Assembly (NCBI GenBank): GCA_947502635.1
Contig: CANNAN010000003.1
Coordinates: forward strand, 62,001 to 126,000
DNA: 64,000 nucleotides
Reading direction: 5' to 3'
Source of the DNA: an uncultured Flavobacteriaceae bacterium
GTDB taxonomy: Bacteria; Bacteroidota; Bacteroidia; Flavobacteriales; Flavobacteriaceae
Under the pieces are notes generated by a model that was given only the letters and a program-made list of their open reading frames with translations, had not been told where the DNA came from and did not search any database. Each line of letters begins with the position of its first letter. Position 1 is the stretch's first letter. The position numbers and the translations under genes are program-made. Positions 1-64,000 of this stretch are shown here, piece by piece.

Positions 1-2543
1 TAATCATTGGCACCTTTATTAGTTTCAGCAATACCTTCAGAGGTGTCAAAAATCATGTTTGCTAAATCTACACGAAGACGTTCTCCAAATAAAGCATGAT
101 GACGACGTTTATAAACGACCTCACGTTGTGCATTCATAACATCATCATATTCTAATAAACGTTTACGAACACCAAATTGATTTTCTTCAACTTTTTTCTG
201 AGCACGTTCAATGGATTTTGAAATCATAGAATGTTGGATAACTTCACCTTCTTTAAGGCCCATTTTATCCATCATTTTGGCTATACGTTCGCTTCCAAAT
301 AAACGCATCAAGTTGTCCTCCAGTGATACATAAAATTGAGAACTTCCTGGATCTCCCTGACGACCAGCACGACCACGTAACTGTCTGTCAACACGGCGTG
401 AATCATGACGTTCTGTACCAACAATGGCTAAACCGCCAGCAGCTTTTACTTCGTCACTTAGCTTTATATCGGTACCACGACCAGCCATATTGGTTGCAAT
501 GGTTACCTGACCTGCATTTCCTGCTTCAGCAACAATATCAGCCTCTCTTTTGTGTTGTTTTGCATTTAATACATTGTGCGATATTTTACGAATGCTTAAC
601 ATTTTACCTAGCAATTCACTAATTTCAACCGATGTTGTACCAATTAAAACTGGTCGACCTGCTTGAGATAGTTTTGTTACTTCGTCGATAACCGCGTTAT
701 ATTTTTCACGCTTTGTTTTGAAAACCAAATCTTCTTTGTCATCTCTGGCAATTGGTCTATTAGTAGGGATTTCTACAACATCTAATTTGTAGATTTCCCA
801 GAATTCACCTGCTTCGGTTACAGCAGTACCAGTCATACCAGATAGTTTTCGGTACATTCTGAAGTAATTCTGAAGTGTTACTGTAGCAAAGGTTTGGGTG
901 GCATCTTCAATTTTTACATTTTCTTTAGCCTCAATCGCTTGGTGTAACCCGTCGCTATAACGGCGCCCATCCATAATACGACCTGTTTGTTCATCAACAA
1001 TCATTACCTTATTCTCCATAACCACATATTGTGTGTCTTTTTCGAATAAAGCGTAGGCTTTTAAAAGTTGATTAAGTGTATGAATACGTTCAGATTTTAC
1101 TCCGAAGTCTTTAAATAACTCTTCTTTTAAATTTGCTTCGTCTTCAGAGGAAAGGTTTTGTTTTTCAATTTTAGCAACTTCAAGTCCTATTTCTGGCAAT
1201 ATGAAAAAGTCTGGATTATCTTTTCCAGAAATATATTCAATCCCTTTATCGGTTAATTCAACTTGATTGTTTTTTTCTTCAATTACATAGTATAATTCGG
1301 CATCAACCTTTGGCATTTCACGGTTGTTGTCTTGCATATAGAAATTCTCGGTTTTCTGAAGTAGCATTTTGACACCTTCTTCACTTAAAAACTTAATAAG
1401 TGCTTTATTTTTAGGAATACCACGATACACACGAAGTAATTGAAAACCGCCTTCTTTTGTATCGCCACTTTTAATTAATTTCTTTGCCTCTGCTAAAATA
1501 CCTGTTAAATACTTGCGCTGAACACTTACAATATCGTCTACTTTAGGTTTTAGCTCTGTAAATTCATGACGTTCTCCTTGAGGAATAGGTCCAGAAATAA
1601 TTAATGGTGTACGGGCATCATCTACTAAAACAGAATCCACTTCATCTACAATCGCATAATTATGCGGGCGTTGTACTAAGTCATCTGGCGAATGTGCCAT
1701 ATTATCACGTAAATAATCGAATCCAAACTCATTATTAGTACCATACGTAATATCGGCATTATAAGCTTTTTTTCGGGCATCGGAATTTGGTTGATGGTAA
1801 TCAATACAATCAACACTTAGACCGTGAAATTCAAAAATAGGAGCCATCCATGCACTATCACGTTTCGCTAAGTAATCATTTACGGTAACTAAATGAACTC
1901 CTTTTCCAGCCAGTGCATTTAAGTACACAGGAAGTGTTGCTACTAAGGTTTTACCCTCTCCAGTTTGCATTTCGGCAATCTTACCTTGATGCATGGCTAT
2001 ACCACCTATAAGTTGTACATCGTAATGGATCATATCCCATGTGATCGCTTTTCCTGCGGCATCCCATGAATTTGCCCAAACAGCTTTATCATCTTCTAAT
2101 ACAATATATTCTTTAGTTCCAGATAATTCTCTATCAAAAGTATTAGCTGTAACAGTAATACTTGTATTGTTTACAAAACGTTTTGCGGTTTCTTTAACGA
2201 CAGCAAAAGCTTCAGGTAAGATATCGTTTAAAACAGTTTCGGTTGTGTTGTAAGCATCATCTTTTAGCTTATCAATTTCTTGATAAATGTCCTCTCGTCT
2301 GTCTATATCTTCTGTGTTTTCTGCTTCTTCTAAAAGGTTTGCTATTTGCTCGTTGATACTTTTAGTAGCATCGGCAATTTTTCCTTTAAATTCGTCTGTT
2401 TTACCACGTAATTCATCATGTGATAAGGCTTCTAAAGCAGCTTCAAAGGTTTTAACTTGATTTACAATGGGGTAGATGGCTTTTACGTCTTGTTTGGACT
2501 TGTCACCAACAAATACTTTAAGTACAGAATTTAAAAAACTCAT
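1..2543 (-). CDS. secA: Preprotein translocase ATPase SecA (5' part, runs off left edge)
   Basis: Motor ATPase that drives unfolded preproteins through SecYEG at the inner membrane. My translation from the ATG at 2541-2543 begins [17 protein letters not shown]. It carries Walker A MQTGEGKT near residue 192, the helicase motif [13 protein letters not shown] near residue 300, the second-lobe motif GRGTDIKL near 685 and [10 protein letters not shown] further on. About 847 codons are present and the C-terminal part lies beyond base 1. Bacteroidota SecA proteins are usually longer (about 1100 residues) than the 901-residue E. coli protein, so roughly a quarter is missing. A TATCTTTG box lies 86 nt upstream. 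Identification is very secure. Confidence 0.97.
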
Positions 2544-2628
2544 GTTTTTATATTTTATTTTTTACTTAGAGATTGCTCTAAAAGTAACTTTTGTTATGTT
2601 TAATTTTATTGCGTTTTTGCAAAGCATT

Positions 2629-2636
2629 CAAAGATA
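2629..2636 (-). promoter_or_regulatory. Putative -7 box of secA promoter
   Basis: On the minus strand the sequence TATCTTTG exactly fits the Bacteroidota -7 consensus TAnnTTTG. It lies 86 nt before the secA start codon. No convincing TTG -33 box was seen at the usual distance, so the call rests on the -7 box alone. Confidence 0.5.
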
Positions 2637-2670
2637 CATTTTGTTATGATGTTTTATAAATATTAAGACA

Positions 2671-2697
2671 AAAAAAAAGCCTCTAATCGAGACTTTT
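2671..2697 (-). terminator. Rho-independent terminator after the DUF2795 gene
   Basis: Read on the minus strand: stem AAAGTCTC, loop GATTA, stem GAGGCTTT (8 pairs including one G-U), followed directly by a run of T. It lies between the stop of the DUF2795 gene and the secA promoter box, so it separates the two transcripts. Confidence 0.8.
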
Positions 2698-2722
2698 AAC
2701 TATTCTTTATGCTTTACTATTA

Positions 2723-2944
2723 TTAATATTCATCTTCATTCCAGAGATAATCTTCATCTGTAGGGTAATCAGACCAGATTTCTTCAATAGAATCATACGA
2801 ATCCCCTTCGTCTTCAATTGACTGTAAATTTTCAACAACCTCTAAAGGAGCCCCCGTTCTAATAGCATAATCTATTAATTCGTCTTTTGTTGCTGGCCAA
2901 GGCGCATCACTTAAATAAGATGCTAATTCTAATGTCCAATACAT
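2723..2944 (-). CDS. DUF2795 domain-containing small protein
   Basis: A 73-residue acidic protein starting MYWTLELASYLSDAPWPATK, with a conserved core ATKDELIDYAIRTGAPLEVV and an Asp/Glu-rich C-terminus. This matches the short DUF2795 proteins found throughout Flavobacteriia. No enzymatic motif, signal peptide or membrane segment is visible, and the function is unknown. It has its own promoter (TTG, 19 nt, TATTTTTG) and terminator, so it appears to be a separate, possibly abundant, single-gene transcript between secA and the cobalamin adenosyltransferase gene. Confidence 0.9.
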   Translation of the reverse strand: MYWTLELASYLSDAPWPATKDELIDYAIRTGAPLEVVENLQSIEDEGDSYDSIEEIWSDYPTDEDYLWNEDEY

Positions 2945-2966
2945 TTTTTATGTGTTTAATTTTTTG

Positions 2967-2996
2967 CAAAAATAATTTTTTAGTTTAAACAGACAA
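2967..2996 (-). promoter_or_regulatory. Consensus Bacteroidota promoter of the DUF2795 gene
   Basis: On the minus strand TTG (2994-2996) is followed after exactly 19 nt by TATTTTTG (2967-2974). This matches the sigma-ABfr pattern of a TTG -33 box and a TAnnTTTG -7 box. The start codon follows 22 nt after the -7 box, leaving a short leader. Confidence 0.75.
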
Positions 2997-3103
2997 GAAA
3001 AAAATGAATTATTTAATCATTAATTTTAAGAACGTATCTTGAATTTGTAATCTAAACAGGCGAAATCATTATTGCTTTGTTAATATTGCAAGCTGTTTTT
3101 GTG

Positions 3104-3679
3104 TTAAGATTCTTTTTTGGGAATCCACTTAATTTCATTTGCTTGTAAGTCGTATGACAACTTTCGTGCCAATACAAAAAGATAGTCAGAAAGACGGTTT
3201 AGGTACATTAATGCACTAGGTTCTATTTCTTCAATATCGTTAAGCGCAGTAGCTAAACGTTCGGCTCTACGGCAGACACAACGTGCTATATGACAGAATG
3301 ACACGGTTTGGTGTCCTCCAGGAAGTACAAAATGCGTCATGGGAGGAAGTTCTGTATTCATAGTATCCATTTCTTTTTCCAAGCGCTCAATATTTTCAGC
3401 AGAGATTTTAGGAATGTTTAAGCGTTCTTTCCCATTTTTTAAAATGGCTTTTTCGGGATCGGTGGCTAAAATGGCGCCAACTGTGAAAAGTCTATCTTGG
3501 ATATGAATTAATAAATCTTTGTATTGTTGATTAATCTCTTGGTCGCGAATTAAGCCCAAGTGAGAGTTTAACTCATCAATAGTACCGTAACTTTCGATAC
3601 GAATATGATGTTTTGGTACACGAGTGCCTCCGAATAGTGCTGTAGTGCCTTTGTCGCCTGTTTTGGTGTAGATTTTCAT
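3104..3679 (-). CDS. Cob(I)alamin adenosyltransferase, PduO type
   Basis: Transfers the 5'-deoxyadenosyl group of ATP to cob(I)alamin to make adenosylcobalamin. The 191-residue protein begins MKIYTKTGDKGTTALFGG, the PduO/MMAB nucleotide-binding N-terminus. It has the conserved ESYGTIDELNSHLG segment and the later RCVCRRAERLATAL and LNRLSDYLFVLAR motifs that form the active-site helices. Length is normal for a single-domain PduO-type enzyme. It is cytoplasmic. No cobalamin biosynthesis gene adjoins it, so it probably serves salvage of imported corrinoids. The exact corrinoid substrate is inferred from the family. Confidence 0.93.
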   Translation of the reverse strand: MKIYTKTGDKGTTALFGGTRVPKHHIRIESYGTIDELNSHLGLIRDQEINQQYKDLLIHIQDRLFTVGAILATDPEKAILKNGKERLNIPKISAENIERLEKEMDTMNTELPPMTHFVLPGGHQTVSFCHIARCVCRRAERLATALNDIEEIEPSALMYLNRLSDYLFVLARKLSYDLQANEIKWIPKKES

Positions 3680-3767
3680 CTGATTATTATTTATATTTTA
3701 GAGAGGTAAATCTAATTCATCTTTTTTCATTCATACGAAGTTACACCATAGGTTTTTAGTATATGAA

Positions 3768-4643
3768 TTATTTTTCAGATATAATTCTAACTAATTCTGA
3801 GTTGAGATGAATATATTCTGCAACATCGGTGTCATCAAATTCAATTTCATCTTTCTTATTTTTTTTAGCTCTCCTGGTTTGTACAGATAAATAATTTTCT
3901 CCTTTTTCCGATTTATAAAGCGTAAATACACTATGGTTCTGTTCTAGGTTTTCTGCTCTGGTGATTTCGCTAAAAGTATCAGGATTAGATTGCTCTAAAT
4001 TGGCAAGAAAATCTAATCTGTTTTCAATATAGCTAAAAGCAGGAAGAACTTTTTCTTTGAACCATTTGTTATCTAATTCGCAAAAAGGTTCTTTTGCGGC
4101 AGAAATAGGAATAACAGTAGAAATCCCTACTATTATTATTAGTTCTATAATCCAAATAATGCTAAGAAATATACCGCTTACTGTTGTTGAACGTAACCCC
4201 CAAGTGCCATACTCATTAATCTCTTTTATTAAACTAAATAATGTGCCTGGTTGTGATGCTAGTACAAATACATCTAAGATTTTAATGTTACTTACCGTGA
4301 CTCCAATTCTGGAACTCCCATAACTTTCTCCTGCATTAATAACTAAATCGACCCATATTGCCCAATGAAAATACATACAGACTAAACCTGCTAGTAATCC
4401 AAAAACAATGGCTAAAATAGAGTTTCTTACTTTCCCCAATTTAATAACAATTTTTCTTGTAAACCAAGAAATTATGAGGCCTAAAATACCTGCAATAATA
4501 AAATTGATGTATATAAAAGGAATGTACCAAATGCAATAAGCATAAGCTAATCCAAGCAATGGCAGGACGGTCACTGCAATTAAAATAAAATATAAAAATG
4601 ATTTGTAATCGAACTTACCTGAAGATTCGTAATATTTTGCCAT
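3768..4643 (-). CDS. Unknown integral membrane protein with C-terminal soluble domain
   Basis: I do not recognise this 291-residue protein. Hydrophobic segments near residues 16-37, 38-60, 76-97 and 155-178 suggest four membrane helices. Residues 60-72 are basic (TRKIVIKLGKVRN), typical of a cytoplasmic loop. The last 110 residues are hydrophilic and include a lysine-rich stretch (RRAKKNKKDE), so the C-terminal domain is likely cytoplasmic. There is no signal peptide or catalytic motif. It stands alone on the minus strand between the adenosyltransferase and methyltransferase genes, with over 80 nt on either side. Confidence 0.75.
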   Translation of the reverse strand: MAKYYESSGKFDYKSFLYFILIAVTVLPLLGLAYAYCIWYIPFIYINFIIAGILGLIISWFTRKIVIKLGKVRNSILAIVFGLLAGLVCMYFHWAIWVDLVINAGESYGSSRIGVTVSNIKILDVFVLASQPGTLFSLIKEINEYGTWGLRSTTVSGIFLSIIWIIELIIIVGISTVIPISAAKEPFCELDNKWFKEKVLPAFSYIENRLDFLANLEQSNPDTFSEITRAENLEQNHSVFTLYKSEKGENYLSVQTRRAKKNKKDEIEFDDTDVAEYIHLNSELVRIISEK

Positions 4644-4761
4644 ATTTAATTATTTAGAAAAACTTATGAAAAAATTAAGCCAATATAACTAGTTATTTTT
4701 TTTATAAAGTGTTGCATTAATTTTTAAGTTTTAGATTAAGAATTTACTGCAATTTACTTTT

Positions 4762-5532
4762 TTAAATTCTAATAGTGAAATGCTCTTTAACCTGTTCTTT
4801 TCTAAAAAATACGAATCCCCAAAAAAATGTATCAATTGTTACAGTGACTTTAGGGTGTTGTTTGATACTTTTCCAGGCTTCCGTCATGCCTTTGGACCAA
4901 TAAATATCATCAAATACAAATACAGAATCATTATTAGAGGTTTGTAAAAGTGTTTCAAAATGGTTTAGAGTAGCTTCTTTTTGATGATTGCCGTCAAAAA
5001 AAACAAAATCGTAGTTATTGTTCGATAATTGATTTATAGTTTTTTTAAAATCCCCAATTTTCATATCAATATTATCTAAGTTGTGTTTTCTGAAATTTGT
5101 TTTTGAAAACTTCGAAATATTAGGGCAGCCTTCAATAGTCGTGATTTTAGTTTTTGGGTTTGCTAAACTCATAGCATGTGTTGCTATTCCAAGAGATGTG
5201 CCCAGTTCTAAGATGGTATCGGGGTTAAAATAATTTACCAATCGATACATCAACTTAGCCCTTTTTATAGTTGAACCTGCATTTTTAGACATAGATGTAA
5301 TACTACGTTCTTTTTGTTTCATTACTTGAGAACCTGCACCTAAATCGGTTACTTCAATGCTTGTTTTATTTTTAATAAGATCTTTTTTGTAGTTTAAAAT
5401 GTGCTTATAAGCATCGTAATTCGTTTTATCATAAAAACACTTAATAACTAGATTATAAACAAAGGGAGAATGTACACCATGCTGATTGGTAGACTTAACT
5501 AAGAATTTTATGTATTGAATGATTTGATACAT
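4762..5532 (-). CDS. Class I SAM-dependent methyltransferase (O-methyltransferase-like)
   Basis: The 256-residue protein has a Rossmann-type SAM-binding motif I in ILELGTSLGIATHAMSLA (around residues 108-125). An acidic residue follows after strand 2 (TIEG), and motif FVFFDGNHQKEATLNHF lies near residue 175, the pattern of the O-methyltransferase family 3/24 group (DGNH). The N-terminal stretch TNQHGVHSPFVYNLV looks characteristic of flavobacterial members. No signal peptide, so it acts in the cytoplasm. The substrate cannot be told from sequence. It lies 46 nt downstream of the ABC-F gene, and the two could share a transcript. Confidence 0.85.
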   Translation of the reverse strand: MYQIIQYIKFLVKSTNQHGVHSPFVYNLVIKCFYDKTNYDAYKHILNYKKDLIKNKTSIEVTDLGAGSQVMKQKERSITSMSKNAGSTIKRAKLMYRLVNYFNPDTILELGTSLGIATHAMSLANPKTKITTIEGCPNISKFSKTNFRKHNLDNIDMKIGDFKKTINQLSNNNYDFVFFDGNHQKEATLNHFETLLQTSNNDSVFVFDDIYWSKGMTEAWKSIKQHPKVTVTIDTFFWGFVFFRKEQVKEHFTIRI

Positions 5533-5578
5533 GTTTTTGTATTCAGTGTATGCTCTGTGAACTCCTGTGAAACGAAAT

Positions 5579-7441
5579 TTAACTTTCTAGCTTCGACGAT
5601 AACTCAAACCAACGTTCTTCTTTAGCTTCTATAGTATCTATGATTTTTTGTAATGCATCAGAAAGTTTATTAATATCATCTTGTGAAAGCTCAGGATCAT
5701 TAAATTTATTTTCCAATTCTTTTTTATCATATGTTAAAGAGTTCAATTTACTTTCAATATTTTTAAGTTCTTTTTCCTCATTATAAGACAATTTGTTAGC
5801 GTCTTTTTTCTTCCAGGCATTTTTGTCTTTTTTGTCTTCTTGAGTATTTGAAATCACGGGTTGACTATCTTCATAAACCCTATAATCTGTATAATTTCCA
5901 GGGAAATCTTCTATAACACCTTCACCTCTAAATACAAAAAGATGATCAATAACCTTATCCATAAAATAACGGTCGTGAGAGACCACTATAACACACCCTG
6001 GGAAATCTAATAAGAAACTTTCAAGGACATTAAGTGTTACAATGTCCAAATCGTTAGTTGGCTCATCAAGAATTAGAAAATTAGGGTTCTGAATTAAAAC
6101 AGTACAGAGATACAGGCGTTTACGTTCACCACCGCTTAGTTTTTCAACGAAATCATATTGCTTTTTTCGGCTAAATAAAAAACGTTCTAAAAGTTGCTGT
6201 GCACTAATTTGACGCCCTTTTTTAAGTGGAATATAGTCACCAAATTCTCGAATAACATCAATAACTTTTTGTTCTGGTTTTATAGTGATACCATTTTGAG
6301 TATAATAACCAAATTTAACGGTATCGCCTTTAACAACTTTACCTGAATCTGGTTGTCCTGTTTGCGTTAAAATATTTAAAAAGGTCGTTTTGCCCGTGCC
6401 ATTTTTACCAATAATGCCAGCACGTTCTCCTTTTTGGAATGTATAATCAAACTTGTCCAGTATCGTTTTGTCTTTAAATGCTTTCGATACTTTATGAAAT
6501 TCTAGAATCTTACTTCCAAGCCGTTCCATGTTTAATTCTAGCTGAACTTCGTGGTCGTTTCTTCGTTGATGTGCACGATGCTTTATATCTTGAAAATCGT
6601 CGATTCGTGATTTCGATTTAGTGGTTCTGGCTTTGGGTTGACGGCGCATCCAAGTCAGCTCTTTTTTGAATAATTGTTTGGCTTTACCTGTTTCAACAGA
6701 TTCTTGCTCAATTCTGGCTTCTCGTTTTTCTAAGTAATACGAGTAGTTACCTTTATAGCTATATAGTTTTCCTTCATCTAATTCAATAATTTCATTACAA
6801 ACACGCTCTAAAAAATAGCGATCGTGTGTCACCATAAATAAGGTGATATTTTCTTTAGCAAAAAAAGCTTCTAACCACTCGATCATTTCTAAATCTAAAT
6901 GATTGGTGGGCTCATCAAGAATTAATAAATCGGGCTTGTTTATTAAAGCATTGGCAAGTGATAGTCGCTTTTTTTGTCCGCCAGAAAGTGTACTTACTTT
7001 TTGACTTAAATTATCCAATTTTAATTTAAAAAGAATCTGTTTGTAAAGTGTTTCAAAATCCCAGGCCTCGTGTTGCTCCATTTGCTCGAAAGCAGTTTGA
7101 TATGCCTCAGAGTCTTCGGGGTTTAAAAGCGCTTTTTCATAATTAGCAATGACTTTTAAAATGGGATTATCGCTGGCAAAAATAGTTTCTTCAACAGTTA
7201 AATTGTTATCAAACTTAGGGTCTTGTGATAAAAAGGAGACTGCTATTCCTTTTCTATAGGTTACAGTTCCAGAGTTGGCTTCGTCATCTCCTGAAATAAT
7301 ATTCAAAATAGATGTTTTGCCTGTCCCGTTTTTTGCTACAAAAGCAATTTTCTGGTCTTTATGTACACTAAAGGAAATGTCTTCAAAAAGTGTTAACTCT
7401 CCGTAAGATTTCGATATGTTCTCAACTGTTAAATAATTCAA
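5579..7441 (-). CDS. ABC-F family ATPase (Uup-like)
   Basis: A soluble 620-residue protein with two ABC domains and no membrane segments, as in ribosome-associated ABC-F factors. Domain 1 has Walker A AKNGTGKT, signature LSGGQKKR and Walker B LLILDEPTNHLD. Domain 2 has GKNGTGKT, LSGGERKR and LILDEPTNDLD. The linker around residues 240-310 is rich in Arg/Lys. A charged C-terminal region from about 545 to 620 looks like the coiled-coil tail of Uup. Both catalytic Glu residues are present. The first glycine of Walker A in domain 1 is Ala. The exact ABC-F subfamily (Uup, EttA or other) is inferred from the tail. Confidence 0.92.
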   Translation of the reverse strand: MNYLTVENISKSYGELTLFEDISFSVHKDQKIAFVAKNGTGKTSILNIISGDDEANSGTVTYRKGIAVSFLSQDPKFDNNLTVEETIFASDNPILKVIANYEKALLNPEDSEAYQTAFEQMEQHEAWDFETLYKQILFKLKLDNLSQKVSTLSGGQKKRLSLANALINKPDLLILDEPTNHLDLEMIEWLEAFFAKENITLFMVTHDRYFLERVCNEIIELDEGKLYSYKGNYSYYLEKREARIEQESVETGKAKQLFKKELTWMRRQPKARTTKSKSRIDDFQDIKHRAHQRRNDHEVQLELNMERLGSKILEFHKVSKAFKDKTILDKFDYTFQKGERAGIIGKNGTGKTTFLNILTQTGQPDSGKVVKGDTVKFGYYTQNGITIKPEQKVIDVIREFGDYIPLKKGRQISAQQLLERFLFSRKKQYDFVEKLSGGERKRLYLCTVLIQNPNFLILDEPTNDLDIVTLNVLESFLLDFPGCVIVVSHDRYFMDKVIDHLFVFRGEGVIEDFPGNYTDYRVYEDSQPVISNTQEDKKDKNAWKKKDANKLSYNEEKELKNIESKLNSLTYDKKELENKFNDPELSQDDINKLSDALQKIIDTIEAKEERWFELSSKLES

Positions 7442-7516
7442 TGGCTGTTTTTTTTACAAATAACGGATAAAAAACCAAAAAATAAGGTATAAGTTTTATT
7501 GTTCCAGACGAAAACT

Positions 7517-7524
7517 TATATTTG
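7517..7524 (+). promoter_or_regulatory. Putative -7 box of the polysaccharide locus promoter
   Basis: TATATTTG exactly matches TAnnTTTG and lies 21 nt before the ATG of the first polysaccharide-export gene. A TTG sits 15 nt upstream (7499-7501), shorter than the usual 19-21 nt spacing, so the -33 element is uncertain. This is the best candidate for the main start of transcription of the 38-kb locus. Confidence 0.55.
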
Positions 7525-7545
7525 TGATAAATCAATTTGCCCTTT

Positions 7546-8343
7546 ATGAAGAGATGTTTTTTTCTTTCTTTAGTAATTATAAGTACTGCATTTGTATCCT
7601 GTATTCCATACAAGGATACTATTTATCTTCAAAATAAAAATAATGCTATAGATTCTACTCAAGTTATTGTTGAAAAGCAGAAGCCTTATCGTATTCAGAT
7701 TAACGATATTTTGAATATTCGAATTAAAGCTGCTAAACAGGAAACAGTTACTATATTTAACCCTATTGGAGATGGGATGAGTTTGAATGCAGGGAGTTTA
7801 GAACGCGCTTATTTTGATGGGTTTACAGTGGATTTACATGGTAATATATTAATGCCAAAATTAGGAGAGATTAATGTTTTGGGTTTCACTACCGATGAAA
7901 TAAAAAAAATTATTGAAAAAAAATTATTAGAAACCGAGTATAAAGCTGCCAATGATATTTTTGTTACAGTAAAACTCACAGGATTGCAATACACAACAAC
8001 AGGAGAGATCGGTAGTCCTGGCACACAAACTATTTTTAAAGAACGTGTAAATGTTTTTGAAGCGATTGCCAATTCAGGTGATATTCCTGATACGGGTGAT
8101 AAAAAAGATGTTTTGATTGTTAGACAATTTCCGCAAGGGCAGAAAATATTTCATTTAGATTTAACAGATATAAATGTTATGAATTCTCCTTACTACTACA
8201 TTCAACCCAATGATATGATTTATGTGAAACCACTTAAACAGAAATCTTGGGGAACAGGAACAACAGCTATACAAAATGTAGGTGCTATAGCAACCGTTTT
8301 GTCGTTGATTACGACAACAATTTTATTGTTGAATAGAATATAA
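7546..8343 (+). CDS. Polysaccharide export outer-membrane lipoprotein (Wza/BexD-like)
   Basis: Forms the outer-membrane part of a polysaccharide export channel. The ATG at 7546 (MKRCFFLSLV) is preferred over the TTG 9 nt upstream because it gives a clean lipoprotein signal peptide ending in AFVSC, with the Cys as the lipidation site. The poly-export domain follows (YRIQINDILNIRI), then a beta-grasp SLBB-type region (TTTGEIGSPGT through VFEAIANSGDI). A hydrophobic C-terminal helix (AIATVLSLITTTILLL) could span the outer membrane as in Wza. The 265-residue length is shorter than E. coli Wza (about 380), as is common in Bacteroidota. The tyrosine kinase gene starts 2 nt after its stop. Confidence 0.9.
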   Translation: MKRCFFLSLVIISTAFVSCIPYKDTIYLQNKNNAIDSTQVIVEKQKPYRIQINDILNIRIKAAKQETVTIFNPIGDGMSLNAGSLERAYFDGFTVDLHGNILMPKLGEINVLGFTTDEIKKIIEKKLLETEYKAANDIFVTVKLTGLQYTTTGEIGSPGTQTIFKERVNVFEAIANSGDIPDTGDKKDVLIVRQFPQGQKIFHLDLTDINVMNSPYYYIQPNDMIYVKPLKQKSWGTGTTAIQNVGAIATVLSLITTTILLLNRI

Positions 8344-8345
8344 TT

Positions 8346-10811
8346 ATGGCTTACGACGAGATAGAAGAAATCAATGGGACTGAAACGTCTAGTGTTAGCT
8401 TTGACATTAGAGGTCTTTTGTTTAAAATGCTTAAGTTTTGGAAATTATTCATATTATGTATAGTAGTAGGTTTAGTTGTGGCATATTCAATTAATATTCG
8501 AAAGCAAAATGTTTACAGTTTAAATACGCTTATGTCTGTCGAAAATGATCAAAACCCATTTTTTGCGGCTAATACTAGTATTTCATTTAATTGGGGAGGG
8601 GTTTCTGGTAAAGTAGGAAAGATTATGATTGCTATAGGAACCCGAAACCATAATGAAAAAGTGGTTGATTCTTTACAGTTTTATATTGAATATTTAAAAC
8701 AAGGTAAATACCGGAAAAATGATGTTTACAGAAAAGCGCCTTTTCATATTGAAATAAATAAATTTAAATTTCAAGTTTTAAACAAACCACTTGGTATTCG
8801 TTTTATTAGTAATAAACAGTATGAAATTTTTACTGAATTTGAAAATAATTCGGTGTTTGCACAAAAATATGATGATAAATCTGTCGATAAGGTTTCCGTG
8901 CCAACAGGAGAATTCAAAAAAGTTTTTACGATTGGTGAATTAGTTGAATTACCTTTTGCTTCGTTTGTTCTGTATCTTAGACCTGAGGCTGATATCATTT
9001 CAGGATCTGAATATTATATTAAATTTTTAAATTTCGATAAAGTTGTAAATAGTTACAAAGGAAAAGTTTTAGTGAAACCTTACTCCAAAACCTCTTCATC
9101 TATCTTAAGGTTGTCCCTTACAGGGAATAATAAAGATAAAATTGTTGATTACTTAAATACTACAACAGCGATTTTAGGAAAAACGGATTTGGAACGTAAA
9201 AATTTATATGCAACTAATACTATAAAATTTATAGATAGTAGTTTAAGTATAGTAAGTAATGAGTTGAAAGCTGTAACAGATACAATGAATACTTTTAGAA
9301 AAGTCAATAAGGTGGTCGATATTGATGATGAATTAGTACAAGTATCTACCAAATTAAGTGAACTTGATTTGAAAAAAGAAGAGAGTGAATCTAAACTACA
9401 ATATTTAGATATTCTTGAGAATTATTTGCAAACAAAGACTGATTATACTAAGATAGCTGCTCCTACATCTGTTGGAATAGATGAAGGTAATATTGTATCA
9501 AGCGTTAATAAAATTACAGCCTTAGCAATAGAAAGGCAAGAATTAGAACAATTGGTTCAAGAAGGGTCTTCTTCACTTCGTGAGTTAGACGGAAGTATAA
9601 ATGCCGAAAAAAATGTGTTATTGGAGACAATAGCTTCTACAAAAAGAACTATTAGAATTCAACTTAAAACAATCATTAATAGCAAAAGTAAATTAGAAAA
9701 GCACTTAAGAAGTTTGCCAGAAGACCAGCAAAAGTATTTAAAGATTCAGCGTAAATTAAATTTAAGTCAAGAGGCGTATGATGTTTATATGGCTAAACGG
9801 AGTGAAGCAGCCATTATTAAAGCTGCAAATGTATCTGACATAATAGTAATTGAAGAAGCTAAAGATATTGGTGTTGGAGCTATTGGTCCAAATAGGAATT
9901 TAAATTATATAATGGCAATTATGATCGGTTTTTTTGGGCCTTTAATACTTGTTTTTATATTATTTTTATTAGATAATACCATTCATGGAATGGATGAGGT
10001 AAAACGATTATCTAATATCCCTGTTTTAGGACTAATAGGAAAGTATGAACACGATAATAACTTGGTCGTTTTCGAAAGACCTAAATCTGCAATAGCCGAA
10101 TCCTTTCGGGCTGTGCGTTCAAGTTTGCAGTTTTTTTATAAAAAATTAGATAAAAAAGGAGGGCGTACTATTATGTTTACCTCTTCTATTAGTGGAGAAG
10201 GAAAAACTTTTTGTTCCATAAACGTTGCAAGTGCTTACGCTTTATCTGGGAAAAAAACAATTTTATTAGGGTTGGATTTACGTAAACCTAAAATTTTTGA
10301 TGATTTTGATATAGATAATAATGTTGGTGTAGTTAATTATTTTATTGGTAAAAAAGAACTCGAAGAAATCACTTTTAAAAGTCATATTGATAATTTAGAT
10401 ATTATTACTTCGGGACCAATTCCACCAAATCCTTCAGAGTTATTAATGAGTGAGTCTATGGGAGACCTTATTAGTGTTTTAAGACAAAAGTATGACATAA
10501 TTGTTTTAGATACACCTCCTTTAGGGTTGGTAACAGATGCCTTAGTATTGTCTCAATATGCTGATGCTTCATTATTTGTTGTCAGACTTGACTATACTAA
10601 AAAAGGTATGTTGGAATTGGTTAATGCGAAATATAAATCGGGAGAGCTAAAAAATATTAGTTATATATTGAACTTTTATAAAGCCAACAATAATTATGGC
10701 TATGGTTACGGTTACGGTTATGGCTATGGAACTTATGGTAATACTTATCATGAAACTCTTAAAAAGAAAAGTTTTTTAGACAAATTAAAAGACTGGTTAA
10801 AGATTAGTTAG
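8346..10811 (+). CDS. Polysaccharide co-polymerase / tyrosine autokinase (Wzc-like)
   Basis: Inner-membrane protein that controls polysaccharide length and export and autophosphorylates on C-terminal tyrosines. Of 821 residues, membrane helices lie near 29-51 and 518-544 and flank a large periplasmic Wzz-like domain with coiled-coil segments. The cytoplasmic BY-kinase domain has Walker A SISGEGKTF near 613, Walker A' LLGLDLRKP near 640 and Walker B IIVLDTPPLGL near 718. The tail holds six Tyr-Gly pairs (784-795) followed by two more tyrosines, the expected phosphorylation cluster. It adjoins the Wza-like gene, its usual partner. Very secure. Confidence 0.95.
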   Translation: MAYDEIEEINGTETSSVSFDIRGLLFKMLKFWKLFILCIVVGLVVAYSINIRKQNVYSLNTLMSVENDQNPFFAANTSISFNWGGVSGKVGKIMIAIGTRNHNEKVVDSLQFYIEYLKQGKYRKNDVYRKAPFHIEINKFKFQVLNKPLGIRFISNKQYEIFTEFENNSVFAQKYDDKSVDKVSVPTGEFKKVFTIGELVELPFASFVLYLRPEADIISGSEYYIKFLNFDKVVNSYKGKVLVKPYSKTSSSILRLSLTGNNKDKIVDYLNTTTAILGKTDLERKNLYATNTIKFIDSSLSIVSNELKAVTDTMNTFRKVNKVVDIDDELVQVSTKLSELDLKKEESESKLQYLDILENYLQTKTDYTKIAAPTSVGIDEGNIVSSVNKITALAIERQELEQLVQEGSSSLRELDGSINAEKNVLLETIASTKRTIRIQLKTIINSKSKLEKHLRSLPEDQQKYLKIQRKLNLSQEAYDVYMAKRSEAAIIKAANVSDIIVIEEAKDIGVGAIGPNRNLNYIMAIMIGFFGPLILVFILFLLDNTIHGMDEVKRLSNIPVLGLIGKYEHDNNLVVFERPKSAIAESFRAVRSSLQFFYKKLDKKGGRTIMFTSSISGEGKTFCSINVASAYALSGKKTILLGLDLRKPKIFDDFDIDNNVGVVNYFIGKKELEEITFKSHIDNLDIITSGPIPPNPSELLMSESMGDLISVLRQKYDIIVLDTPPLGLVTDALVLSQYADASLFVVRLDYTKKGMLELVNAKYKSGELKNISYILNFYKANNNYGYGYGYGYGYGTYGNTYHETLKKKSFLDKLKDWLKIS
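10695..10730 (+). repeat. Tandem Tyr-Gly hexamer repeat in kinase tail
   Basis: Six consecutive 6-bp units, each TAT/TAC followed by GGC/GGT/GGA, encode (Tyr-Gly)6. Because the unit is two codons long, gain or loss of units keeps the reading frame and would change the number of phosphorylatable tyrosines. Confidence 0.85.
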
Positions 10812-10826
10812 AGTTTTGTTCAAGAG

Positions 10827-10843
10827 ATTAAAATTATTTTAAT
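10827..10843. repeat. 17-bp AT palindrome between kinase and Wzm genes
   Basis: ATTAAAAT, a central T, then ATTTTAAT: a perfect 8-bp inverted repeat around one base, in the 60-nt gap before the Wzm gene. With no T-run or GC stem it is not a terminator. It could be a protein site or chance in AT-rich DNA. Confidence 0.3.
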
Positions 10844-10871
10844 AGAGTTAATAAATTCAAAACTAAAAGCA

Positions 10872-11741
10872 TTGAACACTTTAAAAGAAGAAAAATGGCT
10901 TTATACAATTTCTTCAAAAAAGCCATTAATTAACTTAAATTTTAAGGAAATTTGGAGATATCGCGATTTGCTAATGCTTTTTGTTAAGCGCGATGTTATC
11001 ACTGTGTACAAACAAACTATTTTAGGACCAATATGGTATATTATTCAACCACTTTTTACCTCTGTTATTTTTACACTTATATTCAATAATCTTGCTAATA
11101 TTCCAACAGGAGATGGCGTCCCTTCATTTTTATTCAATCTAGCAGGAATAACGTCTTGGAATTATTTTAAAGAGTGTTTGACTGGAACATCAGGTACGTT
11201 TACAAAAAATCAAAATATTTTTGGAAAAGTATATTTTCCAAGAGTTATTATGCCACTTTCAATTGTGTTTTCAAATTTATTGAAGTTTGGTATACAATCA
11301 TTAGTTTTTATTGGGTTTTATCTCTTCTATGTTTATGTGGAAAACGCACAGATTAAGCCAAATACCTCTCTGATATTACTTCCAATAGTAATACTTATAA
11401 TGGCTATGTTGGGCTTAGGCTTAGGAATGTTAATTTCTTCCATGACTACAAAATATAGGGATTTAACTTTTTTAGTGCAGTTTGGTGTACAATTATTAAT
11501 GTATGGCTCAGCTGTTATGTATCCATTGTCATATTTTAGAGAGAAATTACCTGAATATGCCTGGCTGGTTGAATATAATCCTATAGCCATAGTTATAGAA
11601 GTATTTAGAAATATGACCCTAGGAGTTAATAGCTTCAGCCTTAAAGAGTTTATATATGCACTTGTGGTAAGTGTTATATTGTTCTTGTTTGGGTTAATTG
11701 TATTTAATAGAACTGAAAAAAACTTTATAGATACTGTATAG
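10872..11741 (+). CDS. ABC-2 type polysaccharide exporter permease (Wzm-like)
   Basis: Membrane half of an ABC exporter that moves lipid-linked O-antigen or capsule chains across the inner membrane. The 289-residue protein has about six membrane helices and the ABC2 motif VKRDVITVYKQTILGPIWYI, typical of the Wzm/TagG/KpsM group. The reading frame has no ATG near its 5' end, so the TTG at 10872 is taken as start, giving MNTLKEEKWLYTIS. The next in-frame Met (around residue 35) would remove conserved N-terminal sequence. The ATPase gene follows after 2 nt, so the two subunits are almost certainly co-translated. Confidence 0.92.
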   Translation: MNTLKEEKWLYTISSKKPLINLNFKEIWRYRDLLMLFVKRDVITVYKQTILGPIWYIIQPLFTSVIFTLIFNNLANIPTGDGVPSFLFNLAGITSWNYFKECLTGTSGTFTKNQNIFGKVYFPRVIMPLSIVFSNLLKFGIQSLVFIGFYLFYVYVENAQIKPNTSLILLPIVILIMAMLGLGLGMLISSMTTKYRDLTFLVQFGVQLLMYGSAVMYPLSYFREKLPEYAWLVEYNPIAIVIEVFRNMTLGVNSFSLKEFIYALVVSVILFLFGLIVFNRTEKNFIDTV

Positions 11742-11743
11742 TT

Positions 11744-13018
11744 ATGGCTGATATAATGCTAAATGTAAACAAGGTTTCTAAACAGTACAGACTAGGCCTC
11801 ATTGGTACAGGTACACTTAGCCATGACCTTAATAGGTGGTGGCGTAAACTGATTGGAAAAGATGATCCTTTTTTAAAAATTGGTGAGCTAAATAATAGAA
11901 AAGTAAGAGGAAATAGCGATTATGTATGGGCATTACAAGACATTAGTTTTGAAGTGAGAAAAGGTGAAGTCCTAGGGATTATAGGTGAAAATGGTGCAGG
12001 GAAATCAACACTTCTAAAAATACTATCTCGGGTTACTGGGCCAACAACAGGAGAGATTAAAACAAAGGGGCGTATAGCTTCTTTATTGGAAGTAGGTACT
12101 GGTTTTCATCCAGAAATGACGGGACGAGAAAATATATTCTTAAATGGAGCTATTTTAGGAATGACTAAAAAAGAAATTGCATCAAAGATTAATGAAATTA
12201 TTGACTTTTCAGGCTGTGAACGCTATATAGATACTCCTGTAAAGCGCTATTCATCTGGAATGAGAGTTCGACTAGCTTTTGCTGTTGCAGCTCATTTAGA
12301 ACCTGATATTTTGGTGATTGATGAGGTTTTAGCCGTTGGCGATGCTGAGTTTCAAAAGAAAGCCATAGGAAAGATGCAGGACATTAGTAAGGGAGAAGGG
12401 CGTACGGTGCTATTTGTAAGCCATAATATGGCAGCAATAGAAACACTTTGCGATAGAGTAATTGTGCTTAAAGATGGTCGGTTTTTTGATGAAGGAACTC
12501 CAACAGAAGCCATCAATAATTATTTAAAAAACAGTACTTTTTCACAACGTATTATAGAGTTTAATAAGAATGGTATCGTTGATGTTAAAGAAGGGATACA
12601 GATGATATACGCTGGTGTTGAAAATGCATCTGCTGAACATGTTGATGATGTGTTAGATGTTACTTCAGAGATTGATATTAGGTTTAAATTCATAAATAAA
12701 ACAAAAGGAAAGGTGCTTTCTTTTGGGTACGATTTAAAAAATATAAGAGAGGAAGTAATCTTTGGATCTGGAAGTAAATTTACTTGCAATATAAATGAAG
12801 TCACTGAATTGGTTTGTCGTATCCCAGCAAATTTTTTAAACGACGATATGTATCAAATACATTTGTACGCTCATTCTGAAGCTATGAATTTATTGTATTC
12901 TGAAAAAGACCTATTAACGTTTGAAATTAAAGATATAAAAAGGGAATCTGGTTATTTAGGAAGAATAAATGGCGTAATTAGACCTAAATTACTGTGGCAA
13001 TCTGTTTCAGATAAGTAA
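11744..13018 (+). CDS. ABC polysaccharide exporter ATPase with Wzt C-terminal domain
   Basis: ATPase partner of the Wzm permease. The N-terminal ABC domain (to about residue 250) has Walker A GENGAGKST near 80, signature YSSGMRVRL, Walker B ILVIDEVLAVGD and the H-loop FVSHNMAA. The 424-residue length exceeds a bare ATPase (about 250). The remaining C-terminal part (from about 265) fits the Wzt_C beta-sandwich, which in E. coli O8/O9a recognises the finished, terminally modified chain. The specificity of this domain here is unknown. Translation is coupled with the permease gene (2-nt gap). Confidence 0.92.
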   Translation: MADIMLNVNKVSKQYRLGLIGTGTLSHDLNRWWRKLIGKDDPFLKIGELNNRKVRGNSDYVWALQDISFEVRKGEVLGIIGENGAGKSTLLKILSRVTGPTTGEIKTKGRIASLLEVGTGFHPEMTGRENIFLNGAILGMTKKEIASKINEIIDFSGCERYIDTPVKRYSSGMRVRLAFAVAAHLEPDILVIDEVLAVGDAEFQKKAIGKMQDISKGEGRTVLFVSHNMAAIETLCDRVIVLKDGRFFDEGTPTEAINNYLKNSTFSQRIIEFNKNGIVDVKEGIQMIYAGVENASAEHVDDVLDVTSEIDIRFKFINKTKGKVLSFGYDLKNIREEVIFGSGSKFTCNINEVTELVCRIPANFLNDDMYQIHLYAHSEAMNLLYSEKDLLTFEIKDIKRESGYLGRINGVIRPKLLWQSVSDK

Positions 13019-13023
13019 CTAAT

Positions 13024-14487
13024 ATGATGAGTTTTATTAATAAATTATTTGAAAAAAAAATATCGGCTTCTGGATTAGCTGTTTTTCGAATAACGTTTTT
13101 CCTAAACCTATTGTTAGAAGTAATTCATATATTTAGATACAGACATTTATATTTTGATAAAATTGCCTATTTGGAGTTTAGTGACATAAATATGACACTG
13201 CCTCTTTTATTATGGATGCTTGTCTTGTTTTTAATTGTGATTGGCTTTTTTACAAGAATAGCAACAATTATTAATTATGTTTTTTGTGTAACTATACTAT
13301 CCTCATTTACAGATTTTGAATATCATATGCATTATGTGTATGTTGGAATAAGTTTTTTATCAATTATTTTACCATTCTCCAGATCATTATCATTAGATTT
13401 TTTGTTTAAACCTAAATCCCAAAACGTATCTGTTATATATTATTATTTACCAGTATTCATTGGCATAGGGTTTGTGTATTTCGATTCCATATTTCATAAG
13501 TTTACTTCAGAAATATGGACAAATGGCCTTGGAGTATGGTTTCCATCATCATTACCACAAATTACGATATGGGAAGATCAATGGTTATTAAATCAAAAAT
13601 TTTTGATGTTATTTTTAGGCTACTTGGTATTAGTCTTTGAGACTATATTTATTTTCTTTTTTTTTATTAAAAAATTAAGAATCCCTTTTTTTATTATCGG
13701 AATTGGATTGCACATTGGTATTTTGTTAGAATACCCAATACCATATTTTGCCTTAGGTGTTATAGCCATATATTTGTTGTTAGTGCCTGTGGCGTATTGG
13801 GACAAACTATTTAGTAGGATGGGCTTAAATGGAAAATATTTGGCTAAAAAAAATGAAGAAGTTCCTTTTCAATCTCCAAAAAAGAAATTGATAGCAATAA
13901 TTATTTTTTTATTAATTTTTTTACAAACAAATATAACATTACAATCACCTTTATTAAAACCAGTTATATCTAAAGTAACTAAAAATATAGGAGTTGAAAG
14001 ACATTTTAATAACACTAGCGACCAATTGTCTCATTTTTCCAGAAAGTTTTTTGGGATTACCAAACATCCAGTTTTTATGGATGATCATTTCAATGGGTAC
14101 AACCATATTATATCTGTGTCGTTTATTGATACGTTAGGTAATTCTTCATATTTGCCTATAATAAATAAAAAAGGCATGCCAAATGATTATTTAAAAGGAG
14201 CTTTGTGGGTAAATTGGAACTGGAGAGTAAATAACCCGAAAGTAAAAGATGTGAAATTAGAGCAAGGAATTGCTTCTTATACTGCATATTGGGCAAAGAA
14301 AAATAACGTTGATTTAAATAATGCAAGATTTGAAATATCAGTTAAAAAAATTGACTTACCTAATTGGAAATGGGAAAAAGATTATTTAACTAAACAACTC
14401 AATAAACCTTGGCAAAAAGCGGGGAACATTTTATGGGAAAATAAGAAATTTAAGTTAACCTTGTTAAAACCTATTGAAGATTATTAA
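13024..14487 (+). CDS. HTTM-domain (vitamin K-dependent carboxylase-like) membrane protein
   Basis: A 487-residue protein with many membrane helices between about 65 and 265, then one more near 290-305 and a C-terminal extracytoplasmic region of about 180 residues. The N-terminal half (SGLAVFRITFFLNLLLEV, later YLPVFIGIGFVYFDSIFHKF and IGIGLHIGILLEYPIPYF with a conserved His) resembles the HTTM domain shared with vitamin K-dependent gamma-carboxylase. No proven biochemical role exists for most bacterial members. It lies 5 nt after the Wzt gene inside the locus, so a role in modifying or handling the exported glycan is inferred. The family call is by eye and moderately secure. Confidence 0.65.
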   Translation: MMSFINKLFEKKISASGLAVFRITFFLNLLLEVIHIFRYRHLYFDKIAYLEFSDINMTLPLLLWMLVLFLIVIGFFTRIATIINYVFCVTILSSFTDFEYHMHYVYVGISFLSIILPFSRSLSLDFLFKPKSQNVSVIYYYLPVFIGIGFVYFDSIFHKFTSEIWTNGLGVWFPSSLPQITIWEDQWLLNQKFLMLFLGYLVLVFETIFIFFFFIKKLRIPFFIIGIGLHIGILLEYPIPYFALGVIAIYLLLVPVAYWDKLFSRMGLNGKYLAKKNEEVPFQSPKKKLIAIIIFLLIFLQTNITLQSPLLKPVISKVTKNIGVERHFNNTSDQLSHFSRKFFGITKHPVFMDDHFNGYNHIISVSFIDTLGNSSYLPIINKKGMPNDYLKGALWVNWNWRVNNPKVKDVKLEQGIASYTAYWAKKNNVDLNNARFEISVKKIDLPNWKWEKDYLTKQLNKPWQKAGNILWENKKFKLTLLKPIEDY

Positions 14488-14504
14488 AGTAGAAAAACTA
14501 AAAA

Positions 14505-15359
14505 TTGGATAGACAAAAATTGAATATTTTAATATCAGGTATACATGGTTTCTTAGGTAGTCATTTGGCTAATGAATTAGTTAAACATCACAATGTGATT
14601 GGATTATATAATAAAAACAAAAATAACATTATTGATCCATCAATTATAACATTTAACGATATTGATTTAATTGAGAAAGTCCCCGATATAATTATAATGA
14701 ATCATGCGGCTGTGGTTTCGGGAAATAGTAATATTAATAAAGATGTGTTGTTAAAAGTAAATGCTGATTTCACGAAAAGAATTCTTGATAGATTTCCAGA
14801 ATCAAAATCTATTTATGTTTCTTCAGTTTCTGTTTATGGAAATAAAAATCATATTATTGATGAAAATAGCAAGCCTAACCCAATAACGGATTATGCAGAA
14901 TCAAAGTATAAAGGGGAGCAATTTGTTTTAGAGAAAAAAAATAATGTAGTTGTACGATTTCCATCTATATATGGTGAAGGTATGAAAGAGAATACAATAA
15001 TTCCAAATTATTGTAATCAAGCTATTCAAAATAAAAAAATAGAAGTCTGGGGTACAGGGGATCGATTACAAAATTATATACATGTTTCTGATGCAGTTAG
15101 GTTAATTGAATTAATTTTAGAGAAAGATTTAGAAATAAATTTTCCTATTTTAGGAGTGTCAAAAGAAGAATATTCTAACTCATATTTAGCTGAAATAATT
15201 TCAAAAGAAACGAATTCTAAAATGACTTTTTCAGGTAACGATTCTAGTTCTTCATGGGTTTTTAATAATTCAAAAACTAAAGAAACGCTGCATTGGGAAT
15301 CTCAAATTACTTTGTCTTATGGGATTAAAAAATATTTAGAATGGAAAAAAACTCAATAA
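14505..15359 (+). CDS. NAD-dependent epimerase/dehydratase (extended SDR)
   Basis: Nucleotide-sugar type short-chain dehydrogenase of 284 residues. The Rossmann motif GIHGFLGS is at the N-terminus. The catalytic Ser lies in YVSSVSVYG and the Tyr-Lys pair in DYAESK (YxxxK), and a late RLQNYIHVSDAV segment is typical of epimerases and 4-ketoreductases. There is no ATG at the 5' end. The start is a TTG at 14505 or at 14520, the second giving MNILISG directly before the Rossmann strand. It is the first of a five-gene cassette and overlaps the ATP-grasp gene by 19 nt. Likely a 4-epimerase or ketoreductase for a deoxysugar; the substrate is not determinable. Confidence 0.85.
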   Translation: MDRQKLNILISGIHGFLGSHLANELVKHHNVIGLYNKNKNNIIDPSIITFNDIDLIEKVPDIIIMNHAAVVSGNSNINKDVLLKVNADFTKRILDRFPESKSIYVSSVSVYGNKNHIIDENSKPNPITDYAESKYKGEQFVLEKKNNVVVRFPSIYGEGMKENTIIPNYCNQAIQNKKIEVWGTGDRLQNYIHVSDAVRLIELILEKDLEINFPILGVSKEEYSNSYLAEIISKETNSKMTFSGNDSSSSWVFNNSKTKETLHWESQITLSYGIKKYLEWKKTQ

Positions 15360-16318
15360 TTGTTACTGGTATTGGAGGTAATGTAGGTCAAGGTGTATTG
15401 AGAAATATTAGAGATCTAAATTTAAATGTTTTATTGATCGGGACTGATATAGGTGCGTTTACAGCAGGAAACCATTTATGTGATGTGTCCTATAAAGTAC
15501 CATACTCTTATGATGAAAGTTTTATTGATTCGATTGTTAATATCGTAAACAAACATCAAGTAAAATTGATTATTCCAACAACAGATTATGAAGTTTATTA
15601 TCTATCATTAAATCAGGATAAAATAAATGCTAAAGTTGTTGTTAGTGAATCTTATACAACTGAGAAGTACTTAGATAAATATTTGTCATTTTTACATCAT
15701 AAAAAACATAATATTCCCTTTGCTAAATCATGGCTTCCAAGTGAATATAATGGAGAGGTTGATGAAATTATTGTTAAACCAAGAAAAGGAAGAGGTTCAA
15801 GAGACATTTATTTAAACCCAAAAAAACCAGAAAATTTTTCTGATGAATATGTTATTCAACCACTGCACAAAGGAAAAGAGATAACTACTGCATTTTATGT
15901 TAAAAAAGATGGTAATTTACATGGCGTTTTTACTATGGAGCGAGAATTGGAGAACGGAACAACCGTAAAATCTAAAACGACTAAGGCATTTGATGAAAAA
16001 CTAAGAGAAATAATTAATAAAATGATTATGTGTTCTGAGTTTAGGGGAAGTGTAAACATACAATCTATTGTCAATAACAATGGAGATGTAATTCCTTTTG
16101 AAGTAAATTGCAGGATTTCTGGTACTAATTCAATAAGGCATAATTTGGGCTTTCAAGATGTGAAATATTGTATTCAAGAATATTTTTTAAACCAAACCCC
16201 AGATGATGTAAAAATTATTGAAGGTGTTGCATTACGAATTTTGCATGATGTTATTTATCCTAATGTTACTGAATATGATAAATTAAATAATAATAAAAGT
16301 GATTTTAAATTATATTAA
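15341..16318 (+). CDS. ATP-grasp family ligase in sugar-tailoring cassette
   Basis: A 325-residue protein beginning SIIVTGIGGNVGQGVLRNI, the pre-ATP-grasp Rossmann-like fold seen in carbamoyl-phosphate-synthase-like proteins. An ATP-grasp core follows: DEIIVKPRKGRGSRDIYL (the ATP-binding Lys and Gly-rich loop), EYVIQPLHKG, then FRGSVNIQSIVNNNG and VIPFEVNCRISGT with the metal-binding Glu/Asn pair. Such enzymes activate a carboxylate as acyl-phosphate and join it to an amine. Sitting 5' of a HAD gene, a PglD-like acyltransferase and a sugar aminotransferase, it may attach an acyl or amino-acid group to an aminosugar. That role is inference. Confidence 0.75.
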   Translation: MEKNSIIVTGIGGNVGQGVLRNIRDLNLNVLLIGTDIGAFTAGNHLCDVSYKVPYSYDESFIDSIVNIVNKHQVKLIIPTTDYEVYYLSLNQDKINAKVVVSESYTTEKYLDKYLSFLHHKKHNIPFAKSWLPSEYNGEVDEIIVKPRKGRGSRDIYLNPKKPENFSDEYVIQPLHKGKEITTAFYVKKDGNLHGVFTMERELENGTTVKSKTTKAFDEKLREIINKMIMCSEFRGSVNIQSIVNNNGDVIPFEVNCRISGTNSIRHNLGFQDVKYCIQEYFLNQTPDDVKIIEGVALRILHDVIYPNVTEYDKLNNNKSDFKLY

Positions 16319-16954
16319 ATGAAGTATTTATTATTAGATGTTTCAGGAACAATTCTTTACAAGCCAACATTGTTTGATGCAATGTGTTCTGCATTACATC
16401 AATTTAAGATTGAAATAGAGATAGAACAGTTAAAATATCATCACAAAACATTAAGTGAATTAATTAAATTTCCAGATAAAACAAGCTTAGAATTTTATAA
16501 TTATTTTAATTCAGAATTGCTATATTCTTTAGGAATCATACCTAATAAAGAGCTGTTAAATGCTATTTTTCAATCTTGTTCTTATTTACCGTGGCAAAAA
16601 TATGATGACTGTGACTTTTTAGAAAAAATAGATGTACCAATGGGAATTTTGTCCAATTTTAACTCTAAACTAAACGATAAGTTGAATAATTTATTTGGCC
16701 CTTTATTTAGAGATATTTTTGTTTCCGAAAAAGTTGGTTTATCTAAGCCATCAGTAGAATTTTACCAATACGCATTAGATAAAATTGAAATAGAGGCTAA
16801 TGAAATTTTGTATATAGGAGATTCTTTTAAATTGGATTTTGAACCTGCAAAATCATTAGGTATTTCAACATTTATAATCGATAGAGACGGTTTTTATAAA
16901 AAAAATAAAAATGTAATACGCTCATTTTATGAATTAAAAGATATTATTAAATAA
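16319..16954 (+). CDS. HAD-superfamily hydrolase with atypical motif I
   Basis: A 211-residue HAD protein. Motif I is LLLDVSGT, so the nucleophile Asp is present but the +2 acid/base Asp of phosphatases is Ser. Motif II is GILSNF, motif III Lys is in VGLSKPSVEFY, and motif IV is YIGDSFKLDFEPAKSLG. A helical cap lies between motifs I and II. Its start codon directly follows the ATP-grasp stop, and its stop overlaps the next start (TAATG), so it is tightly co-expressed with the cassette. The missing acid/base residue makes a classical phosphatase role less certain. Confidence 0.85.
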   Translation: MKYLLLDVSGTILYKPTLFDAMCSALHQFKIEIEIEQLKYHHKTLSELIKFPDKTSLEFYNYFNSELLYSLGIIPNKELLNAIFQSCSYLPWQKYDDCDFLEKIDVPMGILSNFNSKLNDKLNNLFGPLFRDIFVSEKVGLSKPSVEFYQYALDKIEIEANEILYIGDSFKLDFEPAKSLGISTFIIDRDGFYKKNKNVIRSFYELKDIIK

Positions 16955-17583
16955 TGAAAACATTAGCAATTCTTGGTGCGGGAGAATTAGGAGTGCAAAT
17001 AGCACATTATGCTTTAACTGATAACCATTATACGAGAGTCGTTTTTTTTGATGATTCTTCAAATCAAAATGACGTTAATTCTATACCAATTATTGGTAAA
17101 TCTCATGATTTAGAAAAAGCTTTTAAAGAGAAGAGATTTGATGAATTAATTATTGGTATAGGTTATAAGCATCTAACCGCTAAGAAAGTACTTTTTGAAA
17201 AATTTAAAACAATAATTCCATTTGGAAAAATTATACATTCTTCTGCTTGGGTAGATTCAACGGCAATTATAGAAGATGGCTGTGTTATTTATCCAAGATG
17301 TACTCTTGATGCAAAAACCATTGTAAAAGCAAATACAATTCTTAATATTGGGTGTACAATTGGTCATGACTCTATTATATCATCACATTGTTTTTTGTCC
17401 CCCAGAGTTGCTGTAGCTGGTTTTGTTTCTGTTAATGAATTATGTAATATTGGTATAAATGCAACCATAATAGATAATATTTGTATAAAGTCAAAAACGC
17501 AGATTGGAGCAGGAGCTGTTGTTATTAAATCAATAGATAAAGGTAGTTTACATGTTGGTAATCCAGCAAAAGAAATAAGATAA
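16954..17583 (+). CDS. PglD/NeuD-type sugar acyltransferase (left-handed beta helix)
   Basis: A 209-residue protein. The N-terminal nucleotide-sugar binding part starts TLAILGAGELGVQIAHYAL (Rossmann-like, residues 1-80). It is followed by hexapeptide-repeat strands (for example TILNIGCTIGHDSIISSHC) with the catalytic His in GCTIGHDS and the trimer-type end GAGAVVIKSIDKGSLHVGNPAKEI. This layout is that of PglD/PerB/NeuD enzymes, which N- or O-acetylate a sugar from acetyl-CoA. Because the next gene (1-nt TAATG overlap) is a WecE-type transaminase, N-acetylation of its 4-amino sugar product is the most natural role, by analogy with WecD. Confidence 0.87.
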   Translation: MKTLAILGAGELGVQIAHYALTDNHYTRVVFFDDSSNQNDVNSIPIIGKSHDLEKAFKEKRFDELIIGIGYKHLTAKKVLFEKFKTIIPFGKIIHSSAWVDSTAIIEDGCVIYPRCTLDAKTIVKANTILNIGCTIGHDSIISSHCFLSPRVAVAGFVSVNELCNIGINATIIDNICIKSKTQIGAGAVVIKSIDKGSLHVGNPAKEIR

Positions 17584-18710
17584 TGATTCCATTTAATAAA
17601 CCCTTTTTAACGGGAAAAGAAACTCAATATATAGAAGAGGCCGTTGCATCTGGTAAGATATCTGGTAACGGTGATTTTACTAAAAAATGTCAATCGTTTT
17701 TTGAAGAAAAATTTAATATAAAAAAGGCGTTGTTAACATCAAGTTGTACGGATGCTTTAGAAATGGCCGCGATATTATTAAATATTAAAGAAGGGGACGA
17801 AATAATCATGCCTTCGTTTACTTTTGTATCTACGGCTAATGCTTTTATATTACGTGGCGCTAAAATTATATTTGCAGATTCCAAACCTTACCATCCAAAT
17901 ATAGACGAAACAAAGATTGAAAGTCTAATAACATCAAAGACCAAAGCTATTGTAGTTGTACATTATGCAGGTGTTGCGTGTGAGATGGATACCATAATGG
18001 GTTTGGCAAATAAACATAACTTATTTGTTGTAGAAGATGCAGCTCAAGCCATTGATAGTTATTATAAAAATAAAGCTTTAGGAAGTATAGGGCATTTAGC
18101 TACATTTTCATTTCACGAAACTAAAAATATTATATCAGGAGAAGGTGGGTTGTTAGCTATCAATGAAAAACAGTTTATTGATCGTGCAGAAATTATTTGG
18201 GAAAAAGGAACTAATAGGGCTTCGTTTTTTAGAGGTGAAATAAGCAAATATAATTGGGTAGATATTGGGTCGTCGTTTTTACCTTCAGAAGTTATTGCTG
18301 CTTTTTTGTGGGCGCAACTAGAGTTAATAGATGTGATACAAAAAAAGAGGCAGCTAATTTGGGATGCTTATTATGATAAATTAAGAGGGTTAAGTGATAA
18401 AAAGAAATTGAAATTACCATTACTTCCAGATTTTGCAACAAATAATGCACATATGTTTTATATTGTTTGTGAAAGTTTAGAAGAGAGAGCCAAACTAATA
18501 GCTTATTTAAAATTACATAACGTAAGTGCTGTATTTCATTATCTCTCTTTACATGAAAGTCCATTTTATATTGAAAAGCATGACGGTAGAAAGTTAGTGA
18601 ACTGCGATGATTTTTCAGATAATCTATTGCGTTTGCCTATGTTTTTTGAGTTAGATTTAGATCAAGTAGAGTTAATTACAAATAGATTGGAACAATTTTA
18701 CAAGGATTAA
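17583..18710 (+). CDS. wecE: dTDP-4-amino-4,6-dideoxygalactose transaminase (WecE/RffA-like)
   Basis: PLP-dependent DegT/DnrJ/EryC1 aminotransferase of 375 residues, normal for the family. It begins MIPFNKPFLTGKETQYIEEA, characteristic of RffA/WecE. It has TSSCTDALEMAAILL (PLP phosphate binding), VVEDAAQAIDS (Asp to pyridine N) and SFHETKNI with the Schiff-base Lys. WecE converts dTDP-4-keto-6-deoxyglucose to dTDP-4-amino-4,6-dideoxygalactose using glutamate. RmlA and RmlB, which would make the precursor, are not in the window and must be elsewhere. It ends the five-gene cassette; a glycosyltransferase follows after 5 nt. Confidence 0.9.
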   Translation: MIPFNKPFLTGKETQYIEEAVASGKISGNGDFTKKCQSFFEEKFNIKKALLTSSCTDALEMAAILLNIKEGDEIIMPSFTFVSTANAFILRGAKIIFADSKPYHPNIDETKIESLITSKTKAIVVVHYAGVACEMDTIMGLANKHNLFVVEDAAQAIDSYYKNKALGSIGHLATFSFHETKNIISGEGGLLAINEKQFIDRAEIIWEKGTNRASFFRGEISKYNWVDIGSSFLPSEVIAAFLWAQLELIDVIQKKRQLIWDAYYDKLRGLSDKKKLKLPLLPDFATNNAHMFYIVCESLEERAKLIAYLKLHNVSAVFHYLSLHESPFYIEKHDGRKLVNCDDFSDNLLRLPMFFELDLDQVELITNRLEQFYKD

Positions 18711-18715
18711 AAAGA

Positions 18716-19873
18716 ATGATGAAAAACAAGGTCTTATTTATTGTTTCAGATTTTTATCACGGAGGCGCTCAACGAGAAATGTATGAGCTAGATTCGACTA
18801 TTGATAAAACGAATACAGATATTACGATTTTATGTAAATCTAATTTAAAGAAGTCTCCTTATTTTTCAGATTATTTTTATAAAAAGCACTTAGCCTTAAA
18901 AACAAATATTGTTTTCTTTAGTGATATAGTAAGTGAGAATAATAAAAAGAGTCTTTTAAAAAGAGGTCTTAACAAGTTAGGAATTACAGATTCTAACGAA
19001 AAGAAAAAAAAGCAATTAAAAACTTTTTTGAGCATGTACGATAATGTATTCTTTATGGGAGAATATGTGTACAGACCATTAGCTTCTTTATTAAAACTAT
19101 CGTATTTAGATAAGATTACTATTTTTATTATGAGTGGACGTTTTCAAGGAGAACAGTATAGGGATTTACCAAAAGATAATTCGTATTTATTTATAAGTGG
19201 TTTTGATACCAAAGTACAAACAGATTTCGAATTTGAAGGGTTTACCGATTATAAACATATCATGCTGCCTTTAAGCTTGAAGATCGAAAAAAGCCATAAA
19301 AAATGGACGTTCTCAGATAAAAAGATAAAGAAGATAGGGGTTTTTACCAGGCTAAGTAAAGCAAAACCATTAGATCCGTTTTTTTACGCTTATCATCTAC
19401 TTCTTAAAGAACTTATAGATGTTGAATTACATGTTTTTGGAGCAGGAGACTATAAAGAAGCTGGATATGATAGGTATTTAAATCATTTAGATCTTCAGAA
19501 TAAAGTTAAATTTAGAGGACACCAAGAAAATATAAAAGAAACTATTAATAATGAGGGATTAGATTTAATATGGTTTCAAGGGTATTTAAATAAACCAGCT
19601 GGTTATGCTGGTTTTGATGCTTCTTTAACAGGAACGCCTATGTTACTTTGGGATTTTTATAACAAGGATAACCCAAATATTAATGACCTAAATTATCTGT
19701 ATCCACATTTTAAAGACTTGAGTTTATTTGTTAAAGCAAGTAAAACGGTATTACAGGATGCAGACTTAGCTAAACAAATTTCTGATAGGCAATTTAATGA
19801 TGTTGTAGAAAACAGAGATATTAATAAAAATATTAAAATAATTCAACATCTTTTATCAAGTAATGAAGGATAA
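18716..19873 (+). CDS. GT-B fold glycosyltransferase (GT4-like)
   Basis: A 385-residue protein with N-terminal strand KVLFIVSDFYHGGAQREMYEL, the acceptor-domain start of GT-B enzymes. The donor-domain segment is KKIGVFTRLSKAKPLDPFF followed by ELHVFGAGDY and VKFRGHQENI. The usual E-x7-E motif of GT4 is not clear; instead AGFDASLTGTPMLLWD occupies that place. Cytoplasmic or peripheral to the inner membrane. Its stop overlaps the next gene's start by 11 nt. Tandem ATGs at 18716 and 18719 leave the exact start open by one codon. Donor and linkage unknown. Confidence 0.8.
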   Translation: MMKNKVLFIVSDFYHGGAQREMYELDSTIDKTNTDITILCKSNLKKSPYFSDYFYKKHLALKTNIVFFSDIVSENNKKSLLKRGLNKLGITDSNEKKKKQLKTFLSMYDNVFFMGEYVYRPLASLLKLSYLDKITIFIMSGRFQGEQYRDLPKDNSYLFISGFDTKVQTDFEFEGFTDYKHIMLPLSLKIEKSHKKWTFSDKKIKKIGVFTRLSKAKPLDPFFYAYHLLLKELIDVELHVFGAGDYKEAGYDRYLNHLDLQNKVKFRGHQENIKETINNEGLDLIWFQGYLNKPAGYAGFDASLTGTPMLLWDFYNKDNPNINDLNYLYPHFKDLSLFVKASKTVLQDADLAKQISDRQFNDVVENRDINKNIKIIQHLLSSNEG

Positions 19874-20567
19874 TTTCGTTAATATAGAGTTCAATATTAC
19901 TACTTTAGATATTTATCTTATTAGGACTTCTATTCTAAAAGCAATTAATGAATATTTAGGTTTGTTTTCTGGAAGTTTACTAGACATTGGTTGTGGTAAA
20001 ATGCCTTATAAAGCATATTTATTTAAGCATTCAAAGATAAAAACTTATATAGGTTTGGATATTGAATCTGCATTGGAATATGATAAAGGTGTTAAGCCAG
20101 ATATTACTTGGAATGGCATTTCTATGCCTTTTGATGCAAATAGTTTCGATTGTGCTTTTGGGACTGAAGTTCTAGAGCATTGCCCAGAACCAGAATTGAT
20201 TTTAAAAGAAGTATATCGAATTTTAAAACCAGGAGGGACTTTCTTTTTTACAGTACCATTTTTATGGAATTTACATGAAGTACCCCATGATGAATATCGA
20301 TACACACCTTTTTCTATGAAACGGCACTTAAAAAATGCTGGTTTTAATGATATAGAAATAAAAGCTACAGGAGGATGGCATGCCTCTATGGCTCAAATGT
20401 TAGGGCTTTGGGTAAAAAGAAGCCCTATGTCTTCAAAAAAAAGAAAATGGTTGGCTTATTTTATTAAGCCTGTGATTAAATATTTAATAAAATTAGAAAG
20501 AAATCGAGAAATTACATTTAAAGGCGGACAAATGATAACAGGACTATATGGAATTGCAAAAAAATAG
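19863..20567 (+). CDS. Class I SAM-dependent methyltransferase (Methyltransf_11 type)
   Basis: A 234-residue methyltransferase with SAM motif I SLLDIGCGKMPYKAYL, acidic loop IGLDIES, motif FDCAFGTEVLEHCPEPELIL and post-motif YRILKPGGTFFFTVPF, the pattern of Methyltransf_11/UbiE-like enzymes. The later HEVPHDEYRYTPFSMKRHL segment is common in methyltransferases of cell-surface glycan clusters. It overlaps both neighbours (11 nt upstream, 20 nt downstream), which points to translational coupling. It may methylate a sugar residue or cap the chain end; in ABC-exported O antigens, methylation can serve as a termination mark. That role is inference. Confidence 0.87.
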   Translation: MKDNFVNIEFNITTLDIYLIRTSILKAINEYLGLFSGSLLDIGCGKMPYKAYLFKHSKIKTYIGLDIESALEYDKGVKPDITWNGISMPFDANSFDCAFGTEVLEHCPEPELILKEVYRILKPGGTFFFTVPFLWNLHEVPHDEYRYTPFSMKRHLKNAGFNDIEIKATGGWHASMAQMLGLWVKRSPMSSKKRKWLAYFIKPVIKYLIKLERNREITFKGGQMITGLYGIAKK

Positions 20568-21660
20568 AATAGCTATAGTAGCTCCTTCAGAAAATGCATA
20601 TTCTGAAACATTCATTCAAACACAAAAGGAAGGGTTAAAAGGAGAGGTGTTCTATTATTATGGAGGAAAACTTCCAAAATATTTAGAAAATCACGGACCA
20701 CTACTTTCTTCATTTACATCGTTAGTAAATAAGCTCAAACGCTTTTTCAAAGTATCATCATTTAATGCCAAAGAAGAAGCTTTCATGAAGTCTTTAAAAA
20801 GGAATAGAATACAAGTTGTTTTAGCACAATATGGACCAACAGCTTCTTGTATATTGAAACTATGTAAACATATAAATATACCATTGGTAGTCCATTTTCA
20901 TGGTTATGATGCCAGTATAAAGAGTGTTCTTGAGCAATACAATAATTATACTAATGTTTTTCAATATGCATCAAAAATAATAGCGGTGTCTAAAGAGATG
21001 CAAGACAAGTTAGTAAATATAGGGTGCCCGAAAAACAAAATTGTTTATAATCCGTGTGCTGCATCTAGTGAGTTTGCGAAGGTTACTCCTAAGTTTTTAA
21101 AAAAGCAATTTGTAACTATAGGTCGATTTACCAATAAAAAAGCGCCTTATTATACTATTCTTGCATTTAAAAAAGTAGTGGAATTACACCCAGATGCACT
21201 ATTAATAATGGCTGGAGAAGGAACATTGCTCAATACATGTAAAAATTTAGTGTCTTTCTATAAATTAGAGAATAACGTTAGATTTATAGGGGTTATCTCT
21301 TCTCAAGACTATATGGGGTTATTAGAAGAGTCATTAGCTCTTGCCCAACACTCTATAACAGCATCTAACGGGGATATGGAAGGAACACCAGTCGCTATTT
21401 TAGAAGCTAGTGCTGCTGGTCTACCTATTGTTTCTACCTTTCATGCCGGTATTTCAGATGTTGTTTTGAATGAACAAACAGGCCTTCTGTGTGAAGAACA
21501 TAATGTAATAAGTATGTCTAAGAATATGCTGAGACTTATTGAAGATGTGAGTCTTGCTAAAACTTTAGGAGCAGCGGGTAAATTACGGATACATAAACAA
21601 TTTAGTTTAGAGATTCATTTAAACAAATTACAGGAAGTATTAGAATCTTCAATAATTTGA
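20548..21660 (+). CDS. Glycosyltransferase family 4
   Basis: A 370-residue GT-B enzyme. The N-terminal domain begins IAIVAPSENAYSETFIQTQK and includes PLVVHFHGYDAS, with the conserved HGxD. The donor domain holds VTIGRFTNKKAPYYTILAF, MAGEGTLLN and the E-x7-E motif in EGTPVAILEASAAGLPIVST. It ends with TGLLCEEHN, a GT4 signature. All elements for activity are present. It starts inside the end of the methyltransferase gene (20-nt overlap). Sugar specificity cannot be read. Confidence 0.9.
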   Translation: MELQKNRIAIVAPSENAYSETFIQTQKEGLKGEVFYYYGGKLPKYLENHGPLLSSFTSLVNKLKRFFKVSSFNAKEEAFMKSLKRNRIQVVLAQYGPTASCILKLCKHINIPLVVHFHGYDASIKSVLEQYNNYTNVFQYASKIIAVSKEMQDKLVNIGCPKNKIVYNPCAASSEFAKVTPKFLKKQFVTIGRFTNKKAPYYTILAFKKVVELHPDALLIMAGEGTLLNTCKNLVSFYKLENNVRFIGVISSQDYMGLLEESLALAQHSITASNGDMEGTPVAILEASAAGLPIVSTFHAGISDVVLNEQTGLLCEEHNVISMSKNMLRLIEDVSLAKTLGAAGKLRIHKQFSLEIHLNKLQEVLESSII

Positions 21661-21727
21661 TTTCAATGATCATTAACTATTCTCCTATCTTTATTATATT
21701 AGCTGAATCACTTAAAACTTAATTGAA

Positions 21728-22684
21728 TTGATAAATTCATTGGTGTCTATCATTATTCCTGTTTATAATAGAGCACACCTAATTGCTGAAACCTTGGATA
21801 GTATTTTGTTACAAACCTATTCTAATTGGGAATGTATTATTGTAGATGATGGAAGTACAGACGATACGATAGATGTGTTGAGAAGTTATTGTGAAAAAGA
21901 TATCCGTTTTCAATATTATAAAAGGCCAGAAGATAAGGTGAAAGGTGCTAACGCATGTAGAAACCATGGAGTTGAAATGAGTAAAGGAGATTATATTAAT
22001 TTTTTTGATAGTGATGATTTAATGATCTCAAATAAAATTAAAATAAAATTAACAACATTATTAGAAAAGAAAACAGATTATGTGATTTCAAAAACTATTG
22101 ATTTTAATCATCCAAATTCCTCTGAGACTTTTTCTGAAACATCAACAAATTATAATTTTAAAACGTACCCTTTAAATCATTATAACTATGTGTGTCAACA
22201 ATTAAATTGGTTAACACCAGATGCCTTAATGGCTTCTAAATTAGTAAAACAGATTCGCTTCAACGAAAAGTTATTGCGTGGGCAGGAGTATAATTTTTAT
22301 ACAAAATTGACCCTCTTATCTGAAAATGGATGCTTTTTAAACGAATTTCTTACTAAAAGAAGGATGCATAATCATTCCATAAAAAATCAATTTACACAAA
22401 CAGAAATAGATATACATGCGGTCAAATTGAGAATGATAACACTTACTGAGATTTATAAAAAAACATCAAAAGAAGTAAAATGTTGGTTTATAGCTAATAT
22501 TGCTAGAAATATCACAAGGGTTAGCATGTTTTTGAGTCCCAAAGAAGAAGCTTTGTTGATTATTGATTTGTATAAGTTTTTTGGATTTAGGTCATTGTTT
22601 TATTATCTAACCTCTAGAAAATTAAAAATTATTTTTGGAAGAAATGAATTCATGCGTCTCAGGTTAAAAAAATCTTTAAGATGA
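21728..22684 (+). CDS. Glycosyltransferase family 2 (paralog of next gene)
   Basis: A 318-residue GT-A enzyme with SIIIPVYNRAHLIAETLDSI, the nucleotide-binding Asp in IIVDDGSTDDT and the metal-binding motif FFDSDDLM. The reading frame has no early ATG. TTG at 21728 (giving MINSLVSIIIP) is the likely start, with GTG five codons later as alternative. Residues 25-90 are closely similar to the following gene, including SYNWEC-like and KGANACRN motifs, so the pair looks like a local duplication. Its stop overlaps the next start (ATGA). A 67-nt gap separates it from the preceding gene. Confidence 0.9.
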   Translation: MINSLVSIIIPVYNRAHLIAETLDSILLQTYSNWECIIVDDGSTDDTIDVLRSYCEKDIRFQYYKRPEDKVKGANACRNHGVEMSKGDYINFFDSDDLMISNKIKIKLTTLLEKKTDYVISKTIDFNHPNSSETFSETSTNYNFKTYPLNHYNYVCQQLNWLTPDALMASKLVKQIRFNEKLLRGQEYNFYTKLTLLSENGCFLNEFLTKRRMHNHSIKNQFTQTEIDIHAVKLRMITLTEIYKKTSKEVKCWFIANIARNITRVSMFLSPKEEALLIIDLYKFFGFRSLFYYLTSRKLKIIFGRNEFMRLRLKKSLR

Positions 22685-23628
22685 AGCTATCATTAATCAT
22701 ACCTACATATAATCGAGGCAATTTAATAGGAGAAACTTTGCAAAGTGTTATTGATCAGAGTTATTCAAATTGGGAGTGTCTTGTAGTAGATGATGGTTCT
22801 GTAGATGATACAGAACGCGTGGTAAGCGAGTTTATAGATAAGGATCTTCGGATTTCTTATTATAAGAGGCCTCAAGATAGACCAAAAGGAGCAAATGCCT
22901 GTCGGAATTTCGGATTTGAAAAAAGTGACGGAGATATTATAAACTGGTTGGATAGCGATGATCTTTTGGTTTTTAATCATTTTCAAATACATGTAGAAGA
23001 ACATCTTAAAACAGCAACAGATTGTGTTGTAACTAAAGCCAGTACTTTTGAATTGAATCCTGAAGAATCTAATGGTTTTTGGTCTAATGTTATACCAGAA
23101 CAAGAACCTTGGAAAGATATGATATGTGGAAATATTAGTTGGGCAACACCATCTGTTACATGGAAAAAAAAGGCTTTAAGCCCAAAACCGTTTTGTGAAA
23201 AATTGCAAAGTGCGCAAGAATGGTTTTTCCATACCTCAATGTTAATTGATAAAATATCCTATAAAATAATAGAGATTGGAACGATTAAAGTAAGACGTCA
23301 TGAAGAAAGGATAGGGAAAAGTATATCAGCACAGAAGTTTTGGTCTAGGTTTAGTTCTAGGTTTATGATTTATAAATCCCTAAAAAAAGATAAAAAACTA
23401 GATAAATATTTAGAGTTTTATTTATTTAGAATTATGCTAAATTCATTAAGGAAGTCAGCATACCATGGATATTTTAAAAATGTTTTGAAAATGTCTTTAC
23501 CATTATTTGTGTATGGGATATATTCAATATATTGGAGGCAATTATATAGCGTTATTTTATTTGGAGCTCCAACTTATTTTATTACAAAAAAGGGAGAAAC
23601 TCTTTTTAAATTAAAAAAACACTTTTAA
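22681..23628 (+). CDS. Glycosyltransferase family 2 (paralog of preceding gene)
   Basis: A 315-residue GT-A enzyme: LSLIIPTYNRGNLIGETLQS, LVVDDGSVDDTERVV and NWLDSDDLL (DxD). It shares YYKRPxD and KGANACRN with the upstream gene over the donor-binding half. The C-terminal acceptor halves differ more, as expected for duplicated transferases that have diverged in acceptor. There is an ATGA overlap with the upstream gene. A basic hydrophobic C-terminal stretch may associate with the membrane. Substrate unknown. Confidence 0.9.
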   Translation: MKLSLIIPTYNRGNLIGETLQSVIDQSYSNWECLVVDDGSVDDTERVVSEFIDKDLRISYYKRPQDRPKGANACRNFGFEKSDGDIINWLDSDDLLVFNHFQIHVEEHLKTATDCVVTKASTFELNPEESNGFWSNVIPEQEPWKDMICGNISWATPSVTWKKKALSPKPFCEKLQSAQEWFFHTSMLIDKISYKIIEIGTIKVRRHEERIGKSISAQKFWSRFSSRFMIYKSLKKDKKLDKYLEFYLFRIMLNSLRKSAYHGYFKNVLKMSLPLFVYGIYSIYWRQLYSVILFGAPTYFITKKGETLFKLKKHF

Positions 23629-23661
23629 AGAGTTGTTAATATTCTGTTACAAAATATATAA

Positions 23662-24918
23662 ATGAAAGTTTTAGTTTTATGTGAGTCCCTTGATGAAAAT
23701 GATAGCAGTGGTGCTAAAGGGCGTATTGGTTTGCTAGAAAGTTTTGTACAAGCAGGGTATGAGGTTACGGCTTTGCATTATTCTCAAAAAGACATCCATA
23801 TTAATGGCGTTGATTGTATTTCAGTAAAAGAAAGAAAAGATAGTATTCTTTATATCTTAAGTCGTGTGCAACGTCTCCTTTATAGATGGTTTAAAATTAA
23901 TATTAGTGTATTAGTCGATAAGTTGTTTGGGTTTTCTTTTGGGTTTTTCAATGATGCCAATAGTTTGGCTAAAATTGTTAGTAAATATAATCCTGAGGCA
24001 TACCAAATGATCTGGACATTAAGTAAAGGGAATAGTTACAGATCACATAAAGCAATATTATCGTTACCAAAGTGGCATCAAAAATGGTATGCCTATGTTC
24101 ATGATCCGTATCCTCAACAATTATATCCAAGACCTTATAACTATGTGCCTTATGGGTATAAAAAAAGACGATTCTTTTTCAGAGATATTACTATATGTGC
24201 CAAGAGAATAGTGTTTCCAAGTTTACTACTAAAAGAATGGATGCAAAGTTATTTTATAGATATAGAAGGAAAAAGTTTAATTATTCCACATCAATTAAGA
24301 ACTATTGATTTTTCAGAAAATGATTTGCCTTCTTATTTTGACCCAACAAAATTTAATTTGTTACATGCTGGTAGTTTACTAGATTTAAGAGACCCAAAAC
24401 CAATAATAGAAGCATATGAAGGGTTTTTAGAAAATGTTCCAGAAGCTAAAGAAAATTCGTCTTTGGTATTTATTGGAAAAGCTTCTGTTTTTAGTCATTA
24501 TTTGTTAAGTAAAAAAGAGTCTATTCCTCAATTATATGTAAGTGATTGTTACGTCCCTTTTAAACAAGTATATGCAATGCAACAATTAGCATCAGTAAAT
24601 ATAATTTTGGAAGCTAAATCAGAAATAAGCCCTTTTTTACCAGGCAAATTCCCGCATTGTATTGCAGCGAATAAACCAATTTTTTTAATAGGACCTCACT
24701 ATAGTGAATGTAAAAGAGTTTTAGGTAATTCATATACTCATAAATTTGATTTTGATGATATTGGAGAAATGATAAAAAGCATGATAAAACTTTATAGAAT
24801 GTGGCAAGAAGATAAAAAGAAACTAAACTTAAATAGATTAGATTTAGAAAATTATTTGTCTTCTAAATATCTAAAAGATATAATAAATGATGACTTTAAT
24901 GCAAATATGGCAGTTTAA
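23662..24918 (+). CDS. GT-B fold glycosyltransferase (GT4-like)
   Basis: A 418-residue protein. It begins KVLVLCESLDENDSSGAKGR, followed by the hydrophobic middle part YAYVHDPYPQQLYPRPYNY. The donor domain segment is FNLLHAGSLLDLRDPKPIIEAY, then SSLVFIGKASVFSHYLL and IILEAKSEISPFLPGKFPHCIAANKPIF, which corresponds to the GT4 donor pocket but with a degenerate E-x7-E. Similar proteins are usually annotated as glycosyltransferases in flavobacterial polysaccharide clusters. The stop overlaps the next ATG by 1 nt (TAATG). Specificity unknown. Confidence 0.8.
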   Translation: MKVLVLCESLDENDSSGAKGRIGLLESFVQAGYEVTALHYSQKDIHINGVDCISVKERKDSILYILSRVQRLLYRWFKINISVLVDKLFGFSFGFFNDANSLAKIVSKYNPEAYQMIWTLSKGNSYRSHKAILSLPKWHQKWYAYVHDPYPQQLYPRPYNYVPYGYKKRRFFFRDITICAKRIVFPSLLLKEWMQSYFIDIEGKSLIIPHQLRTIDFSENDLPSYFDPTKFNLLHAGSLLDLRDPKPIIEAYEGFLENVPEAKENSSLVFIGKASVFSHYLLSKKESIPQLYVSDCYVPFKQVYAMQQLASVNIILEAKSEISPFLPGKFPHCIAANKPIFLIGPHYSECKRVLGNSYTHKFDFDDIGEMIKSMIKLYRMWQEDKKKLNLNRLDLENYLSSKYLKDIINDDFNANMAV

Positions 24919-26048
24919 TGAAAATTCTCATTGTTTCCATGCGAGCTATTCACTCCACCCGTTGGGTATCACAATTAAGAGATAGTGGCCATGAAGTTTT
25001 TTATTTTGATATTTTAAATGGAGGGATTATCAAAGAATGGGATTGGGTAGAACAATTTACCAATTGGCGTTATAAATTTGGTGATTTCAAAGGGCGCTAT
25101 TTCTTAAAAAAATATTTTTATAAAGCTCACAAATTATTAGAAAATGATCCAGAAGAAGAGTTTGAAAGGATTATAAAATTAGTAAAACCAGATGTTGTAC
25201 AAAGTTTTGTTCTTTATAAATGTTGCGTTCCAATATTAAAAGTAATGCAGAGAAATCAAAATATAAAATGGATTTATTCTGCTTGGGGAAATGATCTGTT
25301 TTATTATAAAAATTTACCTAAATACAGAAAAGATATTTTAGAAGTTTTGCCTGAGATAGATTATATGTTTGCAGATTGTATTAGAGATATTAATATCGCC
25401 AAAGAATTAGGTTTTAAAGGAGGAATAGCTAAATCTTTTCCAGGAGGTGGAGGCTATGAATTAGCCAAATATAAACCTTTTATAAAAAAACTAGAGGACA
25501 GAAAAATAATTTTAATTAAAGGCTATGAACAAAGGTTTGGAAAATGCTCTATTGTATTACAGGCAATTTCTCAAATTTTAAACAAATTAGAAGATTACTC
25601 AATTGTTGTGTTTGGTGCAGATAAAGAACTACTGGACTATTTAGATAAGCATCCAGTTTCTAAAAAAATAACAATTTATAAAGCTTTAGCGCATGATGAT
25701 GTTTTAAGACTCATGGGGAAGTCGCTTATTTATATTGGTAATAGCACTTCTGATGGAATGCCAAATACATTGTTAGAATCGATTATTATGGGAGTATTTC
25801 CCATTCAGTCTAATCCAGGAGAAGTGACAGAAGAAATAATTGAAAATAATAAAAATGGATTATTAATTAATAACCCAAATAATATAGACGAAATTAAAAC
25901 ACTCATATTAAAGGCTATAAATAATAGGGATATGCTTCAAAAAGGTTTTGAGTTTAACCAAAATCTAAAATCTAAATTAGATTATGACCTAATAAAAGAG
26001 GGAGTATTGGAAACTTATAAAGAAATTGAAGAAGATTTAGAAAATTAA
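24918..26048 (+). CDS. Glycosyltransferase family 4
   Basis: A 376-residue GT-B enzyme starting KILIVSMRAIHSTRWVSQLR. The N-terminal domain has VVQSFVLYKCCVPI and WIYSAWGNDLFYY. The donor domain has KIILIKGYEQRFGKCS, IVVFGADKEL and YIGNSTSDGMPNTLLESIIMG, resembling the GT4 motif that contacts the nucleotide. The end, KNGLLINNPNNIDEIK, is also GT4-like. The following gene starts at the base directly after its stop. The family is clear; donor and acceptor are not. Confidence 0.87.
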   Translation: MKILIVSMRAIHSTRWVSQLRDSGHEVFYFDILNGGIIKEWDWVEQFTNWRYKFGDFKGRYFLKKYFYKAHKLLENDPEEEFERIIKLVKPDVVQSFVLYKCCVPILKVMQRNQNIKWIYSAWGNDLFYYKNLPKYRKDILEVLPEIDYMFADCIRDINIAKELGFKGGIAKSFPGGGGYELAKYKPFIKKLEDRKIILIKGYEQRFGKCSIVLQAISQILNKLEDYSIVVFGADKELLDYLDKHPVSKKITIYKALAHDDVLRLMGKSLIYIGNSTSDGMPNTLLESIIMGVFPIQSNPGEVTEEIIENNKNGLLINNPNNIDEIKTLILKAINNRDMLQKGFEFNQNLKSKLDYDLIKEGVLETYKEIEEDLEN

Positions 26049-27137
26049 ATGCAATTAAAAACGACAATCATATATGCTTTTAGAGATAGAGATTTAGACA
26101 GAGTCTTACTTTCTTTGCAATCTTTAAAGTTACAAGAAGAGCAAAATTTTAATGTTATTTTTGTAGACTACGGAAGTGATTTACTAACTGCTAATAATAC
26201 GAAAAACCTAGTTGAAAGCTTTCAATTTGCAACGTATTATTATATAGCACACCCAGGATTGTTATGGAACAAAAGCAAAGCTTTAAATTTCGCAATAAAA
26301 AAAACAAGCACGGAGTATATTTTTGTTGCTGACGTAGATATTGTTTTCCACCCTAAGGCGAGTGCCTTATTTGATAATATTGCTAGTTACAATAAAGCCT
26401 TTTTATTTCGCTTATGTTATATTTCTAAAGAAGCTTCTAAAAACATAAATAAAGATTCGATTTCTTTTACTAAGATACCAATAAAGCATTGTGGAGACAT
26501 TAATGGAATGATTTTAGTAAACAAAACTCATTTGGAAAATATTTATGGATTTGATGAGTTTTTTCATTTTTATGGGGCCGAAGATGTAGATCTTTTTCAA
26601 AGGTTAAAAAATGCAGGAGTTGAAATTATTAATAGAGAAGAGATGTATTTTAAACATATATGGCATCAAATTTATAATTCTTATGACGATTCTAAATTAA
26701 GTGAAACTCCAAGACTTTTTAATATAAAGCGTATTAACCAACAGCATTTTTTGTTACATAAAAAACAAGAAGCTTTGACGCCAATTAATCAATACAAATG
26801 GGGGCATATTATTGAAAGTAAAGAGCGATTTGATTTAAGCAATCCAATGTTGTTTTTTAAAATAGATGCCATACATGAAGTCATTGTGCATTTTTTTGAG
26901 TTTGAATTACCCAATTATAAAAACCAAGTTGTATGCATTACAATTACTAAAAAAGGTAAAGAATCTATAAAATCTTTTTTAAAAAAGAAATTAAAGAAGC
27001 AAGTGAAAAATTATATAACAATGAAAGCTGTTAACGATATTATACTCTCAAGAATAATTTATACCTACTTACATTTTAATTACAGTTATAAAGTAACTTC
27101 AGACTTTAATAGCATTGAATTTATAATCAAATTGTAA
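26049..27137 (+). CDS. Glycosyltransferase family 2 with galactosyltransferase-type C-terminal motif
   Basis: A 362-residue GT-A enzyme: TTIIYAFRDRDLDRVLLSL, VIFVDYGSD, the metal motif FVADVDIVFHPKA, and later FDEFFHFYGAEDVDLFQRL. This last pattern (D/E-x-F/Y-xx-WGxEDxDL-like) is that of the Glyco_transf_7C domain found in beta-1,4-galactosyltransferase relatives. The C-terminal 130 residues are basic and not recognisable. The gene starts directly after the previous stop and the pyruvyl transferase follows after 4 nt. Confidence 0.87.
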   Translation: MQLKTTIIYAFRDRDLDRVLLSLQSLKLQEEQNFNVIFVDYGSDLLTANNTKNLVESFQFATYYYIAHPGLLWNKSKALNFAIKKTSTEYIFVADVDIVFHPKASALFDNIASYNKAFLFRLCYISKEASKNINKDSISFTKIPIKHCGDINGMILVNKTHLENIYGFDEFFHFYGAEDVDLFQRLKNAGVEIINREEMYFKHIWHQIYNSYDDSKLSETPRLFNIKRINQQHFLLHKKQEALTPINQYKWGHIIESKERFDLSNPMLFFKIDAIHEVIVHFFEFELPNYKNQVVCITITKKGKESIKSFLKKKLKKQVKNYITMKAVNDIILSRIIYTYLHFNYSYKVTSDFNSIEFIIKL

Positions 27138-27141
27138 ACAG

Positions 27142-27966
27142 ATGGTTAGTAATAAAATTAGATTGTTTTGGTGGAATGAGGTAAAATTAATGAAAAAGGA
27201 GAAAGAAAATTATGGAGATTTACTAGGTAAGTATTTAGTTGAAAAAATTTCTGGTCGAAAAGCTGTCTGGATTCATCCTAAAAAGAAATACTTTAAAAAT
27301 TTATTAAATAGGCCAATTTATGTTACAGTGGGTAGTATTTTGGCTCAAATAAACGAAAAATGCATAGTTTGGGGGAGTGGTATAATCTCAAAAGATTTTC
27401 CAGTTAAAAATGCTAATTTTCTGGCAGTTAGAGGTCCTAAAACAAGAGCTTTTTTAATTGAATCTGGGTACCAAGTGCCCGAAGTTTATGGAGATCCAGC
27501 ATTGTTATTGCCTGATTATTATCACCCAAAAATTGACAATAAGTTTAGCTTAGGAATTGTACCTCATTACAAAGACTATCAAACTATAAAAGAATTATAT
27601 ACTACACAAAAAGATGTTTTGATTATTGATTTAATGACTAATGATATTGAAGAGACCACTAATCTGTTTTTACAATGTGAAAAAATCATTTCATCATCTT
27701 TGCATGGATTAATAGTCCCTCATGCTTATAATATACCAGCAGTTTGGGTGCCTTTTTCAAATAAGTTATTTGGAGATGGTATTAAATTTCAAGATTATTT
27801 TGAATCTGTAGGGATTTCTAATTATACACCAGAAATTTTTGAAAAACAATTATTAGACAGTGATATACAAAACATGTTTGATAAATACCCAAGTTTGCCA
27901 AAACAGGTGAAAATAGAAAGCTTAAAAAAAGATTTAATGTCCGTTTGTCCATTCAAATTGAATTAA
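27142..27966 (+). CDS. Polysaccharide pyruvyl transferase family protein
   Basis: A 274-residue protein of the PssL/WcaK/CsaB family, which puts a ketal-linked pyruvate from phosphoenolpyruvate onto a sugar of the glycan. Visible motifs: ENYGDLLGKYLVEKI near residue 22, the GSG region CIVWGSGIIS, FLAVRGPKTRAFL, VYGDPALLLPDYY and the late IISSSLHGLIVPHAYNIPAVWV with the conserved SLHG. Length is on the short side for the family (about 280-400) but all core motifs are present. Pyruvylation would add negative charge to the exported polymer. It follows a GT2 gene by 4 nt. Confidence 0.9.
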   Translation: MVSNKIRLFWWNEVKLMKKEKENYGDLLGKYLVEKISGRKAVWIHPKKKYFKNLLNRPIYVTVGSILAQINEKCIVWGSGIISKDFPVKNANFLAVRGPKTRAFLIESGYQVPEVYGDPALLLPDYYHPKIDNKFSLGIVPHYKDYQTIKELYTTQKDVLIIDLMTNDIEETTNLFLQCEKIISSSLHGLIVPHAYNIPAVWVPFSNKLFGDGIKFQDYFESVGISNYTPEIFEKQLLDSDIQNMFDKYPSLPKQVKIESLKKDLMSVCPFKLN

Positions 27967-27988
27967 ATTATATAGTATTAAAGAAAAA

Positions 27989-28042
27989 ATGGAGGTTACA
28001 AGAACCGTATTAAATAGTACATTTGAGAGATGGGAATATTAA
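27989..28042 (+). other. Possible 17-codon leader ORF overlapping neuB start
   Basis: A short open frame beginning ATGGAGGTT encodes MEVTRTVLNSTFERWEY and ends 13 nt inside the neuB coding region in another frame. It could couple translation to neuB or be a chance or decayed frame. There is no recognisable homology and codon evidence is too short to judge. Confidence 0.2.
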
Positions 28043-29037
28043 CAATAGCCGAAATAGGGCAAGCTCACAATGGAAGTATAGAGGTGTTGCATAAGTATAT
28101 TGATGCAGTAGCTAAAACAGGAGTTGATGCTATAAAGTTTCAAACGCATATTGCAGATGCAGAAAGTAGTATACATGAACCTTTTAGAGTGAAATTTTCA
28201 GATCAAGATAAAACCCGTTTTGATTATTGGAAACGTATGGAATTCACTGTCTCAGATTGGATTACGATTGGCAAGCATTGCAAAGAAGTAGGTTTGATTT
28301 TTATAAGTAGTCCTTTTAGCAATGCAGCGGTTGATGTTTTGGAACAAGCTAAAGTAGAACAGTATAAGATAGGCAGTGGTGAGGTTACTAATTTTTTGTT
28401 ACTTAAAAAAGTTATTGATACAGGAAAACCAATAATTATTTCAAGTGGGATGAGTTCTCTTGAAGAGTTAAATGAAACGGTTACTTTTCTAAATCATCAT
28501 AAAGCAGATTTTTCCATTTTACAGTGTACAACCAGTTATCCAACAGCGCCTAAAAATTATGGGCTAAATGTTATTAATCAATTAAAAGAACTCTATAATG
28601 TTCCAGTTGGGTTTTCAGATCATTCTGCTAAAATTGCTACAAATATAGCAGCAGTAGCCATAGGAGCAGAAATAATAGAATTTCATGTTGTATTTGATAG
28701 AGATGAATTTGGTCCAGATGTTTCATCATCATTAACGATTAAAGAAACTTCAGAATTGATTAAAGGAGTGCGAGATATTTCGGAGGCATTAAAAAATCCT
28801 GTAGATAAAAAAGATAATTCGGCTTTTACAGATTTGAAACAGATATTTGAAAAATCACTTGCGGTTAATAAGAACCTAGAAGAAGGACATGTGCTCACAT
28901 TTGAAGATTTGGAAGCTAAAAAGCCTAAGGGGTATGGGATTGATGCCTCAGATTATAAATTTGTAATAGGAAGCAGGATTAATAAAAATTTAAAACAATG
29001 GGATTTTTTAAATCAAAATGATTTGGATCAGGAATGA
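28030..29037 (+). CDS. neuB: Nonulosonic (sialic) acid synthase, NeuB family
   Basis: Condenses phosphoenolpyruvate with an N-acetylhexosamine (ManNAc or a 6-deoxy analogue) to a nine-carbon nonulosonate. The 335-residue protein has the TIM-barrel start IAEIGQAHNGSIEVLHKYI, AIKFQTHIAD, FISSPFSNAAVDVLE, YKIGSGEVTNF, SSGMSSLEEL, LQCTTSYPTAP and VGFSDHSAKI. A C-terminal antifreeze-like SAF domain (about 275-335) is complete. It is followed by neuC and neuA, so a CMP-nonulosonate is made. Whether it is Neu5Ac, legionaminic or another acid cannot be decided from motifs. Confidence 0.93.
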   Translation: MGILTIAEIGQAHNGSIEVLHKYIDAVAKTGVDAIKFQTHIADAESSIHEPFRVKFSDQDKTRFDYWKRMEFTVSDWITIGKHCKEVGLIFISSPFSNAAVDVLEQAKVEQYKIGSGEVTNFLLLKKVIDTGKPIIISSGMSSLEELNETVTFLNHHKADFSILQCTTSYPTAPKNYGLNVINQLKELYNVPVGFSDHSAKIATNIAAVAIGAEIIEFHVVFDRDEFGPDVSSSLTIKETSELIKGVRDISEALKNPVDKKDNSAFTDLKQIFEKSLAVNKNLEEGHVLTFEDLEAKKPKGYGIDASDYKFVIGSRINKNLKQWDFLNQNDLDQE

Positions 29038-29076
29038 AAGCGTTATTGTTAAAAAAATCTATCGAAAAAAAATAAA

Positions 29077-30231
29077 ATGAAACGTAAAATATGTGTAGTA
29101 ATTACAGCACGTCCCTCATATAGTAGGGTAAAGACAGTTTTGCTTGCAATTAAAGAGCATCCTAAGTTAGAATTACAATTAGTAATTGCAGGTTCTGCTT
29201 TGCTAGACCGTTATGGAAATACTTTAGATTTCATTGAGAAAGATGGTTTTACTGTCAATGAGAAAGTCTTTATGGTTTTGGAAGGCGAAAACAAAACAGC
29301 GATGGCAAAAACGACAGGTCTAGGTGTTATGGAGCTCTCCAATGTATTTTATAATTTGCAACCCGATGCCGTTTTAACTATTGCAGATCGCTTTGAAACT
29401 ATAGCCACCTCAATTGCTGCATCTTATCAAAATATTCCTTTGATACATTTACAGGGCGGTGAAGTAACAGGGAATATTGATGAAAAAGTACGTCACGCCA
29501 ACACAAAATTGGCAGATATTCACTTTGTAACGTCAGAAGATGCAAAAATACGCGTTGAAAAAATGGGAGAAGATCCAGCATATGTTTTTAATACAGGATG
29601 CCCTTCTATTGATATTGCTGCCGAAGCTTTGAAGTCTCCCAATTTAGATTTTAATCCCTTTGATAAATATGGAGGTGTAGGTGATCGTTTTTTATATAAG
29701 AAAGATTATTTAGTAGTTATGCAACATCCTGTTACCAATGAATATGATAAAGCAAAAGGAAATGTTTTAAAAACCTTGAGGGTTATTGATGATTTAGGAA
29801 TCCCAACATTTTGGTTTTGGCCAAATGTAGATGCAGGAGCAGATGGTACTTCAAATGGGATACGTTCTTATCGTGAAATTAATAAACCAGAAAAGATCCA
29901 TTTTTTTAAAAACATGGAACCATTCGACTTTTTAAAACTTCTTATAAATAGTAAATGTCTTATCGGGAATAGTAGTGTGGGAATTCGGGAATGTTCCTTT
30001 TTAGGCGTTCCAGTTGTTAATATAGGTACCCGGCAAAATAGACGATTAAGAGGTGAAAATATTATTGATGTAGACTATAGTGAGAATGCTATTAAAGACG
30101 CTATTAATATTCAGTTATCTAGCCCGAAAAATGTAAAAAGTAATATTTATGGAAATGGAGATAGCGGAAATAAAATAGCAGAAATTTTGGCAGAAATACA
30201 ATTGCGTTTTCATAAAACCATTATGTATTAA
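29077..30231 (+). CDS. neuC: UDP-N-acetylglucosamine 2-epimerase, hydrolysing (NeuC)
   Basis: Converts UDP-GlcNAc (or the UDP-2,4-diacetamido sugar in legionaminate pathways) into the free manno-sugar plus UDP. Of 384 residues: KICVVITARPSYSRVKTVLL at the N-terminus, TIADRFETIATSIAA and HLQGGEVTGNIDEKVRHANT (the GGE/H active-site region), GCPSIDIA, and FLGVPVVNIGTRQNRRLRGENI late. These are standard for hydrolysing epimerases. The product would feed the NeuB gene just upstream. The stop overlaps the neuA start by 1 nt (TAATG). Confidence 0.94.
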   Translation: MKRKICVVITARPSYSRVKTVLLAIKEHPKLELQLVIAGSALLDRYGNTLDFIEKDGFTVNEKVFMVLEGENKTAMAKTTGLGVMELSNVFYNLQPDAVLTIADRFETIATSIAASYQNIPLIHLQGGEVTGNIDEKVRHANTKLADIHFVTSEDAKIRVEKMGEDPAYVFNTGCPSIDIAAEALKSPNLDFNPFDKYGGVGDRFLYKKDYLVVMQHPVTNEYDKAKGNVLKTLRVIDDLGIPTFWFWPNVDAGADGTSNGIRSYREINKPEKIHFFKNMEPFDFLKLLINSKCLIGNSSVGIRECSFLGVPVVNIGTRQNRRLRGENIIDVDYSENAIKDAINIQLSSPKNVKSNIYGNGDSGNKIAEILAEIQLRFHKTIMY

Positions 30232-30947
30232 TGAGAGTTTTAGCAATTATACCAGCCCGTGGGGGGAGTAAGGGTGTTTTAAGAAAAAACATTCAACAAG
30301 TCCACGGTAAACCATTACTAGCTTATTCAATTGAGTTGGGAAAGCAATGTAAGCAGATAATGGATACAGTGGTTAGTACTGATGATGATGAAATTGAGGC
30401 AGTTGCGTTAAGTCTTGGAGCTTTTGTAATTAAAAGACCAAAAGAGTTAGCATCCGATGTTTCAGATGTAGCAGATACAGTTTCGCATGCTATTTTAGAA
30501 TTGAAAGAAAAGCAAAATAAAACATACGATATTATAGTCTTATTGCAGCCAACATCTCCGCTACGTACATGTACAGATATTAGCAATGTTATTGGTATGT
30601 TTAATGATGATAGTCCTTTAGAAGGCGTGGTAAGTGTTGTAAAAGTGGTCGACAATCATCCAGCAAGAATGTATAAGCTTTTAGAAACAAAAAAAATAGA
30701 TCCATACATAAAGAAGGAAGAAACAATTAGAAGGCAAGATTTGGAACCTTTATATATTAGAAACGGTAGTATATATGCAGTAAAAACTAATGTATTTATG
30801 GAGAAAAACACATTAATGCCTACTAATAAAAAAGCCTATGTCATGGATTATAGGTGGGCTGTTAATGTAGATACAGAAATAGATTTAGAATTATTAGAAA
30901 TTGTATTGCCAAAATGGAAAGCTATTTATGAAGATATTGATAACTGA
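30231..30947 (+). CDS. neuA: CMP-nonulosonate (acylneuraminate) cytidylyltransferase NeuA
   Basis: Activates the nonulosonic acid with CTP. The 238-residue protein has the nucleotide-binding motif IIPARGGSKGVLRKNI, VVSTDDDEIEAVA, LLQPTSPLRT and RNGSIYAVKT, and a late VMDYRWAVNVDTEIDL, all typical of NeuA/LegF/PseF enzymes. It overlaps neuC by one base, and its last 20 nt overlap the hydroxyacid dehydrogenase gene. Together the three genes give a complete route from a UDP-HexNAc to a CMP-nonulosonate, provided the UDP-sugar is standard. Confidence 0.94.
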   Translation: MRVLAIIPARGGSKGVLRKNIQQVHGKPLLAYSIELGKQCKQIMDTVVSTDDDEIEAVALSLGAFVIKRPKELASDVSDVADTVSHAILELKEKQNKTYDIIVLLQPTSPLRTCTDISNVIGMFNDDSPLEGVVSVVKVVDNHPARMYKLLETKKIDPYIKKEETIRRQDLEPLYIRNGSIYAVKTNVFMEKNTLMPTNKKAYVMDYRWAVNVDTEIDLELLEIVLPKWKAIYEDIDN

Positions 30948-31872
30948 ACCAAAAAATTTTAGCCACCAAGCGCTTAAAAACCTTAAAGAGCTTGGTACAA
31001 TAATATTTGGACCATTTACTAGAGAAGAATTAATTGATGAAATTGCAGACGTATCTATTTTAGTTCTTCGTTTAGGGCACGTTATAGACAACCAAGTGAT
31101 TGAAAAAGCAAAAAACCTAAAGTATATCTTAACACCTACTACGGGACTTAATCATATTGATACTTCAATCTGTAAGCAAAAAAATGTCACCGTTTTATCA
31201 TTATTTGAAGAAACAGAATTTTTAAGTACAATTCCTTCAACATCAGAACATTCGTGGGCACTTTTATTGAGCCTAATTAGACAAATTCCTGCTGCATTTG
31301 ATTCTGTTAAAAAAGGAGATTGGGAAAGAGATGCCTTTAGATCATCTAATTTAAATGCACTAACGATTGGTATTTTAGGTTTAGGTAGAGTGGGAAAGCA
31401 AATAGCACATATTGCAAATGCTTTTAATATGAAAGTTTATGGGTATGATTCTAAGAACATGAATTCGATCGCTAATATAACGTTAGTTGATAATATATCT
31501 GAATTAATGAAGGTTTCAGATGTTTTAAGCATTCATGTTAACCTTACTGAAGAAAATAAATATTTAATCAACAAAGAAAACTTACAATATGCCAAAGAAG
31601 GGATGTATATTATAAATACCTCGAGAGGTGAACTAATAAATGAAAATGATTTAGTTTCTTATTTAGTTTCAGGTAAATTAAAGGGGGTAGCCGTTGATGT
31701 TTTAGATAATGAACTTAATGCCTACAAAAGGAATTCAAGCACTCTATTAGCCTATGCTAAAGAGAATGATAATGTTATTATCACACCACATATAGCAGGG
31801 GTTACTAAAGAGTCTATGCATATGACAGAAGATTTTATTGTTGACAAATTATTAGAAGTACTGAAAGCTTAA
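30928..31872 (+). CDS. D-isomer-specific 2-hydroxyacid dehydrogenase
   Basis: NAD-dependent reductase of a 2-keto acid (or the reverse), related to phosphoglycerate dehydrogenase. From the ATG at 30928 (MKILITEPKNFSH) it has 314 residues. A TTG 27 nt upstream would only add neuA-overlapping sequence. It has the Rossmann motif IGILGLGRVGKQIAH, the catalytic Arg in INTSRGELINENDL, an acidic residue in DVLDNE and the catalytic His in ITPHIAGVTKES. It starts inside neuA, so expression is coupled to nonulosonate activation. It might form a lactyl or glyceryl substituent precursor or act on a 2-keto sugar acid; this is inference. Confidence 0.88.
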   Translation: MKILITEPKNFSHQALKNLKELGTIIFGPFTREELIDEIADVSILVLRLGHVIDNQVIEKAKNLKYILTPTTGLNHIDTSICKQKNVTVLSLFEETEFLSTIPSTSEHSWALLLSLIRQIPAAFDSVKKGDWERDAFRSSNLNALTIGILGLGRVGKQIAHIANAFNMKVYGYDSKNMNSIANITLVDNISELMKVSDVLSIHVNLTEENKYLINKENLQYAKEGMYIINTSRGELINENDLVSYLVSGKLKGVAVDVLDNELNAYKRNSSTLLAYAKENDNVIITPHIAGVTKESMHMTEDFIVDKLLEVLKA

Positions 31873-31874
31873 AG

Positions 31875-33257
31875 ATGAATTTAAAAAAAGTATTTATTTT
31901 ACTACCAGACGGTATTGGGTTAAGAAATTTCGTTTATACTTCCTTTGCAAAAATTGGTATAGAAAATAATTGGGATATTACATATTGGAATGATATGCCT
32001 TTTGATTTTTCAGAACTAGGACTTAAAGAAGAAAAGCTTTTAGGTAAAGCATCAGGCTTAACAAATCTTTATAAAAGAGCTCGTAAGGAAATTGAGTTAG
32101 AAAATTTCGAAAAAGAATTTAATGATTCTATTTATCGAAAGTATAGATTTAAACCCACTTCAAAAACATTAAAACAAAAAGTAAAAAATATATTGGTTGC
32201 ATATTATATTAGAAGATATGGAGGCAAAAATTTAAATAAGTTACGTAAGAAAATAAAAGAATCAGAACGAAAAACTGAATATTTTAAATCTTGTATTAAA
32301 ACATTAAAAAAACATAAACCAGCCTTTGTTTTTTCAACGAATCAACGTCCAGTAAATGCTATTGCTCCAATATTAGCGGCTCAAGATTTGGGGATACCAA
32401 CAGCAACATTTATATTCTCATGGGACAATTTACCTAAGGCAACAATGGTGATAGAGACAGATTATTATTTTGTATGGAGTTCACATATGAAACAAGAATT
32501 ACTAACGTATTATCCCTATGTAAAAGAAGACAAGATATTTATCACAGGGACCCCTCAATTTGAGCCTCATTTTGAAAATGAATTTTTACTTTCTAAAAAT
32601 GAATTTCTTAGTCAAAATAAATTACCTAAAGATGTAGATTTTGTTTGTTTCTCAGGAGACGATGTTACTACTTCACCACATGATCCTCAATATTTAGAAG
32701 CATCAGCGCTGGCAATAAGAGATTTGAATTTAAGAGGACATAAATTAAGAATATTGTTTAGAAGGTGTCCTGTCGATTTTTCAAATCGTTTTGATTCAGT
32801 TCTTGAAACTTATAATGATGTTATTTTTGATGTAGCCCCAAAGTGGAAAAAGATAGGAAGCGTATGGAATACTATTATGCCATTGCAGGCAGATATAGTT
32901 CAATTAGTAAATACCATTTATTATTCTTCGCTTGTTATTAATGTGGGGTCTTCTATGGTGTTCGATTATGTGTGTTATGATAAACCATGTGCTTATATAA
33001 ACTACAATCCAAGTGAAATACCTAATAAGAAAGATATCCATACAATCTATAAGTATGTACATTTCCGCTCGATGCCTTCTAAAGAAGTAGTCATTTGGTT
33101 ATCTAACTCTAATACTATTGCTGACCAATTAGAGCAGTTATTAATAAATAAAGATCAAACAGTTTCCAAAGCGAAAGAATGGTTTGAAATTATTAACCAT
33201 CATCCACCAGCAAGTGCGTCTAACCGCATTTGGGAACAAATAAATAATTTAGTGTAG
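31875..33257 (+). CDS. Putative GT-B transferase, candidate nonulosonate transferase
   Basis: A 460-residue protein without a clear familiar family by eye. The first strand KVFILLPDGIGLRNFVYTS and the segment PKWKKIGSVWN suggest a GT-B layout. The stretch LVINVGSSMVFDYVCYDKPCAYINY strongly resembles the GSSxxxDxxxxxKP motif in the donor domain of CDP-glycerol/CMP-using glycerophosphotransferases and Kdo-type transferases. Being just after neuBCA and the dehydrogenase (2-nt gap), it is the best candidate to use the CMP-nonulosonate. Residues 95-140 are strongly basic. Function inferred from context. Confidence 0.55.
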   Translation: MNLKKVFILLPDGIGLRNFVYTSFAKIGIENNWDITYWNDMPFDFSELGLKEEKLLGKASGLTNLYKRARKEIELENFEKEFNDSIYRKYRFKPTSKTLKQKVKNILVAYYIRRYGGKNLNKLRKKIKESERKTEYFKSCIKTLKKHKPAFVFSTNQRPVNAIAPILAAQDLGIPTATFIFSWDNLPKATMVIETDYYFVWSSHMKQELLTYYPYVKEDKIFITGTPQFEPHFENEFLLSKNEFLSQNKLPKDVDFVCFSGDDVTTSPHDPQYLEASALAIRDLNLRGHKLRILFRRCPVDFSNRFDSVLETYNDVIFDVAPKWKKIGSVWNTIMPLQADIVQLVNTIYYSSLVINVGSSMVFDYVCYDKPCAYINYNPSEIPNKKDIHTIYKYVHFRSMPSKEVVIWLSNSNTIADQLEQLLINKDQTVSKAKEWFEIINHHPPASASNRIWEQINNLV

Positions 33258-33293
33258 AGATTATGATTCATAAACTTATAAAGTAATTTAAGG

Positions 33294-34727
33294 ATGTTTT
33301 TCAATTCTATTGCGTTTTTATTATTTCTACCAATTACATTTTCTATATATTGGTTTTTACTTAAAAGGAGTTTAAAAGCACAAAACATTCTTTTATTATT
33401 AGCAAGTTATTTTTTCTATGGTTGGTGGGATTATCGTTTTTTAATTCTCATTGCACTAAGTACTCTTATTGATTATTTTATTGGTTTGTCACTTGAGAAA
33501 ACACAAGTAAAAAAAAGGAGAAAACTACTATTAAGTTTTAGTTTAGTTTTTAATTTAGGCATATTGGGGTTCTTTAAATATTACAACTTTTTTATTGAAA
33601 GTTGGCTAGATGCTTGGGCAGGTATAGGTGTAGAAATGCATGCGTCTACGCTACAGATCATTCTTCCTGTAGGGATTTCTTTTTATACATTTCAAACACT
33701 GAGTTATACCATTGATGTATATCGTAAAAAACTAAATCCAACACATAATTTTATTAATTTCTCCACTTTTGTTGCTTTTTTTCCACAATTAGTTGCGGGA
33801 CCAATAGAAAGAGCAACAAATTTATTACCGCAGTTTTCTATAAAAAGAAATTTTAATATTGAGAGAGCGACATCTGGAATACATTTAATTATTTGGGGAC
33901 TGTTTAAAAAAATAGTGATTGCAGATAGTTGTGCGACTTATGTAAACACGATTTTTAGTAATTACGAAACATTCAATAGCTTGACTCTTATTATTGGGGC
34001 GATATATTTTGCTTTCCAGATTTATGGCGATTTTTCTGGTTATAGTGATATTGCTATAGGTACGGCAAGATTATTTGGATTTGAGTTAAAGCAAAATTTC
34101 AACTATCCTTATTTTTCAAGAGATGTAGCAGAGTTTTGGCGCCGATGGCATATATCATTATCCACATGGTTTCGGGATTATTTATATATTCCACTAGGAG
34201 GTTCCAGAGTTAATAAATCAAAACAATTGCGTAACGTATTTATTATATTTTTAGTAAGTGGATTTTGGCATGGTGCTAATTGGACCTTCATTATTTGGGG
34301 GACTTTACACGCCATTTTTTTTATTCCCTTATTGCTAAGAAAACAAAATAGAAAGCACATAGACCAAGCATCTGAGAATACCGTTTTGCCTTCTTTTAAT
34401 GAATTGTTTAAAATCTTTACAACCTTTATACTCGTAACATTTGCATGGATATTTTTCAGAGCCGATACCGTTACCATAGCAATTAACTATTTAAAAAGAT
34501 TAGCATTAAACCAGAATTTTGGAATTGAGTATTTGAATATTGAAAGATATAGCATAGAAATGTTTGCTCTTATAAGTATATTTATACTATTAGAATGGTT
34601 TCATAAGCATCAAGAACATCCAATTTCTGGAAAGCAAAAGTGGCTTAAAGTCATTGGGATTATAATTATGATTTTAACGGTAGGCGTTTATTCAAATCAT
34701 CAAGAATTTATTTATTTTCAGTTTTAA
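33294..34727 (+). CDS. MBOAT family O-acyltransferase (AlgI/PatA-like)
   Basis: Multi-spanning inner-membrane O-acyltransferase of 477 residues, normal for AlgI relatives. N-terminus FFNSIAFLLFLPITFSIYWF, then LLLLASYFFYGWWDYRFL. The core motif EFWRRWHISLSTWFRDYLYI lies around residues 280-300, and SGFWHGANWTFIIWG contains the conserved catalytic His near 325. These proteins pass acyl groups (often acetyl) across the membrane to periplasmic glycans. The following gene, overlapping by one base, encodes an SGNH-like partner, the usual two-component arrangement for glycan O-acylation. Confidence 0.93.
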   Translation: MFFNSIAFLLFLPITFSIYWFLLKRSLKAQNILLLLASYFFYGWWDYRFLILIALSTLIDYFIGLSLEKTQVKKRRKLLLSFSLVFNLGILGFFKYYNFFIESWLDAWAGIGVEMHASTLQIILPVGISFYTFQTLSYTIDVYRKKLNPTHNFINFSTFVAFFPQLVAGPIERATNLLPQFSIKRNFNIERATSGIHLIIWGLFKKIVIADSCATYVNTIFSNYETFNSLTLIIGAIYFAFQIYGDFSGYSDIAIGTARLFGFELKQNFNYPYFSRDVAEFWRRWHISLSTWFRDYLYIPLGGSRVNKSKQLRNVFIIFLVSGFWHGANWTFIIWGTLHAIFFIPLLLRKQNRKHIDQASENTVLPSFNELFKIFTTFILVTFAWIFFRADTVTIAINYLKRLALNQNFGIEYLNIERYSIEMFALISIFILLEWFHKHQEHPISGKQKWLKVIGIIIMILTVGVYSNHQEFIYFQF

Positions 34728-35617
34728 TGAAGCGGTTTTTAATATACTTAATTAAAATAATAGGAATTGTTATAGTTCTTATGTATACCATGGATGCCAT
34801 TTATTCATACACATTTGAAAATGGGATACCAAGAAATAAGATTCAAAAAATACTTCAATTAAAAAATAAGCATTACGATCTTGCTTTTTTAGGCTCTTCA
34901 AGAACCGAAAATCACATAGATTGCGAGCTTATTGAACAGATAACAGGAAAGTCATGTATAAACCTAGGTATTTCTGGAGGGACTATTGGAGATATGCTAA
35001 TTTTAATGACTTTAGCAGAATCAAAAGGTATAACATTTAACAAAGTATTTCTGCAAGTTGATTATGCTTATAACCATACAGGGGTATCAAATAATTTTAG
35101 AGCCAGTTTGTCACCTTTTATTAATAATTCTAATGTGAAAAAAGAATTAAATAAAAGTGAAGAAGGAGGATTTTATAGTTACATTCCTTTTTATAGATAT
35201 ATGAAATATGATAAAGTTGTAGGGTTTAGAGAGTTTTTGTCAGTGCTTTTAAAAAGGAAACCTAAGACGGATCTTGATGTAGGCTTTTCTCCAAAAATAG
35301 GAAAAGGATTAGCCATTTCTGGTAAGCTGCCAAATAAATTTAATGATAAAAATGAAGAACTTAATGCTTTATTTAAGCTTATGGATAAAAATAATTCTAA
35401 ATTGATTTGTTTTACAGCTCCCTATTGCAAAGCTGTTGAAAATAGAGAAAATTTGAATGTTTTAAAATCCCGAATACCATCATTATTATATTATGTTTCA
35501 ATTTTTGATAAGCACCCAGAGTATTTTTACAATTGTGGACATCTTAATATTGATGGAGCTCGCCAGTTTACTCGAATATTAATTGAAGATATATATCCAA
35601 CCAAAATAAATAAATAA
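34727..35617 (+). CDS. Membrane-anchored SGNH-like partner of the MBOAT acyltransferase
   Basis: A 296-residue protein with an N-terminal signal anchor (residues 4-24) and an extracytoplasmic domain. Motifs DLAFLGSSRTENHIDCELI (candidate nucleophile Ser), NLGISGGTIGD and the late YFYNCGHLNIDGARQFT (candidate Asp/His region) fit the SGNH/DUF1574-type fold of AlgX/PatB-like transferases. It begins on the last base of the MBOAT stop (TAATG), implying coupled production. It likely transfers the acyl group from the MBOAT protein to the glycan in the periplasm; the fold call is by eye. Confidence 0.7.
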   Translation: MKRFLIYLIKIIGIVIVLMYTMDAIYSYTFENGIPRNKIQKILQLKNKHYDLAFLGSSRTENHIDCELIEQITGKSCINLGISGGTIGDMLILMTLAESKGITFNKVFLQVDYAYNHTGVSNNFRASLSPFINNSNVKKELNKSEEGGFYSYIPFYRYMKYDKVVGFREFLSVLLKRKPKTDLDVGFSPKIGKGLAISGKLPNKFNDKNEELNALFKLMDKNNSKLICFTAPYCKAVENRENLNVLKSRIPSLLYYVSIFDKHPEYFYNCGHLNIDGARQFTRILIEDIYPTKINK

Positions 35618-35622
35618 AATAG

Positions 35623-36765
35623 ATGAAAATTGCTTTTTTAACCCCCGAATATCCTCATGAAAAAACGGGCTCAGCAGGAGGTATAGGTACAAGTATTTTA
35701 AATCTGTCACATGGTTTAGTAGCCTTGGGACATCAAGTTATTATTTTAGTTTACGGACAAAGTGAAGATGCTTATTTTGAAGAAGAGAATATACAATATT
35801 ATAAAATAAAGAATATTAAAATTAAAGGATTATCATTTTACTTTACTCAAAAAAAAGTAGAGCGTTTAATTAATAAATTATATTCAGAACATAAAATTGA
35901 TATTGTAGAAGCTCCAGATTGGACAGGATTTACCGCATTTATAAATCCAAAATGTCCACTAGTAATTAGAGAAAATGGTAGTGATACTTACTTTTGTCAT
36001 TTAGACAATCGTCCCGTAAAATTCAAAAACAAATACCTTGAAAAGCGTGCTTTAAAAAAGGCAGATGCTATTATTGCTGTCAGTCATTTTACAGGAACTT
36101 TAACCAATAAACTATTTCAATTAAAACGTCCATTTACTGTAATTCCTAATGCTATTGATACAGCTGTTTTTAAACCATCAATAAAGGAAAGCTCTAAACA
36201 GACTATTTTGTATTTTGGGACATTAATACGAAAAAAAGGTCTCTTAGAATTACCAGAAATATTCAATTTGGTACATTCTAAAAATAAAGAAGTTGAACTT
36301 GTTCTAGTTGGGAAAGATAGCCCAGATGTTTTTACAGGGTCAAAGTCAACATGGTCGTTAATGCAGCCATTATTTAAATCTAGTGCTATGGAAAAAGTAT
36401 CTTATCTAGGGGCGGTAACTTATGAGGATATGCAAGGCTTAATTCAACAAGCATCAGTTTGTGTGTTTCCTACATTTGCAGAGGCCTTACCAGTTTCTTG
36501 GATAGAAGCTATGGCGATGGAAAAACCCATTGTTGCCTCAAATGTAGGTTGGGCCAAAGAGGTTATTACAGACGGCGATAATGGTTATTTAGTACATCCC
36601 AAAGCACATGAATTATATGCTTCAAGAATTATTGAACTCTTAGAAAATACAAGTAAACAAAAAGAATTTGGAAAAGAAGCAAGAGTAAAAGTAGTAAGTA
36701 CTTTTAGCACTTTGGTGGTTGCAAAACAAAGTGTAGCATTTTACAAAACAATGATTACTTCATGA
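35623..36765 (+). CDS. Glycosyltransferase family 4
   Basis: A 380-residue GT-B enzyme with the Gly-rich N-terminal loop of GT4 (IAFLTPEYPHEKTGSAGGIG), DIVEAPDWTGF and AIIAVSHFTGTL. The donor domain has ILYFGTLIRKKGLLELPEIF, ELVLVGKDS and the E-x7-E motif in FAEALPVSWIEAMAMEKPIVAS. All catalytic features are intact. It is separated by 5 nt from the SGNH gene, and its end overlaps the next gene by 4 nt. Sugar unknown. Confidence 0.92.
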   Translation: MKIAFLTPEYPHEKTGSAGGIGTSILNLSHGLVALGHQVIILVYGQSEDAYFEEENIQYYKIKNIKIKGLSFYFTQKKVERLINKLYSEHKIDIVEAPDWTGFTAFINPKCPLVIRENGSDTYFCHLDNRPVKFKNKYLEKRALKKADAIIAVSHFTGTLTNKLFQLKRPFTVIPNAIDTAVFKPSIKESSKQTILYFGTLIRKKGLLELPEIFNLVHSKNKEVELVLVGKDSPDVFTGSKSTWSLMQPLFKSSAMEKVSYLGAVTYEDMQGLIQQASVCVFPTFAEALPVSWIEAMAMEKPIVASNVGWAKEVITDGDNGYLVHPKAHELYASRIIELLENTSKQKEFGKEARVKVVSTFSTLVVAKQSVAFYKTMITS

Positions 36766-38297
36766 TTATAATATACCATAAGACTGATCGTGTTTTATAT
36801 TTAGAAAGCGAGTCCCAAGAAGATCTTACTATTTATGAGCAAAAAAATGTAGTATCAGTTTTATTTGCTTTAGCATTTAAGAATCCCGAGTCTATTTTAG
36901 TTTGGTGTGACGAATCACAAAAAGAGTATTTAAATGTTGACCTAATTAAATCTACTTTCACGCTTAAAAATTTAATGCTCTCTTTTAATAAAACAGACTA
37001 CTTACCCAACCAAATTGGCTATGTAGAAGATTCCCCATTTTTAAAAGTAAACAAACGCATAAAATATCCTACATGGTTTATGAGTAGTCAAGTTGGAGCA
37101 ATTTATGCCTCTCAGTTGCTAAAATTCAAGGATAAGATAAAGCTAAATGAAACATTTGATTTTACACTTAATACCATAGCCAAAATAGGAATGTCTAAAG
37201 GCTTGTTTTGCTATTCTGAACCTAATCTCTTAACAGGTTTTAATGTAATTAAAGAAGAACGCGCTTCGGTTTATAAATTATTTAAATTTGTGAAACTTCA
37301 TTATAAAGCTGTATGGAGTGTTTTGTTACTTGTTAATTTTATTATTCACGAACGTAAATGTCCTTTAATACCTTTTTTAAGGACTATCTTTATTAGACAG
37401 ATTAAACCTTCGTTAGAGTTTAATTTAGAACCATTGGAAGAAAATAAAATTAATTTAGATAGTACTATTGACGTTATTATTCCAACATTAGGAAGAAAAG
37501 AATATGTCCACGATTTTCTGATTGATTTATCTAGTCAATCGCTTTTGCCACAACGCGTCATTGTAATTGAACAAAATGAAAATAAAGAAGCAATATCAGA
37601 GCTAAATTTTATTTCAGATAATACATGGCCGTTTAAAATCATTCACGAATTTATTCACCAAACAGGAGCTTGTAATGCCAGAAATATTGGATTGAAGAGC
37701 GTACAGTCAAATTATGTGTTTTTGGCCGATGATGATATTAGAATAGAAACAGATTTGATTGAGTCAGCTTTAAAAGTAATGAGGCGTTTTCGGTTTTCGG
37801 CCGTAACATTAAGTTGTTTAAATGAAAATGATACTAAACAATTACATAATACGATACAATGGAGTACTTTCGGTTCTGGTTGTAGTATTGTTGAGGCGAA
37901 CCGATTGAAAAACCTATCCTTTAATATGAGTTATGAGTTTGGATATGGGGAGGATGTAGATTTCGGTATGCAGTTACGAAATATAGGAACCGATATAATA
38001 TACATACCCCAGCCAGAAATAAAACACCTAAAAGCTCCCATAGGAGGTTTTAGGTCAAAATTTATCCATCCATGGGAAGTTGAAAAAAAATCACCTAAAC
38101 CTTCACCAACAGTTATGTTGAATAGGTTTGAAAATACAACTAAACAGCAATTGTTGGGCTATAAAACAAGGTTGTTTTTACAGTTTTATAATAAACAAAA
38201 AATAAAAAACCCATTGAAGTATTTTAAGACATTTAGAAAGCAATGGAATCTTAGTGAGTTTTGGGCAAAAAAAATAAACAAACAGCATAATTTATGA
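36762..38297 (+). CDS. Two-domain glycosyltransferase family 2 protein
   Basis: A 511-residue protein. The GT-A domain occupies about residues 235-430: TIDVIIPTLGRKEYVHDFL, RVIVIEQNEN, TGACNARNIGL and the metal motif FLADDDIRIETDLIES, then FGYGEDVDFGMQLRNIG. The first 230 residues (from IIIYHKTDRVLYLESES) are a separate region I do not recognise, with a hydrophobic patch near 190 (VWSVLLLVNFII). GT2 enzymes are usually about 250-350 residues, so this is an N-terminal extension or fused domain. It overlaps both neighbours by 4 nt. Confidence 0.87.
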   Translation: MIIIYHKTDRVLYLESESQEDLTIYEQKNVVSVLFALAFKNPESILVWCDESQKEYLNVDLIKSTFTLKNLMLSFNKTDYLPNQIGYVEDSPFLKVNKRIKYPTWFMSSQVGAIYASQLLKFKDKIKLNETFDFTLNTIAKIGMSKGLFCYSEPNLLTGFNVIKEERASVYKLFKFVKLHYKAVWSVLLLVNFIIHERKCPLIPFLRTIFIRQIKPSLEFNLEPLEENKINLDSTIDVIIPTLGRKEYVHDFLIDLSSQSLLPQRVIVIEQNENKEAISELNFISDNTWPFKIIHEFIHQTGACNARNIGLKSVQSNYVFLADDDIRIETDLIESALKVMRRFRFSAVTLSCLNENDTKQLHNTIQWSTFGSGCSIVEANRLKNLSFNMSYEFGYGEDVDFGMQLRNIGTDIIYIPQPEIKHLKAPIGGFRSKFIHPWEVEKKSPKPSPTVMLNRFENTTKQQLLGYKTRLFLQFYNKQKIKNPLKYFKTFRKQWNLSEFWAKKINKQHNL

Positions 38298-39289
38298 ATT
38301 TTTCTTTAATTATATGTACATATATGCGTCCCAAACCCATTCTAGACTTACTTAGATCGGTCACTTCTCAAACATTATACCCTGATGAGATCTTAATTGT
38401 TGATGGTTCTACAGATTTGGAAACAGAGATCCTATTTAAAAATAATATATTTGAGAATTTAAAATATTATAGAGTTGATGAAACTCAAAGAGGATTAACA
38501 AAACAAAGGAATTATGGTATTAACTTAGTAGATGAAGCCTCAAAAATTATTTGTTTTTTAGATGACGATATTATACTTAAAGATAATTATTTTGAAAATT
38601 TGTTAAGAACCTATAAATTAAAGGAAGACGCTTTAGCAGTTGGAGGTTATATTGATAATAATAGTAGTTGGGAAAAGGAATCTAATATAAAAAGTAAAAA
38701 TAAATTTTATTATGACGGTTGGATGCGTAATGAACCTTCTAGGTTTAAAATGAGGCGTTTATTTGGTTTGCAACCTGATCGTAATCCTGGTTTTTTTCCA
38801 ACATTTGCTCATGGAAGAAGTGTTGGGTTTTTACCCCCATCAGGAAGCATTTATGAAGTAGAGCAGGTCATGGGAGGTGTCTCATCTTATAAAAAGGAAG
38901 TGTTTGAAAATTTAAGTTTTTCAACCTATTTTGAAGGTTATGGTTTATATGAAGATGCCGATTTTAGCTTGCGACTTTCAAAAAAAGGAAAACTATACGT
39001 TAATACATCAGCACAATTATATCACTATCATGATGATTCGGGTAGACCCAATAAGTATAAATATGGGAAAATGGTTGTAAGAAATGGGTGGTATGTTTGG
39101 CGTGTTAAGTTTCCAAATCCTAAATTAAAAGCAAGAATTAAATGGCATGCTACATCCTTTTTGTTAACACTTGTAAGATTTACTAATGTATTGAATACAA
39201 ATAAAAGAAAAGAAGCACTTACCGAAAGTTTAGGTCGCGTTGTAGGGTGGTTTTCATTGTTTTTTAATAAACCGAAAATACAATCATGA
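38294..39289 (+). CDS. Glycosyltransferase family 2
   Basis: A 331-residue GT-A enzyme: FSLIICTYMRPKPILDLLRS, EILIVDGSTD, RGLTKQRNYGI and metal motif ICFLDDDIILKDNYFE, followed by EGYGLYEDADFSLRLSKKG, the acceptor-side ED motif. All core elements are present. It starts and ends with 4-nt overlaps (ATGA type), part of a run of translationally linked transferase genes from 35623 to 42823. Specificity unknown. Confidence 0.92.
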   Translation: MNFSLIICTYMRPKPILDLLRSVTSQTLYPDEILIVDGSTDLETEILFKNNIFENLKYYRVDETQRGLTKQRNYGINLVDEASKIICFLDDDIILKDNYFENLLRTYKLKEDALAVGGYIDNNSSWEKESNIKSKNKFYYDGWMRNEPSRFKMRRLFGLQPDRNPGFFPTFAHGRSVGFLPPSGSIYEVEQVMGGVSSYKKEVFENLSFSTYFEGYGLYEDADFSLRLSKKGKLYVNTSAQLYHYHDDSGRPNKYKYGKMVVRNGWYVWRVKFPNPKLKARIKWHATSFLLTLVRFTNVLNTNKRKEALTESLGRVVGWFSLFFNKPKIQS

Positions 39290-40401
39290 GGTTTTTAATC
39301 ATTTCACATACATTACATAAGTCATTAGGAAATTCACTCTATGCTTATGCGCCTTACGTTCGTGAAATGAATTTATGGTTAAAACATGTTGATGAGGTTG
39401 AAGTAGTAGCTCCAGAAACTAATACCACAATTACCAATTTAGAGATGTCTTATACTCGCGAAGACATCATTTTTAATGCCATTCCTTCAATAATTTTTAC
39501 TTCAGTAAAAAACAGCTTAAATTCGATAATTAAGATTCCAACAATTTTTATTTTAATTTTTAAAGCATGTCGTAGAGCAGATCATATACATTTACGTTGC
39601 CCTGGAAATATTGGACTGTTGGGGTGTTTAATTCAAATTTTTTTTCCAAAGAAAATAAAAACTGCTAAATATGCAGGGAACTGGAACCCTAACAGTAAAC
39701 AACCATTAAGCTATAGATTTCAAAAATCAATTTTAAGCAACACGTTTTTAAGCAAAAAGATGCAAGTTCTTGTATATGGAGTTTGGAAAGATCAATCAAA
39801 AAATATTAAAGCTTTTTTTACAGCAAGCTTTAGTAATAAAGACATTATAATACCTTTAGAACGTCATTATGATAATACAATCTATTTTGTTTTTATTGGG
39901 AGTTTAGTAAAAGGGAAAAATCCTTTGTTGGCCATTAAAATTGTTGAAGCTTTACAAAAAAAGAAGAAAGTCGTGTTGGAATTATATGGCGATGGTATTT
40001 TAAAAAATGAATTACAGCAGTATATTAATGATAATAATTTACAAGCCACAATTCATTTAAAAGGGAGCCAAGTAAATGAGGTAATATTGGAGGTATTAAA
40101 AACATCACATTTTTTAATATTACCATCAAAATCTGAAGGATGGCCAAAAGCTATAGCAGAAGCTATGTTTTTTGGTGTAATTCCGGTGGCAACAAAAATA
40201 TCATGTGTGCCTTTTATGCTAGACCATGGTAAACGAGGTATTTTAATAGAACCAAGTATAGGTGAAGCGGTTGAGAGTATTGAAGATCAATTAAAAAATA
40301 AGGAAAATTTAGAAAGAATGTCAAAAGCAGCAAGCAGATGGTCACAAGACTATACGCTAGAAACTTTTGAAACAGAAATTGTTAAATTAATTAATCGATA
40401 A
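39286..40401 (+). CDS. Glycosyltransferase family 4
   Basis: A 371-residue GT-B enzyme: N-terminal FLIISHTLHKSLGNSLYAYA, DHIHLRCPGNIGLLGCLI, donor domain IYFVFIGSLVKGKNPLLAIK, LELYGDGILKNEL and the E-x7-E motif in SEGWPKAIAEAMFFGVIPVAT. The RCPGN segment is often seen in flavobacterial surface glycan transferases. It overlaps the next gene's ATG by one base (TAATG). Donor and acceptor unknown. Confidence 0.9.
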   Translation: MRFLIISHTLHKSLGNSLYAYAPYVREMNLWLKHVDEVEVVAPETNTTITNLEMSYTREDIIFNAIPSIIFTSVKNSLNSIIKIPTIFILIFKACRRADHIHLRCPGNIGLLGCLIQIFFPKKIKTAKYAGNWNPNSKQPLSYRFQKSILSNTFLSKKMQVLVYGVWKDQSKNIKAFFTASFSNKDIIIPLERHYDNTIYFVFIGSLVKGKNPLLAIKIVEALQKKKKVVLELYGDGILKNELQQYINDNNLQATIHLKGSQVNEVILEVLKTSHFLILPSKSEGWPKAIAEAMFFGVIPVATKISCVPFMLDHGKRGILIEPSIGEAVESIEDQLKNKENLERMSKAASRWSQDYTLETFETEIVKLINR

Positions 40402-41465
40402 TGAGAGTTTTACAGTTAATAGATTCTTTGCAAATTGGAGGAGCAGAAAGTACTGCGGTTAATTATGCAAATCTGTTAGCTAAAGAAATTGAAGACGTAT
40501 TTTTATGCGCCACGAGAGAAGAAGGCCCTTTAAAAAGCGCTCTCAATAAAGAAGTAAAGTATTTGTTTTTAAAAAAGAGATCCTCTATAGATTTTAAAGC
40601 TATTAAAACTTTAAATAAATTTATTAAAGAACATAAGATTACAATTATTCATGCGCATTCAACATCATATTTTTTTGCTACACTTTTAAAGATTTTTAAT
40701 AGGAAAATAAAAATTGTGTGGCATGACCATAATGGGAATAGAAGCTCATCAAATTCATATGCAAATATGGTATTGAAATTTTGTTCTCGCTTTTTTTATA
40801 AAATAATAGTGGTAAATATTGATTTAAAGTTATGGGCTGAAAACACTTTACATGTAAAAAAGGTTTATTACTTACCCAATTTTTCAGTTTTAAAAGGAGA
40901 GAAGCGAAAAACCATTTTAAAGGGTATTGAAGGTAAACGTATCGTTTGCTTAGCAAATTTAAGAGAACCAAAGAATCATCTGTTTTTACTTAATGCTTTT
41001 TCTAATATCTGCAATCTTTTTGAAGATTGGACTTTACACTTAATTGGAGAGGATTTTAATGATGAATATTCAGAAAATATCAATCAATTTATAAAGGAAA
41101 ATTCTTTAGAGAAACAAGTGTTTTTATATGGTCTAAAACAAGATGTTAAACAAATATTACAACAAAGTGATATAGGTGTATTATCTTCAACTTCTGAAGG
41201 ATTACCTTTAACAATATTAGAATATGGATTGGCTAAATTAGCTGTGGTTGCTACAAATGTAGGAGATTGTGATAAAGTAATAACTAATCAAAATGAAGGT
41301 GTGTTGGTAGAACCTAATGATGATAATGCTTTTTCAGAAGCATTATCAAATTATATTAATAACAAAACTCTAAGGATAACATCTGGAAAAATGCTTTATA
41401 AAAATATAGAGATTAATTTTAGTGTGCAAAATTCCATTAACCAATTAGTTTCAATTTATACATAA
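40401..41465 (+). CDS. Glycosyltransferase family 4
   Basis: A 354-residue GT-B enzyme beginning RVLQLIDSLQIGGAESTAVN, the classical GT4 GGAE loop. It continues with ITIIHAHSTSYFFATLL, IVWHDHNGNRSS, IVCLANLREPKNHLFLLNAF, LHLIGEDFND, FLYGLKQDVKQIL and E-x7-E in TSEGLPLTILEYGLAKLAVVAT. It is complete and canonical. The polymerase/ligase gene follows after 2 nt. Specificity unknown. Confidence 0.92.
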   Translation: MRVLQLIDSLQIGGAESTAVNYANLLAKEIEDVFLCATREEGPLKSALNKEVKYLFLKKRSSIDFKAIKTLNKFIKEHKITIIHAHSTSYFFATLLKIFNRKIKIVWHDHNGNRSSSNSYANMVLKFCSRFFYKIIVVNIDLKLWAENTLHVKKVYYLPNFSVLKGEKRKTILKGIEGKRIVCLANLREPKNHLFLLNAFSNICNLFEDWTLHLIGEDFNDEYSENINQFIKENSLEKQVFLYGLKQDVKQILQQSDIGVLSSTSEGLPLTILEYGLAKLAVVATNVGDCDKVITNQNEGVLVEPNDDNAFSEALSNYINNKTLRITSGKMLYKNIEINFSVQNSINQLVSIYT

Positions 41466-41467
41466 GT

Positions 41468-42823
41468 ATGAAACAGTTAAGTTATATAACACAGATAGTT
41501 ATACATGTCTTTATTGGTATCATTATTTATTTGTATGAACCTTTTTCTAGAGTTTATTTCATTGCAATATTGGGGCTTTGTTCTTATAATATATTTAATG
41601 CTCCGTCAAAAAAAAGACATTTATATGTATTGATATCATGTGCTTACATAGTGGGCTCAGAGATTTTTTTAAGAATGACAGGAGGTAATCTTTTATACGA
41701 AGCATCTAAATATTTTATTATTCTTTTTTTATTAATAGGAATAATTCTAGGAGATGGTATAGGGAAAAGATCGGTTATATATATTATCTATTTATTGGTG
41801 TTAATACCAGGAATTGTAGTAGCAGCTAATACTTTAGGTTATGAAACTAATGTGCGTACTGCAATTGCTTTTAATTTAAGTGGTCCTATATGTTTAGGAG
41901 TTGCTGCTATATATTGCTATGAAAGAAATGTAACTATACAGTCTATACAGAAAATATTGTTGGCAATGATATTACCAATTATAACAACTACAGTCTATTT
42001 GTTTTTATATAATCCAAGTATTAAAGATGTTTTGTCTGGTACGCAATCAAATTTTGAAGCATCAGGAGGGTTTGGCCCAAATCAAGTATCAACAATATTA
42101 GGGCTGGGTGTTTTTTTGCTAGCTGGTAGATTATTTTTACAATCAAAGACATTGTTTTTAAAAATTTTAAATATTTTTATATTAATTTTAATGGCTTATA
42201 GAGCTATAATAACTTTTAGTAGAGGAGGGGTTGTTGTGTCTGCAGTGATCATTTTATTTTTTGTTGCCATATTCTATTTCAAATCTTCATCGGGCACAAG
42301 AAACAGAATATTATTTTCAAGTTTAATTTTTGGTGTTGGGGTATTATTAACTTGGTATGTAAGTTCTTTGAATACTGGAGGATTGATAGATAAACGCTAT
42401 AATAATGAAGATGCATTAGGTAGAGAAAAGAGTGATGTAACGACGGGAAGAGGTGTTTTGATAGCCAATGAATTAAATGAATTTTTTGAAAACCCATTTT
42501 TGGGAGTAGGTGTTGGTAAACTTAAAGAATTACGATTTGAAAAAGAAGGGATTAAAGCAGCTTCTCATAATGAAATGAGCCGAATAGTTGGTGAACATGG
42601 AATATTTGGTGTCATTGCTTTTTTAATATTATTATTAATGCCATTGTTATTAAGATTTCGAAACAAAAAGAATATTTATTTCTATTCATTTTATCTATTT
42701 TGGTTTTTAACAATAAATCATTCGTCTATGCGAATTGCTGCTCCTGCTTTTATTTATGGGCTTTGTTTATTAAATGTACATTATGACAAACCTCCTTTAC
42801 ATAGGAAACAAATTATCAAATAA
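41468..42823 (+). CDS. O-antigen ligase / Wzy-type polymerase family membrane protein
   Basis: A 451-residue protein with roughly eleven hydrophobic segments. The Wzy_C core is LTSGR-like: ALGREKSDVTTGRGVLIANE, then NPFLGVGVGKLKELRFEKEG and AASHNEMSRIVGEHGIFGVIAFLI, with the conserved Arg and His of the large periplasmic loop. Such proteins either ligate a finished glycan to lipid A core (WaaL) or polymerise repeat units (Wzy). With a Wzm/Wzt exporter and no Wzx flippase in the locus, a ligase role is favoured, but sequence alone does not decide. Its last 41 nt overlap the next gene. Confidence 0.88.
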   Translation: MKQLSYITQIVIHVFIGIIIYLYEPFSRVYFIAILGLCSYNIFNAPSKKRHLYVLISCAYIVGSEIFLRMTGGNLLYEASKYFIILFLLIGIILGDGIGKRSVIYIIYLLVLIPGIVVAANTLGYETNVRTAIAFNLSGPICLGVAAIYCYERNVTIQSIQKILLAMILPIITTTVYLFLYNPSIKDVLSGTQSNFEASGGFGPNQVSTILGLGVFLLAGRLFLQSKTLFLKILNIFILILMAYRAIITFSRGGVVVSAVIILFFVAIFYFKSSSGTRNRILFSSLIFGVGVLLTWYVSSLNTGGLIDKRYNNEDALGREKSDVTTGRGVLIANELNEFFENPFLGVGVGKLKELRFEKEGIKAASHNEMSRIVGEHGIFGVIAFLILLLMPLLLRFRNKKNIYFYSFYLFWFLTINHSSMRIAAPAFIYGLCLLNVHYDKPPLHRKQIIK

Positions 42824-43793
42824 AGGTAAAAATAAAACTTCGATTGAAACTTTAGGAAAGTTATTAGAGATTGAAGGGTTTACCATTAAAACGTCTTCGA
42901 GTAAATCGAATAAATTACTCAGGATGTTCGATATGATATACCATGTTATTAAATTCAAAAATCGAACAGATTTTGTACTTATAGATACTTATAGTACAGT
43001 TAATTTTTATTACGCATTGGTTGTAAGTCAATTATGTCGATTTTTAAAACTGAAATACATGTCTATTTTACGTGGAGGGAATTTACCAGTTCGTTTAAAA
43101 AAATCTCCTAAATTATCTAGGGCAATATTTAATCACGCCTATAAGAACATAGCCCCATCAGAATACATACAATCAAATTTTGAAGATTTAGGATATCATA
43201 ATATTGTTTGTATTCCAAATTCGATAGAGATTAGTAATTATGTGTTTCAAGAAAGGTCTTTTTACAAAGTAAAATTGTTGTGGGTACGTTCGTTTTCAAA
43301 AATATATAATCCTTTATTAGCGATTAAAATCTTAAAAGGCTTAAAAGATATTAATATAGAAGCAGAGCTTTGTATGGTTGGTCCAGATAGTGATGGCAGT
43401 ATGCAGGAAGCCATGGATTGTGCAAAAGAGTTAAAGATAGAAATTACTTTTACAGGAAAATTATCAAAAGAAGCATGGATAGAATTATCTAAAGATTATA
43501 ATATTTTTATAAATACTACTAATTTTGATAATATGCCTGTAAGTGTCATGGAGGCTATGGCTTTAGGATTACCAGTTATATCTACAAATGTTGGTGGTAT
43601 GCCTTTTCTAATAGAAAACGGTCTTACTGGTATTTTAGTTGAACCAGATTCGGTAGAAGTATTTATTAAAGCAATTAAGGAATTATTAAAATCATCAAAA
43701 AAATCAAATATAATGGCTGTAAATGCTAGAAAAAAAGCAGAACAATTAGATTGGAATGTTGTTAAAAAAGCATGGAATAAAGTGTTAAAATAA
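42783..43793 (+). CDS. Glycosyltransferase family 4
   Basis: A GT-B enzyme of 336 residues from the ATG at 42783 (MTNLLYIGNKLSNKGKNKTS); an ATG 9 nt earlier would add MYI. It has YMSILRGGNLPVRLKKSPKL, YKNIAPSEYIQSNFEDLGY, the donor-side start VKLLWVRSFSKIYNPLLAIK, LCMVGPDSDG and the D-x7-E variant in TTNFDNMPVSVMEAMALGLPVIST. The first Glu of the usual E-x7-E is Asp. It begins within the ligase gene (41-nt overlap), unusual in length but plausible for coupled genes. Specificity unknown. Confidence 0.9.
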   Translation: MTNLLYIGNKLSNKGKNKTSIETLGKLLEIEGFTIKTSSSKSNKLLRMFDMIYHVIKFKNRTDFVLIDTYSTVNFYYALVVSQLCRFLKLKYMSILRGGNLPVRLKKSPKLSRAIFNHAYKNIAPSEYIQSNFEDLGYHNIVCIPNSIEISNYVFQERSFYKVKLLWVRSFSKIYNPLLAIKILKGLKDINIEAELCMVGPDSDGSMQEAMDCAKELKIEITFTGKLSKEAWIELSKDYNIFINTTNFDNMPVSVMEAMALGLPVISTNVGGMPFLIENGLTGILVEPDSVEVFIKAIKELLKSSKKSNIMAVNARKKAEQLDWNVVKKAWNKVLK

Positions 43794-43851
43794 ATTTTAG
43801 TTAATGAGGATATACTTACTATCTTTATAATCCCACATATTAAATACAAAG

Positions 43852-45243
43852 ATGTCTAACCGCAGTATTCATTTTAACATTTCAGAACGTAAAGTTCTAC
43901 TACGAATTTTTGATATTGTATCAATATTGGTTGTGTTATATTTTCTTAGTAATACATTTGATTTTGATTATTTTACTATAACAAAAGAAAATTGGACTTG
44001 GGTTTTTATACTTGTTTTATATGTTTCAGTTTTTGGAACCATTTTTGAACTTTATGATTTACAAAAATCTAGTAAGATTGAAAAAATTTCTGCTAGTATT
44101 GTTTTTACAGTTTCAATCACTGTCCTGTTTTATTTTCTAACACCGTTTTTTACGCCCTTATTACCTGATAATCGTCTTCAAATCCTTTATTTTTATTTTG
44201 CAATCCTTTTTGCTCTATTTATATGGCGATTGGCATATACAAACTTTATTGTATCTCCAAGATTTTACAAAAAAGTATTAATTATTGGAGAAACTTCAAA
44301 TATTGAAACTATAGTCGAAGCTTTCAATAACTCAGATCCTAATTATAAAATTACTGGTTTTATTAATTGCGAGTTAAATAGTCTTGAATCCGTTAAATTT
44401 AATGCTATAGAAGAGTATAAACCAAGTGAACTACGCCAAGTAATTAAGGATGAAAATATATCAGAAATTGTTATAGCAAGTTACAATTCAGAATCGATTA
44501 CTTCAGAAATTTATTATTCACTTATTTCACTTTTAGAAGAAGGGTTTTCAATAAAAGAATATACACAAGTATATGAAGAGTTGGCACAACGTATACCAGT
44601 GCAGTTTGTAGGAAAAGATTTTTACAAGTATTTTCCGTTTAGTAGAAGTAATCAGAATAAACTATACTTATTTTTTCGTCGATTTTTCGATATTTTTATT
44701 TCTGTAATTGGAATTTTTTTGGGTATTATCTTTTTGCCACTTATTTTATTAGGCAATATTATAGCTAATCGTGGCCCTCTTTTTTATTCTCAAGATAGGA
44801 TAGGAAAAAACGGCAAACCTTTTAAGATTTTGAAGTATAGAACCATGATTAAGAATGCTGAAAAAACAGGAGCAGTCTGGGCCAAAAAGCGAGATACAAG
44901 AGTTACATTTTTTGGTAGGTTCTTACGACACTCTAGATTAGATGAGGTGCCTCAATTTATAAATATATTAAAAGGAGATATGAGTTTGATTGGTCCTAGA
45001 CCAGAACGCCCGTTTTTTGTTAAAGAATTATCGCAAATGTTGCCTTTTTATGAAACACGTCACATTGTTAAGCCAGGTCTTACAGGGTGGGCTCAGGTTA
45101 AAACTAAATATGGGGCTTCGGTTGATGATAGCTTACTAAAACTACAATACGATTTGTATTATATAAAACACAAAGGCTTTTTTTTAGATATGAATATTTT
45201 GGTAAAAACTATTAGTACGATGATTTTCTTTAGAGGACAATAA
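43852..45243 (+). CDS. Polyprenyl-phosphate sugar-1-phosphate transferase (initiating phosphoglycosyl transferase)
   Basis: Starts glycan assembly by moving a sugar-1-phosphate from a UDP-sugar to undecaprenyl phosphate. Of 463 residues, several N-terminal hydrophobic helices (residues 15-130) are followed by a Rossmann-like region (KKVLIIGETSNIETIVEAF). The C-terminal catalytic domain has FFRRFFDIFISVIGIFLGII, YSQDRIGKNGKPFKILKYRT, LRHSRLDEVPQFINILKGDM, SLIGPRPERPFF and KPGLTGWAQV. These are the hallmarks of the WbaP/CpsE/EpsL superfamily. It is the last gene of the locus, 58 nt after the previous one. The sugar (glucose, galactose or other) is unknown. Confidence 0.94.
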   Translation: MSNRSIHFNISERKVLLRIFDIVSILVVLYFLSNTFDFDYFTITKENWTWVFILVLYVSVFGTIFELYDLQKSSKIEKISASIVFTVSITVLFYFLTPFFTPLLPDNRLQILYFYFAILFALFIWRLAYTNFIVSPRFYKKVLIIGETSNIETIVEAFNNSDPNYKITGFINCELNSLESVKFNAIEEYKPSELRQVIKDENISEIVIASYNSESITSEIYYSLISLLEEGFSIKEYTQVYEELAQRIPVQFVGKDFYKYFPFSRSNQNKLYLFFRRFFDIFISVIGIFLGIIFLPLILLGNIIANRGPLFYSQDRIGKNGKPFKILKYRTMIKNAEKTGAVWAKKRDTRVTFFGRFLRHSRLDEVPQFINILKGDMSLIGPRPERPFFVKELSQMLPFYETRHIVKPGLTGWAQVKTKYGASVDDSLLKLQYDLYYIKHKGFFLDMNILVKTISTMIFFRGQ

Positions 45244-45271
45244 TTTAGTTATCAGTATCTGTTTGCAATCT

Positions 45272-46447
45272 TTATTTTATCTTATTATAGTAAGAAATTA
45301 GATAAAAATATCTAAAGAATAAAGCTATTAGTATGGGGATTAATCCAATAGCAAATACTTGTACACCAATAATCCAATGCAGTGTTAATAGGCATAATAG
45401 AATTATTAAAAGCTTCAAATATTTAATAAACCAAGTGTTTACTTTCTTTCTAAATAACTGTCGGATAATAAAAATATTAAGTGCGCAGGCCCAAAGTAAG
45501 TTATAATTTTGATGTGTGCCTTTATGGTCGGTTGCAAACCAAAGGAGCAGCAGTAAGATTCCTATGATTCCTGTGATGCTAAAAAGGGCAGTATCTAACC
45601 AAACACTTTGCTTTTTATTTTTGAAATCCCGATAAGTTATAAAAAGGATTATCCCTCCTATAAGGCCTAAAAGAAATAGTGGGCTTGTAAAAAAAGTATT
45701 TGGCTTTTGGGTTTCCTTTTTAGAATATAAAACGCGGCTTTCTTTAACTAAAGACTTATTACTATTCTTTATTGAGGCATTAGCAAAGAACTTATATATG
45801 TTTTCAGGTAAAAACATGTGCTCTTCCGCTGTTGCATTTTTATCTATCACAGAACCCAAACAAATATCAATACCTAAACTTCCCCAAGAATTTCTATTAA
45901 GATTGTTTTGAATTAAAGTTCTAAAGCTAGCTTCTTTATAAGTTTCAGGAGTATTGAAAGTTATATTGTTGTTTAAACTAATATTGGCAACATCCTTAAT
46001 TTTTGTAGCACAATTATCAAAAAAGAAATCGTATAAATACCCTCTGTTTTCTGGCTTGTAATTATTAATTAAAAAGTCATAAAGTTTTTGTTTTTCTTCT
46101 TGTGAAAGATTTATGACTTGTTCTTTAACAGTTCTATTTTGTCTGGCATAAAAGTTTAAAAAATCATAGTAATTACTCGTACCTAATGAATAGTTTAATT
46201 TACCTCTGGCAAAATTTAAATAAAAATTTGGAGCTTCGAAATCAAAACGGCCATAATCAAATGTTTTATCCAGATTATTTAACGGATCTTTTATTCTGAA
46301 AGCATTATGCCCAAAAGCGTCATTTAATGATGCCCCTGGAGCAATAGTTAGCGCACTAATTTCTGCTTTGGGAGATAATATATTCTCTTGAGCGGGGCTA
46401 ATTTCAACAAATAAAAAAAGGAATGAAAAGAGTAGTATTTTGTACAT
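45272..46447 (-). CDS. DUF4105 domain-containing membrane protein
   Basis: A 391-residue protein with an N-terminal signal peptide (to about residue 18). The DUF4105 (lacto-N-biosidase N-terminal-like) domain has SALTIAPGASLNDAFGHNAF, FDYGRFDFEAPNFYLNFARG and GYLYDFFFDNCATKIKD, with His and Cys residues like those of papain-like folds. Four hydrophobic helices follow (about 245-385). It faces the periplasm. The function is unknown. It lies 11 nt downstream of the PorV/PorQ-like gene, so the two are probably one transcript, and it converges on the polysaccharide locus. Confidence 0.85.
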   Translation of the reverse strand: MYKILLFSFLFLFVEISPAQENILSPKAEISALTIAPGASLNDAFGHNAFRIKDPLNNLDKTFDYGRFDFEAPNFYLNFARGKLNYSLGTSNYYDFLNFYARQNRTVKEQVINLSQEEKQKLYDFLINNYKPENRGYLYDFFFDNCATKIKDVANISLNNNITFNTPETYKEASFRTLIQNNLNRNSWGSLGIDICLGSVIDKNATAEEHMFLPENIYKFFANASIKNSNKSLVKESRVLYSKKETQKPNTFFTSPLFLLGLIGGIILFITYRDFKNKKQSVWLDTALFSITGIIGILLLLLWFATDHKGTHQNYNLLWACALNIFIIRQLFRKKVNTWFIKYLKLLIILLCLLTLHWIIGVQVFAIGLIPILIALFFRYFYLISYYNKIK

Positions 46448-46458
46448 CTAAATAAATA

Positions 46459-47556
46459 TTATCTAAAGATACTAAAATCGAGCTTTAAAGAAAATACATT
46501 TGAATATAAAGCGACACTCTGGTCTCCTATATCGGTGAAAGCATAATCTATTTGAACACCATTGTATTTAAAACCAACACCAAAGCTAGGTTGAAAACTT
46601 AATTGTTCTGTATTGTCAAATTGTTTTTCATTTTGAAAATTCCCCATACCAGCACGTAAATATACCATATCGATATAGCCGAATTCAAAACCTAAAGCAG
46701 GATTTATACTAGCAAATGATGACGAAAAAATATCATTATTTTCTTCAAATCGAACATTTAAATTTACTGCCGTTAACAAGGTGTAATCGAAATTAAAATC
46801 GATGAGCTTAGAAATACCAATTTGTAATTTTGGAATTGTGATCTCAGTTGTTTCTGGTAATTCTTGATTTTGACCAGCTACGGCATTTTGAATCTTGGCA
46901 AATTCATTTTTATCAATGGCCCAGGCATTAAAAGTAGTAGTGATATCGCGAGCCATAACGCCGAATTTCCAATTATTGTCCGTTTCAAACTGTACGCCTA
47001 AATCTAATCCAAACCCCCAAGAGGAAGCAAAATCACCAATTACACGTCGTATTACTTTAGCATTTACACCATAATTTAAACCTTGTACAGGAAGCTGTCT
47101 TGCATACGAAAAAGTTAATCCATAATCTGCAGTAGAAAATAAACTAATTCTATCATAATTAATATTACCCTGCTCATCAATAAGTTGGGTTGTATTTAAA
47201 ATATCATCAACAGCAAAACGAATTAATGATATACCTACGGCACTTTGTTTATCCAAAGGCATTGCAAAAGCGGCATAATCGTAATTAGCAATATTGGCAA
47301 AGTAACTAGAGTGCATTAAAGCCAGTTGATTGTCTTCAATTTTTAATAAACCAGCAGGATTCCAATAGCCTGAATTAACATCTGCAGAATGAGATGTTAC
47401 AGCACTACTCATACCCAAAGCAGCAGCATCCACACCAATATTCATAAACTCATTAGAATATTTTCTAACAGTTTGACTAAATATAGATACAGATATTGTA
47501 CAAAACAATGCAGTTATGTAAGCTTTCAATCGCAATTTTTTTACAAAGATGCACAT
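46459..47556 (-). CDS. PorV/PorQ family outer-membrane protein
   Basis: A 365-residue protein. The basic start MCIFVKKLRLKAYITALFC and SISVFSQ-type end look like a cleaved signal peptide. The mature part begins with EFMNIGVDAAALGMSSAVTS and VNSGYWNPAGLLKIEDNQL, the hallmark of the PorV/PorQ (UPF0164) beta-barrel family. Alternating amphipathic strands and the terminal LKLDFSIFR fit an outer-membrane barrel. Type IX secretion PorV and PorQ are members, but this gene is not obviously either orthologue, so its cargo or partner is unknown. Confidence 0.8.
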   Translation of the reverse strand: MCIFVKKLRLKAYITALFCTISVSIFSQTVRKYSNEFMNIGVDAAALGMSSAVTSHSADVNSGYWNPAGLLKIEDNQLALMHSSYFANIANYDYAAFAMPLDKQSAVGISLIRFAVDDILNTTQLIDEQGNINYDRISLFSTADYGLTFSYARQLPVQGLNYGVNAKVIRRVIGDFASSWGFGLDLGVQFETDNNWKFGVMARDITTTFNAWAIDKNEFAKIQNAVAGQNQELPETTEITIPKLQIGISKLIDFNFDYTLLTAVNLNVRFEENNDIFSSSFASINPALGFEFGYIDMVYLRAGMGNFQNEKQFDNTEQLSFQPSFGVGFKYNGVQIDYAFTDIGDQSVALYSNVFSLKLDFSIFR

Positions 47557-47764
47557 AATACCAATTTAATCATAAAATATAAGATTTAAACTTGCTATTT
47601 TTTACTTTATTTGCCTCCTTTAATTCCCATAACTTATGCTATGCAAATTAATTAGAGTCTAGTTAAATAGTAAATCGCAACGTTTCCAGATATTATTACA
47701 TAGTTAAATTAACATCATTTATCAATCTATTAAACTTGAAATTATAATAGATATTGTTTAATAC

Positions 47765-47796
47765 TTGTTTTACACGATAATTGTTTGCTATTTTTA
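47765..47796 (+). promoter_or_regulatory. Putative promoter of pssA
   Basis: TTG (47765-47767), 21 nt, then TATTTTTA (47789-47796), a 7-of-8 match to TAnnTTTG (last base A). Transcription would begin near 47803 and leave a leader of about 100 nt that contains the inverted repeat 47814-47875. Confidence 0.4.
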
Positions 47797-47813
47797 CAAA
47801 AATAAATTTTAAA

Positions 47814-47875
47814 ATATGAAATCATCAAGGGCGTCAATATTTTGATGAATCTGTGAAAATTTTGAGATTTCATAT
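47814..47875 (+). promoter_or_regulatory. Structured leader element before pssA
   Basis: ATATGAAATC (47814-47823) and GATTTCATAT (47866-47875) form a perfect 10-bp stem enclosing 42 nt. Inside, ATCAA (47824-47828) can pair with TTGAT (47842-47846), and a competing TCAA-TATT-TTGA hairpin uses the same 3' arm. No T-run follows, so it is not a terminator. Possible RNA regulatory structure or protein site. Confidence 0.4.
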
Positions 47876-47904
47876 AGCAATTAAAAAGTAATAAGAATCT
47901 ATAA

Positions 47905-48648
47905 ATGAAACAACATATTCCTAATGTACTAACACTTTTAAACTTATTATGTGGAAGTATAGCAGTTATTTTTGCTATTAATAATAATTTTATTGTGGCT
48001 TCTTTATTTGTTTTTTTGGGTATATTTTTTGATTTTTTTGACGGTTTTGTTGCCAGAAAATTAAATGTTCAAAGTGAGTTAGGTTTACAGTTAGATTCAC
48101 TAGCAGATGTGGTAACCAGTGGGTTAGTGCCAGGAATAATTATGTATAAATTGTTGTCACTAACAGTTAATACTGTAGAGGTAGATAATACTTGGTCTTC
48201 AAATACAGATTGGTTAGATTTTAATTTACCAATACTTCCACTTCTAGGATTATTAATAACATTGGCTTCTGCTTATCGTTTAGCAAATTTTAATTTGGAT
48301 ATCGAACAGCAAAGCTATTTTAAAGGCTTGCCAACACCAGCGAACACCTTATTAATAATTTCTTTACCACTAATAATAGAATTTCAGAATAACGATTTTA
48401 TTAATACCATTATCCTTAATAAATGGTTTTTAATAGGATTAACACTTTTAAGTTGTTATTTACTAAATTCGAATATAAAACTATTTGCACTAAAATTTAA
48501 AGATTGGAGTTTTAAAACAAATGCGATACGATATATTTTTATAGTGCTGTGCATTGTTTTATTAATTGTATTACAATTTGCTGCCATACCTGTCATTATT
48601 TTACTTTATATAATCATGTCTGTTTTAGACAATATAACATCAAAATAA
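47905..48648 (+). CDS. pssA: CDP-diacylglycerol-serine O-phosphatidyltransferase
   Basis: Inner-membrane CDP-alcohol phosphatidyltransferase making phosphatidylserine from CDP-diacylglycerol and serine, the precursor of phosphatidylethanolamine. The 247-residue protein starts IPNVLTLLNLLCGSIAVIFA, the PssA N-terminus. The family motif D-x2-D-G-x2-A-R-x8-G-x3-D-x3-D is seen in FDFFDGFVARKLNVQSELG followed by QLDSLAD, with all four Asp present. About seven hydrophobic segments. The NxxTLxNxxCG start favours PssA over phosphatidylglycerophosphate synthase. The TerC gene follows after 4 nt. Confidence 0.92.
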   Translation: MKQHIPNVLTLLNLLCGSIAVIFAINNNFIVASLFVFLGIFFDFFDGFVARKLNVQSELGLQLDSLADVVTSGLVPGIIMYKLLSLTVNTVEVDNTWSSNTDWLDFNLPILPLLGLLITLASAYRLANFNLDIEQQSYFKGLPTPANTLLIISLPLIIEFQNNDFINTIILNKWFLIGLTLLSCYLLNSNIKLFALKFKDWSFKTNAIRYIFIVLCIVLLIVLQFAAIPVIILLYIIMSVLDNITSK

Positions 48649-48652
48649 AACC

Positions 48653-49471
48653 ATGCTAGAAATAATTTTCACACTTTTAATGCTTGTTTTACTGCAAGCT
48701 GTTTTAGGGTTTGACAACCTATTATACATTTCTTTAGAATCAAAAAAAGCACCACAGTCTGATCAAAAACGAGTTCGAAAATCGGGAATACTTATAGCGA
48801 TTGGGTTAAGGATTGTATTATTATTTGTATTGGTTTCTATCATTGATTTTTTTCAAGATCCATTCTCTTTTTTGTCAGGCGAAATTGGAGACGTAGCAAG
48901 TTTTGCTTTTAACGGACATAGCATAATTGTGCTAGCAGGTGGCGGGTTTATCATTTATACGGCAATTAAAGAGATTTGGCACATGATATCTAAACATGAT
49001 TTAAATGATGCCGTTGGAGATGATGGAAAAGGGAGTAAGTCCTCTAATGCTGTAATTGCAAGTATTGTATTGATGAATTTAGTGTTTTCTTTTGATTCTA
49101 TATTAGCAGCAATTGGCTTAACTAGTGAAATAGAAAATGCTACAACAGCGTTTATTGTTATGGCTATCGCCATTGTAATAAGTGGTTTGTTGATGCTATT
49201 TTTAGCAGATAAAATTTCAGTCTTTTTAGCAAAAAACAGAATGTATGAAGTACTTGGATTGTTTATTTTATTTATTGTAGGTATTATGTTAGTAACAGAA
49301 GGCGGACATTTAGCACACTTAAAGCTATTTGGAAATCCAATAGAATCTATGAGTAAGACGACATTTTACTTTGTAATTGCTATTTTGGTGATTACCGATA
49401 TTGTACAAGGCCGTTACCAAAAGAAGTTGTTGAAGGAGCAGGCGGAAGATGTAAAGAAAGAAAATAAATAA
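48653..49471 (+). CDS. TerC-family integral membrane protein
   Basis: A 272-residue protein with about seven hydrophobic helices. Conserved acidic motifs within the membrane, LGFDNLLYISLES near residue 19 and VFSFDSILAAIGLT near 145, plus GGFIIYTAIKEIWHMI, match the TerC/Alx family, whose members are linked to metal (Mn) export or tellurite resistance. The function of this member is not determined. It follows pssA by 4 nt and is probably co-transcribed. The C-terminus is Lys/Glu rich and likely cytoplasmic. Confidence 0.88.
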   Translation: MLEIIFTLLMLVLLQAVLGFDNLLYISLESKKAPQSDQKRVRKSGILIAIGLRIVLLFVLVSIIDFFQDPFSFLSGEIGDVASFAFNGHSIIVLAGGGFIIYTAIKEIWHMISKHDLNDAVGDDGKGSKSSNAVIASIVLMNLVFSFDSILAAIGLTSEIENATTAFIVMAIAIVISGLLMLFLADKISVFLAKNRMYEVLGLFILFIVGIMLVTEGGHLAHLKLFGNPIESMSKTTFYFVIAILVITDIVQGRYQKKLLKEQAEDVKKENK

Positions 49472-49519
49472 GATTATAATTTAATTAAAAAAAGCAACAT
49501 AAACCCAAAAATACTATTT

Positions 49520-50116
49520 ATGAACGACATTAAATATCCAGTAAATTTTAAATTTAATATTGGAACACTTGCTAACGATTTTATTGCAAAAGATGCATTA
49601 GGAGTAACATTTGCTTATGTAAAGCAAAAAATGTTTAAGTTAAAAGAAGACATTCTTATTTATAATGACGAAAATAAAACTCATATAGGATATAGAATTC
49701 AAGCAGATAAATGGATTGATTTTTCTGCGGCTTATAGTATTAAAGGTAAAAATGATAAGGAAATAGGAAAAGTAGCTCGTAAAGGATGGAAATCCTTATG
49801 GAAAACAGAGTATGAGCTAATAGACCAACACCAAAAATTACAATATCATATTAGAGAGGATAATGCTTGGGTAAAAGTTTTAGACTCTATATTAGGTCAA
49901 TTACCTCTTATTGGTGCCTTTACGGGGTATTTTTTTAATCCTAGTTACAGTGTGTTAGATTTAAATGATAATGCTATTGTTAGGTTGAAAAAAGAGCCCT
50001 CATTTTTTGGTAGAAAATTTCAAATCACAAAATTAAGAGCTATTGATTTAGATGATGAAGAACGCATCATCTTAGGATTAATGATGATGATACTTTTAGA
50101 AAGAAGAAAAGGTTAA
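49520..50116 (+). CDS. LURP-one / scramblase-like fold protein
   Basis: A 198-residue soluble-looking protein: NDIKYPVNFKFNIGTLANDF, FIAKDALGVTFAYVKQKMFKL, KEDILIYNDENKTHIGYRIQ and later GAFTGYFFNPSYSVLDLND. The order of short beta strands with a phrase like xxVKQKxFKLKE resembles the LURP-one-related/phospholipid scramblase-like beta barrel, with a hydrophobic helix near residues 125-140 (SILGQLPLIGAFTGYFF). Function unknown. The last four nt overlap convergently with the small regulator gene on the other strand. Confidence 0.6.
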   Translation: MNDIKYPVNFKFNIGTLANDFIAKDALGVTFAYVKQKMFKLKEDILIYNDENKTHIGYRIQADKWIDFSAAYSIKGKNDKEIGKVARKGWKSLWKTEYELIDQHQKLQYHIREDNAWVKVLDSILGQLPLIGAFTGYFFNPSYSVLDLNDNAIVRLKKEPSFFGRKFQITKLRAIDLDDEERIILGLMMMILLERRKG

Positions 50117-50289
50117 TCCTCTAAATTTGAATCTTTATTTTTAGGGTTTCTCTTAGCTTTTTTTAAACTTTCGTTTAACATCCATTCAATTTGACCATTA
50201 GTGCTGCGGAATTCATCCGCAGCCCATTTTTCTATTGCTTTGAGCATATCTTCATTTATTCGTAATGCAAAAGCTTTTTTCTTAGCCAT
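50113..50289 (-). CDS. Small ribbon-helix-helix (Arc-type) DNA-binding protein
   Basis: A 58-residue protein, read by me from the minus strand: it starts MAKKKAFALRINEDMLKAIE and continues with KWAADEFRSTNGQIEWMLNE and a Lys-rich tail. The short strand (KAFALRI), the two helices and the STNGQIEWMLNESL turn fit an Arc/MetJ-type RHH fold with DNA contacts from the strand. Length is normal for this class. The 3' end overlaps the LURP-one-like gene by 4 nt. The SPFH gene lies 46 nt upstream on the same strand, so they may share a transcript and a palindrome at 51217-51237 could be its operator. Confidence 0.85.
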   Translation of the reverse strand: MAKKKAFALRINEDMLKAIEKWAADEFRSTNGQIEWMLNESLKKAKRNPKNKDSNLED

Positions 50290-50335
50290 TTGAGTTGTTA
50301 ATTATTTCGATAAATTTAAAATGCAAATGTATTGT

Positions 50336-51196
50336 TTATTGATTTAAAGTACCAGTATTTAAAACAGGAGATGCATCTTTATCACCGCAAAGTATAACCA
50401 TAAGGTTACTTACCATAGCAGCCTTACGCTCTTCGTCTAAATCGACGATGTTTTTCTTTCCTAATTCTTCAAGAGCCATTTCGACCATGCTCACTGCACC
50501 TTCCACAATTTTATGTCTTGCGGCAACTATAGCAGTTGCTTGTTGACGTTTTAACATGGCATTTGCGATTTCTTGGGCATAAGCTAAATAACCAATTCTA
50601 GCTTCTAATACTTCAATACCAGCAATAGATAGGCGTTCATGTATTTCTTTTTCTAAAGCTTCACTAACTTCATTTACGCTAGATCGTAAAGTAATATCTT
50701 CGGTATGTCCATCATCTGCAAAATTATCATAAGGGTACATGCTTGCTAGTTTACGAACAGCCGCATCTGTTTGTACACGAACAAAGTTTTCATAATTATC
50801 TACATCAAAAGCAGCTTTGTAAGTATCTTGAACCCGCCACACCAAAATAGTACTAATCATAATGGGGTTACCAAGTTTATCATTTACTTTTAAACGTTCA
50901 CTATCAAAGTTGCTAGCACGTAGAGATATTTTGTTTTTTGTGTAAAAAGGAATTACCCAATAAAAGCCATTCTTATCAATAGTCCCTACATATTCTCCGA
51001 AAAGCAATAATACCCTCGAGTTATTTGGCTGTACCATTATAAAGCCTTTTGCAATAAAAATCCCAAATAATATGAAGATAATAAAGATAGGATTTTTGGC
51101 AGCAATGAGAGCTGTTATACCTCCAAAGAACATTATAAAAAAAACGAATAGCATAAGATAGCCGTTAGTAGGGGTAATGATTTTTTCTTCTTTCAT
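50336..51196 (-). CDS. SPFH/Band 7 domain protein
   Basis: A 286-residue protein with two hydrophobic segments at the N-terminus (about 12-35 and 36-53), then the SPFH domain: KGFIMVQPNNSRVLLLFGEY, the membrane-near SLRASNFDSERLKVNDKLGN, ISTILVWRVQDTYKAAF and later HERLSIAGIEVLEARIGYLA followed by an Ala-rich coiled-coil AQEIANAMLKRQQATAIVAA. This is a stomatin/flotillin-like membrane scaffold of unknown specific role. The start ATG is preceded at 21 nt by a palindrome. The RHH gene lies downstream on the same strand. Confidence 0.92.
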   Translation of the reverse strand: MKEEKIITPTNGYLMLFVFFIMFFGGITALIAAKNPIFIIFILFGIFIAKGFIMVQPNNSRVLLLFGEYVGTIDKNGFYWVIPFYTKNKISLRASNFDSERLKVNDKLGNPIMISTILVWRVQDTYKAAFDVDNYENFVRVQTDAAVRKLASMYPYDNFADDGHTEDITLRSSVNEVSEALEKEIHERLSIAGIEVLEARIGYLAYAQEIANAMLKRQQATAIVAARHKIVEGAVSMVEMALEELGKKNIVDLDEERKAAMVSNLMVILCGDKDASPVLNTGTLNQ

Positions 51197-51508
51197 GATT
51201 TATGTTTTGATTTAAAATGATATTATTTTGATATCATAAAGATATAATTAAATTCTTGATATAAAAATGTTTTTAATGTTATTTTATGGGGAATCGCTTT
51301 TTTATTCATGAAGTTATGAGTTAAAAGATGAATGAAGCAATGAGGTGAGGTGAAAAGGGAAAGGAAAACTAATTAGAGGTAACACCTTTAGTTAGTTTCT
51401 TTCAACAACAATGTAAATGCGAATGATAAAAAAGTTAATAATTAACGAGATAAGCCTATAAGCAGCTTTACTTTTGAAAGGATAAATAAAACGAATAATG
51501 TTTAGTGT
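51197..51508. other. 312-nt intergenic region between lptB and the SPFH gene
   Basis: Both flanking genes read on the minus strand. The region holds a palindrome near the SPFH start (51217-51237), a 13-nt palindrome GTTAATAATTAAC (51434-51446), and a purine-rich plus-strand stretch around 51323-51370. No terminator hairpin, RNA gene or coding frame was recognised. Confidence 0.45.
51217..51237. promoter_or_regulatory. Palindrome upstream of the SPFH gene, candidate operator
   Basis: ATGATAT, seven nt, ATATCAT: a perfect 7-bp inverted repeat ending 21 nt before the SPFH start codon on the minus strand. Its place between promoter region and start, beside a ribbon-helix-helix gene, makes it a plausible operator. 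In AT-rich DNA chance is possible. Confidence 0.35.
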
Positions 51509-52249
51509 CTAATCTCGTATTTTCTTTTTGCGAAGCTCGAAGTTTTGACCTAAATATACTTTACGCACCATTTCATCATTTGCTAGTTCTTCAGGTTTAC
51601 CTGCTTTAAGAATACTGCCTTCAAACATTAAATATGTTCTGTCGGTAATAGCAAGGGTTTCTTGTACATTGTGATCGGTAATTAGAATACCAATATTTTT
51701 TTTGGTGAGTTGTGCTACAATACGCTGTATATCTTCAACAGCCACAGGGTCTACACCAGCAAATGGCTCATCTAATAAAATAAAACTAGGATCGGTTGCC
51801 AAGGCACGTGCAATCTCAGTACGGCGACGTTCACCTCCAGATAGTAAATCACCTCGACTTTTGCGAATATGCCCCAAACCAAACTCTTCAATAAGCGATT
51901 CCATTTTATGTTGTTGTTCCTTCTTACTAAGTTTGGTAAGTTGTAAAACACTTAAAATATTATCTTCAATACTAAGTTTTCTAAAAACAGAAGCTTCCTG
52001 AGCTAAATAACCAATACCGTTCTGTGCACGTTTGTACATAGGGTATTTTGTGATTTCGGTATTATCTAAAAAAATATGCCCGCCATTAGGTTTTATTAAG
52101 CCAACAATCATGTAGAAAGATGTCGTTTTTCCTGCACCATTAGGTCCTAATAGACCAACGATTTCGCCTTGGTTAACTTCAAGAGAAACATCTTTAACTA
52201 CTTTTCGTCCGCTGTAGGACTTCATCAAATTTTCGGCTTTTAAAATCAT
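51509..52249 (-). CDS. lptB: LPS export ABC transporter ATPase LptB
   Basis: Powers extraction of lipopolysaccharide from the inner membrane together with LptFG. Of 246 residues: [20 protein letters not shown], Walker [11 protein letters not shown], the Q-loop [20 protein letters not shown] typical of LptB, signature [17 protein letters not shown], Walker [16 protein letters not shown] and H-loop [12 protein letters not shown]. Length and motifs match LptB rather than other ABC ATPases. It lies 124 nt downstream of the AhpD-like gene, in line with kdsD and tatC on the same strand. Confidence 0.94.
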
Positions 52250-52372
52250 AAGTTATATACTGAACGCTAAAAATAGTAAAATCATATACACTATTATAAC
52301 GTATGTCCTAATTTTATCTTGTTTATTGTTTTTGTTATTATACTAAGTTGTGTTATAGTAATTAAATCCTGT

Positions 52373-52720
52373 TTAATCCCGAGCTTCTAAGGCATCCCAG
52401 AATTCGTAGGCACGGCGTAAATGAGGAATAACAATAGTACCACCAACTAAAGTAGCTATGCTTAAAGCTTCAACAACTTCCTCTTTTTTTAAACCAATTT
52501 TATAACTAGTTTCCATGTGATATTTGATACAATCGTCACACCGTAAAACAGCCGATGCTACCAAGCCTAAAAGTTCTTTAGTTTTAACATCTAAAGCACC
52601 TTCTGCATAGGCATTAGTATCTAAATTGAAGATGCGTTTTATGACCTTATTATTATCGGCTAAAATTTTATCGTTCATTTTAGAACGGTACTCATTAAAT
52701 TCATCAACGATATCAGACAT
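52373..52720 (-). CDS. Carboxymuconolactone decarboxylase / AhpD-like protein
   Basis: A 115-residue protein from the ATG at 52718-52720 (MSDIVDEFNEYRSKMNDKIL). An upstream in-frame codon would extend it into tatC by a Lys-rich stretch unlike the family. The AhpD motif is SAVLRCDDCIKYHMETSYKI, with the redox-type CxxC and the following His. It continues EEVVEALSIATLVGGTIVIP. Such proteins act as thiol peroxidase-like or unknown enzymes. It begins inside the end of tatC (8-nt overlap), so translation is likely coupled. Confidence 0.88.
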   Translation of the reverse strand: MSDIVDEFNEYRSKMNDKILADNNKVIKRIFNLDTNAYAEGALDVKTKELLGLVASAVLRCDDCIKYHMETSYKIGLKKEEVVEALSIATLVGGTIVIPHLRRAYEFWDALEARD

Positions 52721-53537
52721 GTTGCTTTTCTTTTCTTTTTTGATTTCTAATAACAATTTTAGAAATGTAAATACTTATTTGGTATAAAATTATAATAGGA
52801 ATGGCTACAATTACTTGACTGGCAATATCTGGTGGTGTAATAATAGCAGATAAAATTAATACGATTACCAAGGCATATTTTCTATATTTTTTTAAGAACT
52901 CTGGTGTTACTAAGCCTATCTTGGTTAAAAAATAAATAATAATAGGAAGTTCGAAAATTAAGCCAGATGCTAAGGCCGAAGCTCTAACCAGGCCAATGTA
53001 TGAACTAATATCTATTTGATTATCAACCTTTACTGAGATACTATAGTTTGCCAAAAAGTTAATAGATAAAGGAGTTACAATATAGTAACCAAATAAGACG
53101 CCTAAAAAGAATAGGAAGGATGATATAATAATAAAACCTCTGGAGTGCTTGCGCTCGTTAGAATGTAATCCAGGGCTAATAAATTTCCACAATTGGTATA
53201 TAACATATGGAAAAGAAATAATAAAACCTCCTAAAATGGCTGTCCAAATATCAGCCGAAAATTGTCCAGCCATGGTTCTGTTTTGTAATATTAAAGGTAT
53301 TTTATCATTACAAAAAGTAGTGTCTAAATTTATAAACGTGGCTGTTTTGCATAAAAAATCATAAGTAGGGAAACTCATGTCTAATGGTGCAAAAATAATA
53401 GTGTCAAAAATAAAGCGGCTGAAAATAAAAGCCAAAGTAGCAATTATGATAACAGCTAAACAAATTCGAATTAAATGCCACCTTAAATCTTCGAGATGAT
53501 CTAAAAAGGACATCTCATTTATATCTTTTTTTGCCAT
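52713..53537 (-). CDS. tatC: Twin-arginine translocase subunit TatC
   Basis: Receptor part of the Tat translocase, which moves folded proteins with twin-arginine signals across the inner membrane. The 274-residue protein has the cytoplasmic N-terminal motif MSFLDHLEDLRWHLIRI, six membrane helices, and HSNERKHSRGFIIISSFLFF with ASALASGLIFELPIIIYFLT, the conserved Phe/Glu region. The first periplasmic loop is long and includes two Cys residues. The start overlaps the kdsD stop by one base (TAATG-like on the minus strand). No tatA was seen in the window. Confidence 0.94.
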   Translation of the reverse strand: MAKKDINEMSFLDHLEDLRWHLIRICLAVIIIATLAFIFSRFIFDTIIFAPLDMSFPTYDFLCKTATFINLDTTFCNDKIPLILQNRTMAGQFSADIWTAILGGFIISFPYVIYQLWKFISPGLHSNERKHSRGFIIISSFLFFLGVLFGYYIVTPLSINFLANYSISVKVDNQIDISSYIGLVRASALASGLIFELPIIIYFLTKIGLVTPEFLKKYRKYALVIVLILSAIITPPDIASQVIVAIPIIILYQISIYISKIVIRNQKRKEKQHV

Positions 53538-54502
53538 TATATAATACCTTCTTTTATTAAATCATGTAAATGAATAACGCCTGCATAGTTACCCTTTTCC
53601 TCGACAAGCAATTGAGAAATTTCATGTGTTTCCATAACTTCTAAAGCTTCAATGGCCATAGCTTCGGCATTAATACGTTTTGGGTTTACACCCATTATAT
53701 CAATAGCAGTTAGTGAAGAGAAATTATCAACATTACTTAACATTCTACGCAAATCGCCATCAGTAATAATACCAATAATTTTATCATTTTCTACAACAGC
53801 AGTGACTCCTAACATTTTTTCGGTAATCTCTATTATAATATCTTTTAAGTTCGTTGTAGGTATCACTTTAGGTTTTTCATTTACAGAAGAGATGTCTTTA
53901 ACACGCAAATATAATTTTTTCCCTAAGGCACCTCCAGGATGATATTTAGCAAAATCGTTACTAGAAAAACCACGTAATTCTAATAGACAAACAGCTAAAG
54001 CATCACCAATAACCAGTTGAGCAGTTGTACTTGTAGTAGGAGCTAAATTATTTGGACAGGCTTCTTTTTCAACAAATGCATTTAACACATAGTCTACCTG
54101 TTGTCCTAAAAAAGATTCTTTATTTCCTGTTATGGCAATCATTTTATTGTTTGCACTTTTTATTAACGGGACTAAGACTTTAATTTCTGGGGTATTTCCA
54201 CTTTTAGAAATGCAAATAACAATATCATCTTTAAGAATAAGCCCCAGATCGCCATGAATGGCATCGGCTGCATGCATAAAAACGGAAGGTGTTCCAGTAG
54301 AGTTTAATGTAGCAACTATTTTGTTTGCGATAATGGCGCTTTTTCCTATTCCTGTAATAATTACACGGCCTTTAGAGTTGTAAATAAGCTGTACAGCTTC
54401 AGCAAAATCATCAGTTATTAAGCTTGACAAATTTGAAATGGCTTGACTTTCAGTTTCAATAGTTAACCTTGCAGTTTTTATGATAGAATTTTTACTATTC
54501 AA
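53537..54502 (-). CDS. kdsD: Arabinose-5-phosphate isomerase KdsD (KpsF/GutQ family)
   Basis: Converts ribulose-5-phosphate to arabinose-5-phosphate, the first step of Kdo synthesis for lipopolysaccharide. The 321-residue protein has the SIS domain (KGRVIITGIGKSAIIANKIV, SVFMHAADAIHGDLGLI, VICISKSGNTPEIKVLVPLI) and ends with two CBS repeats (around 205-321: VIPTTNLKDIIIEI, IIGIITDGDLRRML, MGVNPKRINAEAMAIEALEV). Length and order are normal. It is first in the kdsD-tatC-AhpD-like run, consistent with an envelope-related operon that also includes lptB. Confidence 0.94.
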   Translation of the reverse strand: MNSKNSIIKTARLTIETESQAISNLSSLITDDFAEAVQLIYNSKGRVIITGIGKSAIIANKIVATLNSTGTPSVFMHAADAIHGDLGLILKDDIVICISKSGNTPEIKVLVPLIKSANNKMIAITGNKESFLGQQVDYVLNAFVEKEACPNNLAPTTSTTAQLVIGDALAVCLLELRGFSSNDFAKYHPGGALGKKLYLRVKDISSVNEKPKVIPTTNLKDIIIEITEKMLGVTAVVENDKIIGIITDGDLRRMLSNVDNFSSLTAIDIMGVNPKRINAEAMAIEALEVMETHEISQLLVEEKGNYAGVIHLHDLIKEGII

Positions 54503-54592
54503 AATTTATATCTTTTTAGTTGATGCTTTTAAAGATTTTCTTATCTTTAATGGTAATCAAATTAAATTTTGTTGTAATTTGGATTTTCGTTA

Positions 54593-54600
54593 CAAAACTA
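54593..54600 (-). promoter_or_regulatory. Putative -7 box of kdsD promoter
   Basis: On the minus strand TAGTTTTG matches TAnnTTTG and lies 90 nt before the kdsD start. No TTG -33 box was seen at the usual distance, so support is moderate. Confidence 0.4.
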
Positions 54601-54639
54601 ACGAAAAAAAAATGAGGGGATCTCTAAATGCGTTATTAA

Positions 54640-54659
54640 ATTAATCTAAAAAGATTAAT
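54640..54659. repeat. 7-bp inverted repeat upstream of recQ
   Basis: ATTAATC, six nt TAAAAA, GATTAAT, in the 200-nt divergent region between kdsD and recQ. It lacks a GC-rich stem and T-run. Could be a regulator site for either gene or chance. Confidence 0.25.
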
Positions 54660-54702
54660 ATTTTAGTGTGTGATAATTAGTAAATAAATTTTTATACAGT
54701 TC

Positions 54703-56907
54703 ATGTTATTAGCCAAAAGTGACTTGCACTCTGCTCTTAAAAAACATTTTGGGTTTAACCAATTTAAGGGCTTGCAAGAAGATGTTGTCGAAAGTATTTT
54801 ATCAAAAAATCATACGTTTGTAATTATGCCAACGGGTGGCGGAAAATCGCTATGTTATCAGCTACCAGCATTAATGCAAGAAGGGACAGCTATTGTGGTA
54901 TCGCCATTAATAGCTTTGATGAAAAATCAAGTAGATGCTATTCGAGGTATTTCTAATGAGGAAGGAGTTGCTCATGTACTAAATTCCTCATTAAATAAAA
55001 CAGAAGTAAAGCGTGTTAAGGAGGATATCGTAAATGGTGTTACCAAATTACTATATGTTGCACCAGAATCTTTAACCAAAGAAGAAAATGTTGAGTTTCT
55101 ACGTTCTGTGAAAATCTCTTTTATGGCGATTGATGAAGCACACTGTATTAGTGAATGGGGGCACGATTTTAGACCCGAATATAGAAATTTGCGACATATT
55201 ATTGGCAGGATAGGAGATGGTATTCCTATTATTGGTTTAACAGCGACTGCAACACCAAAAGTTCAGGAAGATATTATAAAGAACTTAGGGATTAGTAATG
55301 CGACGACTTTTAAAGCGTCCTTTAATAGACCTAATTTATATTATGAAGTTAGACCAAAAACAAAAAATGTAGATGCAGATATTATTCGATTTGTAAAACA
55401 GAATGAAGGTAAATCTGGTATTGTATATTGTTTAAGTAGAAAGCGTGTTGAGGAACTAGCTCAAGTATTGCAGGTAAATGGAATTAAAGCAGTACCATAT
55501 CATGCAGGGTTAGATGCCAAATCGAGATCAAGCTACCAAGATAAATTCCTAATGGAAGATGTCGATGTGGTGGTTGCTACTATTGCTTTTGGTATGGGAA
55601 TAGATAAACCCGATGTGCGTTTTGTAATTCATCATGATATTCCAAAGAGTATAGAAAGTTATTATCAGGAAACTGGTAGAGCTGGACGTGATGGGGGCGA
55701 AGGACATTGTTTAGCATATTATGCTTATAAAGACATTGAAAAGTTAGAAAAGTTTATGTCTGGTAAGCCTGTAGCAGAGCAGGAAATTGGGCATGCACTA
55801 TTACAGGAGGTCATTGCGTTTGCAGAAACCTCTATCTCCAGAAGAAAATTTATTTTGCATTATTTTGGAGAAGAATTTGATAACGAGACTGGAGAAGGTG
55901 GAGATATGGATGATAATGTTAGGCATCCAAAAAAGAAAAATGAGGCTAAAGAAGATGTAATTGTATTATTAGAGACTATAGATAAAACCAACGAAAAATA
56001 TAAATCTAAAGATTTAGTAAATGTTATTGTTGGTAAAGAGAATGCTTTGATTAATTCTCATAGAACCAATGAACAACCATTTTTTGGAAAAGGTAAGGAT
56101 AAAGACAATAAATATTGGATGGCCTTATTAAGGCAGGTATTAGTTGCAGGTTATCTTAGAAAGGATATTGAAACTTATGGTGTTATAAAGTTAAGTGAAT
56201 CTGGTAAATCTTTTATAAAGAAACCAGTATCATTTATGATGACTGAAGATCACATATTTGAAGGAGAACAGGAAGATGGAACTATTATTACTGCAGCAAA
56301 AAGTGGTGGCGCTGTAGCGGATGAGTTATTAATGGGGATGCTTAAAGATTTGCGTAAAAAGAATGCGAAAAAGTTAGGAGTTCCTCCATTTGTTATTTTT
56401 CAAGATCCTTCACTTGAAGATATGGCTTTAAAATACCCAGTTAACTTAGCAGAGCTGTCTAATGTTCATGGAGTTGGTGAGGGTAAAGCTAAAAAATATG
56501 GTAAAGATTTTGTAGAATTAATTTCTAGATATGTTGAAGAAAATGATATAGTTCGCCCAGATGATTTGGTCGTAAAATCGACAGGAACTAATTCAGCCAA
56601 CAAATTGTACATCATTCAAAATATAGATAGAAAATTACCTCTAGATGATATCGCTTCATCAAAAGGGATGTCTATGGGAGATTTCATTAAAGAAATGGAA
56701 GTTATTGTCTATTCAGGTACTAAATTGAATATTAATTATTGGATTGATGACATTTTAGATGAAGACCAGCAAGAAGAAATTCATGAGTATTTTATGGAAT
56801 CAGAATCTGATAATATAGATACAGCTATCGAAGAATTTGATGGTGATTATGATGATGAAGAGCTGCGCTTATATCGCATTAAGTTTATTAGTGAAGTAGC
56901 TAATTAG
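54703..56907 (+). CDS. recQ: ATP-dependent DNA helicase RecQ
   Basis: A 3'-5' DNA helicase for recombination and repair. Of 734 residues: start of helicase LKKHFGFNQFKGLQEDVVES, Walker A MPTGGGKSLCYQLPAL near 43, DEAH motif AIDEAHCISEWGHDFRPEY near 143, motif III GLTATATP, motif VI YYQETGRAGRDG near 330. An RQC-like part and an HRDC segment (around 570-610, NLAELSNVHGVGEGKAKKYG) follow. The last 110 residues form an extra acidic domain. The zinc-site cysteines of E. coli RecQ are absent around 375-410. Confidence 0.95.
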   Translation: MLLAKSDLHSALKKHFGFNQFKGLQEDVVESILSKNHTFVIMPTGGGKSLCYQLPALMQEGTAIVVSPLIALMKNQVDAIRGISNEEGVAHVLNSSLNKTEVKRVKEDIVNGVTKLLYVAPESLTKEENVEFLRSVKISFMAIDEAHCISEWGHDFRPEYRNLRHIIGRIGDGIPIIGLTATATPKVQEDIIKNLGISNATTFKASFNRPNLYYEVRPKTKNVDADIIRFVKQNEGKSGIVYCLSRKRVEELAQVLQVNGIKAVPYHAGLDAKSRSSYQDKFLMEDVDVVVATIAFGMGIDKPDVRFVIHHDIPKSIESYYQETGRAGRDGGEGHCLAYYAYKDIEKLEKFMSGKPVAEQEIGHALLQEVIAFAETSISRRKFILHYFGEEFDNETGEGGDMDDNVRHPKKKNEAKEDVIVLLETIDKTNEKYKSKDLVNVIVGKENALINSHRTNEQPFFGKGKDKDNKYWMALLRQVLVAGYLRKDIETYGVIKLSESGKSFIKKPVSFMMTEDHIFEGEQEDGTIITAAKSGGAVADELLMGMLKDLRKKNAKKLGVPPFVIFQDPSLEDMALKYPVNLAELSNVHGVGEGKAKKYGKDFVELISRYVEENDIVRPDDLVVKSTGTNSANKLYIIQNIDRKLPLDDIASSKGMSMGDFIKEMEVIVYSGTKLNINYWIDDILDEDQQEEIHEYFMESESDNIDTAIEEFDGDYDDEELRLYRIKFISEVAN

Positions 56908-56964
56908 TAATATCAGTTTATAGTCTTCGGTCTAATAAAACTTCGTACTTCAAACTTTGTTTCC

Positions 56965-56972
56965 TATCTTTG
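56965..56972 (+). promoter_or_regulatory. Putative -7 box of the cyclophilin-FKBP gene
   Basis: TATCTTTG followed by C, an exact match to TAnnTTTG, 22 nt before the ATG of the isomerase gene. No clear TTG -33 box was seen. The recQ gene ends 57 nt before it, so this allows separate transcription. Confidence 0.55.
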
Positions 56973-56994
56973 CACTTTCTTAAAAATTAGAACA

Positions 56995-57927
56995 ATGCAA
57001 GACGGTTTATACGCAAAATTTAATACAACTAAAGGAGAAATACTTGTTGCTTTAGAATATCAAAAAACACCTGGAACAGTAGGTAACTTTGTAGCTTTAG
57101 CAGAAGGTAATCTTGAAAATAAAGTAAAACCACAAGGGACACCTTATTATAATGGTTTAAAGTTTCATAGAGTTATCCCAGACTTTATGGTACAGGGAGG
57201 CTGTCCTCAAGGTTCAGGTTCTGGAAATCCAGGATATCAATTTGATGATGAATTTCATCCAGATCTAAAACATGATGCTCCAGGGGTTTTATCTATGGCA
57301 AATGCAGGACCAGGAACCAATGGAAGTCAGTTTTTTATCACTCATGTTGAAACATCATGGTTAGATAACAAACATACCGTTTTTGGTAAAGTAACAGAAG
57401 GACAAGATATTGTAGATGCTATCGCACAAGGTGATTCTATTGATAGTTTAGAAATAATTCGTGTAGGTAGCGATGCTGAGGCTTTTAATGCTGTTGAATC
57501 TTTTAGAACTTTTGAAGGATCTAGAGAAAAAAGATTGGCAGAAGAAAAGCAAGCAGCTGACGCAGAATTAGATAAAATAGCTGCTGGGTTTAATAAAACG
57601 GATAGCGGATTGCGTTATCAAATAATTCAAGAGGGTAGTGGAGCAAATGCTGAGACAGGTAAAACAGTATCTGTTCACTATAAAGGGCAATTAGCAGATG
57701 GTACAGTTTTCGATTCTTCATATAAACGTAATGAGCCAATTGATTTTCCATTAGGAGTAGGTCAAGTTATTCCAGGTTGGGATGAAGGTATTAGCTTATT
57801 AAAAATAGGAGATAAAGCACGTTTTGTAATACCAAGCCATTTAGGATATGGAAGTAGAGGAGCAGGCGGTGTTATACCACCAGATGCAACTCTTATTTTT
57901 GATGTAGAGTTGATGGATGTCAAATAA
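56995..57927 (+). CDS. Cyclophilin-FKBP fusion peptidyl-prolyl isomerase
   Basis: Two peptidyl-prolyl isomerase families in one 310-residue protein. Residues 1 to about 160 are cyclophilin ([40 protein letters not shown]). Residues about 200-310 are FKBP ([60 protein letters not shown]). A charged helix with [20 protein letters not shown] joins them. No signal peptide, so cytoplasmic. Both active sites look complete (Arg in HRVIP; Asp/Tyr/Trp pattern in FKBP). Dual-family immunophilins of this kind have been described in Flavobacterium. Confidence 0.95.
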
Positions 57928-57979
57928 ACAGATAATAAATTTTAGTCCTGAGTAAAGTCGAAGGATCTTAATATAATAA

Positions 57980-58011
57980 AAAAAGCATCTAATTTATTAG
58001 ATGCTTTTTTT
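57980..58011. terminator. Rho-independent terminator (bidirectional form)
   Basis: AGCATCTAAT, loop TT, ATTAGATGCT, a perfect 10-bp stem flanked by A-run on the left and T-run on the right. It lies 53 nt after the cyclophilin-FKBP stop and ends that transcript. Confidence 0.9.
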
Positions 58012-58120
58012 ATGAAATTAGTTTGAGGTTTTAATTTCAATAGTCAGGATTATGACGAGATCATTAAAGTCTATAAAAATGGTTTATTCAATTTTGATTG
58101 GTATTTTTTATATTTGTGTA

Positions 58121-58666
58121 ATGACAGAAGAACAATTAGAAAAACTCAAATATCCAATAGGGCAGTTTGAATGTCCAACCAATATTACTAAGCAACATAT
58201 TGAAAATTGGATTTCCGTATTAGAAAATTACCCAAACCGTATAGAAAATCTTGTCAAAGATCTAACAGATTCTCAATTGGACACCGTATATCGACCAGAT
58301 GGTTGGACTGTAAGGCAAGTTGTGCACCATATATCCGATAGTCATCATCATAGTTATAACAGATTTAAATGGGCGCTAACAGAAGATAAGCCTCTTATAA
58401 AAGCCTATTTTGAAGATCGGTGGGCAGAGCTCATAGATTCTAAAACAGCTCCGATAGGCATGTCGATAAATCATATAAAGGCAATACATTTTAAACTTGT
58501 TTATTTATTAAAAACACTTTCTCAAGATGATTTAAATAAATCCTTTATACATCCCGAAACTAACTCAGAAGTATTATTAAGTTATAATATTGGAAATTAT
58601 GCATGGCATAGTAATCATCATTATGCACATATAGAAAATTTACTGAAACGAAACCATTGGATTTAA
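58121..58666 (+). CDS. DinB/YfiT-type putative metal-dependent hydrolase
   Basis: A 181-residue protein from the ATG at 58121 (MTEEQLEKLKYPIGQFECPT). An in-frame ATG 69 nt earlier would add a short hydrophobic stretch not seen in the family. It has a four-helix DinB_2 layout with the metal-binding His pattern VVHHISDSHHHSYN around residue 65-80 and AWHSNHHYAHIENLL near the end. Similar Bacillus YfiT proteins bind nickel or zinc; the substrate is unknown. A GNAT gene follows after 7 nt, suggesting a small operon. Confidence 0.87.
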   Translation: MTEEQLEKLKYPIGQFECPTNITKQHIENWISVLENYPNRIENLVKDLTDSQLDTVYRPDGWTVRQVVHHISDSHHHSYNRFKWALTEDKPLIKAYFEDRWAELIDSKTAPIGMSINHIKAIHFKLVYLLKTLSQDDLNKSFIHPETNSEVLLSYNIGNYAWHSNHHYAHIENLLKRNHWI

Positions 58667-58673
58667 ATAAACA

Positions 58674-59156
58674 ATGATTAGACCTTTAAGCATAAACGAT
58701 ACAGAAGAACTTTTAGATATATACAATTATTATGTATTAAATTCCATAGTTACTTTTGATGATGAAGCCTTGTCTTTAGAAGCTTTTAAAGATAAAATTG
58801 CACGTATAAGTGTCGATTATCCATTCATTGTTTTTGAAGAGAATGATGAAATTTTAGGATACGCTTATGGAAGTAGATGGCGCCCAAAACCTGCATATAA
58901 ACACACAGTGGAATCTACGGTATATGTAAAACATGATGTATTAGGAAAACAAGTAGGGACTAGATTATATACAGAATTATTATCCCAATTAAAAGAACAA
59001 AACTATCATGTTGTTTTAGGAGGTCTAACTTTGCCAAATGATGCGAGCGTGAAACTTCATGAGAAGTTTGGGTTTAAGCAAGTAGCACATTTTAAAGAGG
59101 TAGGTCTAAAATTTGACAAATGGCTAGATGTTGGCTTTTGGCAATTACGTTTTTAA
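58674..59156 (+). CDS. GNAT-family N-acetyltransferase (phosphinothricin acetyltransferase-like)
   Basis: A 160-residue protein with the PAT-like beginning MIRPLSINDTEELLDIYNYY and an IVTFDDEALSLEAF segment, ILGYAYGSRWRPKPAYKHTV, acetyl-CoA loop VLGKQVGTRLYTELL and the terminal KLHEKFGFKQVAHFKEVGLK and WLDVGFWQL. These fit the amine N-acetyltransferase subgroup of phosphinothricin acetyltransferase and MddA. The true substrate (often methionine derivatives) is not known here. Its last four nt overlap convergently with the thioredoxin-like gene. Confidence 0.87.
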   Translation: MIRPLSINDTEELLDIYNYYVLNSIVTFDDEALSLEAFKDKIARISVDYPFIVFEENDEILGYAYGSRWRPKPAYKHTVESTVYVKHDVLGKQVGTRLYTELLSQLKEQNYHVVLGGLTLPNDASVKLHEKFGFKQVAHFKEVGLKFDKWLDVGFWQLRF

Positions 59157-59713
59157 CTATCTTTCCATTTAATATTGCAACCAATACTTGGTTTTTGTTC
59201 GGCAGTATTATCCTTGTTTTCAATTAAACAGTTTAAAGCGTTTCTTAAGTCATTTCCTGTTATAGCGATATTATTACCAGGACGAGAGTCATCCAGTTGC
59301 CCTCTGTAAGCTAGTTTTAAATTGGAATCAAAAACATAAAAATCTGGGGTGCACGCTGCATCATAGGCTTTTGCTACATCTTGCGTTTCATCATATAAAT
59401 ATGGGAACGAATAACCCTCATTTTTAGCATGAATGGTCATGTTTTCTGGACTGTCTTGCGGATAATTTATAACGTCGTTACTGGAAATACCAATAAAGCT
59501 AATACCTTTTTTTGAATATGAATTTGCTATTGAAACTATTTCAGGGTTTACATGAATAACAAAAGGGCAATGATTACATATAAATATGATCACAGTGGCC
59601 TGATTTCCTTTTAATTCATTAAGTGATAAGTACGCACCAGATACAGTGTCAAATAAATTAAATAAAGGAGCTTGAGTTCCTAAAGGGAGCATGTTAGATG
59701 GAGTTCTTGCCAT
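59153..59713 (-). CDS. Thioredoxin-fold (AhpC/TSA-like) protein
   Basis: A 186-residue protein: PLGTQAPLFNLFDTVSGAYL, then the redox motif IIFICNHCPFVIHVNPEI (CxxC-type C-N-H-C), ISFIGISSNDVINYPQDSPE, YDAACTPDFYVFDSNLKLAY and RPGNNIAITGNDL. The layout, with a cis-Pro (TPDFYVFD), fits the large thioredoxin-like/AhpC-TSA group commonly annotated as thioredoxin family protein. It could act in disulfide reduction or peroxide metabolism; the exact function is unproven. No clear signal peptide, so likely cytoplasmic. Confidence 0.87.
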   Translation of the reverse strand: MARTPSNMLPLGTQAPLFNLFDTVSGAYLSLNELKGNQATVIIFICNHCPFVIHVNPEIVSIANSYSKKGISFIGISSNDVINYPQDSPENMTIHAKNEGYSFPYLYDETQDVAKAYDAACTPDFYVFDSNLKLAYRGQLDDSRPGNNIAITGNDLRNALNCLIENKDNTAEQKPSIGCNIKWKDS

Positions 59714-59909
59714 AAAAATTTAGTTTTATCAAAGTTCGTGATTTCTCTCAAATAAACCTTAAAATTACTACTGAAATTAGTTTCTGTTTCCTTTCTGTTT
59801 CAATATAAAATAGAACCATAACTTAAGCTATACTTAAATTTTCTGTTTGATTTAAAGGAAATACTATTCAAATTTGGTGTGGATTGTTTTGAAATTGTAT
59901 TTTTAAAAA

Positions 59910-60245
59910 ATGAATGATACAATAACATTTGAAGATTTTGCTAAAGTAGATTTACGAGTAGGAACAGTTATTGAAGTCAATGATTTCCCCGAAGCTAGAA
60001 ATCCTGCATATCAACTTACTATAGATTTTGGAGATTTGGGAATTAAAAAAACATCTGCACAAATTACAACGCTTTATAAAAAAGAGGATTTACTACAAAG
60101 ACAAATAGTAGCAGTTGTAAATTTTCCTAAAAAGCAAATTGCTAAGTTTATGAGTGAATGTTTGATATTAGGAGCCGTAAACGGCAAAGATGTTATACTT
60201 CTAAATCCAGAAAATCAAGTTAAAAACGGGACACCAGTAGCATAA
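59910..60245 (+). CDS. csaA: tRNA-binding protein, CsaA-like
   Basis: A 111-residue protein with OB-fold tRNA-binding domain: ITFEDFAKVDLRVGTVIEVN at the start, AYQLTIDFGDLGIKKTSAQI, VVNFPKKQIAKFMSECLILG and the end VKNGTPVA. These are the hallmarks of CsaA and of the C-terminal domain of methionyl-tRNA synthetase. CsaA of Bacillus is a chaperone-like tRNA-binding protein. The gene is alone, with a terminator 118 nt after the stop. Confidence 0.92.
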   Translation: MNDTITFEDFAKVDLRVGTVIEVNDFPEARNPAYQLTIDFGDLGIKKTSAQITTLYKKEDLLQRQIVAVVNFPKKQIAKFMSECLILGAVNGKDVILLNPENQVKNGTPVA

Positions 60246-60360
60246 TATATTAAAAACTAGATGATATGGAAGTTGGTTTGTGATAAACAAACAATCTTTG
60301 GCTTTGTCAAATATTTTATATTATTTCTAGATTGGATTGATATTATAAAGACCAGATATA

Positions 60361-60393
60361 AAAAAAACCGTTACAATTGTTGTAACGGTTTTT
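60361..60393. terminator. Bidirectional terminator between csaA and the DUF3276 gene
   Basis: AACCGTTACAA, short loop TTG, TTGTAACGGTT, a perfect 11-bp stem with A-run on the left and T-run on the right. It lies between the convergent genes csaA (+) and the DUF3276 gene (-), serving both. Confidence 0.9.
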
Positions 60394-60421
60394 AAGGATG
60401 ACTCAGTTTGTTTAGTTTAGT

Positions 60422-60817
60422 TTATATGTCATCGAAATCTACATCAGTAAAACTTTCAGCAGATTTATGTGAGTCATCATTTGTTGATGATTCTTCCGTA
60501 TTTTCAACTTCGTAACTCTTTTTAAAGTCCTTTTGGTGGCGTTCGCTAATCACTTCGTCACCTTTCTTTTCTATAATGTAATCGGTCATTTCAGCTAAAA
60601 TATCCTTGAACTCTGAAAAATCTTCTTTGTAAATATATATTTTGTGCTTCTTGTAGTGAAATGATCCATCATCGTTTGTGAACTTCTTACTCTCAGTAAT
60701 AGTTAAGTAATAATCGTCCGCTTTAGTAGCTCTCACATCAAAGAAATAGGTGCGTCTTCCTGCTCTTAATACTTTCGAAAAAATCTCTTCTCTCTCCATC
60801 ATATCATTATTGTTCAT
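60422..60817 (-). CDS. DUF3276 (PUR-alpha-like) nucleic acid-binding protein
   Basis: A 131-residue protein: EEIFSKVLRAGRRTYFFDVR, DDYYLTITESKKFTNDDGSF, YKKHKIYIYKEDFSEFKDIL and a Ser/Asp/Glu-rich tail. This is the PUR repeat family of Bacteroidota and spirochaetes (Borrelia EbfC/Bpur relatives). Such proteins bind single-stranded nucleic acid or RNA. The role here is unknown. It is a stand-alone gene with a shared terminator at its 3' end. Start choice between close Met codons (residues 1, 6, 7) is uncertain by a few residues. Confidence 0.88.
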   Translation of the reverse strand: MNNNDMMEREEIFSKVLRAGRRTYFFDVRATKADDYYLTITESKKFTNDDGSFHYKKHKIYIYKEDFSEFKDILAEMTDYIIEKKGDEVISERHQKDFKKSYEVENTEESSTNDDSHKSAESFTDVDFDDI

Positions 60818-60975
60818 AGTTTATAGAAATTTATTAAATTATCGTTAATTGATTATCAAAAATCTAAAAAAAACAGATACTAACCAACAAATTATGAAGT
60901 TTCTTTTTTAAATGTTGTTTTTTATTACATTAAATAGAAAACTGCAACAAGTTATTTGGTTGGAGTTTAGTAACT

Positions 60976-62739
60976 TCAAGATTCATTTGAAGTCGTTTCG
61001 CTCAATTGTTTTAAGTATAGATGTTTGTAGTATCCATCTATATTTATAAGTGTTTCATGCGTGCCTTCTTGAACAATTTTACCATCATCTAACACAATAA
61101 TTTTGTCAGCATTTTTGGCAGAAGAAACTCTATGACTAACAATAATCGTTGTTTTACCTTTTGAAATTTTATTAAGATTTTTTAATATTTTTTCTTCAGT
61201 TTCAGTGTCAACTGCAGAAAGGCAATCATCAAAGAGTAATATTTTAGGTGATTTTATAATGGCTCTCGCAATAGACACACGTTGCTTTTGTCCGCCAGAA
61301 AGTGTAATGCCTCGTTCTCCTAATACCGTATCGTAGCCATTATTAAATTTGACAATGTTTTTGTGTACTTGCGCATTTTTTGCTGCTTGAATAACATCAT
61401 CATCAGTCGCGTTTTCTTTTCCAAATTTAATATTATTCTTTATGGAATCAGAGAACAAGAAAGCATCCTGAGGTACATAGCCAATGCTATCTCTTAAATT
61501 ATTTAAATTAAGGGTATTGATTTCTGTATCATTAATAATAATAGAACCTTCATTTATATCATATAGCCTGCCTATTAAATCTAAAATTGTCGATTTACCA
61601 GATCCCGTTTTTCCTATGATAGCAAGAGTATCACCCGATTTTATATTAAAACTAATGTCTTTTAAAGCTTGAATATTTGTGTCATCATAAGTAAAAGAGA
61701 CATTATTAAAACGAATATCTCCAGTAATTTCTGTGTTTGTATTTACAGTGTTTTTAATTTCTGGTTCAATTTTTAAAAATTCGTTAATTCGTTTTTGTGA
61801 TGCTTCAGCTTGCTGTACAATAGAGGTTACCCAGCCCACTGTTGCTACTGGCCACGTAAGCATATTTACATAAATAATGAATTCTGCTATTGTACCAATG
61901 CTTTCAATTTCACCATTAATATATTGCATACCACCAATATAAATGACCAATAAATTACTTGTACCTATAAGTAAAATCATCATTGGGAAAAACCAGGCTT
62001 GTACCTTAGCCAAACTTATTTGTTTTTCTTTACTTTCAGAGGCAAGCGATTTAAAACTTATTGATGTTTGCGATTCAATACCATAGGCTTTAATTACAGA
62101 AATACCACTAAAAGATTCTTGAGTGAATGTTGAAAGCTTAGATAAATATTCTTGAACGATTGTACTACGTTTATGTATTTCTTTACTTAATTTATATATA
62201 ATGACAGAGAGAATTGGTAATGGGAGAACTGTATATAATGTTAATTTTGGAGAAGCATTAATCATATAAATAATCACAACAACAAACAAAGCAAACGTAT
62301 TAATACTATACATGATAGCGGGTCCTGCATACATACGTACTCTGCCTACATCTTCTGTAATGCGGTTCATTAAATCTCCAGTTCTATTCTTTTTGTAAAA
62401 ATTTAAAGAGAGTTTTTGATACTGATCGTAAATTTCATTTTTTAAATCGAATTCAATATAACGCGATACATTAATAATAGTTTGGCGCATAAAAAAGGTC
62501 AGTATACCACCAATTATAGCAGCTCCAATAATATAAAGAATGGCTTCTAGTAACTGCGCTTTAAAAACTTCCTCGGTAATCGATCCTTTTAATGCTTTTT
62601 CAACCACTATAAAAATCTTTTTTACGTAGCGAGGTGTAAAAAGCAGAAAAATTCTAGCTACAACAGTAATAACCATACCTACTAAAAGGTGTGTTTTATA
62701 TTTTAAGAAGTATTTATTTAAGTGCTGTAATTCTTTCAT
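60976..62739 (-). CDS. MsbA-like ABC exporter (fused permease-ATPase) with Asp in place of catalytic Glu
   Basis: A 587-residue half-transporter: about six membrane helices (17-320), then an ABC ATPase with Walker A IIGKTGSGKSTILDLI near 370, Q-loop GYVPQDAFLFSDSI, signature TLSGGQKQRVSIARAI, Walker B ILLFDDCLSAVD and H-loop IIVSHRVSSAK. The Walker B ends in Asp-Asp, so the usual catalytic Glu is Asp, as in the degenerate site of heterodimeric exporters such as BmrCD and TM287/288. The other motifs are intact. Substrate could be lipid or drug. A partner half is not seen nearby. Confidence 0.92.
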   Translation of the reverse strand: MKELQHLNKYFLKYKTHLLVGMVITVVARIFLLFTPRYVKKIFIVVEKALKGSITEEVFKAQLLEAILYIIGAAIIGGILTFFMRQTIINVSRYIEFDLKNEIYDQYQKLSLNFYKKNRTGDLMNRITEDVGRVRMYAGPAIMYSINTFALFVVVIIYMINASPKLTLYTVLPLPILSVIIYKLSKEIHKRSTIVQEYLSKLSTFTQESFSGISVIKAYGIESQTSISFKSLASESKEKQISLAKVQAWFFPMMILLIGTSNLLVIYIGGMQYINGEIESIGTIAEFIIYVNMLTWPVATVGWVTSIVQQAEASQKRINEFLKIEPEIKNTVNTNTEITGDIRFNNVSFTYDDTNIQALKDISFNIKSGDTLAIIGKTGSGKSTILDLIGRLYDINEGSIIINDTEINTLNLNNLRDSIGYVPQDAFLFSDSIKNNIKFGKENATDDDVIQAAKNAQVHKNIVKFNNGYDTVLGERGITLSGGQKQRVSIARAIIKSPKILLFDDCLSAVDTETEEKILKNLNKISKGKTTIIVSHRVSSAKNADKIIVLDDGKIVQEGTHETLINIDGYYKHLYLKQLSETTSNES

Positions 62740-62883
62740 TTATCTTGTTAGTATCAAGAGAGCAAATATAATGCATTAATGAGAATAAAATAGAAGTATA
62801 TGCGACAGGTAATTGTTAAATATAGTTTAAAATATTATTCTAATAATAAAAAGAAAATATGAAGTTACTTTTCAAAATAGTAT

Positions 62884-62891
62884 TATTTTTG
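62884..62891 (+). promoter_or_regulatory. Putative -7 box of the nusB promoter
   Basis: TATTTTTG followed by C matches TAnnTTTG. It is 56 nt before the nusB start. A small hairpin ATGAAA-TAC-TTTCAT lies just after it (about 62907-62921). No clear TTG -33 box was found. Confidence 0.45.
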
Positions 62892-62947
62892 CAGCGGAAA
62901 AAACAATGAAATACTTTCATACTTTTTAATTTAAGTTCTTTGTAATT

Positions 62948-63892
62948 ATGCTAAATAGAAGACATATTCGTGTAAAAGTAATGCAAACTTTGTATGCTTT
63001 TAAAGGTAGTGAGAGTGACGATTTTACTAAAGACCAGAAATTCTTATTATTTAGTATAGATAATATGTACAACTTGTACCTCTTATTAATCTCGTTGTTA
63101 CTTGAAGTTCAAAAAAGAGCTGAAGACGATTTAAAGAAAAAGCAAAAAAAGCATTTAGCTACTAAAGAAGACAAAGATCCAAACAAGAAGTTTGTAAATA
63201 ACCAATTACTTAAATCTCTAAGAGGGAGTTTGCATTTAAAAGATCGATTGGATGCCCATAAAATAACCAATTGGGAATTGGATGGTGAATATGTCGATGT
63301 TATTTTTAAGGCAATCATTAAAAGCGATTTGTATAAAGAATATATGCAAACGAGGGTGTCTGATTTTAAAGAGGATAAGGACTTTATTGTTGATGTTTTT
63401 AAAGATGTCATTGCACCAAACGAAAAACTTTATGAGTATTTAGAAGATAAAAACTTAACTTGGTTAGATGATTTACCAACAGTAAATACGACTATTTTAA
63501 AATTATTAAGAAAGGTTAAAACTGTTTCGCCCGAAAATTATTTTACTCCTAGATTATATAAAGATTCAGATGATCAGAAGTTTGCAATCGATTTATTCAA
63601 AAAAACGCTTTTAAATAGATCGTTAATAAATAAAGAGATTGAAAAGAAAACCATGAACTGGGATTCAGATCGTATTGCTAATGTCGATTATGTATTGTTA
63701 CAAATGGCTATTAACGAATTAAAAAACTTTCCATCCATACCAGTAAAAGTAACTATTAATGAATATTTAGAAATAGCTAAGGAATATTCTACACCAAAAA
63801 GTAGTATATTTATAAATGGTATTCTAGATAAACTAGTTAAAGAGTACAATGCAGATGGGAAATTAAATAAAATAGGTAGAGGCTTAATGTAA
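62948..63892 (+). CDS. nusB: Transcription antitermination factor NusB (long Bacteroidota form)
   Basis: Binds boxA RNA with NusE in rRNA antitermination. The 314-residue protein starts MLNRRHIRVKVMQTLYAFKG, the typical N-terminus. The NusB core (about 190-300) has FAIDLFKKTLLNRSLINKEI, NVDYVLLQMAINELKNFPSI and VTINEYLEIAKEYSTPKSSIFINGILDKL. E. coli NusB is 139 residues; here an insertion of about 150 residues, Lys-rich between 55 and 85, lies between the first helix and the core, as in other Bacteroidota. The next gene begins 83 nt downstream. Confidence 0.94.
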   Translation: MLNRRHIRVKVMQTLYAFKGSESDDFTKDQKFLLFSIDNMYNLYLLLISLLLEVQKRAEDDLKKKQKKHLATKEDKDPNKKFVNNQLLKSLRGSLHLKDRLDAHKITNWELDGEYVDVIFKAIIKSDLYKEYMQTRVSDFKEDKDFIVDVFKDVIAPNEKLYEYLEDKNLTWLDDLPTVNTTILKLLRKVKTVSPENYFTPRLYKDSDDQKFAIDLFKKTLLNRSLINKEIEKKTMNWDSDRIANVDYVLLQMAINELKNFPSIPVKVTINEYLEIAKEYSTPKSSIFINGILDKLVKEYNADGKLNKIGRGLM

Positions 63893-63974
63893 TCTTCTGT
63901 TAAGAAGTTAATAAAAGTTTTTAATAGATTAAATTATTACTATTTTTACAGCACTAATGACAAAAATTTTAACA

Positions 63975-64000
63975 ATGAAAAAAATAATATTAGGATTAAG
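63975..64000 (+). CDS. Start of a gene running off the right edge
   Basis: ATG at 63975-63977 followed by AAA AAA ATA ATA TTA GGA TTA opens MKKIILGL, which looks like the start of a signal peptide. Only eight codons are in the window, so no family can be given. Upstream TATTTTTA (63941-63948) is a near match to the -7 box. Confidence 0.5.

Follow-up and report, generated by a model that had tools for sequence, protein, structure and literature searches.

A recurring five-gene block for the probable ATP-dependent amide linkage of a carboxylic acid to a cell-surface polysaccharide amino sugar

Analysis of a 64,000-nt stretch of DNA (hereafter the window; positions 62,001 to 126,000 of contig CANNAN010000003.1, assembly GCA_947502635.1) from an uncultured Flavobacteriaceae bacterium revealed a cassette of five packed genes, preceded by a membrane protein gene and an exporter pair and followed by a glycosyltransferase-like gene (Table 1). 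The junctions reported in the initial annotation were confirmed from the ORF coordinates: the SDR and ATP-grasp ORFs overlap by 19 nt (15341-15359), the ATP-grasp and HAD genes are separated by a zero gap, and TAATG sequences join HAD to PglD (16952-16956) and PglD to WecE (17581-17585). This tight packing is not due to chance, since loci retrieved with no other criterion than the ATP-grasp gene show the order and the close junctions again.

Table 1. Genes of the cassette and of its immediate surroundings in the window.
Feature	Position	Strand	Remarks
Gene pair for an ABC-type polysaccharide exporter, upstream of the cassette	10872-13018	+	named by eye from sequence
HTTM-related membrane protein, 487 aa	13024-14487	+	vitamin-K gamma-carboxylase fold
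SDR (extended), 284 aa	14505-15359	+	TTG start
ATP-grasp enzyme, 325 aa, proposed amide former	15341-16318	+	
HAD-superfamily protein, 211 aa	16319-16954	+	
NeuD/PglD-type sugar N-acyltransferase, 209 aa	16954-17583	+	
WecE-type transaminase, 375 aa	17583-18710	+	
Glycosyltransferase-like gene after wecE	18716-19873	+	Glycos_transf_1 25.6 bits, just under the 26.4 cut-off

The transaminase matches Pfam DegT (277.4 bits; cut-off 19.8) and belongs to the WecE family, its scores of 573.4 and 532.9 bits exceeding both NCBIfam WecE cut-offs (375 and 434.85, respectively). Its best PDB matches are 4piw (438 bits) and 6blg (429 bits), the next one scoring 155, and K181, which we take to be the PLP lysine, is found in 55 of 55 aligned sequences. 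Family membership gives good support to a predicted conversion of dTDP-4-keto-6-deoxyglucose into dTDP-4-amino-4,6-dideoxygalactose (dTDP-Fuc4N), presumably the galacto and not the gluco (Qui4N) product, and RmlB is encoded in the same genome (467 bits; cut-off 365). The PglD-like protein is a member of the NeuD/PglD/VioB family, with matches to Pfam PglD_N (34.9 bits; cut-off 23.4) and TIGR03570, the NeuD/PglB/VioB acetyltransferases (170.7 bits against a cut-off of 160.8), and a candidate active-site histidine, H138, present in 66 of 66 sequences. An N-acyl-Fuc4N route involving these two enzymes, as put forward in the initial annotation, is supported by their context.

The ATP-grasp protein matches Pfam ATP-grasp_3 (38.2 bits; cut-off 23.2) and PylC-like_N (31.9; cut-off 27); assignment to the NCBIfam equivalog PRK12767.1-1, 'carbamoyl phosphate synthase-like', was rejected at 171.2 bits for a cut-off of 218. 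Residues K113, K146, E254, N256 and R258 are invariant in 74 sequences, the Glu/Asn pair and the lysines presumably having the catalytic roles usual in the family. A phmmer search of the PDB returned one match at chance level, and a profile search found 2pn1 (E 1.5e-20). The same structure is the nearest to the AF2 model (pLDDT 95.4; Z 32.4), followed by GAR synthetase, PurK and PylC (Z 25-26). Fold and conserved Glu/Asn and lysines together place the protein among the ATP-grasp carboxylate-amine ligases. Structural comparison with known amino-acid ligases, proposed earlier as a check, brought out a likeness to PylC in the fold (Z 25.8-25.9) and in the PylC-like N-domain, but identity over the fold is 10-11% and the expected acceptor of the cassette enzyme is a nucleotide sugar; because PurK and biotin carboxylases have this fold as well, the acceptor is not fixed by it. 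A 58-bit ATP-grasp match also occurs at G000:C4. The SDR matches PF01370 (Epimerase; 104 bits, cut-off 20.9), with S106, Y130 and K134 invariant across 72 sequences.

The third protein matches Pfam HAD_2 (41.7 bits; cut-off 23.8), and it is identified as a HAD-superfamily member by its nucleophilic Asp together with the Ser/Thr of motif II, the Lys of motif III and the acids of motif IV (D7, T11, S112, K143, D168 and D173 are conserved in 73 of 73 sequences). In HAD phosphatases the second Asp of motif I (DxD) is the general acid/base. It is missing from all 73 cassette proteins, where position 9 is A in 60, S in 12 and C in one, and the protein was therefore not classified as an ordinary phosphatase. 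Several 2-haloacid dehalogenases occur beside phosphatase-like HADs among the solved relatives of its profile.

Recurrence of the cassette was assessed in 80 loci, the best 80 of 85 relatives, which were picked by the ATP-grasp gene alone, with an exact peptide pattern required, and from which L002-L005 were excluded. These loci are not independent of one another (for example L009/L010, L046/L048, L040/L041 and L084/L085), and G005, whose contig is of equal length, is probably the same as L030. We preferred counts based on profile cut-offs applied to all ORFs, an earlier count with BLAST cut-offs on overlap-filtered ORFs having dropped the ATP-grasp ORF of L019 and L078; the profile scores are partly circular for L006-L085, the loci that built the profiles, and not for the WecE regions described below, except for the WecD profile, built from five of them. 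Where both genes are present, the SDR adjoins the ATP-grasp gene in 73 of 74 loci and the HAD gene does so in 69 of 70, adjacency being taken as -110 to +60 nt, with ORF starts set mechanically at the first possible codon, which inflates overlaps; measured from a conserved motif, one common spacing is found in 48 loci. Correlation of distances over 51 loci was highest for ATP-grasp/HAD (r 0.81), then SDR/ATP-grasp (0.73) and ATP-grasp/WecE (0.53). The SDR, ATP-grasp and HAD genes behave as a single unit, a point that goes beyond the initial annotation. WecE lies near the ATP-grasp gene in 48 of the 58 full-flank loci, the fetched stretch holding no WecE match in the other ten, and PglD is present in 52 of the 58, so that the ATP-grasp and HAD genes are not regularly separated from WecE and PglD, the pattern by which the initial annotation would have been refuted. 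Reduced forms occur as SDR-ATP-grasp-HAD-WecE without PglD (L062), ATP-grasp and HAD without SDR, PglD and WecE (L045), and SDR and ATP-grasp only (L074). In L036 wecE appears split. Numerous genera of Bacteroidota preserve the gene order, as do, in part, Planctomycetaceae and Verrucomicrobia MAGs. Among the top-ranked titles of the open-access PMC literature, none was seen to describe such a set of genes.

The cassette cannot be predicted from WecE by itself, as it was found in three of 44 WecE-bearing genomes (among 395, the window's own included; the first 5 or 6 candidates per genome were scored, so misses are possible); the dependence runs one way. The cassette HAD profile had no match of at least 60 bits in 42 WecE regions, some control regions stopping at a contig edge (e.g. 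L146, L153, L155, L158, L174), which lowers visibility in the 40 controls. Alternative N-acylation genes fill the position of the cassette genes in several syntenic relatives, as in a swappable module. L149, from the same family as the window, has counterparts of the exporter pair (62 and 68% identity), WecE (65%), the gene following wecE (53%) and two later genes (66 and 66%), with one formyltransferase in place of five genes of the window. Upstream of wecE, L148 carries a pair of ketoacyl synthases together with an SDR. In L111 a different ATP-grasp takes the place of the trio, and PglD is retained. In G103, from a genus common to two cassette genomes, the position of SDR-ATP-grasp-HAD, before PglD-AT3-WecE, is taken by an HTTM protein and a D-Ala-ligase-like ATP-grasp; a relative of the latter precedes WecE in L146 (47%), and a related 103-aa fragment precedes PglD-WecE in L153. 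WecD-like GNATs above 200 bits are found in 8 of the 42 WecE regions, five of these eight being sources of the profile itself. None of the best 80 of 85 cassette loci has one, although a 104-bit fragment occurs in L061. Formyltransferases above 40% identity are present in 3 of the 42 regions (one being the query), with no match in the 80 cassette loci.

Taken with the context of the gene, these slot swaps support the earlier suggestion that the ATP-grasp enzyme could put a carboxylic acid on the amine, and make this role likely. We consider it fairly probable that the cassette is an N-acylation module in which the ATP-grasp enzyme forms an amide on the WecE product. Together, and in many loci joined by the membrane protein encoded upstream, the five genes would constitute an interchangeable N-acyl ('R-group') module acting on a Fuc4N residue destined for a surface polysaccharide. 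In this scheme WecE would supply dTDP-Fuc4N, the ATP-grasp enzyme would link the sugar amine with a small carboxylic acid (in the simplest case an amino or hydroxy acid), and the SDR and HAD, its travelling partners, may prepare or finish the acid. PglD would then N-acetylate a still-free amine, most simply on the attached amino acid. Most loci keep both genes, so the two alternatives of the initial annotation, acylation by PglD or another acid from the ATP-grasp enzyme, may both apply, the enzymes working on separate amines or one after the other.

The ten full-flank loci without a WecE match and the reduced sets of L045 and L074 count against this model. So does that same retention of PglD, since PglD could acylate the 4-amine itself while the trio acts elsewhere. 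The product would then be plain Fuc4NAc, a NeuD-type enzyme doing the job of WecD, and the trio would make or decorate another residue of the same polysaccharide; the PglD score above the NeuD/PglB/VioB cut-off fits such a role, and the near-absence of WecD-like enzymes is what would be expected if PglD replaced WecD. We nevertheless regard this explanation as unlikely, because PglD can be missing beside an otherwise complete set (L062), another ATP-grasp can replace the trio while PglD stays (L111), and a single formyltransferase can stand in for the trio and PglD together (L149). Polysaccharide clusters recombine often, and the ten full-flank loci without WecE might suggest mere passengers, trio and WecE having no common pathway. 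Genes shuffled in this way would hardly keep their order over so many Bacteroidota genera and partly beyond, nor such close SDR-ATP-grasp and ATP-grasp-HAD junctions, and the cassette HAD is missing (at the 60-bit level) from the 42 WecE regions; this explanation was set aside as very improbable. Improbable, to about the same degree as plain Fuc4NAc, is a chemistry in which the ATP-grasp enzyme couples a phosphorylated building block through an amide and the HAD then strips the phosphate, as PMC11800379 and PMC11800397 describe for the C-terminal ATP-grasp domain of Cj1438 and the HAD phosphatase Cj1435 acting on glucuronic acid in Campylobacter jejuni. A calcineurin-like phosphoesterase adjoins the ATP-grasp gene, or lies one gene off, in five of five distant loci (L100-L104), as if one phosphatase had replaced another; these distant ATP-grasps are however 25-31% identical, the motif I and the dehalogenase relatives of the cassette HAD do not favour a phosphatase, and Cj1438C is described as TupA-like, with the sugar supplying the carboxylate.

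The favoured N-acylation module has partial parallels in known systems. The WecE-WecD branch of enterobacterial common antigen also uses WecE and dTDP-Fuc4N, but WecD is a GNAT, whereas the cassette has a NeuD/PglD-type enzyme together with ATP-grasp, SDR and HAD. The ArnB-ArnA-ArnC pathway of Ara4N likewise has a DegT transaminase, an N-acyl step and ArnC, and an ArnC/GtrB-like glycosyltransferase gene accompanies 55 of the best 80 of 85 cassette loci, an association absent from the initial annotation; the sugar and the acyl chemistry differ, and the window's cassette has no ArnC-like gene, the best match in its own genome (28% identity) lying elsewhere on the contig. In most relatives undecaprenyl phosphate would receive the sugar through such an enzyme. 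The window's product, by contrast, would probably stay a dTDP-sugar and serve cytoplasmic glycosyltransferases in a pathway with an ABC exporter. Homologues of both exporter genes are found in six of the 80 loci, all six without an ArnC-like gene, and the product of the gene following wecE, which has its 53% identical counterpart in the same place in L149, is a candidate transferase for the finished sugar.

Capsule synthesis in C. jejuni HS:2 similarly pairs an ATP-grasp amide former with a HAD (Cj1438C/Cj1435), but according to PMC11800397 and PMC11800379 the sugar gives the carboxylate and (S)-serinol-P or ethanolamine-P the amine, whereas the cassette's sugar would give the amine. In the O-polysaccharide of Flavobacterium psychrophilum, the main text of PMC6519341 reports that strain-variable R-group genes, one type with ketoacyl-ACP synthases and others with a pglD homologue, determine which N-acyl group the 4-amine of Qui2NAc4N carries and affect LPS antigenicity. 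Variable genes set the N-acyl group of a 4-amino-6-deoxy sugar there too, although that sugar is UDP-Qui2NAc4N and the term 'ATP-grasp' does not appear in that main text. The cassette would extend the known strain-variable N-acyl modules by a type built on an ATP-grasp enzyme, and offers a five-enzyme set whose product is readable by mass spectrometry. Amide-linked malic and 2-hydroxyglutaric acids have been reported in flavobacterial O-polysaccharides (PMC4052302, section 9; PMC3210612), with no attaching enzyme named in that section or in the relevant part of PMC3210612, which makes the trio a testable candidate class.

A further point beyond the initial annotation is the carboxylase-fold gene directly upstream, which ends 17 nt before the SDR gene on the same strand. 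Relatives of its product lie beside the cassette in 33 of the best 80 of 85 loci and in none of 40 other WecE regions, some of which end at a contig edge. Among 31 aligned members of the family, 15 match HTTM and 21 a DCC1-like domain (E 0.01); the window copy is without the DCC1-like domain present in many relatives, has no Pfam match, to HTTM or otherwise, hence 'HTTM-related'. Its AF2 model (pLDDT 92.5) has the vitamin-K gamma-carboxylase/HTTM fold: the 16 best rows of the structure comparison are all vitamin-K-dependent gamma-carboxylases (Z 17.3-23.5), the next having Z 6.9. The best row (Z 23.5) superposes with an rmsd of 3.7 over 304 residues, longer superpositions giving 7.5-8.2 over 310-389 residues, with a poor fit of the last part of the model. 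The family profile found no gamma-carboxylase by sequence. It is a long shot, but if the ATP-grasp enzyme loaded dTDP-Fuc4N with an acidic amino acid or a dicarboxylic acid, the carboxylase-fold enzyme might use menaquinol to carboxylate or oxygenate the added group at the membrane, and the glycan would become Gla-like and metal-binding. A reaction of the gamma-carboxylase type would then act on the substituent of a sugar rather than on a protein, and the link of such a fold to a glycan module provides a concrete lead on the function of bacterial HTTM-type proteins. R22, H101, K159 and H230 are conserved in 34 of 34 sequences. With the canonical HTTM protein L184 as a bridge, mapped to the window by MAFFT, the equivalents of gamma-carboxylase Lys218 and His160 are kept, but all 34 cassette proteins have Tyr immediately before the His160 equivalent, where 11 of 11 canonical vitamin-K-carboxylase/HTTM proteins have Asn.

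Examination of positions 14505-18710 of the window (G000:C3:62001-126000, G000 being its source genome) revealed five genes on one strand, in reading order from SDR to WecE. The tight packing described in the initial annotation was borne out, with a 19-nt overlap, a zero gap and two TAATG junctions read off the sequence. The ATP-grasp protein scores below the cut-off of the nearest NCBIfam model. An RmlB above its cut-off is present in G000, so dTDP-4-keto-6-deoxyglucose should be available, and WecE would, on family evidence, make dTDP-Fuc4N. The initial annotation had proposed an N-acylated sugar, or a carboxylic acid installed by the ATP-grasp enzyme; this is partly supported and can be sharpened. 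From family and context, at every reaction step, we infer that the cassette would be an N-acyl module for Fuc4N using ATP-grasp chemistry, known in kind and new as a variant.

The SDR-ATP-grasp-HAD trio is read as an N-acyl module mainly because of swaps in the slot before wecE in relatives. Locus L149 comes from the window's own family. Its exporter pair resembles that of the window (62 and 68% identity), as do its WecE (65%), the gene after wecE (53%) and a further two genes beyond (66 and 66%), but a single formyltransferase fills the exporter-to-wecE interval, which holds five genes in the window. In L148, wecE comes directly after two ketoacyl-ACP synthases and an SDR, and in L147, L151, L154 and L177 it is preceded by an ArnC-like transferase with a WecD-like GNAT (GNATs at 71.6-98.7 bits against a WecD model cut-off of 219). 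Genome G103 (locus L111) has the order exporter, glycosyltransferase, HTTM-type protein, 375-aa ATP-grasp_4/D-Ala-ligase-like protein, PglD, acyltransferase-3 and WecE, and a profile search of this genome found no cassette-type ATP-grasp; G005 and G065, of the same genus, have exporter, glycosyltransferase, SDR, ATP-grasp, HAD, PglD and WecE. A relative of this second ATP-grasp (47% identity) stands before WecE in L146, and a 103-aa fragment of one, at the contig start of L153, lies ahead of PglD-WecE; the second ATP-grasp is apparently an alternative to the trio. WecD-like GNATs above 200 bits were found in 8/42 WecE regions (the WecD profile was built from five of these eight) against 0 of 80 cassette loci (best 80 of 85), one of which, L061, has a WecD-like fragment of 104 bits. 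Formyltransferases above 40% identity occur in 3/42 WecE regions, the query itself among the three, and none was found at E 1e-8 in the cassette loci (best 80 of 85). The R-group genes of F. psychrophilum, as presented in excerpts of PMC6519341, are a published precedent for swappable N-acyl genes, the likeness lying in interchangeable N-acylation genes. Separately, CitE-like, MaoC-like and PglD-like genes precede wecE in L160:10867-13010 (-), possibly yet another such module.

A neighbourhood survey showed that the cassette recurs. Loci were picked by the ATP-grasp profile alone (85 found, best 80 kept) and gene content was counted by profile searches on all ORFs. Among the 58 loci with full flanks (>5 kb before, >6.5 kb after), SDR is found in 54, HAD in 54, PglD in 52, WecE in 48, the ArnC-like glycosyltransferase in 40 and the upstream membrane protein in 26; for the 22 with short flanks the numbers are 20, 16, 13, 10, 15 and 7. 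SDR adjoins ATP-grasp in 73/74 loci having both, and HAD adjoins ATP-grasp in 69/70 (best 80 of 85). Profile searches of full-flank loci gave no WecE match in L009, L010, L029, L036, L045, L052, L063, L065, L074 and L078, and no HAD match in L065, L074, L083 and L084. By record title, these best 80 of 85 loci are mostly from Bacteroidota; taking labels as given, partial cassettes occur in Planctomycetaceae and Verrucomicrobia MAGs, and two Deltaproteobacteria MAGs (L074, L078) have two cassette genes only.

The cassette is rare, and the dependence between it and WecE is one-way. Across 395 genomes of the phylum, its ATP-grasp matches in 7 (E 1e-40) and WecE in 44 (E 1e-115). Three of the seven score 522-537 bits (G000 itself, G005 and G065) and the remaining four at most 192 bits, so the subfamily is sharply bounded. 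All 41 WecE regions outside the three cassette genomes (40 plus L102) were compared, with L111 added, and the cassette HAD profile (≥60 bits) was found in none of them; distant ATP-grasps occur in L170 (102 bits) and L102 (170 bits).

Locations and assignments of individual genes and partial cassettes
Feature	Location	Strand	Assignment	Basis
Cassette gene 1			extended SDR	
Cassette gene 2			ATP-grasp protein, PylC-like N-domain	
Cassette gene 3			HAD protein	
Cassette gene 4			N-acyltransferase, NeuD/PglD type	passes curated cut-off
Cassette gene 5			WecE	passes curated cut-off
Second ATP-grasp by PglD/WecE	L111:7862-8986	-	D-Ala-ligase-like	
Second ATP-grasp by PglD/WecE	L146:7552-8700		D-Ala-ligase-like	
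Second ATP-grasp by PglD/WecE	L153:2-313		D-Ala-ligase-like	
Gene at PglD position	L046:2960-4084		methyltransferase	family scan
Gene at PglD position	L048:9643-10767		methyltransferase	family scan
Gene at PglD position	L071:10573-11700		similar to L046/L048 methyltransferase	
Partial cassette	L075		membrane protein, SDR, ATP-grasp, HAD, GT2, PglD	
Partial cassette	L084		SDR, ATP-grasp, GT2, PglD, membrane protein; WecE on opposite strand; without HAD	

The ATP-grasp protein keeps its invariant residues, and structural comparison places it in the fold of carboxylate-activating ligases (Z 32.4 with 2pn1, listed with a title and no assigned reaction; Z 25-26 with GAR synthetase, PurK and PylC). 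Ser, Tyr and Lys are conserved in the SDR. The HAD protein keeps D7, S112, K143, D168 and D173, but its D+2 position is A, S or C in 73/73 proteins, and for this reason we refrain from assigning it as a phosphatase. There is evidence on the other side: phosphoesterase genes lie near 5/5 distant ATP-grasps examined, and excerpts of PMC11800379 and PMC11800397 describe a HAD phosphatase paired with an ATP-grasp ligase in C. jejuni. In L100-L104 the distant ATP-grasps lie close to calcineurin-like phosphoesterase genes, with NeuB-like or DegT genes seen by eye, a grouping that may mark a broader ATP-grasp/phosphatase module for N-acyl sugars; SDR-like genes nearby are weak BLAST matches in L100 and L101 and were seen by eye in L103 and L104. 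PglD is missing from the L062 cassette, and methyltransferases occupy its position in L046 and L048, as does a similar gene in L071, where a PglD-like gene precedes SDR; this fits PglD acting on leftover amine, without proving it. Genetic-distance correlations with ATP-grasp, computed without species-tree correction (51 loci), were 0.81 for HAD, 0.73 for SDR, 0.69 for PglD and 0.53 for WecE, tying ATP-grasp to HAD and SDR, then PglD, more than to WecE.

An unexpected addition is a partner of gamma-carboxylase fold encoded directly upstream, at 13024-14487. A Pfam search gave no match for this protein, although 15/31 aligned family members match HTTM and 21/31 DCC1-like, a domain the window copy lacks. 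Its confident predicted model has vitamin-K-dependent gamma-carboxylase as top structural match. The canonical HTTM protein L184 aligns gap-free across the His and Lys of that enzyme (chain positions 129 and 187, plus an offset of 31, give 160 and 218; the offset refers to a 758-residue construct with K217A and K218A in its title), and H101 and K159 of the window protein map onto them (MAFFT). Their equivalents are kept in 34/34 cassette and 11/11 canonical proteins. The residue preceding the His differs between the two groups, with Tyr in the cassette proteins and Asn in the canonical ones. Relatives occur in 33/80 cassette loci (best 80 of 85), directly before SDR in 15 of the 32 having both, against 0/40 other WecE regions (Fisher 1.3e-7, with species dependent and some regions short), and in 2/196 genomes of the order, namely the window's own and G103, which carries the D-Ala-ligase-like ATP-grasp. 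These counts associate the gene with ATP-grasp-type modules, of which a minority carry it. G000 also encodes a canonical HTTM protein at G000:C9:152913-153686 (269 bits), and HTTM matches occur in 44/119 genomes of the order.

Delivery of the sugar likely follows two routes: nucleotide-sugar transferases with an ABC exporter in the window, and undecaprenyl-phosphate loading in most relatives. The window cassette lacks an ArnC-like transferase (best own-genome match 28% identity); that of L010 matches ArnC and sll0501 structures (E 1e-46 to 1e-49). The gene is missing in 6/6 loci with both exporter genes and in 19 without exporter, and present in two with the exporter ATPase only (exporter pair versus ArnC-like gene, Fisher p 0.01, small numbers). 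Further along the window, at 28030-31872, genes resembling those for NeuB, NeuC and a CMP-sugar synthetase, followed by a 2-hydroxyacid-dehydrogenase-like gene, were noted by eye, and a nonulosonic acid is probably part of the same polysaccharide.
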